Below, piece after piece: positions 1-64,000 of a DNA stretch of 64,000 nt (within the stretch, counting starts at the first letter, position 1; each line of letters begins with the position of its first letter). A program made the translations under genes and the position numbers. The notes beneath the pieces are model-generated. The model was not told the origin of the DNA. It did not search any database and saw nothing but the letters and a program-made list of their open reading frames with translations. This stretch comes from Pseudisothecium myosuroides (Eukaryota > Streptophyta > Bryopsida > Hypnales > Lembophyllaceae), in NCBI GenBank assembly GCA_951799445.1, contig OX637296.1:7564001-7628000 (forward strand). Reading direction: 5' to 3'.

Positions 1-204
1 CTCTGGACATACACGAAAACAGAGCCCCCTGCACTGCCACAATGGGGGGGGGGTGATCAGGAATGGGTTGCCTCTCCTAATGAAGTTTGAATAAGCCCAA
101 AAATGAAATGCCCTTCAACAGTTAACCTTGTAACGACGCAGTGGCCTAAAAGTGTTTGATGGATGACAAAGAATTCTTCTATGTAAGACAATAAAATGCA
201 GATA
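1..204. other. Intergenic start of window
   Basis: No gene is recognisable. The stretch holds a short run of G near position 45 and ordinary AT-rich spacer sequence leading up to the TIR element that begins near 205. Confidence 0.5.
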
Positions 205-714
205 CAGTGGAAGCACCCAAAATTGTCAATATTAGCAATTCAGCATAGTTGGAGGCAGCTTTTCCTAAAAATAATATTTTTGTAGTATTAGTGGGTGGAA
301 ATCATGAATATTCAAGAAAAAAAATAGATTTTTTGGATGTAGTATATAATTTCTATGATTTTTCAAAGTGACGACTCCTCTAAACCACTGAAACTATCAC
401 ATAGGTGGACCCTAAACTGAAATCTACAAAAATCATTAGTCAGTGAACAAGAGTTTGGTATGTGTCCTTCAAATGCATCTGCGAATCAAAGTTAAACATT
501 TCAAGGACACATTTAGTGATAGTCTAAGGTACAAGAATGGGTGAAATCTATAAAAATCAATAGTGAGTGCACGAGAATTCGGTATGTGTCCTTCAAATGC
601 ATCAGCGAATCAAAGTTAAACATTTCAAGGACACATTAATGGTAAGTTTAGGGACACATTTAGTGATAGTCTAAGGTACAAGAATGGGAACAAGGACGCT
701 AATGGGTGTTTCTA
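205..714. mobile_element. Small non-autonomous TIR element, copy 1
   Basis: The left end (cagtggaagcaccca) and the inverse of the right end (tggtagaaacaccca) match at 11 of 15 bases. A second copy of the family lies at 19918-20305 with the same ends and interior. This copy is longer because about 125 bp (roughly 421-545) is duplicated in tandem (roughly 548-690), including a segment that reads ggacacatttagtgatag. I see no clear target duplication. The terminal motif resembles hAT ends, but the superfamily is an inference. Confidence 0.5.
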
Positions 715-1020
715 CCATACTCATTTGTAGAATTTTTTATAAAAAGGGGAGATAGTTTGACCTCCAATGAGTGCTCTTGGGTGTTTTTTAAGCAAATAAT
801 TCACCATAGTACCACAAAAAGGATGATTTCCACAATGACCAGCTCAACATTCTAGGGTTAACTTTTGGGGTTAACTTTTGAGAAGCCCTCCTTCGCAAGC
901 AATGGGCATGTCAAGTTACATCATCAGCACTTTACAAACTTTTGACAGAGCCAGCATACACAAGACTCTTGAAATGAGCACACACAAGAATCTTGTGAGC
1001 AATTCAGGGATATCAAAACG
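715..1020. other. Spacer between two DNA elements
   Basis: AT-rich sequence with no supported coding region. It contains a short direct repeat around 855-885 (gggttaacttttg twice) and nothing else I can name. Confidence 0.4.
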
Positions 1021-2208
1021 GTGAAGCACGTAGAACGTTAAATTGGGCTCACCAAATGGACCCTACGCTGAGCTGGCCTGACATGGGGCCGATCCAGACC
1101 ACAGGACTCAACCGGGCGCGCAGGGTGCAAGACCGCGATCCTATAGGACCCCTACCTTGCAGGACCTAAACCGTGCAGGACTACGACGACAATGACCACT
1201 CACGTCTTGTGTAGGGCGGCGGCTAGGGTTTAGGGTGGCAACTAGGGTTTGGAATCTTTTTTGTACTAAGAGCGGTTGAGCTCTTCCTAATTCTAACTAA
1301 CATATCCCATATGGGTTGCTTTAGGCCCTAACACCCCTCAAGTATATAAGAACTTGTCTTCTCAATGTAAAATACAAGTATGAATGACTTTTAAAGAAAA
1401 ATGAGGTACATGTGCCACATCAACCATTTTAAATAGACAATTTAACGTCCTACAGAGAAGGACAACATCCAAAAAGTTTTTTCAAGTTAAACTAAAACAA
1501 CACTTTGGATTTTTTAAGTTCTACTAAAACAACACTTTTCAACAATGAAATTGCCATGAAGTACAAGGTCATAAAAATGTCTAAACAACTTTTTCAAGTT
1601 CTACTAAAATGTTCTCTAAAAATATTTCAAGTTCTATTATAATAATGTCTTTGCAACCTTATACTTCATGGCAATTTCATTGTTGAAAAGTGTTGATTTA
1701 GTAGAACTTAAAAAATCCAAAGTGTTGTTTTAGTTTAACTTGAAAAAGCTTTTTGGATGTTGTCCTTCTCTGCAGGACGTTAAATTGTCCATTTGAAATG
1801 GTTGATGTGGCACATGTACCTCATTTTTCTTTAAAAGTCATTCATTACTTGCATTTTACATTGAGAAGACAAGCTCTTATATACTTGAGGGGTGTTAGGG
1901 CCTAAAACAACCCATATGGGATATGTTAGTTAGAATTAGGAAGAGCTTAGCTGCTCTTAGTACAAAAAAGACCCCAAACCCTAGCTGCCACCCTAAACCC
2001 TAGCTGTCGCCCTACATAGGACGTGAATGGTCGTCGTCGTCGTCGTAGTCTTGCACGGTTTAGGTCCTACAAGGTACGGGTCTTATAGGATCGCGGTCTT
2101 GCACCTCGTGCACCTAACTAGGTCCTGTGGTCTAGATCGGCCCCATGTCAGGCCAGCTCAACGTGGGGCCCATTTGGTGAGCCCAATTTAACGTTCCGCG
2201 TGAAGCAC
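1021..2208. mobile_element. Palindromic Mutator-like element with 9-bp target duplication
   Basis: The element proper is 1030-2199. It is flanked by identical 9-bp copies of gtgaagcac at 1021-1029 and 2200-2208. The two arms (about 1030-1569 and 1655-2199) are long inverted repeats of about 540 bp around a spacer of about 85 bp, starting gnngaacgttaaattgggc on each side. A 9-bp duplication with very long terminal inverted repeats is the hallmark of TIR-type MULEs. No transposase is encoded, so it is non-autonomous. The arms contain CCCTAAACCCTAG motifs and a short CGT microsatellite near 2030-2046. Confidence 0.85.
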
Positions 2209-3421
2209 AAGAATCTCGAGAGCAAGTCCATTTTCCCATCAAACTCAAGATGAGATGCAGCTCCTTACATCTTTTGGCAGAGCCTAGCCTGTAATTTGGT
2301 ACACAAGACTCCTGTCGGTAGCTTAGGGTATTTGAAAGGCAGTGAAGCATATACAACATTCTTGAGTAGCATGGCAACTTTCGAGAATAGCGCCAACTGA
2401 AAGTTATAACTTGGAGCAAATGCATGTCATATCAGCACAAATCAAGCAAAATGAAAGCTCACATTCTGATATGAAAAAATGTATAATTGGCTTGAGGAGC
2501 TCCTCTCACTCGTTCAAATTAAAGCGCCACTTCGCAAAACAAGGTATCAGAAAATCCGTTTTCATGCCTAACCAACAGGCAGGAAATTCTTTTCGTGCAT
2601 ATGCCTGGGTTCCTTTTCATGCCAATTCAGAGTGTGCCCAACAAAGGTTCTCGAGAATGTTGCCATGATGATAACTCTTGTGGACACTGGCAGCACTCAT
2701 AATCCAATCGAAGTCGGAAGAAATGCAGCTCCTGACAGAACTAACCTCACAACCTTGAAATTGAAGCAGACTTGAATGGTAACAACAAAGACACAGCAAT
2801 GGATCGAAGGATATAACCAGCAGGAATAGCATCAGCCTGCCCTTCAAAGATCCTCCCACATCTTCAACAGAAATTCAACAGAAATTAACTAACCTAGATT
2901 TAATCCCATCAATTCTGAGCATCCCATCCAGCGACCACACAGTGACTGCAGCAGAAATGGATTCCCTTTCTTAACGGACTCAGGAGCACCCATGAAAGCA
3001 CTGTAGCACCCCAAACAAAAGACACAAGACGCGTCGTGAACGAGTCTCCTTCTCTTCTTGTTGGCTACCAATTCTCTGCCTGCGTAACCTTGTTTGATAC
3101 ATTGCGCGTTTGAAATACATAATAATTCCTTAAGTAACGGTCGTCTAGACCTTTCAACACCCGGAACTCTATCATCAACTGCAGAGTCTAATAATACCTC
3201 ACTGCCTTCCGTGAATGCAACCCGCACCTCTAGCACTGAAACCATAAGCACGCATATAGTCTCTTCAAATCTGAACACAACACGAACAAACGACAAAGAG
3301 AATCTGACGGCGTTTGGGTTTAGGGTTTAGGGATTTGACATTAAAGTTACTAGGGCCGTGGACACAGGCTTGGGACACAGGCACACACAGACCCAACGGG
3401 CTTACAGGCAAAGCATGGGTT
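2209..3421. other. Spacer downstream of the metacaspase
   Basis: No coding region is supported. Overlapping open frames on both strands here are short and share no family motif. A small telomere-like motif (gggtttagggtttaggg) lies at about 3315-3331, just beyond the metacaspase stop, and is likely within or near its 3' untranslated region. Confidence 0.4.
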
Positions 3422-6290
3422 TCAAAGGGGAGCGATGAAGGGCGCATCGGCATTTTCATCTGTGCAGAACAAGCACGGGTGTTGCTTGAATCCCGTCTTG
3501 CCCAACGTCTCCCGCACGGCCATCACCACTTCCCGATTGGAGAGGGTTCCCTCGCGCTGGGCCAGCACGCTCATCAAGGCGTTGCTGAAGGCGCCGTAGG
3601 ACTGCGAGTGGTCGCCACCTGGAGTGGCGTCCGCGGACGTCTCGTTGGACTGACAGCCGCTCAGCAATATGCCCGCGTCGGGACGCACGCGGTGGCTGGC
3701 AGACGGGCGCACTCCACCGAAGGCACTCTGTTAGCAAGCAAATCTATGGCGTCAGTACACGATAATGTCCACAACATCAAGACACATCCAACTACAAGTA
3801 CAAAGTCTTCAAATTTATGATTAACCATTTCTTCAGTAATGTTCAAACCAACAGAAGCTTCCGTTATAAAATTGTGCATGGCAAACCACAAATTGAGTCA
3901 TGGATTCTCGTTAAAGCTTCTCCAAATTTTCAAACCAACAGAGCCTTTTCCGTTATAATTTGTGCACAGCAACCGACAAAGTGAGTCATAGATTCTCATT
4001 CTCAAGCTTCTCCAAATTTTCAAACCAACAGAGCCTTTTCCGTTAAAAATTTGTGCACAGCAACCGACAAATTGAGTCATGGATTCTCATTCAAGGTTCT
4101 CCAAATTTCAAACCAACAGAACCCTTTCCGTTAGAAATTTGTTCACAGCAACCGACAAAGTGAGTCAAAGTTTCTCACTCAAGCTTCTACAAATTTTCAA
4201 ACCAACAGAACCTTCTCCGTTACAAATTTGTGCAGAGCAACCGACAAATTGAGTCATAGTTTCTCATTTTCAAGATTCTCCGAATCACAGGCAGTACCGA
4301 GTCCAGCAAGCATCATACTCTAGCGTCCGAATCTGACAGGAACCCCACTAGGGGTTCCACCAGGATATAGATTGACGACATCATCCATCAAGACTTGTAA
4401 TAAAGAGCAACGCATTTGAGGAATAAAGTAAAATTCAGTCTATGACTCGCGAGAATGTTGCCTCACTAGATACCATATTTAGTGTCACGATATTTAGTGT
4501 CACGTAGATAACTTTACAAGCGACACTATCTGTAATATCTTTAAAAATGATGTCATCCTATTCCACTTCTCTATTTTGACTGTATTTGCGATAGTGGTAC
4601 CGGTATTAACAAACTACTGTACTCAGACAACCTCAGTTCAAATTTGACATGTGGAAAATTCTAGGTCGAGTGGCAAGTCTGCTTGCATTTGACTCAAGCT
4701 TCAGTGTTGGGTGCACTATGTACCCGCCTGGATGAAACTCCAAGTCAGGAGCTACAAGCATTGCAGGCGACATTTTCGAAGTTCTAGGTGTACAAACAAA
4801 TGGCTATTTTTAGATCACACCGTATGAAAGTGCGCACCTGGTTCTCACTTCTATCGGTCTAAGAAACCCTCGTATCTTCAGAATGAGTAGGACTATGTTA
4901 AGAAACAATTTGTAACAATCAAGTGAAAGAGAATGAGCTTAATGCTTCGAACCTGAAGCTGGGTGAGGACGACGTTCACAAAAGTCTTCACTTTCGGGCT
5001 GGAATCGTCCCCGAACATTTCAAAAATGGTGGTCCGAATGTTTCCGACCTGCACGTCATGTCCAGTTCGTTGGCTCAAGATCTCAGTCAGAGTGTTGATG
5101 TCGAGATTTTTGTTCTTCACCGCCTGCCCTGACTCAGAGTCGAAGTCTTCAGTGTCGGGCCTCTTTTCTCCATCGCCTCCACGTGACGCTGCGTGGTCCT
5201 TGAGCTTGGTCTTGGCCTTGGACATCAAGCCTCGAAAGCCGGACTTCTTCTCCTCCGGTTCTCCTTCCACCTCCTCGCCATCCAAGGCATCAATGCCCTT
5301 GCCAATGAGTCCATACAGGCTGCCTCCCTCACCCGCGTTCGAGGGAAGGCTGGTGTAGTTCATAGCAGTGTTACCAATCTGCTCTTTCGTGGAGTCAATG
5401 AGGCCACCACTGTGGCAGGAGTCTGACAAGAATGTGAATGTCACTCCCACAGGGATCTTGTTGACCAAATCTCGGAAATCGTCATCTGTGCACACATAAC
5501 ACGGGATCCAATTAAATATTGGAGTGATCAACGCTCTCCCCCCTTCCCCCAAACCAGTGAATGGGGGAAAATGACGCTCAGTAGATGCATCAGAAGTAAA
5601 TTTAAGCCCATGATATAAACCACAGAGATCGAATACCATTCACATCCTGAACAGGCATTAAGCTACTGTCAGCCATTTCAGACGTGCTGAACATATTATG
5701 AAACGATGGGCAAAGTACTGATATGAGAGAGGCAGACCTGTGAGGAGATTCATATCTGTGGGCACAATAGCTTCATCAGATCCAGTGTCATCCACCTCGC
5801 CAGACTCAGGAGGCACCTGTCGAAATGAACACATGAAAAGACTCAGCAAGCGGCATATGAGGAAAAAACCCTTCACTTCAGTACAAACCCTGGAACTTTA
5901 ATGGTATCACAGATCACCCATCACTAATGGCACGCATACAAATCAAAGAGACTTGCAGTCGTGAGAACTTATTGATCAGGTTTTCAGAGCCTGGCCCAGA
6001 CTAAATGCCACATGTGTGCATACCTGAGTGCCATGTCCACTGTAGTGGAATACGAGGCAATCTCCGGGCTGCGTGTTTTCAATCAGCTTGGCCAAACTCC
6101 GTCGAATGTTTTTCCCCGTGGGCTGAGGCAAATTGGGATCACTGTCCAACATCACCAACACGTCGTCTTCGTGGAAACCGAAGCGCTCCAGGAGCAGCTC
6201 CCTCACGCGCCTCACGTCATTAGCACATCCATGGAGCTCACACTTGGTTCCGGGGTAATTGCACCCCACCAGCAGTGCCCGCTTCGACAT
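3422..6290 (-). CDS. Type II metacaspase
   Basis: Arginine/lysine-specific cysteine protease of the caspase fold, involved in plant cell death and stress responses (family knowledge). I read four exons on the minus strand: 6290-6024, 5816-5738, 5485-4953 and 3727-3422. They join in frame to 394 residues, close to the usual length of about 410. The catalytic His lies in HYSGHGTQ at about residue 86 and the catalytic Cys in SDSCHSGG at about residue 139. A charged, lysine-rich linker follows, as in type II enzymes, which lack the zinc-finger prodomain of type I. The C-terminal exon carries SGCQSNETSADA and ends ADAPFIAPL. The linker between LTQLQ and that exon is shorter than in Arabidopsis MC4, so a small exon in the 1.2-kb last intron may have been missed. 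ATG at 6290 is the only sensible start. Confidence 0.92.
3842..4280. repeat. Tandem array of an 88-bp unit in a metacaspase intron
   Basis: Five copies begin with ttcaaaccaacag at 3842, 3929, 4019, 4107 and 4196, a period of 87-90 bp. Each also carries caaccgacaaa and gagtcat near its end; the first copy is the most diverged. The array lies wholly inside the intron between exons 3 and 4 of the metacaspase. Confidence 0.9.
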
Positions 6291-7938
6291 ACTTTCTTCG
6301 TTGCTTTTTGCTTTTCGATCGACTCTTCTACTTCACTCTGCAAAGAAACACATCCAAAACATCCTCATTAAGGTCACCATCATGAAGCATTTGGCGAGTT
6401 CCCTGCCTACTCTGGAATGCAAAAGCTAAAGCCAATCCCAACAATGGATATAACAAGTGAACGCAAGAACAAAGTCCAATTTTCGTGAACAACGCTCTTC
6501 CACGAGATCACCCCACCAAGTAAGACCAGACATCTATACCCCATTCAAAGAGCCGATCTCCGTCGATTCCCCGTAAACCTGTGCACAATTTGAAATGCAG
6601 AGAATGGGTAGTGTCCAATACAGGTAGCGATGTGGGCGTTCACCACAAGCGAGCTTGACGGTTCCTGTTCAGCTCTAATTAGACTTACATACGAGTTCAT
6701 ACCACTGATACACCAGAACAGACGATGATGAAGATGGTGCTGGTGCTGCTGATCCTGAGGCAAGAACGGTTAGGGTGATCCCGACGAAACCCAGAGGTTC
6801 GACTCTGACAGGCCCGATCCTTAACAAAAAGAGTAGGGTGCGATGCAGACTGCTCGAATCTATAGGATCACATTCAAAGCTACGACAATTACACCCCCAC
6901 AGACACTGCGGCACTAGGAGGACAGGGGAATGGTGGTCGCGCACCTGCGAAGCGATGGAGAATTCGGCGACCGACGCAGCCTTCAGGAGGGAAGACGAGT
7001 GGAAAAAACGTCAGCAATAGTGTCCGAGGTCTCTAAGCCGCACGACGGCAAGCAAAGCAGGCAAACAGAGTGCCAGCAGAAGAGCAAGTGAGAGAAGAGA
7101 TTCAAGGACGGAGCAAAAGAGCTATGGAAACTCAACTTATTCGGATGTTGCAAGCACAAAGATTGGCAAGGAAGAGTTCAGAGAAAGAGAGAAAGACCCA
7201 GTCAGGCAGTTTGTCAGTCGGTCGGTCGATCCATGGCATGGCAAGGGACTGGCGTGGTTGATGCCGGCGTGGATGCAGATGCAGATGCCGGCCAGTGAGC
7301 TTTGACTGAGCTTCCCGATTTCGAATTCCTGATTCCGAAACAGGGTGTTTCATATTCTTAGATGTCAGTCGCTCAGGCTCCCTCGCATCCGGTAGATTTG
7401 GGGCGGGCTCTGACTGGTGCTGTTTTCTTTTATTATCCATTAGCCACGTTACTGTCCGCCTGGCCCGCTAAGCTAATACAAAGTGGTACGTTTGGTACAG
7501 AGTGTAGCTGGCCTCCCCTGTATTTGCCAGATGTCACCAGCCACCGTCTTGCGGATTTGGCCTTTTGGCCTGACCCGGTCCCCCTCTTCTGAGATTCTTT
7601 TGGAGTAGATTATTACGAATAACCAATCTGGGATGCATCCTCCAGCACAACTTGAAGTTGTTTCCAAACAAATGAAATACGTACCTTCAATACCACCGAC
7701 CGACCTGATCGTACAAGCAGCAAATGGGACAATGAAAGTACCCCCAAAGCGACTACTACGAATCTGTTACGAAAATAGTCTACCGATTTTACTTTCTTAT
7801 TCCAATTATATGTGATACAAATGGGAGGGGCTGTTTACCAATTGGTATCGCAAATTATGAGAAGAGAAATGAGACTCCTCTTCCACAAAGAGGGCACCTA
7901 CTGTAGAAGAACCCTCTCGCCAGTCCCCCGAGCAGCGG
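6291..7938. promoter_or_regulatory. Region between metacaspase start and PLD end
   Basis: This stretch should hold the metacaspase promoter and 5' untranslated region and the PLD 3' untranslated region, since both genes read leftward. Open frames exist on both strands, but none shows a family motif or a convincing splice partner. No specific promoter element can be assigned from sequence alone. Confidence 0.35.
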
Positions 7939-10900
7939 TCAGTGGAATATCTGGGGGGAGGCGTAGTATTCACTTTCCTTGAATACAGGCCTCAGATCCT
8001 CCTCCGCCATGAACGTGAGGGGGAAGAATACTAAATGGCCACTAATTGCATCTATACAATTCTGATCAGGGTCCGAAGGGCGATCCTCCGATGACCCGTC
8101 GGGCTTGGAGTTCACAGGGCCGATGCCCAGATCAATGGTGTTGTGGCTAATCTTGTCCTTGCGCAAAGAAATGGCTTGACGAAGCACAACACGAGACCGG
8201 ATCGAGTCATCGGGGATGGACCCAAAGACATCCTTGTATATGGTTGTGTTGGTTCTGGCTTTTGCCATCCACAGGTCCTTGTAAGTAGCGTCGCAAACAG
8301 GGTCCCGAATTGCATTGACTTCATTGGCACGCAAACCCAGATGCTCGGCCCATAGAGAAACTCGTAAAGAGTGTGCAAACCGCCCTGCATTCCATACCTT
8401 CCCGTTCATACTTGACCTGATGAACTGGTTGTCCTCCAACACAACTGCGAGCTCCGAGTCCCGGGACCCCAGCAGGCTTCTGTCGTTGATGTTGGCAGAT
8501 CCAATGAGCACCGACCAGTCGTCGACGATCATGATCTTGCTGTGCACGTAAATCTGGCTGGTGGCTAATGGTCCAGATTCGTGAAGCTTTCCATGGGAGC
8601 GGAGCCCATAGAAGGAGATATAATCATCAGCTTGCGCACCGAGCTCACTGGAAAGGCGTTCCAGTAGTGAGTTTTTACCCCTGCAGATTGTCCGGTACTG
8701 CCAATGCATGATGGCTCGTACTGAGGCAGCGCCACCGTCATCGACCCCACCTTGGAATCCAGGCAGCAAAGGGAGCACCACTATGACCCGGAAGCACCTG
8801 TGCTCCTTGTAAGCCCTCATTATGCGACTGTACAACGCCTGAAGCACCCTGTTGGTAATGGTGTCGTCCCCCTCCAAGCCAGAAATGAAAAATTGATTCT
8901 CAATGTACACAAAATATTCTGCTTTCTCGATGAGAGAGCAATAGGCCTCGTGAATGCTGCGTTCTTCGGCCTGGCTTGTCCCTGCTGACCACTGGCCTAC
9001 ACTGCGTATGACTTGGCATCGACACGACGTCTGCGGTCCTACTTCTCCTATGGCGTCAAATTCACCCAACTCGTGTTCATCCACATCCCACCACTCCGAT
9101 CTAGATCCCTGCTTCCGCATACGAGCGTGTCTCTTAAGCCGACCAGTACTCTTCCGCCTTGACTCGTCATCCACCATTGTGTCTCCTACAAACGCTTGCA
9201 GAGGAACATCTGACAACAAAGCCCTCTCTTCGTCATTGGAAGCAGCCCCGTGTGGGCTTCGCAGCGGTGAGAGACCGATAAAAGCGCGTTGAATTCCTTG
9301 CACGAGTTCAGTGCTGGCATGACGCGCAACCTGAACAATCTCAGTGCTGGAGATGCTGGGGTGACGAGAAATCGGAACGAGTTCGTTGCTTTCAACCTGG
9401 GCAGCTTCCTCTTGGTCACTCTCTTTCGGGAGCAGCAAGGGAATGTCGGAGTAGGAGGACCTTGGTGACTCCAACTGCTCAGATGATTGTCTCTGGATCT
9501 CATTTTCAACCTCCGCCTTTGCTTCAATTTCTTCGTTTCCTGATCCCAGTGCCATGTTAGAACAGTAATACTGACATTAAATTATCAACGAGAAAAGATC
9601 TCAGATTTGATAAGAAAAATTCAACCTTCTGAAATCCACATATTCGCCCTACTGCTAAAGGAATGTGCGTGCGGGTTTCAGAGAGCGACCATATCGGCTA
9701 CACTGTTTAGTCTACTTTGACCAGGAAGGGTCAAGGAAGATAGCAGGCGCAAGAACGAAAGCAAGCAGCACCTTCAAACACTCCAACTACAAGCCATAAA
9801 ATTGTTAAGTGGAGCAGTGTTTTCAGCCAAATTTAGACTTTTATACAAAATCATAAGGAGAATAACGTTTTCCTATGGTCACCATGATCAAACGGAGTCT
9901 TCAGCATAAAACATGGGGAGATCACCCATGAATTATAGTAAAGATTCTACTTACAATGTCGTCAAAAGTCATGGAACAGACTAATTCAACTGAAAACCCT
10001 GTACTAACAGACTAAGAAGCAACCTCGAAGGAAGAGATCACCTGTCAGATAGTGAGGAATGACCATGTGATGCTGCGGCAGAAGCAGCGGAATTGTATTC
10101 TCGTTGGGAGCTTTACTGCGCTTTGCGTAGTTCCACCTCTGAACAAAATGCCGGGCAACATCGCGACAAGGAGGTCCCCAAAGCGCACAGTGAACATCAT
10201 GCCACGGCATGCGTGGAACCTTCTGCCGGTCCAACTCGTCCTTCATCGTGTCCTCCCAAGAGTTAGGCTCCGATTCCCTTGGATTATAGTAATCTTTCCC
10301 AGGCCAAGTGGCGCTAGGGTAGTCGGAAACTCGGTGTTCAGGAGAATCGTAACGGCCGAAACACAAATCCAGCCCTCCAAGAAAACAAACATGGTGATCG
10401 ACTATCACAAATTTCTCATGATGCGACCATAGATACACTCCGGAGGAAAAATGGTCAGGAAATCGAAGAACCTTAATGTTCTCATGAAGTCCAAGCAACT
10501 TTTGCTTCGTGTAGTTGCTATTGATCTTCAAAGCCAGTGCCACTTCTTTGTACAACAAAATGAAAATTTGAACTCCCATCTTCGCTTTGGCTTCCAGGAG
10601 GTGGTCCAGCCGGGAGGCTTCGTTGCTGCTAAACGGGCGTCTCAGGTAAAGATCCGGACAGAGCCACCAGCCTGCAATAAAAATCTCTGACCTAGCGTTC
10701 TCAATTGCTGTAGCGATTCCTTCAAACGCAGCTTTTCCATCTACAAACCACTGAGCCTCGCTACCATCAGAGAAACCACGAGGTGGTGCAAAGGAGCCAA
10801 ACCGATGAGGATGACACCACCCCTCTGGAGGTCTCAAACCTGCATCATTGATGTTTGCAACCCAGTCCTTGGCCCGTCCAGCTCGTTGAGTTCGAATTCT

Positions 10901-13896
10901 AACAGACCTGGTTCCACATGTAACCATGAAGCTGAACCGCAAAGGGTTCCGCTCCTTGTTCAACCTTGCCAGTGCTATCAACCCCTCTGTAGCACCACGT
11001 TCCAAGGGTGGCAAAACATCAAAAACAATGATGTCCAGGGGCTTGGCATCAAAAGGATCTCCAAGTATAGCAAGGAACCCTGGTTTCAGAACCGCCCAAA
11101 CCCGTTGCCAGTTGGGATTACAACAGCAGCACGACTTCAAGCAAGCCAAGCATCCAGAATTCTGAGATAAGTTCGGCAGATGCTGAACCATGACAAAGCC
11201 TTCATGAAGCTTTGGACCGTACTCCGGGGCAAACGAGAGCTTCGAAACTTCTAGAAAACGACAGACTTCCCGAGAGTTCACAATATCTAAATCGTCCAAA
11301 AAATGTTTTAAATAATCCTGCATGGCATTCTGAGCCCTGTACGTGATCGTGGGTAAGCGTCCCAAAGCCGGCCGCATGACAGGCAACGCAGCGCTGGAGG
11401 GGATGTCTTTTCTGGTTGTGGAAGGGGCATCATCTTGCTCCAGCTCCTCCTCTTCCTGGAGGTTGATTGCCGCCGGGTCACCACTGCCTAAGTTCTGGAA
11501 CCACTCTCGAGCCTGCTCTTGCTTCTCATGGAGATCCTCAACGAGCGCCCGGAATTTGATGGCACTGTGAAGGGAGAAAACCTGAGTCGCTTTCTTCACA
11601 AGTCGCCACTTGAACTGCCGGTACTCGAAGTCTATTGTGTAGATCAGCTGAAAAGCCGTCCCTTCGGACCTGGAAACGCTAACGACGGTTGCCACAGGAG
11701 GCTCTTTGAATATGGGATCTTCCTCCATAAGCATTCGTGGAGGAGAAGCTCCCCTCGTTGGCGAGGCTTGCATCTGCGAATACTGGAAACCCTGCCCCAG
11801 CTCCTCGTCAGTTCCATCGAAGTCCCTATCCTTCGCCAGCTTCTCCTGTGAGTTTCTGCCAGTTGATCACCTGCAAATTCCATGCTCCTCCAAGTTACAG
11901 CGCTTACACCAAACAACCCTAGAGGCAATAAAAACTAAACAAACTCAACCTCGTCACAAGGAGCTCAGACAGGCCTTCAAATAAAAAAAGTTCGCGCTTA
12001 CACAAAATTCCCAACATACATGGCAGGATAGAGTCTCGAAGCCAGAACTCGGCCCTCATTAACCCCTATACGACCAACGATTCATAATTATAAAACGACC
12101 AATTTAGTTGATCATATTGTGAAAAGGATAATTCCATTGAACCAAACTTTAAATCATCAGAATCAGTGAAGAACATTGAACAGGTCAGTTCAAACATGAA
12201 TAAAATTGGACACAATAAAGAAACTCCTACAAGACCTGATCAAAGACAAATAAAATTGGGAAAACGAAAAAAAACCGTATGACCTACTCAAAACCGCTAA
12301 AAACACCAAAAATGGGGCGACCACGGAAAGTAACTGCTTCACATCATCCGGCAAATGATGGTCGATTTGGGCTTCTTGGTTCTTTCGGGGTTAACCTTCA
12401 GGTTTTATGAACAAGTCTCCAATTCCACTGCAGAGTACACACCTCTTCCAGAGAATCTTAGGGTTTGTGAAACGGATTCCATTAGATTCACATCAAGGTC
12501 TCACAAGGTACCTCTGAAGTCTTCAACCTTCACGAATTTCCATTGTATATAGGGGTTAATGGGGGCCACACAAAGCAGAGAGATTTCTCCATTTCATAAA
12601 AGTCAGCAATCATTGTACCTCGAAGACAAGAAATCACGTTACTAGGTGCGCTAAGAACTTACAAGTTGCAGCTTCCGTTGATAAAAACGAGCAGCGTCAC
12701 AACGAGTACGCAGAGAGATGTTGTGATGTAGCCAACCTCCTCAAGCAACATCTCCGTGGCATGAGATGACCATCGCCTCTGGGTCCGAGGTCCACTCTTG
12801 AATTGCTCCAAACCGTCATCAACTCGTACAATACCGGCAGCTTCCACTTCCGATTCCCAACACAATTGAACTCAAGTTTCACTGCCATAAATTGTTCCGC
12901 GTGGGAATCGGGTCTACTGAATCCGAAGGCCCCACTCAGATGCAAATAAAAGCAGCACCTACGGCACCTCCAGGTTTGATGTTGCGATCATGAGAACTTG
13001 ACAAAGTCTTCGTCCTGACTTGAAACTGTCTCTGTAAAATAAAAATTCCAACACGACTTATACTCTGCCAACACACCTCAGTCTCCCTACTGAAACACTC
13101 AATTTCTCAAAATTCAAAATAAAAAAGCAGGTCATGGACATTCGCACTCTGCAGAGAATGCACAAGGACTCAACACGGACTCACTCTGTTTTGGCATCAG
13201 TAGCACCGTCAAAATACCCTGTAAAACACAAACCCAACACAAATTTCACTCTCCCAAGTAACAACTCCTCCTTTCCCAACTACTTGAAACATTCAACATC
13301 TCAACATTCAACATAAGAAAGCAGCTCACAGCGTAAATGACGACCAAGCAGAAACCCTAAAGGAGGTCTTTCAATAAAATTGCGAAAAGCACTCTAAGAA
13401 TTCCACCTTCGACGATTCTCTTCCTCAAATTCCGCTAAATTCCTGGAATTCGAAGCTCACAACCCAATTGAACTAGGTTTTCCTTCTTGCCAGCAAAATT
13501 GCCGACTTCCGACGAAATTACGAAGCTACACTACTGATTGCACCACACGTCAGTGACAATTCGGCTCAACGATCGATCGATCTCAGCAAACGAAACTCCA
13601 AAACCAAGAAGCATCGGTTTCGACGCTTGGACTGCACAAGAGCGGGGTTAAGTTAAGGGAGTGTTCATGAAAATCCTACGAGGAGTGTAATAACTTACTA
13701 ACCAGATCACACTGAGACGAAAAACGACGGAGAATCTTACCGCTGGCACAACAGCAGTGTCAGAAGAGGAAGAAGAAGGCTCTGCGAAAATGCATTTCGG
13801 AGCGAGGGGCGCTGCTGCAGCAGTAAGGCCGGTAGGGCTTGCAGATGGTGTACGAGAGCCACTACCTACGCGAGTGCTGTGCTTCTGCCGTAGCAT
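7939..13896 (-). CDS. Phospholipase D zeta-type (PX-PH-PLD)
   Basis: Hydrolyses membrane phospholipids to phosphatidic acid. Plant zeta-class enzymes carry PX and PH lipid-binding domains in place of C2 (family knowledge). Coding exons as read: 13896-13741, 11845-10042 and 9539-7939, giving about 1,186 residues. The last two exons are certain. The first, a serine/alanine-rich leader, rests on phase-0 splice sites only; a start at 11773 would give 1,110 residues. PX then PH sequence is followed by the first HKD motif (HEKFVIVD, about residue 527) and the second (HSKIMIVD, about residue 986), both complete. The C-terminus ESEYYASPQIFH is typical of the class. The second exon alone carries PX, PH and the first catalytic half, so the gene is intron-poor for this family. 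The first intron (11846-13740) contains a possible TTAA element. Confidence 0.92.
12059..12559. mobile_element. Possible TTAA-flanked MITE in PLD intron 1
   Basis: TTAA occurs at 12059-12062 and 12556-12559. The sequence between starts CCCCTATA and ends in its inverse, TATAGGGG. The inverted match is only about 8 bp, so this could be chance, but target and first bases agree with the piggyBac-like elements elsewhere in the window. Confidence 0.4.
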
Positions 13897-14180
13897 TCAA
13901 GGCGGGTGCACATGACTTCGTCTCGAGTGAACGAACGGTTCTGATCTTCGTCCGCCTGAGAACGAACGATGGTGATATTTCGTCTGAAAGGGAACGAACG
14001 GTTCTCGTCTTCGTCCGCCTGAGAACGAACGATGGTGGTATTTCGTCTGGAAGTGAACGGATGTTTCTTTGTTCTGTCTGGTCGTCCATTGATACGACGA
14101 TTTTCATCTTATTGTCGCCTACACTCCCAAATCTGTGAGACATTTCTCTTCTTTGAGGCCCAATTCTGACCGGAACATCC
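13897..14180. repeat. Imperfect 63-bp tandem repeat upstream of PLD
   Basis: Units starting gaacgaacggttct at 13928 and 13992, with a partial third near 14055, repeat cttcgtccgcctgagaacg and a gatggtg motif. The period is about 63-64 bp. The stretch is GC-richer than its surroundings and probably lies in the PLD promoter or 5' untranslated region. Open frames through it on both strands follow from the repeat and the absence of stops. Confidence 0.7.
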
Positions 14181-16014
14181 AATGGTAGTGGAGGAAACCT
14201 TTAGTCCACTATTTTGTCTACTTTGGTGTGGAGGGAAACTTGCTATGCTGTCATAGATTTTGTTCATTCGTCACATTAGAAACTGGACATTTGGTGGACT
14301 TATATTTGTAAAAGCTCTTTTGTAATTGCATTATTGTTCTATAGAAGTTCCTTCACAATTCTTTTCTTCTTGAACAAATCCATTTTGTCTACCACACAAA
14401 ATTTGAGATCATCTCTTAACTTGATCCCAAACTTGTCCACTATAAGTATGGCTTCATCTTGAATTTTGGCGGAAGTGAGTGATGACGTGGCGTTAAGTTC
14501 AAGTGAACATCACCTCAGTGTGAATGCCCTAGTAGACAAAATCCTATAATTGATCAATGAAATTGTTTTTCATCTTATCCACTACTAGTGGAGGTCCCGT
14601 TCTGAACCAAGCCTTAGCTGTGTAGGTGAAGTGCAGTGAAATTATTGTTCCTATGGTAACAACACCTAAAATTGTCCCCAAAAAAGTTTGAGCATGATTG
14701 CTATTATTGAATTATTAAAGTTTTATTGGATCTTGTTTAAAAAGGGATTTAGATTCTTTTAGAATGCTTTTGTGGACATCATGTGATGAACCATGAATTT
14801 CAAATTACTAAAAATAAAGAATCTAAAACTGACCTCAGGCTCTCATGAATAGAGGTGCATTGTACATCAAAATCAATATGGTTAATTTTAAAAACAAGTC
14901 ATCAATTATCTTACCGTCTAAAACTTCTTACAAGCCCAAATGGGTTTTGAATAATTTGGGCATCTAAAATGAAATATCAAATTTTGTTATTTTTCCCTCC
15001 TTTTTCTTTTGAGATTAGATAAACAAATGAAATTTTGAGGGATCTAATTTTTGTGAAGATCTTTGCTTTTGAAATTAGATAAATAAATGAAATTCTAAGG
15101 GATCTAATTTTTGTGAAGATCCAACAATTGGAAAAAAAAATGTTTTGGTTTTGGACTCCAATTTGAGTATAGGAACGCAACATCATTAATTTTAGCTTTG
15201 AAATTTGCATACTTCTTTTTAACTTGAGGCTTTCCTCAAATACGAAGTTTATTAATCTTCTTGGCAAAGAAAATTTGAATTATGGAGTTGGAAAGCCTTT
15301 TAAAGCCCACATTGTCAAATGCCCAAGGAGTCAAGATTGAAATAAAGCATTTTACTTTACTTTGCAATCTTTGTGTTCATACATACATTACCCTCAAACC
15401 CCCAATTTTTTAAGTGTGACCCTACTAATAGTTGAAAATAAGATCTTATAGTTACAAATTCCACAGGGCAGTCACTAGCTCAAAACTCTAGTATATACGT
15501 GAGATCGAGAGATATTTTATAGGGGGCTATTCATCTAACATTTTGTAATTTAATATATCCTATTGTTAAAAATAATTCTAAATTTCTATTTATTATAGCA
15601 CACTATATTATTTATAATACACTTTTGAATCCAATTTTTGACCCCTATATTAGATTTAAAAATTAGAACTAATAGGTTTTGCTAGATTTTTTCTTATTAC
15701 TGGTATTTATCCTTTTATTCTTTATTCTTTTGTTTCTTCTCTTTCAAACCATTTTTTTATGGTTACTAAAAACTAATGTATAATATGTTTGGACAAATGT
15801 ACTATGGCCAAACAAATACATTCACAAATTGTAAACAATGCACTCTAGTGTGTCAAACAACTTATTGCTAATCATCTACAATATATTTAAATCAATACAA
15901 TGAGTGCAAGTACTCAACAAAGAAAAGATGACACTACATTAAAATATAACTTGACTTTAAAGTCACCTAAAATTTGTCATGAATTTTACTTTAATATATT
16001 CTCATTTGTTCACC
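14181..16014. other. AT-rich gene-free stretch
   Basis: No gene, RNA or complete element is recognisable. A 38-bp phrase (ttgagggatctaatttttg and neighbours) is repeated at about 15030 and 15090, roughly 65 bp apart, which also explains the apparent open frame on the minus strand there. Confidence 0.4.
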
Positions 16015-16240
16015 CCAAATAGTAAAAATGGGAGTAAAAAGGTATGAAAGAGCTAGGGGGTCTATCATTATTAAGTATTAGGTGTGTAAGAGCTTGGTGG
16101 TCTTCAAACTTGGATGAAAAGTTTAGTAGGAGCTAAAAAAATTTTAATCTAAGTTTGAAGACCACCAAGCTCTTACACAGCTAATACGTAATAATGATAG
16201 ATAGCCAAGCTCTTTCATTCCTTTCTACTAGTCCAAATAG
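16015..16240. mobile_element. 210-bp foldback MITE with 8-bp target duplication
   Basis: Almost the whole of 16023-16232 is an imperfect palindrome: the left arm contains gtgtaagagcttggtggtc and the right arm its inverse, gaccaccaagctcttacac. The flanks are identical octamers ccaaatag at 16015-16022 and 16233-16240. An 8-bp duplication suggests a hAT-type element. The right flank (to about 16320) resembles the interior of the TTAA MITEs near 31395, so the insertion may lie within an older MITE remnant. Confidence 0.6.
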
Positions 16241-17225
16241 AATAAATCAAAGCTTTACATGTTTACAAAAATATAATCTATGAGAAAAAAATTATAAATT
16301 CAAAAGACTTTACAGATAACTCTCAAGCAACCAGAGGCTCTCATCCAAGGTTCATGGATAATTTGGGGCAAATAATGTGTCATTTTTTGCCCATCTCTTC
16401 TTTAAAGACATTAAATACCCACTCTACAAAATTATTTTTTCCCACATATTGGTGTCCCTCTCTATTTTTTCTACGTAAAATCTAATACATGGTATTGAAT
16501 ATAACTCTATATTAGTTACAATATCCTACATGTAATTCTATACACTCTATATTAGATATAATATTTTTTTAAATTTTAGGCACAATAAATATATAGTACC
16601 TCATCTTAGATCTCACATGGTTTCTAATATGCACACTAAGTGACTTTCCTAGGAAAAATTATAAAACATGAATAAAATTTGAACAATGGCCTTTTTCAAA
16701 GATTGTTGATTTTTGGTAGCTTTGTGAATATTTGTCAATGTTTGATCCACAAATTTGTAGGGGTTAATAGAAAATGAAGTATTTGAAAACCAAACAATAG
16801 TGCAAGAGTTTAGTTGCAAGTCTTATGTGCGGCTTTGGCACCAAGTTTGAACACTACCAGTATTGATTTGTGGTCAAATATCCCATGTCCTTTAAAATTA
16901 TAATTGCAAGCATGAAACCTCACTAGGATAAGATTTAGCACACGTCAAAGTCATTGTAGTTGTAATAGAGATAGAAGCCATATTCAAGAAAATAAAGTAA
17001 AATTTTAGCACTTTTATTTGGTCATCATCATTAAATTGAACAAACTTGACCAATTATGACAATACTTAAAATTGTTGATTTTCATGGCTTAGTCATACAT
17101 ATTTTGCACACCTTGATTAATGATGATACTTAGAAGAGTGATTAGCAAGAAACACCTGCTAATTTTGTTGCATTTCATAGTACTGAAGTTAGCCTTCATT
17201 TACTTTGAGAGAGAAGTAGGTCTCT
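16241..17225. other. AT-rich gene-free stretch
   Basis: The first 80 bp look like a TTAA-MITE remnant (tagaataaatcaaagc followed by acaaaaatataatctatgag). The remainder shows no gene or repeat I can identify. Confidence 0.4.
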
Positions 17226-17415
17226 AAGATTTGACTAGTAGTATATTACAATTGTTGCAACATTTACATCCCCCTTGGATATAAAATGTATATTGTTTTT
17301 AGTCTGATAGAATTGATGTTTAACCCTTGAAAAGACCATAATGGTCCAATTGTTAAATGATGATGTTTGTAGGTGCAGAAAGAAAACAATTTTTCAACAA
17401 GAAGCATTGTTTAAC
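17226..17415. repeat. Unoccupied copy of a duplicated segment
   Basis: This segment is repeated at about 17427-17522 continued at 18421-18515. It contains a single TTAA (17320-17323) exactly where the second copy is interrupted by an 898-bp MITE. Shared landmarks are tagtagtatattacaa, cttggatataaaat, gatagaattg and agaccataatgg. Confidence 0.8.
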
Positions 17416-17518
17416 CATTTTCATTTGTACTAGTAGTATATTACAACTATTGCAATATTTGCAACATCCTCCTTGGATATAAAATACATACTATCTTTTA
17501 GTTTGATAGAATTGTTGT

Positions 17519-18424
17519 TTAACACCTAAAGGACCAAGGCATTTTCTGGCTCTAAAACCACTAAAAACCGCCGTTTCTACTGCGATCACTCCCTAAACCA
17601 AAAAAAAATTTAGAATCTAACCATAAAATTTTGTACTTCACTTGTCTCAGATCATGTGGTAAAAATTTCATGAAATTTGACCGTATGGATTGGAAGATAT
17701 TAGCATTTGAAGTTGGAAAAAGAAGTTTTTTTGAACTGTTGCCTGCAATTTTAGAGGACTTTGACGGCCATTTGTGGATTTTTTTTGCACTACACACCAT
17801 AAAGTTAAAATTTTTTATGTTGAACATTTGAGTTGAGAGTTGGGGAAAAAAATTCAAATGTCAAAACTTGATTTTCACATATAAAAAAATTGTTAAGTAG
17901 AAGTAGGTCCAAAATTGAATGAAACACTAAATTGGTAATAGCTCTTAGGTGGAATTAAACACCATAATCATAATGGTGGGATTGTTTTTGCAAAAAAACT
18001 TAACCTTTTTTTTTTAAAATTGAAAATAATTGAAAATTGCATTCAAACATGAATTCTATAAGTTGAAGAAGATGTTTAGATTGCCCAAAAAATAAGATTG
18101 TCTATAACTTTCTCATTCTGAGTCCAAAGAGAATGAATCAAATCTTCAAATGTAGAAAAAAACATGATCTTTGAGAGAAGAAAAAAAAATTTAATCAATT
18201 TTTTTAAGTTTTTTTTTCTGCCCGGCAAACTGCTTTTTTGACTTCGGGTGGCATAACTTTTGCTCCCAGGCCCCGATTGAAAAAAAAATTATATTTTTAG
18301 AAAGCTAATGTGATTTTCTATCTTCATAAAATGTTTCAAAACATCATATCAAAATTTCAGGTCGCACGGGCCTGCCCAAAATCCCAAGTGTCCCCCGAGG
18401 GGACTTTGGTCCTTTAGGGGTTAA
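17519..18424. mobile_element. piggyBac-like TTAA MITE, copy A
   Basis: The element is 17523-18420 (898 bp) between TTAA at 17519-17522 and 18421-18424. The left end cacctaaaggaccaagg pairs with the inverse of the right end cccctaaaggaccaaag. Near the right end, ccccgaggggac forms a small palindrome, as in the related copies. No coding capacity. The neighbouring unoccupied copy at 17226-17415 supports the boundaries. Confidence 0.85.
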
Positions 18425-19917
18425 CTCCTAATTAAAAAGACCATAATGGCCCGATTGATAGATGACAATGTTCATAGGTGTATAAGAGAAACAATTTGTC
18501 ATCAAATTTTTTGACATAATAGGGAGATAACATTAGGTAGGTGAGATTGTAAAGGTGCCGAGATTTTCATCATTGATTACAAGAGTATTTTCAAGGAAAT
18601 GGTGGACCCCAAAACACAAATTATAATTTAGTGCATATAGGCAACTCCTAGTCCTTGTTTTTATCTTGAATATCACTTATAAAATAATCTTCATCTTTTT
18701 TAAATTTGAGCCCAACTATTCAAATAAAGTTAGCTAAGTTTGGTTTCTACCTTAATTTGACTATTTGATTTTGACCAAATGACTATTTTATTACAATTTA
18801 AATTTTAGGCCTATTTTCTAAGTCTACTAATTTGTTAATTATAGAACAGCACTAAAGTTTGGCTTACACCATGATATTTTACATCCATGGGGAAATTTTC
18901 AAATTTTATAAGTATAATTTGTAATTGATATGTTTTTTTAGACCAAATCTCTCATTCTTAAATTTAAAAATTGATTTGGATACAAGTTAGGCCCTAGATC
19001 TATTATGATCTAAGTTTTGAATTCAATATGTATAAACAAGATCATAATAATGTTTGTTCTAAAGAAGCTCCTAAAAAATGACTTTTACCCTCGGGGAGGT
19101 CGGTGTGTAAAAAAAATAAGGGGATCTAGGTGCAAACACCAAGTATTTTTTAGGAGGGTATTACTTTTTCTTTTTCTTTCTTAAACATGCTATCATTATA
19201 TAATTTTCTACTTTGGGTTATTAGAGAAGGGTCTTGCATTACTTATAATTCTAAATTGATATGAATAAATGATATGGTAATTTAGATTTTAAAAAATTCT
19301 ACTACAATTTTTGTCCTACATTAAATTTCTTTCAAACTTTCTTTTCTTTCCCCCACTAATGACTATTTACAATTAGAACTTAACAAAAAGTGTAGTCAAT
19401 ACTGCTATTGTATCTTCCATAAAAATTGTCAATGACACTCATTTACTAGGAAGGTATCATATTATTGAATGCTATCAATTGAACTTTAGGTTTAGGTCAT
19501 TTTTACATGATTAATATGAATGATATGGAGATCGCTTTTTGATATCAACTTTACTTTAACCTACATTGTTTGATTCAATGTACATGTCTTCACTGCTTGC
19601 ACAATAATATATAAGAATTATTTTTGCACTATCATGGTAGTATAAAATCATAGTATGGAATAGAATGTAAGAAATATTTTTGCACAATCATGGTAGTATG
19701 AAATGGTAGTATGAAATAGAATGTCCTCATTGTATTTACAAACACAATGAGTGAAAAAAATGTGCATACCATGTCTAGTTATAAAGACACGAACAAAACT
19801 AAGCTTTTACTTCTAAACTCAAACATACAATACTATAACTGATGGGAAAATTAGAAAGCCACCTAAAGCCAGCCACCATCTACTATAGAAATTAGTAAAG
19901 TCAAACACTTGAGTCTA
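18425..19917. other. AT-rich gene-free stretch
   Basis: No coding region is supported. A phrase containing cacaatcatggtagtat recurs with small changes near 19625 and 19685. A block at 19857-19901 (ccacctaaagccagcc onward) recurs at about 20770-20818, marking an unclassified dispersed repeat. Confidence 0.4.
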
Positions 19918-20305
19918 CAATGGAAACACCCAAAACCGTCAATATTAAGCAATTCAGCATAGTTGGAGATACTTTTTCCTAAATATAACATTCACATAGT
20001 ATTAGCAAGTGAAAATCATGAATTTCCCCCCAAAAAAAAAGATTTTTTGGGATGTGGTATGTAATTTCTATGATTTTTCAAAGTGTCAACTCTCTAGACC
20101 ACTGAAACTGTCACATAAGTGGACCCTAAATTGAAATTTGCAAAAATCCATAGCTAGTAAATCAAAGTTAAGTATATGTCTTTCAAATGTGTCAGCGAAT
20201 CAAAGTTAAGCATCTGTAGGACACATTGATGAAAGTCTAGGGACACATTTAGTGATAATCTAAGGTACAAGAATGGGAACAAGATTGCTTTTGGGTGTTT
20301 CTATT
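19918..20305. mobile_element. Small non-autonomous TIR element, copy 2
   Basis: Same family as 205-714: it starts caatggaaacacccaaaa and ends with the inverse of aatagaaacacccaaaa. The interior is colinear (agcaattcagcatagttgg, gacacatttagtgata, ggtacaagaatggg). It lacks the internal tandem duplication of the first copy. Confidence 0.55.
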
Positions 20306-23300
20306 TTACTTCAATTCAGAAACATCAATAATCAATCCTCAAGAGGAAGCCCTGCCCAAGCTGCCTGAAGCTATCAGACAACATAACTTTGACCCATGGG
20401 CTGCAATGAATTTCAAAAAAATAAATTTGGGCATGTCACACAAACATCCAACTCCAGTATAAATTTTAAAAAATAATGTGCAAAATTCAAACCGTATAAC
20501 CCTGCCCAAAGTTTTTTAAAAAGTGCAATGTTTGAAGTTCCCAAAAATTCTGGTAGAATTTCCTTTTTGGTGTTGACAGTATTTGTGTTTCCATTTTTAA
20601 ATCAAAATCAATCACTACAGATATAAAATTAAGAGTACTCAAAATTGTAGTTAATTGCAAAATTTTACAACCTCATGAATTCTTGTAGGTACTAAATATA
20701 GGTGTATGATGCAAGTTAGGATGTCTAAATTTTTAACAATCTGTGATTAGGTCATTTTCTAAGTTGCATGATAGCCACCTAAAGCCATCCAACGTCTACT
20801 ATAGAAATTAGTAAAGTCTATAAAATTATTGAACACTTCGAATATACAACTCACAAGGCAGCAATATTTAATACTTTTGGCCAAAAAAAGAATAAAAGGG
20901 GGATATCCTAGGTCTAATTTTTCCTAACTGGACCTATTTTTCTATACCCTGTAGTAGTTTGAAGACATGGCATGGCATTTTTGTACCCTATAGTATAAAA
21001 AACAAATTATGATTTTTATCTCAAATGATTTTTAGGCACCCTATCATTTGTTTGCAAGTAGTTTTCTACTGCTATCGCTCACTGCCCCCCCCTCAAGCTT
21101 TTACCATACAAAAATTTGGAACACTATTTTTATATGCATAGCATTCAGTAGCAAGTAGCAGTCATTTGGACTACCTTCCTTCCAATATAATGATGTGGAA
21201 TATTCTGCATAATATCATTTCTTGGATGATTTGATTTGGAATATTCTACATCCATAAGTAGCTAAGAGAATATATATATCAAAACGCATCAAAATACTGA
21301 AAAACAGTGAAGATTGAAGGTAGCAAAATATTTTAATTGGGAGGAAGTTTTGGTCCCCAACCAACCATTGACTAATATACCTGTAGTTATGATCATAACT
21401 TTGAGATTTTTTTTTGAAGGATTAGTTAAGTTAGAGTATGTAGAGTTCTGAGAGCCAATGGCATTGAAGAAGATTTGAAATGAAAGTCTTTTTCTATATG
21501 CAAAATCATGGAAAAAATATAATTTCAAAGTAAGAGTGATCAATGACCTACAAGAAAAGCATTGCCAGGTGAGTGTTGTATGTGGGAACCTGACATAGCA
21601 TCAGACATTGATATCCCAACATTGACATGTGCAATCTGCATTCAAGCCTTTGGGGGCGATAGTACACGTCATACTATTGATGATTTAATTATGCAAACTT
21701 ATTGGCAAGTTTTAGATGAATTTTATGGATTAAATGTTTAGAAGGCAAATGGCAGCCTTGTTGAAGTCTGCAGAATGCTATTTGCCAAACAAAAATTATA
21801 AAAAATGTAATGGAAAAATTGGCAATGATATCACATGTAATATTAAATACCAATACTACCAATAGTCTAAAAAATAAAAAAATGGGAGATTTCTAAAGGG
21901 AGTGACCATTATTTTTTGGTAATTACAAATGGCATACTAATGGTTGTGGGAATGGCATAGGGCATATTAGTATATTTTTAAAACAAAATAAAATTTATTT
22001 ATTTTGTTTGTGTTGTATGTCAAAATCTTGGTGTTTGCCAATGTGATGGAGGCGCGCTTAGTAATATCAGAAAGCCCTTGAAAATGGCTTGTGTACAAAG
22101 CCAGTGTACACTATTCCAATAGATAGAGCAAAAGATATTGAATTTTGAAGTATTTATGTGCTCAAAAACATTAGAAAATTGTTAGAAAATTGGTTGCAAA
22201 AATCTATTAGGCCATTGGGCCTATAGGTTGATGAGCTAGGAATGCTTTGGCCATTGTGGCATCATGTCAATGCTTTTACAAAAAAAAAAAAAAAAAAATT
22301 TAAAAATAACTTTAATTTTATCTTTAATATCTTATCTTTTTAACCTTAATTTTTATTTGTTTTGTATGTTTGTTTGTTTGTAATGGCAATTGAGATCTAC
22401 CAATTGTTGGATCAATGAAGGCACCCTTGGTAATGTTGGAAAGCCTTGGGAAAAGATGGAGGCTTGAGTTTAGTATATATAAGACCATAATTCTTCAAAT
22501 ATAATGCAAAAATCGATAGGACACATGATATTTAACATCAATGCGGGAGTGGATGGGAGTGTTTTTAATATTATTTGGTAGTCTACAAAAAAAATCATGC
22601 TCATATTTGTGATTTTGTCAACTTTGGAATGCAATCATTTTTTTGAATTTCAATACTATTTTGCTTTCATAAACTGGTTAAATGAAAAATAAGTCAAAAA
22701 ATTGCAATTTATTATACTTAAGCTATTGGTATTGTAGAAATGATGCATGCCGTACTAATTATGATTTTATAGAATTTTATCACAATTATTTTTTATTTGA
22801 CTTTTTATTTATATGCTTGCAAGACTGGTTTTGTTGAAAGTGGATGTGGCAATTGAAATGTGCACATCTGCACATGTAGAAAATTGGATGTATTTGTAAA
22901 GTCAATTATATAATTTCAATGAAAATTTGATAACTTCTACTTAAAATTTGGAAATGAAAAACATGTCAAAGACAGAAATTGTATGCATAATTTGAATATA
23001 GGAGCAACAATTAGCTACATTTTTATAAGATATATTAAAGTTATACATGCATGAGAATATGAGAGATTCAAATTGACATAAAAAATGGAAGTAGATATCG
23101 AAATAATATAGCTTTTATTAAAATATTTCAAAGTGAATTGCAAGATTTTTTAAATTTTACAACAAATATCCTTTCTAAAACAATATTTCTTGTGTGTTAG
23201 TAATGAATCAATTCTAAATAGTTGCATATACTACATTTTCTACAATTGGAAAACCATAGCTGTTCTTTTGTTTAATTATGTTTTAAATGTGTATATAAAA

Positions 23301-23495
23301 TTTCATCTCTACAATATTTTGTTGTACAACAAATTAAGATGAATTCTACAAAATTGCTTGATTTTTTTTATTGACAATACACACAATTGATGCATACAAT
23401 TCAATTACGTTTAGAGAACATTTTAACTTAACTGTATGATTCTAAAGGCATTGTATTTTAATATGTACTAAATTCAATACATTTCTGCTTGGATT
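20306..23495. other. AT-rich gene-free stretch
   Basis: I see no gene. A phrase around 21930 (ggcatactaatggttgtgg, then gggcatattag) recurs in altered form near 28760 and 29190, marking a dispersed repeat. Homopolymer runs of C (21085) and A (22280) are present. Confidence 0.4.
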
Positions 23496-23834
23496 TTGCA
23501 ACAATTTGAACACGCAAAAAAACAAAACGATAGCCCAACTTTTGCAAGTATTTCCACAGACGCGGGCGTTAAGGTGGAGGAAGTCAATGCGGGGATTTGC
23601 AACTTGATGCCTACTAGTGGTGACAATCAAGGTATGAGTGTGTCCAAGAAATGGAAGGGGGAACAAAAGGCTTCCATTGTGGGCAAGGAACCGAGGATTG
23701 GGAGATTTAAAGTCTCTTTTGCGGATTTGGTGTTAGATATGTATTTGCGAATGAAGGACAAAGCTGACAAACTACAAGTTAGCATGACCTGTTTAAGAAT
23801 CGCCGCAAAGCTACAAGTTTGGGGTGCTAGATGA
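23496..23834 (+). other. GC-richer open frame of unknown origin
   Basis: An open frame of up to 112 codons lies in a patch visibly richer in GC than the surrounding desert, including a GFKV-like segment RFKVSFADLVLDMYLRMK. It may be a decayed exon of a gene or transposon. I do not recognise the family, no flanking exon is evident, and the start is uncertain. Confidence 0.25.
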
Positions 23835-25641
23835 GCTGTTAAGTGAAAGCCGAAATGAAGCGCTCTCAAACTCAAGCCCTAGCATGAGGTAATTTAATTC
23901 TAGTTATGTTGTAATCACGCATACAAGATCTGATAAAAGATTTTGTACTCCATTTGAGTACAATGATGATGTCCAAATGATTGGTTGAATCAAAAGTGTG
24001 AAAGTCTAGTGGGAGATTAGGCGCAGTTCCGTGAATTCCATTACCATGGAACATTTTTGTCTAATGCATAAACCGTGTTGTCTATACATTTATTCAACCC
24101 ATTTTAGAAGAAAAGTAGTCACCCCTTGTCAAAGAAAAAAATGAAAAGAGCCGTTGTTAGATGGTAATTGAATTCACAAAAGTGAAAGAGAAACACCTAA
24201 TCTCGCACTAGAATTTCAAAACATATTATATAGCCTATAGATATTCCTTTTACAATCCTCTAATAACTTGAAGAACCTTTCTTAGTATTCTAAAAGCTTT
24301 CATAGCCCTCTAGAAGCTTTATATTTTTTCAAAAGCTTCCATTGTCTTTTGGAGGCTTCAATGGATTTCTAGAAATTTTTCTTAGGTCTCTCACTACTAA
24401 TATGCATAGGAGGCAAGACGAAGACTCTTTAGTTTCATCACACAAGCTTTGAAACAATCTCTAGTGCTGCCTTGTCATGTATCTTGTCTCAAATTAGTAA
24501 TCAATTATCTTATCAAGTTATCAATCAACTTCCATTCTTACTTCTTGAAAGCAATGCTTTTCTACTTATATACTTCTTGTTGACTAGTTCTTCTATCCAT
24601 GACACATTCTATGTTACTATAATTCCTTGAAATTCATGTACTGGGCACATTTAACCTTTGACGTCCTAAATTAGATGTTGAAAATATTTGTAAAAATTAT
24701 GGAGTAGTTACTATTACATTTTTCCTTATTTAAGAGTCAAAAGACACTACTGTCAACTTACATTGAATAATTCAAACCATCAACAGCAAACCTTTCACAA
24801 ATGTGTTAGTTTTATGACATATCTCATTTTTCAATTTATTTTTTTATTTTATGTTGGCTTAAGGTATTTGGGTATTCAATTGAAAGAAAAAGACTTATGA
24901 AATTTCACAAGTCATTCTAATGTCTTAACATGATGATTCATTGCAAATCAATATTATAATTGTAAGCCTTAAGCGTAAACTTGTAAAGTAACATGTTGCT
25001 CTTGTTGGGGCTTTTAGTGCTAGATTATACCAATAAAAACAATTTGACTAAAAATCAACCAAAATCTTAATATGACATTGCCAAAATGTCTTCAATTTTT
25101 TATAAAATATATAAAAAATTACGTAATGTGGAAGACAACAATGGTGAGATGTAAATAAGAAGTATTTTCTATCTAAGATATCATTAAATGTAGAAATATA
25201 TGGTTTATATCATATTATTTTGTATTGCTAGTTTAATACTCCCTAAGAAAAGTAGTTGATTATATCAATTCCTATCAATGTAGATTGCCTAAAAAATTAA
25301 ATAAATAAATTCACTCCCAATTTTATGGAGTTTTATATGTTGCAATATTGTATGTCAAGTATTACAATCAGCCTTAATATAAATGGGACATGCTAAAAAA
25401 TGCAATTATCAAAATTAGTCAATTGCCAACTAGGCATTATAAAGTCGAAGAGGCATTGACAATAATTGGTATAGACAATGTATATTTGCTTGGTATAGTA
25501 GTCATTGTCTTTTTTAAATAAGCCATTGATTGTCTTTCCCTAATTACCTTTAGTCTTCTCTAAATAAGCCATTGTCTTTCCCTAGCCACCATTAGTCTTC
25601 TCTAAATAAGCCACTATCCTTCCCCCCCCCCATTCAGACTC
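23835..25641. other. AT-rich gene-free stretch
   Basis: Nothing coding is supported. Around 25500-25620 the phrase gtcttctctaaataagcca recurs, indicating a short degenerate tandem repeat just before the hairpin. Confidence 0.35.
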
Positions 25642-25720
25642 GTATCATTGGATATTTTGTCTTCTAGTTTGTCAAATCTTGAAGATATGACAAACTAGAA
25701 GACAAAATATCCAATGATAC
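25642..25720. repeat. Perfect 33-bp inverted repeat (hairpin)
   Basis: The left arm is 25642-25674 (starting gtatcattggatattttg) and the right arm 25688-25720 (ending caaaatatccaatgatac). They are perfect reverse complements around a 13-base loop. A perfect stem of this length in an otherwise decayed region suggests a recent or constrained structure. Confidence 0.9.
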
Positions 25721-27068
25721 CAGATTGAATATCCAATGGTAGATTCAAGATCTACAAAAATGACAATTTGGGATTGACTTCCTGGTGAGAGATTATGTAG
25801 ACATAAGCATTTCACTAGATTTGACAGCTTCAAGTGTGGATTTTTATTGCATATAACACAACCCAAAACTTCACATTGGTTCCATCTACCAATAGTCAAC
25901 TTATTGTGCAATAGTAGACTTTCCACATTCGAATACAACAATTGGTGAAACAAAAGATATCCCTTGCAAAACTAACAATTATACATAGACTCCTACAAAT
26001 TTTAGAAGCATCACACCCTAATGAATTGGCATTTATCTTTACAAATTGTCTAAACTTATTCTATCTTATTTCAACACAAATCAAATTGCCTATTCTACAA
26101 TATAGCCACCTTAATAAAATAATATTAGCATCAAATAGACATCAACATCTTAAAAAACAAAACAAAGACTCTTGTATTAAATAAAATAAGAGCACACATA
26201 AACATATTTGGAAATGATAAAGCATATGTATATGCAAAAAGTCAATAGCCAACAACAATATAGACACCTTTCAACAGATTATAAAAATGCCCACTCTGAA
26301 AACCTTTCTATTTATACAAAAGATAATTGGCCCTCAATACATATTGCCCCTTACAAAGGTCCTATATGATTCTTAAAGTCACATCTTTAAAAAAATCGAA
26401 AAGTACAAAAAATAAACTAATAGTCTTTAACTTATTTAGTATTAATAAATGGTCAAACAATAATGACATACACTGCAAACTCTTGAACAACTTTTTAGGA
26501 AAACCTATAAATCATAGATGCCTAAAAAAAACTATTAAAATTCAAATACGGTCAATAATAGGGGTAACCTAAAAAAAAATCTTCTAGAATATAAAAAAAA
26601 TTGCATTTCAAGTGACAAGCCCGGATTTTTGGGAACAATTTTTTTCTGACATCTATGTTGACATCTAGTTGTTTTTATGTAAAAAATAACATCCAATATA
26701 TGAACATCATTAAAAACATAAAAATAGCTAGATATCAATAAAGATGTAAAAAAAAAACGTTCCAAAAAATCCGAGGTTGTAAAAAAAACACGAGTTTCTT
26801 CTAGTGACTATATTTAACAACTACAAGTTCACTTGCAATCTACAATAATCTGACACATAGATCCATGTCCTTGGTTGTAAGTGAATATGTTGTCCACCTT
26901 GAATTTTTCTGATGAATTGAAGGTTTACTGCAGATAGCCCATGGGCTGTAAGTGTCTATTTACACTATTGTGAATTGAGCTCTTGGATTAGGTGATGTTT
27001 GTGATGTACAAGATGTTTGTTGTACGTTCACTTGTCTCGTCACTTGTTTAAATGCATTAGTTGTGAGA
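25721..27068. other. AT-rich gene-free stretch
   Basis: The phrase gaatatccaatggta just after the hairpin echoes its stem. Otherwise no gene or element is identified. Short open frames here have AT-rich, low-complexity translations and no motifs. Confidence 0.35.
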
Positions 27069-27965
27069 TTAACCCCTAAAGGCCCAAGGCCTTTTTTCTG
27101 AAAAAAAACACTCAATCTATAGCAAAAAGTAAAAAAACATTAAAATTGTTTTTTTTTCACATCTAATTGTAGGATCTTACACCTAATTGGTATGAGAATG
27201 TGTGGAAAAAATTTCAGAATTTTTGACCGCACAGATTGCAAGACTGCGTTTAAAGTGGAAAAAACAAGTTTTTCAGAACATTGGAGGACCAGATTTTTTG
27301 ACTTTAAACATTTTTTAACTTAAAATTTTTGCACTACAGCGTTTTGAGCTTTAAATCTTTATAGTGGAGAATTGAGTTGAGAGTCTAGGAAAAAAAACTT
27401 AATTATCATTCTTAAAAAAATTGTTAAGTAGAAGTAGGTACAAGATAGAAGGAAAATCTAAAATATTCATATATTTTAGATGGAATTAAAATGCACTAAT
27501 CCCAATGGTGAGATTGTTCTAGCAAATAAACTAAACCATTCCAAAAAAAAAAATTGAAAAATTACAAAAATTGCATTCCGAAATGAATCCTACAAGTTAT
27601 TTTTTTCAAAAACATGCTCTAACTGCCTGAAAAACAAGAATGTCCATAACTTCTTCATAACAAATTCAAATGAAATGAATCAAAGCTTTCCAGATAGACA
27701 AAAATATAATCTATGAAGGAAAAAAAAATTCAAAAATTCAAAATTTGCAAATTTTTTTGCTGCCCCCCGTCCCCAAGCATTCCAAGAAATGGCATAACTT
27801 CTCGCTCAAAGGTCCGATTTCAATTTTTTTTTTTCTACCACGTACCTCTCTCAATTCTTCATGTTCAAAAAAAGTTTCAAAAAATCAAGAGAAAATTTCA
27901 GCCCATAGGTACCTGCCCAAAAACACATTTGTCCCCCGAAGGGACAATGGGCTTTTAGGGGTTAC
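27069..27965. mobile_element. piggyBac-like TTAA MITE, copy B
   Basis: The element is 27073-27961 (889 bp), with TTAA at 27069-27072 on the left and TTAC on the right, probably a mutated TTAA. Ends are cccctaaaggcccaaggcc and, inverted, cccctaaaagcccattg. It carries a tgtcccccgaagggaca stem-loop near the right end. It closely matches the reverse complement of copy C (48299-49208), suggesting recent activity. Confidence 0.85.
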
Positions 27966-29628
27966 GTAGGTTGTGATCTTCCTTGCATAGTCTATAGGAT
28001 AAAGTTTCAATTCAACACATTGTGCCCATTGCTTGGGGGGTTTAGGTCATCACATTTCCTATTGGACTCTTCTAGGGGGTAGCCTCTCTAATCAAAAAAT
28101 TTCATAGCCCCTTTAAAAGCATACTTTATCTACCATCAACCAACATAATACAATAATCTCAAATTTAATCCATCATTGGCCAGAGAAAATAGACAAAAAC
28201 AAACTTACAAGGAATTATCAAATACAACACTTTTTATAAATGCCAATGGGATGACCTAATAATCATCAATACACTAAATGATTGACAATAGATAAAATTT
28301 TGCCTATTTATGATATAGATACTTCAAATCTCAACCTGCAATCCCTACTACAATATTACAAACAAAACAACACTCACACTTTTCAAACTTAACAAATACA
28401 CACTTCCAATAACAACACAAAGAGACTAAATACATCCTAATTAACTCCTCTACAACTACCACTCATCCACATAAACATTAAAGAATGCAAATCATGACAA
28501 AAATATTGAAACATCAAACCCAATATTGCACATCCAAGACTGTAAATCAACCCATATGTATGACAAATTGGGCACGCTCTTATTAACAATCTCCAAATCA
28601 AGACTATGGAAAGAATACCAAGTCAACATTCAAATCTACATTGCATTAAAGCCTCCAATTGAACAATCCTTCCAAACAAAACTATCAATAGTTTGTCCTA
28701 TAAAAAATAGATATGAAAGGAGATTTATATAAGGATGAGCCATTAGTTTATGGCAATCACAAATGACATACTAACGGTTGTAACAAGGACACGTGGCATA
28801 TTAGTCAAGCTATAGCAATTGGGATAAAGAACATTTTGGCCACCACAACATCAAGTCAATACTTTTATTTTTATGCAAGAAAAATATTTGTTCATACTTT
28901 ATTTTTATCTTCATATACTTTTAGTTTTAAAATTTGTTTGTATCTCGATATTTTATTTTTACCTTTATTTTGCTTTTGCTTTTTATATAAAAATTTATTT
29001 TTTAATTTATTTACTATTTTTATATGTCAAATAAATTTAAGAAAAAAAATATATAATAAAAAATTCATAGAATATATGATATTAAGCGTTAGTGCTACAA
29101 ATGATTTGCCATATTTAGAGGATTAAAAATTGGGCATAAAAGGAGATTAAAGAGGGCTTAGTTGTCACTTTTGAGGCAATTACAAATGACATACTAATGG
29201 TTATGGCAATTGCTATGACAAAGGGCATACTAGTAAATAATTAAAGTTTTACTCTCAAATATTTTCAAATAAAAGCATTCAAAGTAATGGATATTGTAAT
29301 CAATGCAATGGTTATAGATTCACCTTTTTAGTGTTGAACTCAAAATTTTGAATAAAAATGTGAAGGATAAAAACATGTCGATATAAATAGATGAAATTGT
29401 AGCAACACGGCTTGGCTTTGTATACATATATTATAGATAATGCCTTTGTTTTGAGGATGCACATACCAAAGTTATGAAAGTAAGATCCGTATAGATTATA
29501 ACCTTGAGGATTTAAAAGGAGGTTAAATTTTCACCTCATGTGAATATTTTCACTTCATGAGATTAATTTCCTTTGCAATTGAGGATTGCAATTGAGGGAG
29601 TCTTCACACTAGTACAGGAAATGAAACC
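27966..29628. other. AT-rich gene-free stretch
   Basis: Contains two copies of the dispersed phrase caaatgacatactaa (near 28765 and 29186), also seen in altered form near 21930. No gene, RNA gene or complete element is identified. Confidence 0.35.
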
Positions 29629-30228
29629 TTAACCTATGATTATTTTTCACCGAAAATACTCTAAAACTGCCATGTTTAGTACAAGTACCAAATTTTTGAA
29701 AAAAGAAAAATTTTGACACATAAAACCAGAGGATCTTGTAGCATGCTGACTTGAAAATATGTGGAAAAAATTTCAGAAATTTCCACTACGTGGAGTGTAA
29801 GATAAAAGCATTCAAATTCATTGAAATCATTTTTTTGGCCCTACGAAAAACAGGGCAACTGCATTTTACAAGCTCACTTTTCTATGAAAAAATGTCCAAA
29901 ATGATGGTGCTTCTTTGGATTCATTCTTCAAAGAACGTTGGCTACATGCTAGGAAAATTTCACGTCATTTGGAATTCTACAACATATAAAAAAATAGTAA
30001 GTAGAAAGAAGTAGAGAATGATTCAAAATACTAAATTGTTAAGAATTATGTTATGGAATTGAAAAATGCAAATCCCAATGGTTGCAATGTTGTTATAAAC
30101 AATCTACATCCTTTGACTTTAAATTTTTCAAAAAATATTGAAAATTGAGTAAGATAAAGGAATTTAAAGTTTATTTTAGAGTAGAGAATCCATAACTGCT
30201 CGCAAACAAAAATTCCTCATAACTTTCA
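29629..30228. mobile_element. Truncated TTAA MITE, copy F
   Basis: Colinear with the left two thirds of copy E (32794-33722): shared phrases include ttttcaccgaaaa, tagtacaagtaccaaat and aaaaaatttcagaa. The extreme left end is damaged and the right end is missing. Confidence 0.65.
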
Positions 30229-31056
30229 TCTCACGTCACCTCTTTGTGACTTTATGTTTATGTCATTTCCTCATATGAATTCCTAATTTATGCCATTTTC
30301 TTGTATAATGTGATTTCATGAGGATCAAGTCTTTTGAGGAGTGAAAGCTTCAACCCTAACTTTTCCGGCAAGTGTCATAACCACGGTTTAGAGCATCTAG
30401 TCTTTTCACCAAATACTAATAAAGTATGAAAGGACAAGCCTTGTGACTAGCCAAGAGTTATCTAATTTTTGGATGACTAAGTGAATTCTTTATTTTAATT
30501 TATAGTATTCAACAAAATCATTTTTAGAGACTTTTAGTCCTTGCAACCTTAATGATTTTAGTTCATTTGGATTAAATTGGGTGTAGGAATGGAATGAGGT
30601 GCTTCCACTATATATGTCTTCTTGTATATAATTGCAATTTAAGAAAAAAATCTCAATACAATAATGGTTCTTTAGATAGAGCATTAAATATGGTTTTCTA
30701 AAATTTTGGTATTTTGACTTCCAACTACTTTGAAGGAGGGCCAAAATATTTTATAGAAGTTCAAGTTTCCACAAAAATCACCTGGTGGGATAAGATTTTG
30801 AGTTTTTTTTGGAGTTGGACATTGTTTCTTCGACCTTTCATGTCACTTTTTTTCACATCAGTTCATATATTTCATTTTCTTGTGCAATATACTTTTGTGC
30901 AAGGGTCACGTCTTTTGATTTGTCTAGCAGGATCGAAATTTGGATTTTTGACACCCCAATTTACAAAGACTAGATGAATTATAGTCTTAATTTAATAATT
31001 TTAATCTTTTAATGTCCAAATCCATTCTAAAAATTTTAAACATTTTTGTTATTTTT
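30229..31056. other. AT-rich gene-free stretch
   Basis: No supported gene or element. The open frame around 30714-30977 is an AT-rich frame with no motif. Confidence 0.35.
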
Positions 31057-31700
31057 TTAACCCCTAAAGTCCCAAGGCCATATTTTTGCCAAAAACCATT
31101 TAAAATTGCCATTTGTGTTGCGTTCACCCAAGAAAACAAATAAAACATTTTTTTAAGCCAAAAACCAGTACTGCATTCACCCAAGAAAGCAAATAGAACA
31201 TTTAAAAAAATCTAATAATAGGATCTTGTGCTTCACTTATCTGAGATCATGCGGTAAAAATTTCATCAAATTTGACCATATAGATTGGAAGATATTAGCA
31301 TTCAAAGTTGGACAAATATTTTTTTTTCAAAAAGATGCTTATATTGCCCAAAAAATAAGATTGTCCATAACTTTCTCTTCACTAGTCCAAATAGAATGAA
31401 TTAAAGCTTCATATGTAGACAAAAATATAGTATTTTAGGAAAAAAAATTTAAAAATTTAATTTTCACTTTCTGCAAATTTTTTTGTGTTGCCCGCTAAGT
31501 TTAGTTTTAGACTTTTTGTGTTATACAGAGTAGCTTTTACTCATGGGCACCAATTGAAATAAAATTATATTCCCACGAAGCTAATCAGTTTTTCTATCTT
31601 ATGAAAAAGTTTCAAAAAGTTTTACCAAACATTGAGGTCATAGGAACCTGACCAAAATCCATTTTGTCCTCCAAGGAGGCAATGGGACTTTAGGGGTCAA
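31057..31700. mobile_element. piggyBac-like TTAA MITE, copy D (internally deleted)
   Basis: The element is 31061-31696 (636 bp). It has TTAA at 31057-31060 and TCAA on the right. Both ends read cccctaaagtccca in inverted orientation, 14 identical bases. The interior is shorter than that of the 0.9-kb copies. Confidence 0.75.
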
Positions 31701-32789
31701 TATCTTTGTTACCTTAATTTCATCAAATTATTCATAAAAATGATCATTTTTAAAAAATTAAAGAATTTCTTGGATGAATGAGAATGTATTTGATGAAACA
31801 TGGGCTTGAAGCACTTTGTTCATCATCCGGAATACAAATGTCAAAGCGCTTAGGGTTTAAATTCATAATTTGAAATGATATTGTTGTAGGCTTTGGATCC
31901 TTGAAACTTCAAGGCTTTGGGTCATGACACATGAAAATACATAAATTTGGGCAATAGGCATACACATGTAGACATCTAACTTCAATCCGATGACATATGC
32001 AGTTGTGTAACTTTTGGTAGTAAGACATTTTATTCTTAGAATGGAAGGGGAGAAAATTTGGATTGGAATTTGTATTTTTTAAAGAACTCAACAAAAGGCA
32101 ATTTTTTTTAAACTAGGCACATTTCATAAAAGACAAAGTAAAGTATTTAATAGTCACTTGAAGGAAAAATACTAATGTATGCATGTCACTTGAAAAGGAA
32201 GCTTGTCTTTGGCAAATCATTATCTAAATCTGTGATTGAAAGATAGGATTTTTAATACAACAAACGAGATTTTGGTAAAAAATTTGGATTTTTGAAGCCT
32301 TGATTGATAAAGACTATCATAAAATGACATAGCTTTTGTTTTTTTATTAGTTCATTGATGCCAAAATTGAATTTTATAAAATGTTAAGAAACAAATAGCA
32401 AAATTTGTAGAAAATAAGTAAGAGCTATATCAAAAACTTCACTAATAAAGGGCTAGTGTTGCAAGGGTTTAGAATTGGTGGCCAACGTACATGACTACAA
32501 TAGTATACAAAAGTGTACACCCCTTTGGCACTTACTCAAGCTTAGCAAAAGTTAATGCAACACATGAATCGCACCATTTGGCATTCATAGTCTCAAATAT
32601 TAAAATGCTTTTAATAGATTCATTGTCCATACAAATTGTATATTCACTATTCATTCACTACTTGATAAATAATTGAACCACTACCGATACCTTGAACCGT
32701 TTCAAACCCACTTCTTTTATGCATGCATATCACGAGTAAACAAAATTATACGAAGTAATAATTACACAATTTGTGCTTTTATAATTTTC
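31701..32789. other. AT-rich gene-free stretch
   Basis: No coding region, RNA gene or bounded repeat is recognisable between the two MITEs. Confidence 0.35.
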
Positions 32790-33726
32790 TTAACCCCTAA
32801 AGTTCCATGACTATGTTTTCACCGAAAACACTCAAAAACTGCCATTTTTAGTACAAGTACCAAATTCTTGCAAAAGAAACTTTTTTGACACATGTAACCA
32901 TAGGATCTTATAGTAAACTAGTTTTGGAAGATGTGGAAAAAATTTCAGAATTTTCCACCATACGGATTGGAAGATAATAGCATTTGAATTAGCAAAAATC
33001 CTTTTTTTGTCCCTGCAAAAAACAGGGCAGCTGCACTTCACAAGGTCACATTTGTACAAAAAAATGTCCAAAATGGTACAGTAGTGCTTCTCTGAATTCT
33101 TTTTCCTAAACAAGTTGGCTACATGCTTAAAAAATTTCAAATCATTTGGAGTTGTACAACATATACAAAAAAAATAGTAAGTAGAAAGAAGTAGAGAATG
33201 ATCCAAAATATTAAATTGTTAAGAATTTAATTATGGAATTGAAAAATGTCAATCCCAATGGTTGTAATGTTGTAATAAACAATCTGCATCCTATGATTTT
33301 TTTTTCCCAAAAAATATTAAAAATTGAGTGACATAAATAGCTTCAAAGTTTATTTCAGAGTAGAGAATCCATAACTGCCCATAAACTAAAAACACTCATA
33401 ACTTTTGACTCATTGGTCGAAATGGAATGATTCAAAGCTTTCCACTTATACATAACTCTAAAAGAACAATTTCAAATTTTTATTTTTGAAAAAAGTATTT
33501 TTTTCTGATCTGCCCGGACTGCCCAGTTACAAAAAAAAGTAACATATTTGGCCATAACTTTTGACTCCTATTTCCAAATGTCATGAAATTTAGTGCATAT
33601 GAAAGATATTTCTTGCGCCCACCTTCTATTAAAATTTCAGCTTAAAATATGAAAATCTCTAGTCACACGTACTTGCCCAAAATTTCTATACAACCAAAAA
33701 ACGCATGCCAGTCCTTTAGGGGTTAA
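32790..33726. mobile_element. piggyBac-like TTAA MITE, copy E
   Basis: The element is 32794-33722 (929 bp), with TTAA at 32790-32793 and 33723-33726. Ends are cccctaaagttccatgac and, inverted, cccctaaaggactggcatg. Its interior defines a subfamily shared with copy F and different from copies A-D. No coding capacity. Confidence 0.85.
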
Positions 33727-34497
33727 ATTTGAAAGGTATGACAATTTGTTTACAATGAAGAAATGACAAATTGTGAAATAATTACAAGACTACAAAACTG
33801 AAATCATCTTTAATTCATATAAGTGTGAACAAACCACTTTGGGTGGAAAAAATGATTTTTCATCATTGCAAAGACAAAAATCATGTCACATTACGGTAGT
33901 TGAGTTTTAGCCTTGATCCAATAATTTAAACACTTTAAATAAAAACATCATTGTTGTAGACATACAATTTGAAGATTTTGTCAGACATACAGAGACACAT
34001 AACTTCATTTAGCATATATGGACTTGTAACTCTAATCAACTAATATATATGATATGTGCGGATATGAAATTTTGAGGAAGAAGCATGCATAAGCATATAA
34101 CTTTAATCAATAGATCTATAGATGTACCTTATGCAAACATTTGTTATACTATATTCAAAAAACATTTTTTCATTCTATGGTTTAATAAGGGGTTCAATAG
34201 AAAATGTCTTGCCAAGAGAACATTAGAGGGGATGTAAAGGAAGAAAGGTCATACAAGTAAAGATTGCCTACTTTGGAATTTCTTACATTAGATGGAGTTT
34301 CTACATGTTCCTACATAATTATGGTCATCATCATCAATAAATAGTCATAATAATGTTGGCTCGAAGATCATCATAAATGAAAAATGTTGTGGTAGATTGA
34401 CTAGCCATTTCTCATGGACATAAATAACAAGGCCTACATTTTGTGCACTTTGGGCATCTATACCATCCTTCTTGAAAGATAGCCTACAATTGGAGTT
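33727..34497. other. AT-rich gene-free stretch
   Basis: Nothing coding or structured is recognisable. Confidence 0.35.
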
Positions 34498-34575
34498 TTA
34501 ACCCCTAAAGGACTGAGGTCTTTTTTTTTTGTCAAAAAACATTTAAAATTTCCATTTCTATTGCAAGGTGCAGAA
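34498..34575. mobile_element. Left-end remnant of a TTAA MITE
   Basis: TTAA at 34498-34501 is followed by cccctaaaggactgaggtc and a short stretch like the MITE left interior, then the homology stops. No matching right end is found nearby. Confidence 0.55.
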
Positions 34576-34837
34576 CTTTATTTTATTTTTGCATATCCAA
34601 TTGTTGTATGTTATTTCTTCAAAAATACACTAGTGCAGATGCTCTTCACAGCATTCGGGATTTTTTTTGAGTTTTATTGGCTATTTTTCTTCAATTCCCA
34701 AATTGAACCAGTTTTTCAATTCATGGAGTCTGATTATTTTTTCTACTTTGTATTCAAAATATAAATTTTATAGATTTTTTTCTATCAATGTTTTCAAAGC
34801 AATAGCCGCCAGGTTTTTCCGAACATTGGCTCTCCTG

Positions 34838-35137
34838 TTAAGGTAACTACACCTCATTCTATCCCCTTTCTAAAACCATCCCCTACAAATTCTTGCCTAA
34901 AATGTACTCCCACTATTCATGAGAGTCTGGGGTCAATTTTAGAAACACCTATTTTCAGTACATTGAATATTCATAGTTTATTCATACGGTCTCCAAAAAC
35001 TGCATTCTCAGAGAATCTAGAATCCCCTTTGGACTACCAACAAGCCCCCCACAAAAAAATTTCCAATATAATAATGAGAATCATGCTGAAATCAGCTGAA
35101 TTGCTTAAACGGTCGATTTTAGGTGTAGTTACCTTAT
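34838..35137. mobile_element. 292-bp element with 13-bp perfect TIRs
   Basis: 34842-35133 starts ggtaactacacct and ends with its exact inverse, aggtgtagttacc. The left flank is TTAA and the right flank TTAT. It may be another TTAA-targeting MITE, or one that targets TA or TTA, since the boundary is ambiguous by one or two bases. Confidence 0.55.
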
Positions 35138-35202
35138 TAGGTCTAAAGATCTTTCCCTTGAAATTGTTCTTGAAATGGCTGCGCACATTCTGCTTCATTC
35201 AA

Positions 35203-35733
35203 TACGTGAAACCTTCGATGCCGTGAACGGTAAATGCTTCACCTGTTGGCGCTCCTCCCTCATTGCAAAATGCCCTCACCACCTTACTTCTAGACCTACT
35301 CTTGGCGCTTGAATCAAGGCACAGAGCTTCGAGATTGGAAACAGATATCCTAACACAATTCAGTGCAGCTTTGAGGAAATTCAATGCACACCTCCGTTTC
35401 ATCCGAGCTAAATTCCCAGTAGCAACAAACTAAGTCTTCATCACTTCGAGAGTCTGAAAGCACGAATTCCCTGTTAACGCTGCTCGAAACGAAGATTTTA
35501 GGGTTTAGGATGTTAATCCCTGTCGAGCATTTGCACCTGTAGGACGGCAATTTACAGGTCCCGTGTTCTTCGGATCTCATTTGTTTCATCCGAAAAGCAC
35601 TGTAACTTGTTAGGGATTCATCGTAATTTCTGTGTTGTGGCGCTAGCGGAAGAGTTGCGCGATTCTTGATTCCCGAGAGAGACGCTGCTACGACGTGCGT
35701 GAGTGAGAGATTCTGAGAGAAGTGGTGCGCGAG
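35203..35733. promoter_or_regulatory. Upstream region of the 177-codon ORF
   Basis: GC content rises here compared with the desert to the left. On the minus strand an ATG-initiated frame (from 35402) runs to a good donor-like site (gcgccaacag then gtgaag, about 35240), so a divergent gene with its first exon here is possible. I found no downstream exon and do not call it. Confidence 0.25.
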
Positions 35734-36267
35734 ATGGAGTTGTGGGAGGAGCCAAGGAGGTCGAACCCTTCCAAGCGTCGGAGGTGTGTGGATCACGAGA
35801 CTGTGAGCGAGACTGGTGGTGGAGCACGGTTTCAACGGCTGCCAGGTTCCGGTGCATCGGATCGGTTGGCTTCTGCCAAGAGAATGTATGCCCAGGCCAC
35901 GGAACGCTTGAACGCTGCGAAGAGAGAGAGGGAGGAGATCTTGGAGGATCAGTTTGGCTCACATTTGTTCTCTCTGTCGGAGAGCCTGTTTACCACGCCC
36001 CAGGCGAAGGAGTATTTGATGTTGCGGCGCGAACTGGAGGTCTTGAGACTCCGGAGACTGATTAGGCAAACCGAAGGTGCAGTTCTAGCTGCTCCTGCAT
36101 CTCCCTTCTCTGAGCTGTGTTTCGTTGAAGGGAAGAACGAGTATTGGAGGTTGAGGGAAGTACTTGACCTTGCGAGAATTCGGAAATTGAGAGCGAGGAT
36201 AGCAGCTAGAGCTGTAGCTGCGCCCGCGCCTGCACTTCTGGAAGGGAGGTGGGAATCAGGTCCTTGA
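35734..36267 (+). CDS. Uncharacterised basic helical protein with internal repeat
   Basis: A 177-codon single-exon frame from ATG 35734 to a TGA stop, GC-rich against an AT-rich background. The N-terminus is basic (SKRRR, a possible nuclear signal). The middle (about residues 47-75) is strongly helical and charged. Two related helical units follow: one contains KEYLMLRRELEVLRLRRL, the second NEYWRLREVLDLARIRKL, each followed by an alanine/proline segment (VLAAPAS and VAAPAPA). I do not recognise the family. An upstream in-frame GTG at 35722 is not needed. Degenerate telomere-like repeats follow the stop. Confidence 0.5.
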   Translation: MELWEEPRRSNPSKRRRCVDHETVSETGGGARFQRLPGSGASDRLASAKRMYAQATERLNAAKREREEILEDQFGSHLFSLSESLFTTPQAKEYLMLRRELEVLRLRRLIRQTEGAVLAAPASPFSELCFVEGKNEYWRLREVLDLARIRKLRARIAARAVAAPAPALLEGRWESGP

Positions 36268-36296
36268 CCCGTGCGGTTCGTCCAGGGCAAGTCCTG

Positions 36297-36358
36297 CATT
36301 TAGTTTTAGGGTTTAGTTTTAGGTTTTAGGGTTTAGTTTTAGGTTTTAGGGTTTAGAG
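36297..36358. repeat. Interstitial telomere-like repeats
   Basis: Degenerate units of TTTAGGG mixed with TTTTAGG and TTTAG follow the 177-codon ORF. They match the plant-type telomere motif imperfectly, so this is an interstitial repeat rather than a chromosome end. Confidence 0.75.
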
Positions 36359-37422
36359 TATGCAGTGCGCTTTGTGGAGGACTGGATAGAGGTGCTACTA
36401 TCTCGCTTCTTGAGGCAATTCTGTGATGTTTTCAGTGTTGTCCTACGAAGGGGGATTATGATGCAAGCTATTTTTTTTTTTTTTTTTTCGGGGGTGACTC
36501 CAAATTTTTAGATTCTTGGCATTTTTAAGCAAATAGTCAAGGGTGTCTTCGAAAGTCATTGCGGTTTGTATCTAATTTTGTTGATCTGACATGTATCATA
36601 TCACCATGCAACTTGGTGCTGGTTTCATACTCTCCAAATGCAGTCTAAAGGTTTGGAGCTTACAAATGGATATTTGTTGAACTTTAGCCACCGAGGTAGA
36701 ATATATGGACACTTTAATTTGGAACAATGAGCCTGACTATCATATTGAGGTTGCCAATTTTGTCAAATATTGCACATAATTTTCGAATTTTTTGTGAATG
36801 CAATGCGGCTTCTGGCTTTTTACAATAATCTTTCAACAGAATTACCGGAAACGTCGCAGTTCTTTCCAAGATTTGCCGTTAGAGGGGTGTAGATGTTCTG
36901 AAGACTTGATGGAGCAAGGCATGTTCACCTTGCGTTTTGGAGGTCGATTTTGATTTTGATAAATGAATGCCACGACGGGAAAACTGTAATACACAGACCC
37001 CTTAATATCACTGCCTAGGCGCCCCAAATGCACATGATCAGTGTTGGAAGTTTGTAACATTGTGGCAATCAATAGTGTGGTCTGGAAAGAAGTGATTGGA
37101 TTGCAAGAGTATAGATAGTCACCTTGAGACCTTTCTACACTTGTTGAATTCCTTGTTATCACTATTTGTGATTAAATTCTGTCATTTATTGAGAGTGCAA
37201 AGTATGTTTTGGAGAGTTTAAGAAGAGAATGGAGAATGCAGTGTTAGAGAAGGCGATACCAATAGTACAGAGTTTTTGCACAGAAAGTCATGTCAGTACT
37301 GTAGTGGGTGTCAATGTTGGTGAATGGTTCACTAATTTTTAAGAAAAAGAATTCAAATAATGGTCAATTTCGTTTCCACCACTGAATAGTAGAGTCCTCC
37401 TGGAAGAGGTGAATGTTGACTG
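36359..37422. other. Gene-free stretch with a poly-T run
   Basis: A run of about 19 T (36470-36488) is present. A 106-codon open frame on the minus strand (36842-37162) shows no recognisable motif and no splice partner. No other feature is supported. Confidence 0.35.
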
Positions 37423-38104
37423 TTAACCCTTGAGCGTCAAAGCAGATGTTTTTTGGACGGTGAGAAACTAGGATTTGTGCTATACCATGTTCATCAAATA
37501 TTATTAACTTCAAATCCACATAGTAAATTCTCTTATAAATTGCAGATTCGCACTCATTAGTAAGCTGGCTTCAAATCTCAACTGTGAAAACTTCTGTAAG
37601 GTAGGAGGCTCTGAAAGTGAGCATCTAAGGGCTGGTCCACCTTTTTCATGTGGTTTCTTGGATGGGATTATCTTAGCTCATTTTTCAGACAAAGAGAAAT
37701 AGATTCTGATCGTAACGCAAGTTGTTTCGTATTTTTTGAAGTATTTTTGAATTACTTACAAATTTTCAAACAAGATGAGTTATAGGTCCTTATTTATGAC
37801 CTTGGGTCTTCTCTACACCGTTCACATGCAACTTCTAGAGAGAAATGGGGAAAACAAAGAGAATGATTGGCTCTTGCAATAAGTAATATTTTTTTTATTG
37901 ATCCATTCAATGACTATAGAAGGTCCATTTAAAGACCACTACACGTCCATTTCAAGCGAGTCTATATGGGCGGTTCTAAATGCCCACTTGCTTTTAGAGC
38001 CTCCTTCCTTAACCGATTACTTCTCAAATTATTCTAGATTTTTTAGATCTAGCAAAAAAAAGCTCCTCACTTGTGCTACTCTCCCTATGACGCACAGGGG
38101 TTAA
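37423..38104. mobile_element. TTAA MITE with divergent ends
   Basis: 37427-38100 (674 bp) is bounded by TTAA at 37423-37426 and 38101-38104. Ends are cccttgagcgtcaaagc and, inverted, cccctgtgcgtcatagg (13 of 17 match). The CCC start and TTAA target are piggyBac-like, but the ends differ from the CCCCTAAAG group, so this would be a separate family. Confidence 0.6.
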
Positions 38105-38716
38105 GTAAGAAATGATCCCATTTTGTCTTTGTAAGGTCTCTTTTTCACTTTGCAGGATTCACTCTCTAATCATTCACCAAGCCATTCTCCTACCGCGACA
38201 CCCACTAATGAAATTTATGATTCAGAAGACAATGCTTGCAAAACAATAAACGTACATAGGTGCCTTTCATGCACCATGTGAAACCTTAACAATCCAATGT
38301 GTTGTCAAGCTCCCATTTGGACAAATGACTTGTGTAAGAGCGCCACTGTTGCTTTTGAATCTCGAGATAGCCCTCTACAAACTCCTCCCCGAGAGCCTGC
38401 GTGGATGAAGGAGCCACAACAACAAATGAAAAAACATCGTCGTTGTTTTAAGGTTAGTTCACACATGACTCATTGCAAGCCATTTCAATCATATTTTAAG
38501 AAGTTTCGCAATGTGATGGGTCAAAAGTTGGAATCCTCCTAAGGAACTTTGCGTTGTATCTGGACAGCCATGGAAAAGTGCTCTTAATTCCACTAGCTCA
38601 CAAACTGGTCATACAAACAAGACCCTTACTGTAACCAGGATTGAAATAGGATAGCTAAATTCATAAATCCTAACCACAAATCTATATGCCCAGAGTTCAG
38701 CAAAGAAAGTACCCAC
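38105..38716. other. Downstream region of the glutamine synthetase-like gene
   Basis: The final coding exon of the leftward glutamine synthetase-like gene is expected here or further left, but I could not identify it. A plus-strand open frame at 38297-38542 has no recognisable motif. Confidence 0.3.
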
Positions 38717-41700
38717 CTGTTTTAAGACATCTGAATCAGAAAGAATCTGAAGGGCTTCCAACAGCGTCGACGGCAGAGTGGGAAGTTTCTACAGTCATTA
38801 CAAGGGAAAACTCAATAATGTGACAGAATTCGTTATGCAAGATGGATTTAAAAAACGAGAGTATTCCAGAAGGTTTGAGTGCAATTTGCGAACATAAAAT
38901 ATTAGCCTTGAAGAAGCTTACAGGGGCATCAGGAGGAGGAGGTAAATGGCCATTCCAATCACATCGTGGTGGTGCAGTTAAGTCCTTCTTTATGCCATCA
39001 AGACCAGTTGCTGCAGAGACAGAAACCGTGTCAAGGAAATCAAATTGTAAAAATCAAGAAAAAAAATGGGCATAAGTCCAGTCAACCAAGAGGCAAAAAT
39101 AGGGTCTCACGTTATTATATCAGTTCTGAGTAGGTCATACTGAGATTTTTCTATTCGTCAATTTTATTCGGTTCTAGGTCACAACCAATGTTCTTTATTG
39201 ATTCTTATGATATAAGTTAGAATTTGGTCCTACTGGAATCGTGTTTTTTTAAATATCATCACTCAAACTCGTCACTTCTAAAAGCCAAGAACCCTTTAGG
39301 GATCAAAGCTGGCATTGAAGATACTTGCCAAGTATTGCAGCTTGCAGAAGATACGGATTCACAGCTCCGTCTGCCAGCCTCAACTCAAAATGCCCCTTCT
39401 CGGGTATCCTGCAATGTTGCAAAGCAAAGTTAAAAGGCAGAGCGAGAACACTGCTGCTCTTTAATATTATGCAGAGTATATTATCACCACCAGTGACTGA
39501 GGTAATTGTCTAGCGTAGTCCCTTGGTAGTTTCAACAAGAGATTATCGAATATTTAATTCTTTTTAAGATCCATTTTCAAAAAATAGAATATTCAATGTA
39601 ATTCTAACTTTTCTGGACAAAAAAAATTCCATAATTTTCAGCATTTCTTAAATAATATAATGAAAGTCAAAACGGCAAGGTACTAACTACTAAGGTAGTT
39701 GATGAGCTGGAATTGAATAAACCTCAAGAGATGAGTGCCGTTGTCGCCAGTGTAGGAAACTGTGCAAGGAGCCCACGATGACCCAGACGCAGTGGATTGC
39801 CCATCTATTCGCTTGTAGCTATTCACGGTTGGGTTTAAAAGGGCCACTAATGCCTGCAAATACAACAACTCGCTGTTAAAACATTTCAAACACAATATCC
39901 CCATTACATGGAAATAAGGAACTAGAATCAAAAGCAAGTAGGCGACAATGTGGACCCCTAAAGACCCAAAATAGAAATAAAAATAGAAAGTTTACTTCGG
40001 AAGCTAACAACCAATGATAAAAATCTCAAAAAATTATTTCTGTTCAAAAATGTAAACCACACTTTCATTAGTTTCATCACTAAATTTTTTACCTCCCTTG
40101 CTTGCTTCCTTGAAGCTCCCTCGATGATTTATTCCATAAACATGGGCACTAAATGCACAAATATGGGCACTCAGGCACTTAGGCACTTTAGCAATATGGA
40201 TTATCGCATATGGAAGTGTCTCAGGCAGACCAAGGAGATTGCAGTGTTATCGGTATAATAAAAAAATTTATCCTGAAGCTTTAAGAGTCGTCAACCCGCT
40301 AGAGAAATACCAGTCCAACACCGAGCTAAGATTTCAGATGGAAAATGAGTTCGAGAGTGATACCTGGGAATTCTCTAAAACGCCAGCTAAGAACTTGTAG
40401 GCTAGCTCGGATAGTCCCTGCAATGAAGGTTTTAAGACAAAGATCAGACAAGACTCTGGCAAAATCGAGTTGATCGTGATGTCAAACTGCAAAAGTTTGG
40501 AATTGCAAATTCAAAAAAAATCAGAGTATCCAATTCTAGATACCCCATCCGTGAAATATGGATACTCTGTAATCTCCTCATAGGAGGTGGCCTCGGTCAT
40601 CAAATAGTAACGAACTGGAATTAGGTTCTAAACGCCTGCACTGCCTGAGTTGTGTCAGTCAACACATTGGTCCTTACTCCAGCTAACTGCATTGCATTGG
40701 ATTTACGCTCACTTCCTATTATCTAATTCAACTCCCAGATTTGGACAGGTAAAAGAATTGTGCCTACACCGATGACTTGAAGTACTACATTCACCCAAGC
40801 CAACTTGAAAGCCATACTCCCATTTATTTACCTTGGGCACACAATAGGTTACTTAACTTCCAACTAGCAAATGAACTTTAACACCCTGTTACTTAATTGG
40901 CGTTACTTGATTGGTCCAGGAAAAATGTGAAACTATCCAGATTCTTAAACGTAAAGATAATGACACTGTGTCCAATTTCAAGCAAAGGAGAATAAGAAGA
41001 AACGATTCAAAAAATGGTCAGTGAAGGCTTTGAACCAGTTCTCCGGTATCGTCGGCGAAGAGGTTGGTTGTGCCGTCTGGATTCCATACAGATACATGAC
41101 AGTGTAAACCATTCCCAGTTTTGTCGACAAAAGGTTTGGGCATGAACGTTGCTCGGAACCCTGAACCCAGCAATGAACCACATTGGAGAAACTTTCCGGG
41201 AAAACTCAGCAAGGTGAGAGTAACAAGCTCATCAACAGCACTGGAGTGCCACGGCAACGTCAACACTAATTCAATGTATTTTTGAAGAGAGAGTGTCATG
41301 TGTCACATAACTACTGGTATTGATAGGAACATGAGAAAACGTTGATATGGCACAAAATCAAATAATGACTCGACAAACAAAGTGTTGAACCTGCCATGCT
41401 ACGTCAGTATTGGAGAAATGGGGACCAGGACATGTTGCTCACCGTGCTTCTCGGCCACCGATTTCGCCATGAACTTGAAGAAGGTGTGTTTGTCAGCTGT
41501 TGCCAAACAGTCATCGTACTCCCAGTTCAGCTCAAATTGCCCATTGGCATCCTGCTTGACAACCGGTTCACATGGTAAGCTTGTTTTGCTACTCCTAAAC
41601 AGCTCTCAAGCCTTCCAACAGATTAACAGGCAGCAAAACGTCTGAAAATCAACTTTAGATGAACCTCGGCTCGATTCTTCTCCTTCTAGTCAAGAATTGT

Positions 41701-44700
41701 GCAGCACTGATAGCGCTATTTACCTCATGATCAGCTTGGTATGGATTCCAACCCAGTGTCTCCATGTGCTCCAGGAGCTCAGCAATCACCTTTAAGTGTC
41801 GCATGAGAGAAGCCTGATGGAAACAGTTGATAGATTCTCAAAAATGTCAGCCTCAAGGACACCACACGCCTAAATTGCTGTCGGGGAATACATGTAAGGT
41901 AGAGGTGTGAGACAGCAGGTGTAAGGTAGATGTGAGACAAATGTTCACCCTAATTGCAATACCCCAAGATCTTGCAAGATGATTACATATTGATTTCGAG
42001 AATGTATACAACCTCAACATCCAAACTTGTGTCAGTTTTAGGTCATCTGTAAAGAAAACTTGAATCCTCATATCTTTTGCATTATGCATTCTCTGGTGCA
42101 TTAGAATTCTCTTTAATGTGCTAAGAATAATAATAAAAGGAAGTGAGTATGCCTAGCGCTTAAAGTGCGGCTATTAGAGCATCTCCAATGCAAGCTCAAG
42201 AAACAATCCTTGCCATTACGAAGCGAGTTTTTTTTGGGACAAATTGATCCAATGCAAAGTCGGCAATCCAAATTTCAAATGAAATTTTTAGCATTATAAA
42301 AAGGAGAGGAAAAGATTTCAGCTTAAAAATAGACTTTTCATGCAAAACAAGGGAAGTTCTAATCAATTGGCACATAAATTTTTTTGAAAAGGTCCAACAT
42401 TTATGACTTTCACTACAATGACCCAACTTGCGAGCACTTTGTCTTTTGCCAACTTGCCAGGTTTGGGAAGGATAATGACGAACCGAGACTAAAGAAAGAC
42501 AGATGCTGATTGCATTGAGGAGTGTTTTTTGGAGTTGACCCTTTATTATGCCGTTATTGACTTAGAACCCGAGAGCATTGCAAATGCTCTTAGAGTAGCT
42601 CCAATGCAATCGAGACCTAACATGTCAAAGGCATATGACAAGGCCACTAAAAAAGCACGACTCAATGCAACCAACATTGGTCTCTCATTATTCCTAGCCC
42701 AACTATTTTCCATCCCTGGTACAACAATTTGACAAAAAAAGAAGAGCTCGCAAGTTGGCTCACAATAAAAAAAGTCATAAATGTTACACGTTTTCAAACT
42801 TTGTTATGTGTACCGATTGATTGAAGCTCCCCTTTTTGCATGAAACGTCTCTTTTTAATGTAAAATCTTTTTCTCACCTTCTATTTCTAACGTGGAAAAG
42901 TCCATTTGAGGTTTGGATTGTCGGTGTTGCATTGGGTCAATTTTCTTTTAAAAGTAGCCAGAATGGAATGAGGTCCGCCTCCCTCCGCTTCAAAATCTCC
43001 ATACTGTCCCATCTCCACATTGGAGATGCTCTTAGGCCTTAAACCTGGAATAAACGACCCATGAATTCAACCTCATCCAAACATACCTGCTCATAACATG
43101 GCTTAGCTGCAACGTCCTTACTATCCGCAATCTCAGTATCCACACCATTTGTCAGGAGAAAAAACTCACACTCCACACCAGTCTTCACACGGTATCCCTC
43201 CTTCGCAGCACTTTCAATCTGTTGTCCACCAAACCCAGCCCAGCCCTAAATTTTAAAATAGTACCACAATACAATACTTGCAACAAAAAAGCTACCAGAA
43301 ATACTGAAGAAGAAGAACTAAATAAATGATTTGATGGCCAGGACGATTATTGGACATAACCTTCTCCAAACTAATCAGGACTGCCATATCTTACAGATCT
43401 ACAGCTCAAGGAGAGACTCTGGACCACCCTCTCTTCCAACCAAAATGCAACGGAAGTAAGAAGGGAAAGTTATAGTGAGCAATAAAGTGCAATACCTGTT
43501 TTCTTAAGACATGGCGAGGTGATTGTTGCACAGGGGAACCATCCATGTAGAGATCACTTGCCACCCAAGCGATGCCCTCTGTCCATGGGAGCTTGATAAC
43601 GCTCTTCACATCCGGCACTGCCATCTGACAATTAAGCAATACTTAATCAGTAACAATGTCATCCTGGTTCAAAAATGATGATAAATGAGGAGAATCCAGT
43701 TCCAACATCGTAGTAATTCCCAACATCTTTAACCGACGATTACATATTGATGATGGTAAGGTAGGAGACTTCAATGCCAACAGTGTCCTAATTCCAGCAC
43801 CCTATAATCTTAAATACTGAATACATATCGATTACGAGGATTGGCACTGCGTAAACATCCGACCTCCTGTTGGATCTTAGGTCATCTACCAAAAACTTCG
43901 AGTCCTCGTAACTTTTGCGTGGGGTTCATCACAAAATACATTCTTAGGTGTGTTGAAATCACCTTTCAATTGCTAACAAGAGCCAGCAAATACGTGATCA
44001 GTCAAATAATAGAAATATATTCAACAACGTGTTCGAGGTAGTCCACACAAGAAAGAATCCCCCCCAAAACTCTAGGCGGGCTTAGTCTTTGAATAAGACT
44101 TGCATTGTGCACCATTTGGTAACAAACCTGCAAATTGGAACGTCTGACACTAAATGCAAACTGTGCCAATTGGCGATTCTGCTACGTGAGTTGTAAAGAT
44201 CTAAAACCTCTTACACAGACCCTATGACCTAAATACAGTTTGGATGCAGGGCGTACCAAATCAGGATCAGCAGCGGTCATGTTGAAGTGCCCGGAGTAGC
44301 CATCAAATGCTGCTCCTCCTTTCTGCATCGCCCCAATCGCTGCCCTGGGCACCAGCTTCGATCGCACTACTCCCAATAGGTCCACATAACTCACCTGCAA
44401 ATCACCATTACCTCAGAATTCTAGCAAACGAAGGATAATTGTAGTAAGGTAGAGGCTCCATTAAACCATACAGCACATTAGAGACTCCATTGACCATATA
44501 CTGTATGTCAACTTTGAATTGTACTAACTGAGAAAATACTTGATCTATTGGAAAAAAAATTCCAATTGTTTTGTAGCTTAACACATGCGCAAAATTTTAG
44601 ATGGTGCAAATTTCTAGACTGTTGTAGGGAAAGGTTCAAAGTTCACTTGTATGGTGAATGGAACCTCTCATTTACTGTATGGTGAATGGAGACCTTACAT

Positions 44701-45240
44701 TACTACATTACATTCTCAGACATCAATGTGCTCCCATTCTGATCATGCGCAGACATCTTCATACAAATATACTCTCGGATTTTGGAAATACATCTTCAAT
44801 TTCAAATTTCCCACTGGGTTAGTACCCTTTGAAAATCAAGAAAAGAGAGGAGATATGGGGGGAAAAAGTGGTGTCGTCTAAATAGTCCTGTAATGAAACA
44901 GAACTTGGAGCGCTTTCCAAGACTTGCGAAGTTGGCAATTAATAGTGACCATTTTGAAACTACTGGTCACTTACTTGTAAGCAAAGTAATCGCCGTGTCA
45001 ACAATAGGTAAGAAAAGAAAAGCCAGTATAACAAGATGAGCAACATCGATCAAGCAATCTCAAAGAGTTGATTTTGGGCACCAATGTGGCGATAATTAGC
45101 GTTGTAAGAGTGATCGAACAAACTCTTGTAAGAGGAATACATTCATGTATTGGACATGAGGGGTGACTTACAAGGAAGAGTTTGATCGCATTGTCCGCGG
45201 CAAACTTCTCCAGCGTCGTCGTCGGGCCTGGCTTCGCCAT
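38717..45240 (-). CDS. Glutamine synthetase-like (GlnT-type) enzyme, C-terminus unresolved
   Basis: ATP-dependent ligase of the glutamine synthetase fold; the sequence looks like the bacterial GlnT branch rather than the usual plant GS2-type enzyme. The exact substrate is not known. Twelve exons join in frame to 406 codons: 45240-45172, 44394-44257, 43624-43496, 43218-43087, 41813-41724, 41551-41443, 41160-41036, 40417-40364, 39853-39723, 39408-39329, 39010-38922 and 38788-38717. Visible hallmarks are GVECEFFL and NGQFELNW (metal and glutamate site), the ATP-binding signature KPFVDKTGNGLHCHVS, SYKRIDG, and HFELRLADGAVNPYL. Related proteins run about 30 residues longer, so a last exon is missing from my model. 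The intron after 39329 begins with GC instead of GT. All other introns fit GT-AG. No stop or frameshift was seen. Confidence 0.88.
41890..43990. repeat. Diverged repeat pair in glutamine synthetase introns
   Basis: About 41895-42120 and 43735-43990 share an ordered set of phrases: ggtaaggtag, gattacatattgat, ttaggtcatct, and a phrase reading aacttgaatcctc in one and aacttcgagtcctc in the other. They are strongly diverged copies of an unclassified repeat lying on either side of the MITE pair. Confidence 0.45.
42174..43034. mobile_element. Inverted pair of adjacent MITEs sharing TTA
   Basis: Element i is 42177-42589 and element ii 42593-43031. TTA occurs at 42174-42176, between the two at 42590-42592, and at 43032-43034. 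Outer ends read gagcatctccaatg in inverted orientation; inner ends are variants of the same. Interiors match in opposite orientation (ccaatgcaaagtcggcaatcc against its inverse in element ii near 42920). Three-base TTA targets suggest PIF/Harbinger-type MITEs. Both lie in the intron between exons 4 and 5 of the glutamine synthetase-like gene. Confidence 0.7.
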
Positions 45241-45740
45241 AAATTTTCAAGCGGGTAACCGTAGAACGGAACTTGGGAGAGAAATTAGTACCGAAATTCA
45301 AAAGAGAGAGGATTCTAGAAAAAACCTTCGCGATCAAGCTCTCTGTGCATTCAGAATTCAAAGTAAATAATTTGAAAACCTCGGTACAATAATGTCCAGC
45401 GACGAGACGATCCGATGGTTGCGAAAATTGAATGAGAAACCCAGAATCAATTCGAAGCTTTCGAATTGCATCCGCAATGTGAAGGTGCCAGCCAGAATCG
45501 AGAGCAATTTCGACGCAACAGTTCGCAGGAATGTGAATGAGAAAAACTCGTTGTCTTGGAAGGGGCGTTTCGAATGTAATAATATAGTCTCTTTCCTAGA
45601 ATTTGTCATGCGAATCGCATGTGTTGCTAGAAATGTATATTTTAGCACCTATCGTTTCTGAGATCTACGAAATGAATAGAAATTCTGACGCAAAGGTTTC
45701 AGTTCAGGAGGCAGTGTGGCTTTAAGGTACGGAAGCACCT
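45241..45740. promoter_or_regulatory. Upstream region of the glutamine synthetase-like gene
   Basis: Probable promoter and 5' untranslated region of the leftward gene. A divergent ATG-initiated frame of 89 codons (45392-45661, plus strand) lies here. It has no recognisable motif and could be chance. Confidence 0.35.
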
Positions 45741-45804
45741 AATGTGGACACGAGTCGTTTACGGACATCTAAAAGACAACCCAAATCCAGATGCAAGTGG
45801 ACCC

Positions 45805-45890
45805 AAAGAAGACATGTGGAGACCCAAAGAAAACATGTGGGAGACTCAAAGAAGACACGTGGAGACCCAAAATAGACAAGTGGCATTCCA
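45805..45890. repeat. Short tandem repeat, about 22-bp unit
   Basis: Four imperfect copies of a unit reading gacccaaagaagacatgtgg, 20-23 bp apart. It accounts for the WRPKENMWETQRRH-like translation of the plus-strand frame, which I do not treat as a gene. Confidence 0.7.
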
Positions 45891-46669
45891 AGAAGTTGTC
45901 ACTATCTTGATGGATGAGGTTCTTGCGTAGGCCAATCACCTATGTGTGATTCAATAATAGAGTGTGTCTCTTTTGGGTGTTTGTGTGCTCACTTTGGTGT
46001 TAGTCTAGTGTCCACAATAGGTGCATCCATGGAGTTGTTTCCAAAAATTCGTATTATATTCATACAAGCTCGGAAAAATACGAAACCAATTTTGCTAGTT
46101 TCCTAAACCATTTCCTAACAACTGTATATCATTTTATTGTTATTGTGCAACTACCTTCAAGATCTACAGATCCGAAACAAGTGTCTAATTTAGGTGCTTC
46201 TACCTTATATGGAATCGACAAGACAGAATGATGCACCTAATCGTCAACTCCATTAATTTGGTCGTTACAGGATGTTTTATTTCTACATCAAAGCCACAAC
46301 AAATGAGACTAGTATCAATGACGGCGCGTGGTAGAGCACACTCCTGCTCCCTAAACTGCTACATTGATCTAGCTTAGGCAAGTCCCTAGAGATGAAGAAC
46401 AATTGTCACTATTATTTCCCTTTGATTTTACCATGGAATTAAGTTCCCGCATTTGATTAGACTGCACTATTCCTTCTTCATTGACCAACCATGGTTGCCA
46501 CGTCATTAGATGGGATTCGGGAGTCTTGAAGGGTTGCAAGTTCCCCTGCGTTCCCAGACTGCGAAAACACTGCGGGAATGTACTGCAGCAGCTAGCTGAT
46601 GTAGCACAGTGATTGCCATGTCATTTTTCGAATTTTTTTAAAATTTTTTTGCTCAAAATGATATTTGAA

Positions 46670-46759
<90 letters not shown>

Positions 46760-48294
46760 TTTTAATAAATATTTTTTGACAGCACTCCGCTGTTCACAAA
46801 ATCGGACCACATCGAGAAATGCCCCCAAAATGGCCTTCTAGAGACCCCCAAAAACATCTAATGCTTGAAGGTGACATCTAGCAGATTTCCATGCTTCAAA
46901 CTTGTTGTATAGTTGCATAGTGATGTTTCTTCCAATTCACTCTATTATTTGAAAGTGTGCGCTTTAGAAACTTACTCAAGTATCCATAGCTCAATAAAAA
47001 TGACTCATTCATGTATTAAGCTCACAAGTCAATGTGCTCAAAGTTAACATGACCACTCCTTGGGATACAATTTGTATTCTCTAATGTCTCATCTCAAGAT
47101 GTTCCTAGCAATTGACCTAACGTTATTGTACCACTTGGTCTTAATACCAATGACTTTATCTTTGGCACTCATTGGAATTGGAAACCTTGTTTGCCACTGC
47201 TTGGTGTGTACATTTCAAATCTTCATAAAGAAAGGCCTTTTTGAAGCTTGTCGCTCTTGTCTTCATTTATTCAATTTGACTTTAATTTTTTGAATTAGAC
47301 AGGATTTGCAATGCTGCCCAACTAGACATGGATATGAAAGTGGTAGTGTTTAGCATTAATTAGGTACCTTCTTCAAACAAGAATTGTGGTGGTGGTGCTT
47401 CTAAAGCTCCAATAGTGACCCCTGTGACAAGTCAACATGTGGTGTTTGATCCTATTGGAAGTCTTTTTAATGCCTTAGAGCAACTCCTGAGGCCATGCTT
47501 GGCATATTGGGATTTATACAAATTGTGGACTATACCCTGGAATCTAGAAAGACAAGGTTTGTTGAATAGAATGCTTCAATTGTGTGGTTGCCAATGCCAA
47601 AACTTTCCTTCAAGAAAGATCTTCATACGTTGGTCCCTACAAGCAAATCACAGATTTAAATCATGCTTAGTTATCATAGATAGGAACACTATAAGAAACC
47701 TTTGTTTTAGGTGACAGATTTTAGGTGACATTCAATGTAACAACCCTGTTTTTATGTCAACAAGAAGGTCCAACTTAACATCAAGATTTGTGCAAATTAA
47801 AAACAACTATAGATACATTGGGTCATCTATATAAACTTTCTATGTCTCGAGGGGGTCACACCCCTTAAATTTTAGTAACAACGTGCGATAATGGGGTATT
47901 TAATGTGTGTGGGGGGTATTTATCTCCCTCCCATCTTTTTTTCCCTCCCTATTGGTAGATAAAAAGCTACCGGCATGTATTTATGAGCACCCTATTTTTT
48001 TTATAAATGGATGGAGAATCTATTTCTTAGCACCCTATTTTTTTTATAAATAGGTGGAGAGTCTATTTTTTAGCACCCTTTTTTTTTCTACAATTTAGAA
48101 CTACGGAATACCAAAAGGAATGTGAACACATTGCAAAAGCAATAACGCGAGCAAAAAGTTTTCCCATAACATTGGAAGTAGTACCAATGCAATACACAAT
48201 ACTAGCAATGTACCATTGAAACTCCTAGCTTGAACTAGAGTTGTTTCCCACCTAAACCACCAAATTAAGTTAAGTTAAAGCGCTTAATTAAGAG
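45891..48294. other. Gene-free stretch with microsatellite
   Basis: Apart from the ATT microsatellite at 46671-46759, nothing is identified. Plus-strand frames at 47060-47293 and 47415-47714 show no family motif. Near 47985-48075 the phrase agcaccctattttttttataaat recurs in altered form three times (longest identical core under 20 bases). Confidence 0.35.
46671..46759. repeat. ATT trinucleotide microsatellite
   Basis: About 29 uninterrupted TTA/ATT units, 89 bp. The polyasparagine frame on the minus strand is a product of this repeat. Confidence 0.95.
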
Positions 48295-49212
48295 TTAACC
48301 CCTAAAGGACCGTTGTCCCTTCGGGGGACAAATGCGTTTTCGGGCAGGTACCTATGGGCTGAAATTTTCTCCTGATTTTTTTAAACTTTTTGTGAATGTG
48401 AAGAATTGAGAGAGGTACGTGGTGGGAAAAAAAAATTTGAAATCAGACCTTTGAGTGAGAAGTTATGCCATTTCTTGGAATGCATGGGGACGGGAGGCAG
48501 CAAAAAAATTTGCAAAATTTTGAATTTTTTAAATTTTTTTTTCTCATAGATTATATTTTTGTCTATCTGGAAAGCTTTGATTCATTTCATTTGGATTTGT
48601 TATGAGGAAGTTATGGACATTCTTGTTTTTCGGGCAGTTAGAACATCTTCTTGAAAAAAATAACTTGTAGGATTCATTTCGGAATGCAATTTTTGTAATT
48701 TTTCAATTTATTTTTTTGTAATGGTTTAGTTTACTTGCTAGAACAGTCTCACCATTGGGATTAGTGCATTTTAATTCCATCTAAAATATATTAATATTTT
48801 AGATTTTCCTTCTATCTTGTACCTACTTCTACTTAATAATTTTTTTAAGAATGACAATTAAGTTTTTTTGAATTTTTTTTTCCTAGACTCTCAACTCAAT
48901 TCTCCACTATAAAGATTTAAAGCTCAAAACGCTGTAGTGCAAAAATTTTAAGTTAAAAATGTTTAAAGTCAAAAAATCTGGTCCCGCAATGTGCTGAAAA
49001 ACTTGTTTTTTCCACTTTAAACACAGATATCTTGCAATCTGTGCGGTCAAAAATTCTGAAATTTTTTCCACACATTCTCATACCAATTAGGTATAAGATC
49101 CTATGGTTAGATGTGAAAAAAAAACAATTTTAATTTTTTTACTTTTTGCTATAGAAATGGCAGTTTTGAGTTTTTTTTGGCAGAAAAAAGGCCTCGGTCC
49201 TTTAGGGGTTAA
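48295..49212. mobile_element. piggyBac-like TTAA MITE, copy C
   Basis: The element is 48299-49208 (910 bp), flanked by perfect TTAA at 48295-48298 and 49209-49212. Ends are cccctaaaggaccgttgtc and, inverted, cccctaaaggaccgaggcc. Close to the left end gtcccttcgggggac forms a stem-loop. It is the reverse-orientation sibling of copy B and lies 0.5 kb from the transposase-bearing element. Confidence 0.92.
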
Positions 49213-50879
49213 TTCAAGTTTAGGACAGCTCACCTATCCAACCCCCCAAACTATTAATTAGAAAACTAAACCTACTAAGGAATTTCAACGGTATCCAATG
49301 TTTGACACCCTATTTTTTTTCTACTATACTAAAAAACGAAGGCTTTTTTCATACCATATTTTTTGTAAATGCGCGAAGTGCATATTACCAATGCTATGGT
49401 ATCTCTACCAAAAGTATAAAATTTTCCTTCAACAAATTAAATTGACCCTAGTTTTAATCTCATGCCATTTTCTACTGCACTGATGGTCTCCCCTTCAAGG
49501 TCTATATATGAATTTGATTCTTTATTTTATTTTATTCATGTAGTTTACTTTGGTATGATCAACTAAAATATATGGAGATATATTTGGCCAGCACTTCTAT
49601 ATGAAAGTGATACATCTACCTTCTATAACATGTATTAGTTTAATGAAAACAATATGCAGGGTGCAGCACACATTAGTTTTGTTTGAGGAAGTAGTGCTAC
49701 TTGTCTTAACCCCAAAAGGACCCTGAAATTTCCCGAACGTGAGAGCCGCTTCAAAGTGACGAACAAGAATCAAATTTCAGAATTTTCCATTGCCAGTAGT
49801 CATAGATGTAACCGTATGGATTGCATGTAAAGTATTCACAGATTGTGCAACAATTTTTTGCCGCCCTAAATTATTTGCCAAAGTGCATCAGATTCACCCA
49901 GTTGTCACCGTACACACTTTCCAAATCAGGACTTCTGGAGATGCTCGTGAAGCTTCGGTGGATGCTGAAGGCCGAAAAATGTTTGGATTTACATGCGGTT
50001 TTTTGTATCGGGGAGAACATAACATGTAGAACCTACAAATCAAAACAACCTAGGGTTAGTATCAACATAAATTTCTGTAAGTTGACCCGAAGTTCGCGGT
50101 CTTAGGGTGGCCACTGCATGGTGGTAAAAAGGGATTTATTTATTGAAAAAAATGGGGTGCAGTAACAAATCATCGGAACGATGAATATAGCACAGTCGAC
50201 AAGTGCTACCCGTGTGCCAAATTGTGCGCAAATCGAGCGGTTCGTCTGGGTACAAGGACAGTTTAGACTTCAGAAACAGGCCAACCCAGTGAAAGGGAGG
50301 GTGAGCTCCGCGGGAAGCAAGCGTGGCGTAAAAAAACCCCGCGGGTAACCTTACCTAGAGCACGAATCCATACGTACGTTACTGCCAACGAGGCAGCTGG
50401 ACTAACCGTTTCTGCGCCTGCTCCGAAATGACAGGCTCGAAGGCGTTTTCTTTACAACTACGAGTATCAGACTCTGCAAAATCACGATCAATTCAATCTA
50501 GCAAGGCTGCACGTAGAGTCTGCATTCGAAATGCCAACAACCCAAAACAACAATTTCATGAATTTCCGCTCAGATTGAAAAGTCTTCCAAAATTTTTGTT
50601 TGGCGACACTGGAGAGTATCAACAGAAACATTGCCATTTGATGTCCTACGGATCTGAGGCAACAAAAACCAGATGCCGTAAACTATTGCAACGGGGGACG
50701 CCTAAAATTGAAATCAATCCTACCTACGGAGACGCAAGACAATTCAAGTAAGACACTGTCCTTGAACTAATGTTCCCGTCGAGGTGGCTTCCACCGAAAT
50801 CTTCGCAGCAAAACGACAGCGTGGCCACGCCTCCGGAGGTGCCGCGAACCTCTTGCATTGAACCTGTACAAAGACAAAC

Positions 50880-53135
50880 TTACTTCAAAACTTTGGCCGC
50901 GTATTTTGGAATCGTGTGAACCTTCAAATAGCAAGGGCCCTCGCACATGTAAGCACCTCCGCACCCTGGACAGTATTGGATCTGCTTCCTGCCGCAGATC
51001 ACACACTTCGTCCGGAGCTTCTCGTGTTTCGCAGAGTAATGCAGGCTTTGGGCGCTGCAATTGAAAGAGGCGCCAGTGCGCCCAGGACGCACCTCAATGT
51101 CACACATCCAATTGGCAAGTGAGTAGTGGAATTGTATTCGTGACATTACTCGCTTCTGCTTGGAGCCAAGAGCATGAATCTTATACAAAACATAAGCATT
51201 GCCTAAACTAGTATCAAGAATAAAGAGTAGCAAGCGGTGCCACCACTTGTGGGAACGCAACTGAGCAGTGTATTCCATGCAACATTGGTCTACTAAATCG
51301 ACCCCTCGCATCATTTCCTGGTACTCTAGTAGGATTGGAGAAGTGTGATATGCCTTTCTACCGTCATGCCTAGTCCATCGGTAGCAGGAAATGCCCTCCA
51401 CTATGGGATCTACGGAAGTGCTAAGCAAAAAAACAGGAATCCTGTCAAACCAAACGATAGCGGACATGCAACGAGACCTATGCATCTGAACAATAATTCC
51501 CCCTCGTTCACCAGCGACGTGTGAGTATGGGGCCAAGTTTGGAGGCATGCCTGCTCGGTTTGGCATGACGGTGCCGGTGGCCAAGAAGCCATCCTGCCAC
51601 AGCTCGTCAAACAGCTTCGGTGACGTGAAGAAGCGGTCGGTTACAATAACATGACCCAACCCCTTCAGATCAGAGACCAAAGACTTCACAACTTTCAACC
51701 CAAGTTCTTTTTCTGGACGCAAACCCTTTCGCCCTGTGTATACTTCTAAGTCATAAACGTATCGGGACTTGCTATTGGCCATGCACCAAACCTTGATCCC
51801 GTACTTCACGGGTTTGCTGGCATGTACTGTTTTATGGTGCATCTCCTACCGCGATGGGGAATCATTATTTCATCTACGCAAATGTAACGCTCACAGTTGT
51901 ATAACTGTTTACACATTTGGACAAATGACTCCAATAACCATCGCACCTTTGTGATTTTGTCATACGCTGGGTCTGTTTTCTCTACCACTAATCCCGAGTT
52001 GTCCACTAAGTGGATGCAACGACAGATGTCTTCAAACCTTGCTCTGCGCATAGCGGCTTTGATAAGTGGACACCCAAAGAACGACCTCTTGGACCAATAT
52101 AACCGATTACAGGGCAATTTCTTCAAGCCCATATATATACATATGCCTAACCAACATCGAAGCTCTCTTGGCGTCAAATCCTCCCACTTCACTCCACCGT
52201 TACTCTTCTGGGGATTACTAAACTTTGGCTGCTTAGCATAACGATTAGTTTGGTCACAAATCACCTGCAATGTTTGCAAGGGCCAATACGGTTCCCAAAA
52301 CTCATGTACAGGCACTGGTCGACGCCTCTAGCGACGAACAGGTCCGGGAGTTGGGCCGGTGAATGGGAAGCGATTAGGGAGAAGGGTTGTGCTAAGATCC
52401 TCCCAATGCTGTGGAGCATACCTATGCTCAAATGCGAAGGAATCAAAATCTAAGTCAGGGGCATCAGCATTGCTATCCTCTATAAATTCCGGATCACTGC
52501 CCTCGTCGGATAGGACCCAATCAGAGTTCCCAGTATTGGAGTTACCTTGCCAGTCGCCAAACTCGGCCTCCTAGTCTGGATCGGCATTTCCGTCATCGCT
52601 GTCGTCCCCTCCAGATTCGAGATAACAGGGCAACTCCAGCGTGAAAGTAGAATCCTAAGTTAGAATGGAAATGTTCGGGCTCCCCCCTTCCTCACCAGCG
52701 GCTACCTCCGTGATGTCCCCTTCTACTACAGGGTTGCATTTGTCTTTTTGAATTGCTTGAGTTCCGAGAACTCCACCGAAGTCAACTTTATACATTGTTG
52801 ATCTAGTAACGATGTGTTGAAATTCACGCAGCACCTCCCCAAATAACATATTCTCCTCGCCAACGGAGGGGCTCAGTCCCAGCACAGCACGCGGCATCCA
52901 GACCCGAGTCACAACAGAAGAGTCGTCAGGTAACACTCTTGCCGAAGGACTGCCCTCGGTGACTCCCAAGTGCAGACACGCCCTTCCATCGCTGCAGGAA
53001 TTGTACCAGCCCAGGCTGTCAAGAGCCCGAATAGTGCCATGTAATTCTCCATCGCCTACCACAACACGCTTGCCTTCACAACACGCTTGCCTTCAAGGAT
53101 TCTCAACGAAGAACCGACAAGAAAGAAACATTATC
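50880..53135 (-). pseudogene. piggyBac transposase, decayed
   Basis: DDE-type transposase of the piggyBac superfamily. The three catalytic aspartates are recognisable in CVDEIMIPHRG, VIVTDRFFTSPKLF and MRGVDLVDQ, in that order, and a Cys-rich C-terminal domain (CVICGRKQIQYCPGCGGAYMC) follows, as in the family. The reading frame is broken: three in-frame TAG codons in the acidic N-terminal part (near 52655, 52575 and 52330), a one-base deletion near 51820 after KQYMP, and a 17-bp tandem duplication at 53060-53093 that shifts the frame near the N-terminus. The true start is not resolved. The stop is TAA at 50880. All domains are otherwise present in order, so inactivation looks recent. Confidence 0.9.
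53060..53093. repeat. 17-bp tandem duplication inside the transposase
   Basis: Two exact copies of cacaacacgcttgcctt (53060-53076 and 53077-53093). As 17 is not a multiple of 3, it breaks the transposase frame; upstream of it the frame remains open in the shifted register. Confidence 0.9.
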
Positions 53136-53488
53136 ACCAAAGACATTGTCCAAATATGATCGAATATGGAAAATTCGACCGTTCTTCGTAACAATGGCAA
53201 TAGTTTGTAACCGTAGTGGCCACAAGTTTTAAAAGTTTTAGACTGGTATAGAAGATAAAAATACTAATCCTAGCATGGAGCAAAAAAACCTAATCCTTGA
53301 TGCAGCAAATAATATAGAAACCTGCTGAAGGAACAGTTCATTGATAAACCAAACATCAATTGAACTTGAAAGCAAGCTCTTACATGGTAGCAATTTGGAC
53401 ATCTTCAGGGGCTAGCACAGGCTTGCGACTCGATTCAAGGGTCTTCCAAACGCCAGGATGGAAAATGACATTGGCATCACGTTCTTCA
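53136..53488. other. Gap between transposase and kinesin-Myb gene
   Basis: No gene is seen. This interval should hold the kinesin-Myb 3' untranslated region and the transposase promoter, because both genes read leftward. Confidence 0.35.
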
Positions 53489-56400
53489 CTAATGTTTGCC
53501 ACTCAATGTTTTCTTACGTTTTGTTAAATTCCGCCATTTATCTCTTAATTGTAATCCAGTTTTAACGTTTAATACTGAATACAAAGATTTAATCTCCTCC
53601 CATTTCCCCTCACCACATGCAAAAACGCCATTTTCTAAGGCCATTGTTTGCTCCTCATTCCACCTCACATACTTTGCTTTCTTCTTTTCTTCATTCTTCT
53701 CCTCCTTTTCCATTTCCTCCACCTCTTCCTTTTCCATTTCCTCCTCCTTCCCCTTCTTCTTACAGAAAGTCACGTTTTCCTCCTCCTCTTCCTTTTCTAT
53801 TTCCTCCACCTCTTCCTTTTTTGTTTCCTCCTCCTTCCCCTTCTTCTTACGGAAAGTCACGTTTTCCGGTGACAAACTATCGCTCTTCCCCATTTCAAAT
53901 CTAAGTTCAGATAACCCTAAACTCGGACTAAATAAACCAGAAACTACTTTTGAAGATGGCACACCTCTAACCATTTCGGGGCTAGGTGGATTTTCCCAAA
54001 AATGAAACATTTCTGTGCCTTCGAAATTCTTCTTCTTCTTCACCTAATAAAAAATTTAGAAAACCAAAAAAAATATTTTAAGTGAATTAAATTTATGAAA
54101 AATTAAAAAAGGAAATATACAAAGAACTCTTATCAAGGTCAAACTCCTTACCAAGTTATTAAGCTCTTCATCAGAACTTTCCAACAAGTTGAAGCTCCCT
54201 CTCTTCAACACCACTTCCCCCTTCAACTCCACTTTCCCCTTCAACTCCAACTTTTTGACAAGTTGGTTAAGAGTTTCCACCTGTGGAAACACAAAACATA
54301 GAATGAAAAAATAAAAAGTTTCAGTTTGACACTAAGGCACACCCACTCAGCTAATAGAGATCTATACAGTACTATATGTTGAAATAACAAGTTTTCACCT
54401 GCTCTCGAAGAAACTTATTCTCACGTTCTACTTCAGAAGTGTCATGAGCCTTTTTGTCCCCGTCCACATCCTCATGAATCACCGCCTGTACATAACCGAA
54501 TACAAACCCTCCATGTTAAGTCCATCCAAGGATGTTTCTACGGTGTAGTTGTACTAGTCAAAACAAGAAAAAATGCGCACCGTATTGCCCATGAATTTAG
54601 CTTGCTCAGCAAACTTCAGAGTACTCAAGGTTTCGAAAACATTGCTGTCATACCACATAAACAAGGATCAGAGCAAAAAACAAAGCTAGATCTACAAGCG
54701 GACGAACGTTCACACAAAGTCATAAACATACATATACTATTGTGGATGAACTCAAAACCGGAGATAGAAAGGACAAACCAGCTGGAAGAGCTAACTGTAG
54801 CCATGATTACAATTTTACAGTTTCTTCCCAGCGAATCCTGCACACGATCATAGCTACTCAACTTCCTCATCCGTTTAAGTAGGCTAATTCTTTGACTTCA
54901 GTACACTTTACGATGCAGTGGCCCGGGGCTCTTGCATGGAATTGAGTCATGAATGCAACGACAGATCTGCTTGTGACATGGCTAATGATGTTTTACCCGG
55001 AGAAGGAAGGTCAGTTTGGAGTCTCGATAGGGAATATGGCATGATCGGCCCTTTACGACATGGACCAGCATGCTAGTCACCAACCTACACAAGATACATG
55101 GCAATCACATCAATTGTCCTCTCAAAACACTAGTCTTTGTTGATGTAGGTCATAAACTCGACTCATGCCGTGTGGCACGCAAACTTACCCTAAGGTAGAT
55201 AGAGATTTGTTGATCTAAGCAGCCTTCTTTCAGCTACTCGCCTTTAACTCCAGAGTCCTTTTGCCTAAAATCGTGCAATCAGTTTCCATTAGAACTTCAA
55301 TGCTTCCATGTACAAGTTATAATCGCACAAATTTCAAGCATTTCGCAAACTTCTATGCCATCTTTGAGTTGGAAGATGTTTACCTCTCAGAACCTGCGAG
55401 GTCAACAAAATTCAATTTTCCAAATCGAATTTTAACCATCGAAGCATGCTTCCATCTGCTTTCGATGGTGCACGTGAATACGCTATGAGAGCGGCTAGAC
55501 TCTCTATTCCTATTTGTGGCTGCTACTTTCCTGTTTGCCAATCCCTGAAACAGATAAAGGTGGATTCCCATGAGTAATTCTGGATAAACAAAAATTAGCA
55601 TTAATTCAACTAACGCTACCTCCGGATAACAATCCTTGGAAAAGAGGTGTTGGGAGTGACCTTGCTAAGCAACTAAATCACATCTCCAAAACTGTTCACC
55701 TCCAACTCGGTCAACTTATCCACATACACCTTTTTTTGTAAATCCTCTCGCAGCTGCATGATATCATCACAAGAATTCAACAACATCCGACTTGAACAAA
55801 GAAAAGTCCTTTGCAAATCTCTAAAGAACCAAGGTGAAGGTGCAGCACCAGCAAATTGGTAGAGGTAGGCTTCAGCAGATCAGTAATTCGATCATTGTAA
55901 ATTTCCAAGAAGGAACACTTGGTCAAAAAACTCTCGAAAAAACTTAGGCCCTTGTCCTTGTGTGGTTCCACCTCCTGTAGAGAGAGCAATGTGCACCACG
56001 GCCACACCACAGCCACTGAATCTCCAGACGTCTAATACATACAAAACAAAAATGAAGTGACCAAAAGTTCATCATCTCACGAAGCCACTAAGATGCATAC
56101 CAGTTGCATTTTAGAAAAAAGGGACTCAAACACGCGAGGAGTCACACCCGAATTGTCACTCGGTTTGTCAGTGAGATGCTTGATGTTGCCAAACATGGTG
56201 TGGGTCTTACCACTTCCACTCTGCAGCAATCACCAAAGAAATTAGTCAATATTCAAAATTGCAAAAAAATAACAATGCAAAGCATATATGCACAAGCAAC
56301 CTAAAGCTTCCACAAACCATGCCAAATTCATAGCAAAATCAACGTAGATGCACATAGAAACAAAATCAACCTGGCCGTACGCAAACATGCAACAGTTGTA

Positions 56401-56844
56401 GCCTGCCATAGAATTCTCCACCATTGGCAACCCAGCCACGTTAAATAACTCCTCCTAAAAATTGAAAACCAAGAAAAGACATAAACCCGTTAGGCGATAT
56501 TCATAAACAATACCACTTACTTACAAAAGATTGCAAAAGATTATGTGCGAATGAACCTGGGAAGTATTTTCTCCGGCGACATAATCAAAAGTGAAAAAAG
56601 TTTCCGGGCGCCCCAACCAGGTTACGGTGTGAGTATCTTCTTGTCTCAAACATTTTTTATTTTCGTTGTCACTTGACCAAATTCTCACAACAATTCGCGA
56701 GACATCTACAACTATGCTGGAAGCCATTCCGCCGATAGGAAGAGCTCCGAAGGGAGAAAACCGTGATGAACCGATTAGAGCTACGACGAAGACAATTACG
56801 ACGGGAGAAAGATGCGGAAAGTTCGCGAAAGGGACTCTCACCAT
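53489..56844 (-). pseudogene. Chimeric KIN-12 kinesin motor with telobox Myb, decayed
   Basis: Thirteen exons as read: 56844-56557, 56454-56371, 56220-56101, 55974-55849, 55753-55661, 55544-55384, 55264-55189, 55084-54997, 54837-54779, 54644-54581, 54485-54399, 54280-54152, 54043-53489. The motor is KIN-12-like: RQEDTHTVTWLGRPETFFTFD, a P-loop across two exons (GQ then SGSGKTHTM), SFLEIYNDRITDLL, switch I NRESSRSH, switch II VDLAGSER, PYRDSKLTFLL and ETLSTLKFA. A KIN-12-like neck (VIHEDVDGD) and a short lysine/glutamate-rich region follow. The last exon ends in a Myb domain with WNEEQTMALENGVFACGEGKW and LQLRDKWRNL, the telobox signature. Junctions after the motor are all phase 0. Damage: TAG at 55675-55673, two TAG codons and a one-base insertion in the 55264-55189 exon. 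Start could be ATG 56844 or 56727. Confidence 0.82.
53660..53860. repeat. Low-complexity acidic/basic tandem repeat in the Myb exon
   Basis: A unit of about 100 bp that encodes NVTF followed by a KKKGKEEE-type run and glutamate/lysine blocks appears twice. On the plus strand it reads as pyrimidine-rich ttcctcctcc, which yields spurious proline/serine or phenylalanine/leucine frames. Confidence 0.75.
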
Positions 56845-58021
56845 TTATTCAGAAATGGAGACGACGAAAAATCTTTACTGAAGATTAGAAGATGGCTAAA
56901 AAATCTTTAGAAGATGGCGACCCATTACTGATCAGACCCCATTCTGGTGGTATAGGGTTTCTTAATTCCATGCAAGAGGAAATGTTTAAATGATCAATTC
57001 TGACATTTGAAGATTGGGATCAGAATAGCTGATTCGTAAGGTGGCAGCTGGCAGTGAACACATTTAATTGCAGCCATTTTTTGAATTGTGTAGGCACATG
57101 TCTAGCAGGCCTTGGAGATGGGTGTAAATGATACTATTTTTTTATAAAAAAATTCAAGGGGATTGAAAATGATCCAAACGGTCGAATGAACATGGCCATT
57201 TTTAGAAAACAACAGAAGCAAAATTCATGGAAATCAAATGGTGCATTTGTCTGTAGTGTCATTTCTTCTTGCAACCTCAGTGCAACCCGGTGAATCAATG
57301 GGTGATTGTGGCAGGAATCAAGCGTGGAAGGGGGAAATTGGCGGGATACCTGACCTGGTGAGTGCCTGAGTGGAGTGGCAAAGTCATACTTGGCTAGCTT
57401 GACAAGTGCACTAACTGTTTCTACCTCCTCCTCGCTGAGCCTGGTTTCGCTTTCTGCATTGTTGCAGCTTGTTGTCGTTGTGTGTGCACACCAATTACAA
57501 TTCACGCACATGGACTGTCAACGATCGAATACGACACTGCTAAAACAATGCCTCCGAATCCAATGCCTCCCACAGCAACCTCAAGAAATTTGCCAGAATA
57601 AAAAAAAACTTAGCCCTGTCCTCTTCTTTGCAGAAAAAAATTGCTATGAAATTCTACTTCCAATCTAAGGAAGACAAGAGTACTTAGGAAGTGAGGGTTT
57701 CAGATGGCGAGAATGGCTATGTGGCGGAAAACGGACTCCTATCTTGCAACGGTTTTCCTCCGGGTGGGGCCTTGTCACCCGTGGTACGTCATCCTTGTTG
57801 GCAGGGAACCTTGCTCCCCTAAAATGGAGGGTGGCCTTGCTGTCACAGTTTTAAAAATTGATGGCCACATCAGCTTTTGAATCTAAGACTACCCCCCTCT
57901 TTAGAATTTGTAGCCTTCCAATTGTATAGTTAATAATTTCTCCTAATTCGTCCCTGATTTTGAGTTATTCACTTCTGAAAAACCTTCGAGGACACATTTT
58001 GTCCTCAGGGACGTTTTGGGG
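56845..58021. other. Right subterminal region of the piggyBac element
   Basis: Presumed promoter side of the kinesin-Myb gene plus the element's right end. A minus-strand frame (57134-57511) includes RLSEEEVETVSALVKLAKYD-like sequence that could be a fragment of another captured exon, but I do not recognise it. The right terminal repeat and a stem-loop occupy the last 40 bp. Confidence 0.35.
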
Positions 58022-58025
58022 TTAA

Positions 58026-59035
58026 GCAAGAAGTATGGAAGATAAGGATTGACATTGCTCCAACATATGATGACTTGGGAATTGAAAACTAAGAGCATGC
58101 CCACCCCCACTCACCACACGTGGCCAAAGCAGGTTTGGCATGGACAGGGGGCCAAAACAGTCCCCACTGTGTCACTGGGCATGATTTTCCAAACACCAAG
58201 CTTGCCAGATTTTGGCCAGGGTACCATAGTTTGGAGTGGACGAGAAATTCCTTTTGAGCCCAAAGTTGACTGATGTCAAAGCACTTTGCATTCAATTTTG
58301 CTCGTCTTTGTGCTCAGAAACACTTTGCTTGTCATTGCATTGTGTACTTTGCTTGTCACTGTGTCGTCAGAAGCAGATTGGAATTCAAGGCTGTTGGGAG
58401 TAGTCATTTTTTTACTGGCAAAATAGTGCCTAATAACGAAATAAATTTTTTTAAAGCGTTATTATTATAATAAAATATGAGAATTCAAAATGTCTAGTCG
58501 CCAAATTGCCTACATAATGATTTGTGGCCACGCTAGTAAGCGCTGGGCCCATCTGACTCGTCAGGGTTTTTCGCCAGTAATCAAGTTCACCTAGCAAGAG
58601 TGCAGACAACTAATAGTGCTATCAGTGAGTTCAAGGATTCCTAGTTGAGCAGACAACTATTCACTACGTGACCTCTTTGCCAGTACTGCGCCTCTTTAAC
58701 GCATAGAATTCGCTTGTCATGCGAAAATTTATTTTGGTAGGGTGCATATGGAAATTGACGGTTGGAGTGTTGTACTGTTGGAGACTTGGAGACGGCTTGA
58801 AGCCATTAGGGTTTAGGTCCTTGGACGGCTGGACTCTTGAAGTAAGGAAGCCGTTGGTGTGTGCCTTAGAGGAGCGAGTTGGTGGAGTAATGAAGCGACT
58901 TGGTGGAGCACTGGAGCGAGTTGCGTAGTTTCTTTTACTGAGTACTGCATTGAGAGTTTTGCGACGTGCGCAATGAATTTCATGTTCTTTGTAATTTGCA
59001 GTTTTTGCTTGAGTGGAAAATTAGCGTCAACTTTA
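58026..59035. other. Spacer between piggyBac and tandem array
   Basis: No gene is supported. A 69-codon plus-strand frame (58719-58928) contains a tagggtttagg motif and has no family resemblance. Confidence 0.35.
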
Positions 59036-59705
59036 GTTTTCATCGATTTGAAATTTTGAATTTAAGTGGAGACTCAAGCAACGAGGACTAGTGAGTATTG
59101 TTATGCAATTGAGTCATTCTTATTGTTAGAAAGATTAGTACCTAGAATCGAAATTCAAACTTCGATCTCCCAAACCAGCAAGATTGCAAGACCAAGTGCC
59201 TAGTTTTCATCGATTTCAAATTTTGAACTTGAATAGAGACTGAAGCAACGAGGATTAGTGAGTATTGTTATGCAATCGAGTCATTCTTGTTGTTAGAAAG
59301 ATCAGTACCTAGAACCGAAATTCAAACTTCGATCTCCCAAACCAGTAAGACTACAAGACCAAGTGCCAAGTTTTCATCAATTTGAAATTTTGAACTTGAG
59401 TGGAGACTGAAGCAACGAGGATTAGTGAGTATTGTTATGCAATCGAGTCATTCTTGTTGTTAGAAAGATCAATACCTAGAATCAAAATTCAAATTTCGAT
59501 CTCCCAAACCAGCAAGACTACAAGACCAAGTGCCCAATTTTCATCGATTTGAGATTTTGAACTTTAGTGGAGACTCAAGAAGAGGATTAGTGAGTATTGT
59601 TATACAATCAAGTCATTCTTGTTGTTAGAAAGATCAGTATCCAATATTGATCCTCACCTTAGAACCGAAATTTAAACTTTGATCTACCAAACCAACAAGA
59701 CAAAG
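59036..59705. repeat. Tandem array of a 167-bp unit
   Basis: Four copies start at ttttcatcgatttga or close variants, with the cat at 59041, 59208, 59375 and 59542, an exact 167-bp period. Shared landmarks: gtgagtattgttatgcaat, cattcttgttgttagaaag, cttcgatctcccaaacc. The last copy is slightly rearranged. Confidence 0.93.
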
Positions 59706-61948
59706 TGCCTAGAGCGAGATGCATAGTGCTAGACGAGGAAACATGTGACTGCAAACTCTACTCACAATTATTTACAACTATTCTCGCGCATTTCAGAAAG
59801 GAGTGCTTAAGATTGATGAAGCAACCGTTTCAACTTCCAAGCAATTTCAATTTCCGGTTGATAAGGTGCGTTGATAATGTACAAACTTGATTTGGTCTGA
59901 AGATTCATGCCTTGTATTCCTCTTATTTCAATGTGAAGGGTTTGAGTTTTGCCAATCCTTGTGCTATTTATGTAGGAATGATATTTTAAACTCGGTTTGA
60001 TAATCTTATGCTTGCAAACGTGATTTTTTTTTGAAGGAAGCCTTGATTTTATATGAAGGAATTTAATGTCGGCATGACTTCCCTTGCAGGTCTGGTGATT
60101 GGAGTAACAAAAAGCCGGGCTTAATTGTTTCCACTTTTTGATATTAAGCTGCATTCTGATTTTAAGCCACTTCAGCTTGATTGATGTCCAGTCTAGCTCT
60201 CTGCTAGTTGAATTGTGATCATAGCAGGTTTGTTCACCTCAAATGCTTTGACTTTTTTTACTAGAGGGATTTGAAGGTTTCATGTACGTGGAAACGTTCT
60301 GAATGATAGACTAGGGTAGTTCTTTTGGGGGCTTTTTGTAGATTGTATTGTACCTATTTAAACTATTTGTTATGCCTAATTTTAGCACTTAGGAACCCTG
60401 AGTTTTCAATTTATTAAAAGTGCTTTGTGTGATGAAATGAGATTTGGTGTGGTATTTGGTTGCAGACAGTTTGCTCTAAGGAATATATATGGAGCTGGAA
60501 TAGAGTTTAGGCCAAAGGTTTCATGTGAAGACTAAGGCTGATGTTGCAAAGGTGTGTGGGAATCTTAGATAGTTCAATATTGTTTTTTGCAAAGCATTTT
60601 AAACTCATTATATTTTGATGTAAGTAAGCTATAATTGTAAATTATTATTTTGGAATAGCCCTTGGAATCAGATTTGAAGAGAAGTGTTCTTAGGCCTCTA
60701 TGTAATTATTTATGGTTCTTGTTTGTTGAAAGAACAAAATCACATCAAGTTCTTAAATGATACCCATTGTACCACAAATCTTTCAGGATTGTTGAAGTGG
60801 TGTTGAAGTAGAGCTGAAGAGAAAGAACATGCTGTCAAGTGATTCCCAATTTTTCATATAATAAAGTATGGAGGCCTTCTTATTTGTTTGTTTTAGTGAC
60901 AATTTAAAACTATTTTAAACTATTGTCTTTTGCAATTGTATGTTACCTTCTAAAGGACCAAAGAATCATGGTATTAAAATGAAAATTCAATCAATTATAT
61001 TGTCAAAATATAATTCATATGGGGCCTAATTTTATTCTATTGGAATTACAGAATAACATTGCATGTTATGGTCTAAAATGTAAAGAAATTTGAACAAATG
61101 GAAGTCCACATAGGAACTATTTAAAGCTTTTGAAACATATCACACTCAATTTGGTCTTCTTGGTGCCTTAGTAAGTATTTATACCTACTAGTATTACTCA
61201 TTATTACTTACTATAGGTTAACTATTTGTAATTTAATAAATGTGTTTTTGATTGCAAATTACTAAATCATAGAAATGTACAAAAGACATACCTTTAGTAT
61301 GTGGATGCATGTAGTGACTTTGTGATGATTCTCTTGTGACTTTGAGTAGAAGACATGTAAGGTTGGTGCATGAAATAGTGGTCCTTAAAACTTTGGCTGA
61401 ATGAGATATCATTTGGAGTAAAGAACCTTGAAACACTATGTGTTTAGTAGGTATGGCCGTCATTGCAAAATAAGTAATTAAAAAATTAAAATTGGAGCTT
61501 TTCTAGACCTTTTTATTATTACTTATAATTTGACTGTATTTGACTATTAAAACATTACTATTGTGTTTGTTTTTTAGGTGCTTGGAGGCATTGGAGCACA
61601 TTACTTGGTAGGTTGAATATAATCTCCATAATTGCAATATCAATGTGTTTTTCATTTTTTGAGTACACTTGTAATAATCTTATTGTAGGAGGAATGGATT
61701 TTTGCAGCATTATTGTATTTTGGCTATTCTTTAGGGTTGAATTTTGTTCATGTTAGGGTCTGATTCTTTTCATTGCTATTGTCATTAGATTTTGTCAAGT
61801 TACATTGTATATACTTAGAATTGAAACATTTTAAATGAATATCCTTAGAAGTTTTTTGAAATCTGCCTTGTATGAAGTTTTATTTTGTGTCTTATATTAA
61901 GATTTTGTTTTGTTTTGTTTGCATCTGTTCTTGACAGGATTATTTGCA
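59706..61948. other. AT-rich region upstream of the hAT transposase
   Basis: Probably promoter, untranslated exons or introns of the hAT gene: the sequence directly before its ATG (ttcttgacag then gattatttgca) looks like a splice acceptor. No separate gene is recognisable. Confidence 0.35.
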
Positions 61949-64000
61949 ATGGCACCAGTAACGATTCGAGCAAAGAAGGTCACAGTACTTGATTCTTACT
62001 TCATTTCAAGTCGGAATTCAACTGATCGGAGTGCCATTGACATTCCACCACCTGCTGTCCTTCCAACTTTGAAGAAGAAATGGTGGAGGTTTGGTGGATG
62101 CAACACTTCAACAAGTGCCATGAACTCGATGGAAGGCTTATCTATTGGAGATGAAGATTGCCAAACATTTGAACGGAGCAATGTGGCTGTCCAGCTCATT
62201 TGCCCTAGTGGATTACCCACCCTTGTGCTTGGCAATTCAGAAGTTAATGAGATTATTGATCTTGATTAGAAGGCAACAGATGGCAAGAAGAAAAAGAAGA
62301 GCTATGAAGTGTCCAAAAAGTGTCAAGATGCATGGGCAATTGAGCATCCTTGGAATGAGATGATTCATGGAGATCGAGACACTACAATTCATTGTGTGAA
62401 GTGCGTGGTGTGTTCATTTGTGAAGGGACGGCCTGTCACCATGGATCCAAAATCTGACACTTTGATGAAGCATATTGGTAAGAGGATTGCAAAGAAGGAT
62501 CTCCCTCATATTGGAGTGAAGAAAGATGAGAGTTACATTGCTTTGGGTGCTAGGCATCTTAAAGCTTTTGCAATTTATAACTCACAATCTCTTAGTGGTC
62601 CCACCATACTTGAGAAGGTTCAAAAGGAGTTTAAGGGTGAGAAGGCATAGAAGATTTCCCAATTTGGAACTGTTTTCCACTTCCTAAAGCATGGTAGGCC
62701 CATAGTTGAATATGAGGCCCTTAAAGATTTGTTTGTATTTTTGAAAATGCCAAATCCAAGCAAGAAACATTGGAGTGACAATTCTAGTTGGCTCATTGCT
62801 GACTATTTGTATAAACAAGTTGTTATGAAAAACAAGGAATTGTTGGCAGCAGCAAATTATCTTGCTTTCACATGTGATGAAGTTACAACAGTTGACAATC
62901 AAAGCTGGATATCTATCCATGGATATGTGGTAGTGGATTTCTACCGAGTCCCAATCTTGGTCAATTTGGAGAGGGTAACAGAAGGTGGATCAGTTGCAAA
63001 ATTGTCAATTTGCATTGCTGATGCCATTGGCAATCATGGAGGTGTGAGCAAGGTTGATCTACTTAGGAAATTTCTCTCATTTGGTGTAGATGGGGCTGTT
63101 GTATTTCAGGTACTATATTATATACCATGCCTTTTTATGGTTATAATCATTTGACTTGATGTGTGCATGTGATTTTTTTTAATTTATATTTTTTATTCTA
63201 TTCATTTTTGATGTTAGTATGATTTTTGGTTGTACAGGGCTCTAGAGCTGGAGTTACAAAGCTTCTACAAGACACAATTAGCCCCCACATGGAGGGGGTT
63301 CATTGTATGAGTCATCGCACACAATTAGCCATCAAGGAGCTAGGTGAGCTTCCAGTCATTGCCAAAATCGAATCATTGATGAGCCAATTGAATGGCTACT
63401 TTGGGTCCAGTCCCAAACGGCACCTGGAATTTACTAAGCTTGCTGCTGTTTTGCATACAAAAGGCTTGAAGCTTTTGAAACAAGTGAAAACACGTTGGTT
63501 GAGTATGTTTTCCCCTCTGGTTCGTGTGATTTCTGAGTATCGCACTCTAGTTGCAAAACTAGCTGAGGACAGCAAGGATGTGGAGGCAACTAGAAAGCAA
63601 TGTGCATTGGCTTCTGCACTTTTAGCTTTACTGTTGGATATCTCTGTACCTGTGGCCTTGTCATGCTTCTTACCACTACTCCAAACTGTGAACTCCCTTA
63701 TGAAGTTTGGACAACAAAGGGACATTTTCATCTGTGATTACCTAGGTGCTGTGAAGGTATGTTAAGGTCAGCTGTATTCTCTATATAATGATCCCAAGAC
63801 AAGCTTCTCTTCTGATGCATTTATGGAATTCAAGCAATTGTTAGATTGCAAGCATGGAAGCATGTCACTTGTTTGGATGCCTCAGTGTTTGGATTTGAAT
63901 GAATCTGGACTTTTGGACCAACTATCATATGTATGTGGAGAGAAGACTTATCCAGCTACATATTTGAACTCAAATGGAAGAGATGCACCAGTGACTCATG
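61949..64000 (+). pseudogene. hAT-type transposase, broken and cut by the window end
   Basis: Transposase of the hAT superfamily, closest in style to the ZNF862-like group. A BED/TTF-like zinc-finger region (HCVKCVVC, later KSDTLMKHIG) lies at the N-terminal third. The RNase H-like core shows AFTCDEVTT with the first acidic site, LSFGVDGAVVFQ and GSRAGVTKL across an intron (63109-63237, GT-AG, phase 0), then VHCMSHRTQLA. The frame is interrupted by TAG at 62267-62269, TAG at 62648-62650 and TAA near 63764. No frameshift is needed to read through: homologous-looking sequence continues in the same frame each time. The ATG at 61949 follows a splice-acceptor-like site. The C-terminal dimerisation domain would lie beyond the window. 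Confidence 0.85.

Follow-up and report, generated by a model that had tools for sequence, protein, structure and literature searches.

The stretch of 64,000 nucleotides analysed here (the window) comes from the moss Pseudisothecium myosuroides (assembly GCA_951799445.1, contig OX637296.1, positions 7,564,001 to 7,628,000), and contains a piggyBac-family element whose features are collected in Table 1. As an earlier note on this DNA had claimed, TTAA stands on both sides (49706-49709 and 58022-58025), as expected of the piggyBac target duplication, and a piggyBac transposase (PF13843) and a kinesin-like gene (PF00225) lie between the ends in the same orientation, both on the minus strand. The 15 of 17 matching terminal bases counted at the time hold as to the matching of inverted ends, the measured figure being 20 of 22 complementary positions (91%) over arms of 22 nt (49705-49726 and 58005-58026). 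On both sides stands CCCCAAAA..., in keeping with the short C-run terminal inverted repeat of piggyBac elements, and four sister elements of the same assembly are alike in this respect. The TTAA on both sides fits an insertion, of whatever date.

Table 1. Features of the element and its cargo, in positions of the window
Feature	Position	Strand	Evidence
Entire element of the piggyBac family with its two TTAA copies	49706..58025	- (genes on minus strand)	Inverted arms 20/22; both ends match sister elements
Left end, TTAA and left-type terminal repeat	49706..49727	+	15/20 fetched transposase relatives with a left-type end of the subtype at the matching place; four aligned ends
Left arm, from end to transposase 3' end	49728..50879		64-70% identity to four sisters over the first 300 bp
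C-terminal piece of the transposase (PF13843, cysteine-rich tail)	50880..51845	-	PF13843 E 2.1e-35; aligns to C6 (a sister) residues 736-1047
Transposase middle piece	51806..53092	-	PF13843 E 3.8e-34 on 51806-52327; aligns to C6 residues 316-738
17-bp tandem duplication at transposase/insert junction	53060..53095		Sister alignments end at ~53079
RMC1-like gene fragment (partial exon and apparent intron)	53095..53436	-	81% to C2:766732-767078
52 bp, origin without match	53437..53488		86-bp query across it matched only itself in the assembly
Kinesin-12-like gene, 13-exon model, pseudogene	53489..56844	-	PF00225 and Myb matches; premature TAGs, frameshift
C-terminal Myb/SANT exon of the kinesin	53489-54043	-	PF13921, PF00249
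Upstream flank of the kinesin	56845..57075	-	Strong C4 homology to 56871; weak from 56988 to ~57072 (63/88 identical)
Sequence resembling family DNA beside a left end on C3	57099..57363		74% to L065:486-749
Right arm with its end; palindrome GAGGAC...GTCCTC close to the terminus	57552..58025		Aligns to 4/4 sisters; last 300 bp 66-70% identical

The two broken genes

The two minus-strand transposase pieces score 123.1 and 119 bits with PF13843, and agree with the 1047-residue open frame of the sister at C6:24384692-24390178 in 296 of 423 residues over one piece and in 256 of 312 over the other. Their motifs CVDEIMIP, VTDRFFTS and MRGVDLVDQ align with C6, which itself aligns with piggyBat at DEGIVP, MDNYYNS and MKGVDRADQ, the places that we take to be those of the three catalytic aspartates. 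The C6 frame also matches solved piggyBac-type transposases (piggyBat 9c0f, E 2.3e-33; 6x67, E 2e-19); in the protein collection, none of the 7994 proteins scored with this frame reached E 0.001, repetitive words having probably filled the candidate list. Judged from PF13843, TTAA, terminal repeats and catalytic motifs, the element is a member of the piggyBac superfamily. The scarcity of piggyBac in plants put forward in the earlier note does not extend to this genome, where PF13843 gave 899 first-look candidates, with 116 scored and matched.

The intact transposase of an autonomous element is not what is found. In-frame TAGs stand at 52328, 52571 and 52655, a frameshift separates the middle and C-terminal pieces (51806-51845), and alignment with C6 begins only at residue 316, the N-terminus being gone over at least 315 C6 residues plus an upstream exon-like stretch. 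The missing part of C6 finds only weak or low-complexity matches in the element (best E 2e-4), whereas it matches the sister on C7 at E 6e-44 or better. Recoding of TAG was considered and set aside: C6 has Q, W and Q at the places of the transposase TAGs, the related locus on C4 has CAG at those of the kinesin TAGs, many relatives with PF13843 have frames free of stops, and decay is simpler.

The 13 exons earlier proposed for the kinesin-like gene are retained in the present model, with 12 GT-AG introns whose borders were placed by eye at GT/AG. PF00225 is found on three exon pieces (63.2, 23.9 and 21.4 bits, the latter two below the curated cut-off of 29.3), and the last exon passes the cut-off for PF13921 (23.7 against 22.9 bits) and just misses that for PF00249 (24.3 against 24.4). 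Two premature TAGs and a frameshift disrupt the gene. Its motor domain is closest to KIN-12/KIF15, since KIF15 provides the best PDB matches for one exon and the named plant matches are mostly KIN-12 among the best 120 of 7980 proteins over the cut-off. A long coiled-coil tail is expected of a kinesin-12, whereas this model is short and ends in short exons and the Myb/SANT exon. Among the same best 120 of 7980 proteins, none has a Pfam Myb domain; a search with the C-terminal region gave 3204 candidates and none at E 10 or better, ordinary Myb proteins being missed too. Within this genome, kinesin-Myb loci are found in the element itself (on C10), on C4, on C2 at 8.13 Mb and as a remnant on C7. 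As for the locus C2b, its KIN-12 motor shares 80.6% of residues with a metagenome protein, 79.6% with one from Sesamum and 72% with Physcomitrium, among the best 120 of 7980 proteins.

Sister elements and the pairing of the ends

With 17 piggyBac-like ends in the 64-kb window against 1.55 expected, a number reached by none of 100 shuffles, such ends are common there, and the pairing of the two ends therefore needed testing. Genome-wide, the end subtype gave 196 matches (90 on the plus and 106 on the minus strand; places are given for the matches listed, from C1 to part of C5) and its backwards control none. Assuming a uniform spread, the chance of a facing end of the same subtype within 10 kb is estimated at about 0.3%, and chance pairing of unrelated ends is unlikely given this density and the sister alignments.

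Four sisters were followed from one end to the other in the assembly (5429, 5487, 5496 and 5537 bp), and three further end pairs stand 5451, 5584 and 5585 bp apart around related transposases. The four sisters have the left end, the right end and the right-end palindrome (with some substitutions) in common with the element, and contain a transposase only, without kinesin; with the further end pairs, the units span 5.4-5.6 kb. C6 alone has its transposase in one open frame to the C-terminus, those of C7 and C1 being in pieces and the frame of C3 breaking near its end. From these comparisons, the normal family unit is predicted to be about 5.5 kb with one long transposase gene, in a family that is large in this genome.

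As all four sisters have both ends and the palindrome, both ends of the element belong to one family; all sisters are about equally distant from the element (left arm 64-70%, right arm 66-70%), so that the arms cannot prove origin from a single one. Sister matches are restricted to the left part up to ~53079 and to the right part from 57552-57558, and none of the four sisters aligns with 57099-57552. On L065, which resembles part of this interval, a left-type end stands at 91 and a right end was not found. Regarding an empty site, the flanks (~49506-49705 and 58026-58085) have no other match among the best candidates scored in the assembly, so that these gave no paralogous empty site.

Inserted DNA, related loci and a proposed route of capture

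In place of the transposase N-terminus, about 4 kb of other DNA is present. It begins with the 342-bp fragment resembling the RMC1-like locus on C2, near which a same-strand frame matches RMC1_N (E 1e-21), and the kinesin cargo spans from the stop codon to beyond the start. Its relative at C4:34497054-34500221 is 86-94% identical in blocks, the strong homology beginning sharply at the stop codon. Around the C4 kinesin, no CCCCAAAA-type end lies within the 17.2 kb examined, and none of the exact subtype within 3 Mb among the matches listed; nor does any of the loci examined have the RMC1 fragment adjoining a kinesin. Compared with C4, 56 of 1270 intron positions differ (4.4%; 11 introns) and 89 of 1618 exon positions (5.5%), i.e. 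more than in the introns. Set against a transposase region at most 74% identical to its relatives in the assembly search, the 4.4% of the introns indicate a kinesin copy younger than the element around it. The kept introns show that the copy was made from DNA rather than from mRNA.

Capture of a host gene is well supported. We give a probability of about 80% to the reading in which the locus would be a decayed piggyBac family member that lost the transposase part on the side of its right end and had it replaced by captured host-type gene DNA. In this process, the transposase part beside the right end would have been lost and some 4 kb of other DNA put in its place, installing the RMC1-like fragment, the 52-bp filler and the near-complete kinesin with its introns and C-terminal Myb. 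The most likely route is an error in mending a break within the element, e.g. gap repair after excision with template switches, with the odds roughly even between it and all other routes. As repair acts in place, it would not require that the 8.3-kb unit ever moved together with the cargo, and a single copy is compatible with either order of cargo gain and last move; both the route and its timing are inferred.

The main competitor has been proposed for Pack-CACTA in Arabidopsis, in a passage of PMC13317346: two adjacent copies with complementary deletions enclose host DNA, and the ends come from two copies. Here, the left and right parts of the element correspond to separate stretches of the sisters, as such a hybrid predicts, and the equal divergence of all sisters is compatible with it. 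The enclosed DNA, however, joins an RMC1-like fragment, filler and kinesin rather than one contiguous known host locus, and the nearest kinesin copies are elsewhere in the genome, which leaves the hybrid improbable for this locus, if the best of the alternatives.

The earlier note saw a large two-gene transposon that had captured, or co-evolved with, a spliced host gene. The capture is well supported, the sisters lacking the cargo, and co-evolution as a family trait is not; copies whose ends flank the transposase only, proposed at the time as a refutation, are indeed what the four sisters represent, and speak against co-evolution, yet they are predicted by a capture in one copy. A functional two-gene transposon, moving and co-evolving with its kinesin, should exist in several copies, each with two open genes. 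The element does retain its two ends with their TTAA, and the dN/dS of 0.33 against C4 (dN 0.040, dS 0.122, 529 codons; exons 1, 4 and 7 trimmed, the intron missing from C4 left out) alone would suggest past constraint; dN equals the intron divergence (0.044), however, so that this ratio is poor evidence of constraint. Moreover, the search for further copies with both ends and both genes found only this one in the 388-Mb assembly, premature stops and frameshifts break both genes, the cargo replaces the transposase N-terminus and 4/4 sisters are without kinesin. The data thus do not support a two-gene transposon that is mobile or co-evolved, and a functional one is very unlikely.

Hardly more credible is the insertion of a different mobile element with the kinesin into an old copy of piggyBac. 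The sharp left edge of strong C4 homology would fit; still, no inverted repeat of at least 8 bp connects the block edges (~120-140 bp compared around each), the sole direct repeat found (ATTCAAGGG, at 53433 and 57152) does not coincide with both edges, and the transposase missing at the site points to replacement rather than clean insertion. Although the joins are known from one assembly alone, an artefact has next to no probability: the kinesin differs from every other locus found (nearest 86-94%) and has its own decay, and is thus no misplaced duplicate.

Comparison with known systems

Besides the capture itself, the kinesin-Myb architecture merits attention in related plants. Kinesins linked to selfish DNA are known in maize, namely the meiotic drivers Kindr and Trkin; unlike these, the kinesin of the element is broken and in single copy. 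By analogy, a DNA-binding motor (with its predicted Myb) carried by a transposon could conceivably once have biased chromosome transmission, a most speculative idea.

No paper title on a piggyBac-borne kinesin was present among the literature matches listed, and no case of Pack-type capture by piggyBac in the literature searched, 'Pack-piggyBac' giving no papers; in PMC10619864, 'piggyback' is the verb. Teratorn, as described in passages of PMC6431247, resembles the element in joining a piggyBac-type element to foreign genes, and differs by its 41-182 kb, its herpesvirus genes, its activity and its fish hosts. The same review describes full-length host gene capture by Helitrons, as in Pack-MULEs, as exceptionally rare.

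The closest known kind is Pack-TYPE capture (Pack-MULE, Pack-CACTA and others), in which host gene DNA with introns lies between transposon ends (passages of PMC8903248 and PMC13317346), and the present locus is likewise a non-autonomous element with family ends around host gene sequence. It differs in its near-whole gene, its transposase remnant and its single copy, and its superfamily is outside those with Pack-TYPE elements described in the main text of PMC8903248, a survey covering MULE, CACTA, hAT, PIF-Harbinger and Mariner, with piggyBac absent from that main text. In a plant, piggyBac would thereby be added to the DNA transposons enclosing host genes, with a captured gene near-complete and with its introns rather than a fragment, with joins (two sources, filler and a 17-bp duplication) that provide a readable trace of a possible capture route, and with sisters of the same genome representing the state before, which makes the claim of capture testable.

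Paired ends and the one-gene unit of the family

At 49706-58025, the earlier note had reported flanking TTAA, a transposase of the piggyBac type and a kinesin gene with introns, and all are indeed present, with TTAA at 49706 and 58022, two minus-strand pieces matching PF13843 (123.1 and 119 bits) and exon pieces matching PF00225 between the two ends. Between the two arms, 49705-49726 and 58005-58026, 20 of 22 bases are complementary. As piggyBac-like ends abound in the window (17 observed vs. 1.55 expected), the pairing of 49706 and 58025 had to be tested. Ten of these 17 ends read CCCCTAAA and the pair in question reads CCCCAAAA; the pattern of the latter subtype has 196 matches in the P. myosuroides assembly (388 Mb, 222 contigs), their places being listed from contig C1 to part of C5 only, and its backwards control gave 0 matches in the same assembly. 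The six close-set facing pairs of the window (Table) are probably MITEs.

Sister elements were read whole on contigs C7, C6, C3 and C1 (5429, 5487, 5496 and 5537 bp, respectively). All four align with the left part of the element up to about 53079 and with its right part from 57552-57558 to 58025, and share, with some substitutions, a palindrome GAGGAC...GTCCTC close to the right end; three further end pairs around related transposases are spaced by 5451, 5584 and 5585 bp. Together, these ends, alignments and spacings identify 49706 and 58025 as the genuine left and right termini of a single family, the normal unit of which, judging from the sister sequences, carries one gene. Among 20 transposase-matching relatives, each taken with 1.5 kb of flank, a left-type end of the element's subtype stands at the expected place in 15 and a variant of it in L053, and none occurs within that stretch in the other four. 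With the element DNA as query, 51 matches were obtained in the assembly (40 of 129 candidates scored); the two-gene transposon envisaged by the earlier note did not recur among them, the sole full-length match being the element itself. No empty site of the element was found among the best candidates scored for its flanks. A family copy broken up by later insertions may lie at C8:3489140-3545839, where the element's left end and two consecutive pieces of its transposase find same-strand matches scattered over 57 kb.

Table. Features of the inserted stretch and of the remainder of the window
Feature	Position	Details
Tandem duplication, 17 bp	53060-53095	first feature at transposase side
RMC1-like fragment	53095-53436	81% identical to C2:766732-767078
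Kinesin gene	from 53489	entered at its stop codon when read from transposase side, directly after the 52 bp that follow the RMC1-like fragment
Family-like DNA	57099-57363	74% identical to DNA beside family left end on C3
Tandem array	3838-4285	88-bp unit, 5 copies
Pair of long open frames carrying phospholipase D motifs	7942-11866	minus strand
Facing end pairs	12059-12394, 17519-18424, 27069-27965, 31057-31700, 32790-33726, 48295-49212	6 pairs, 0.34-0.94 kb apart
Short array of TTTAGGG-like repeats (similar to the telomere motif of plants)	36299-36356	
Tandem array	59034-59639	167-bp unit, 3.6 copies

Make-up of the inserted stretch and its kinesin gene

At the C2 locus resembling the RMC1-like fragment, a same-strand frame matches RMC1_N (E 1e-21), and the 52 bp that follow this fragment in the element are without match elsewhere in the assembly. 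Strong homology to the nearest kinesin relative (C4:34497054-34500221) begins at the kinesin stop codon and extends to 56871, with 91.8, 91.5, 94.2 and 86.4% identity by block; weak similarity reaches back to 53454 in a looser alignment and is found again from 56988 to about 57072 (63/88). No right end was found at the C3 locus resembling the family-like DNA, and 57364-57551, between this DNA and the right part shared with the sisters, was assigned to none of these sources. Since the introns are kept, the copy was made from DNA rather than from mRNA.

The gene was modelled with 13 exons, the borders of which were chosen by eye, and 12 GT-AG introns. One of three exon pieces scores above the curated cut-off of PF00225 and two below, the strongest having KIF15 as first match among solved structures. 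The final exon, joined in phase as read by eye, codes for a Myb/SANT domain; relatives of this exon lie on C4, on C2 at 8.13 Mb and on C7, the last with five stops. Among the matches listed, no exact end of the element's subtype lies closer than 3 Mb to the C4 copy or 0.5 Mb to this C2 copy; relatives of several of the six MITE-like pairs occur near the C4 copy.

In the element kinesin, exons 5 and 7 each contain a TAG opposite a CAG of C4, and the reading frame, open in C4, is shifted in exon 7. The C4 copy, in which one intron is absent, one donor reads AT instead of GT and exon 4 contains an insertion of 8 nt, is probably damaged too; so, apparently, is the C2 copy at 8.13 Mb, near exon 7, leaving no intact kinesin-Myb gene among the copies found. 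Near C4:34497896, the intron at window 54486-54580 is precisely absent; it was more likely lost there than gained elsewhere, because this C2 copy seems to have it. Two further kinesin-12-like loci with a matched motor, C2:9048514-9053595 and C2:9091235-9096316, lie in opposite orientation and are 99.92% identical over all 5082 bp examined, with no Myb exon within 1.5 kb; they reflect either a recent duplication in inverted orientation or an effect of the assembly.

Transposase decay and relative age

Aligned with the 1047-residue open frame, stop to stop, of the C6 sister (C6:24384692-24390178), the element transposase begins at residue 316. The missing N-terminus gave only weak or low-complexity matches in the element (best E 2e-4), and the same queries reached E 6e-44 or better in the C7 sister; an exon-like stretch with WRILFYSN lies further upstream of the transposase in each of the four sisters. 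The part that remains in the element is frameshifted and interrupted by three in-frame TAGs, at positions where C6 has Q, W and Q. Such decay is usual in the family, the C7 and C1 transposases being in pieces and the C3 frame broken near its end. PF13843 gave 899 first-look candidates in the assembly, 116 of them scored and matched; three loci on C2, C9 and C10 (L001, L004 and L005), identical or one base apart over 4116 bp, suggest that another piggyBac subfamily has recently been active.

Relatives reach no more than 74% identity to the transposase region, whereas the kinesin introns differ from C4 at 56 of 1270 positions (4.4%), which marks the kinesin copy as much younger than the element lineage. 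Its exons differ at 89 of 1618 positions (5.5%). With dN 0.040 and dS 0.122, the ratio taken alone would suggest past constraint, yet dN equals the intron rate.

Origin of the mosaic and comparison with known elements

Most likely, we infer, the mosaic arose by template-switch repair: a break within the element, e.g. after excision, would have been repaired with switching to other templates, which would account for the copying at DNA level, the two sources, the filler and the duplication at the join. As gap repair works in place, no movement of the 8.3-kb unit is required. The main rival is a hybrid model, as for Pack-CACTA (PMC13317346), which fits the left and right element parts without overlap; the arms do not decide between it and repair, since all sisters are about equally distant (left 64-70%, right 66-70% identity).

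A survey of Pack-TYPE elements treats five superfamilies other than piggyBac, the word itself being absent from its main text (PMC8903248), and no paper on a 'Pack-piggyBac' or comparable case was found within part of one literature collection. The element with its kinesin is dead and single copy; according to a review (PMC6431247), it is "exceptionally rare" for Helitrons, as for Pack-MULEs, to capture host genes at full length.
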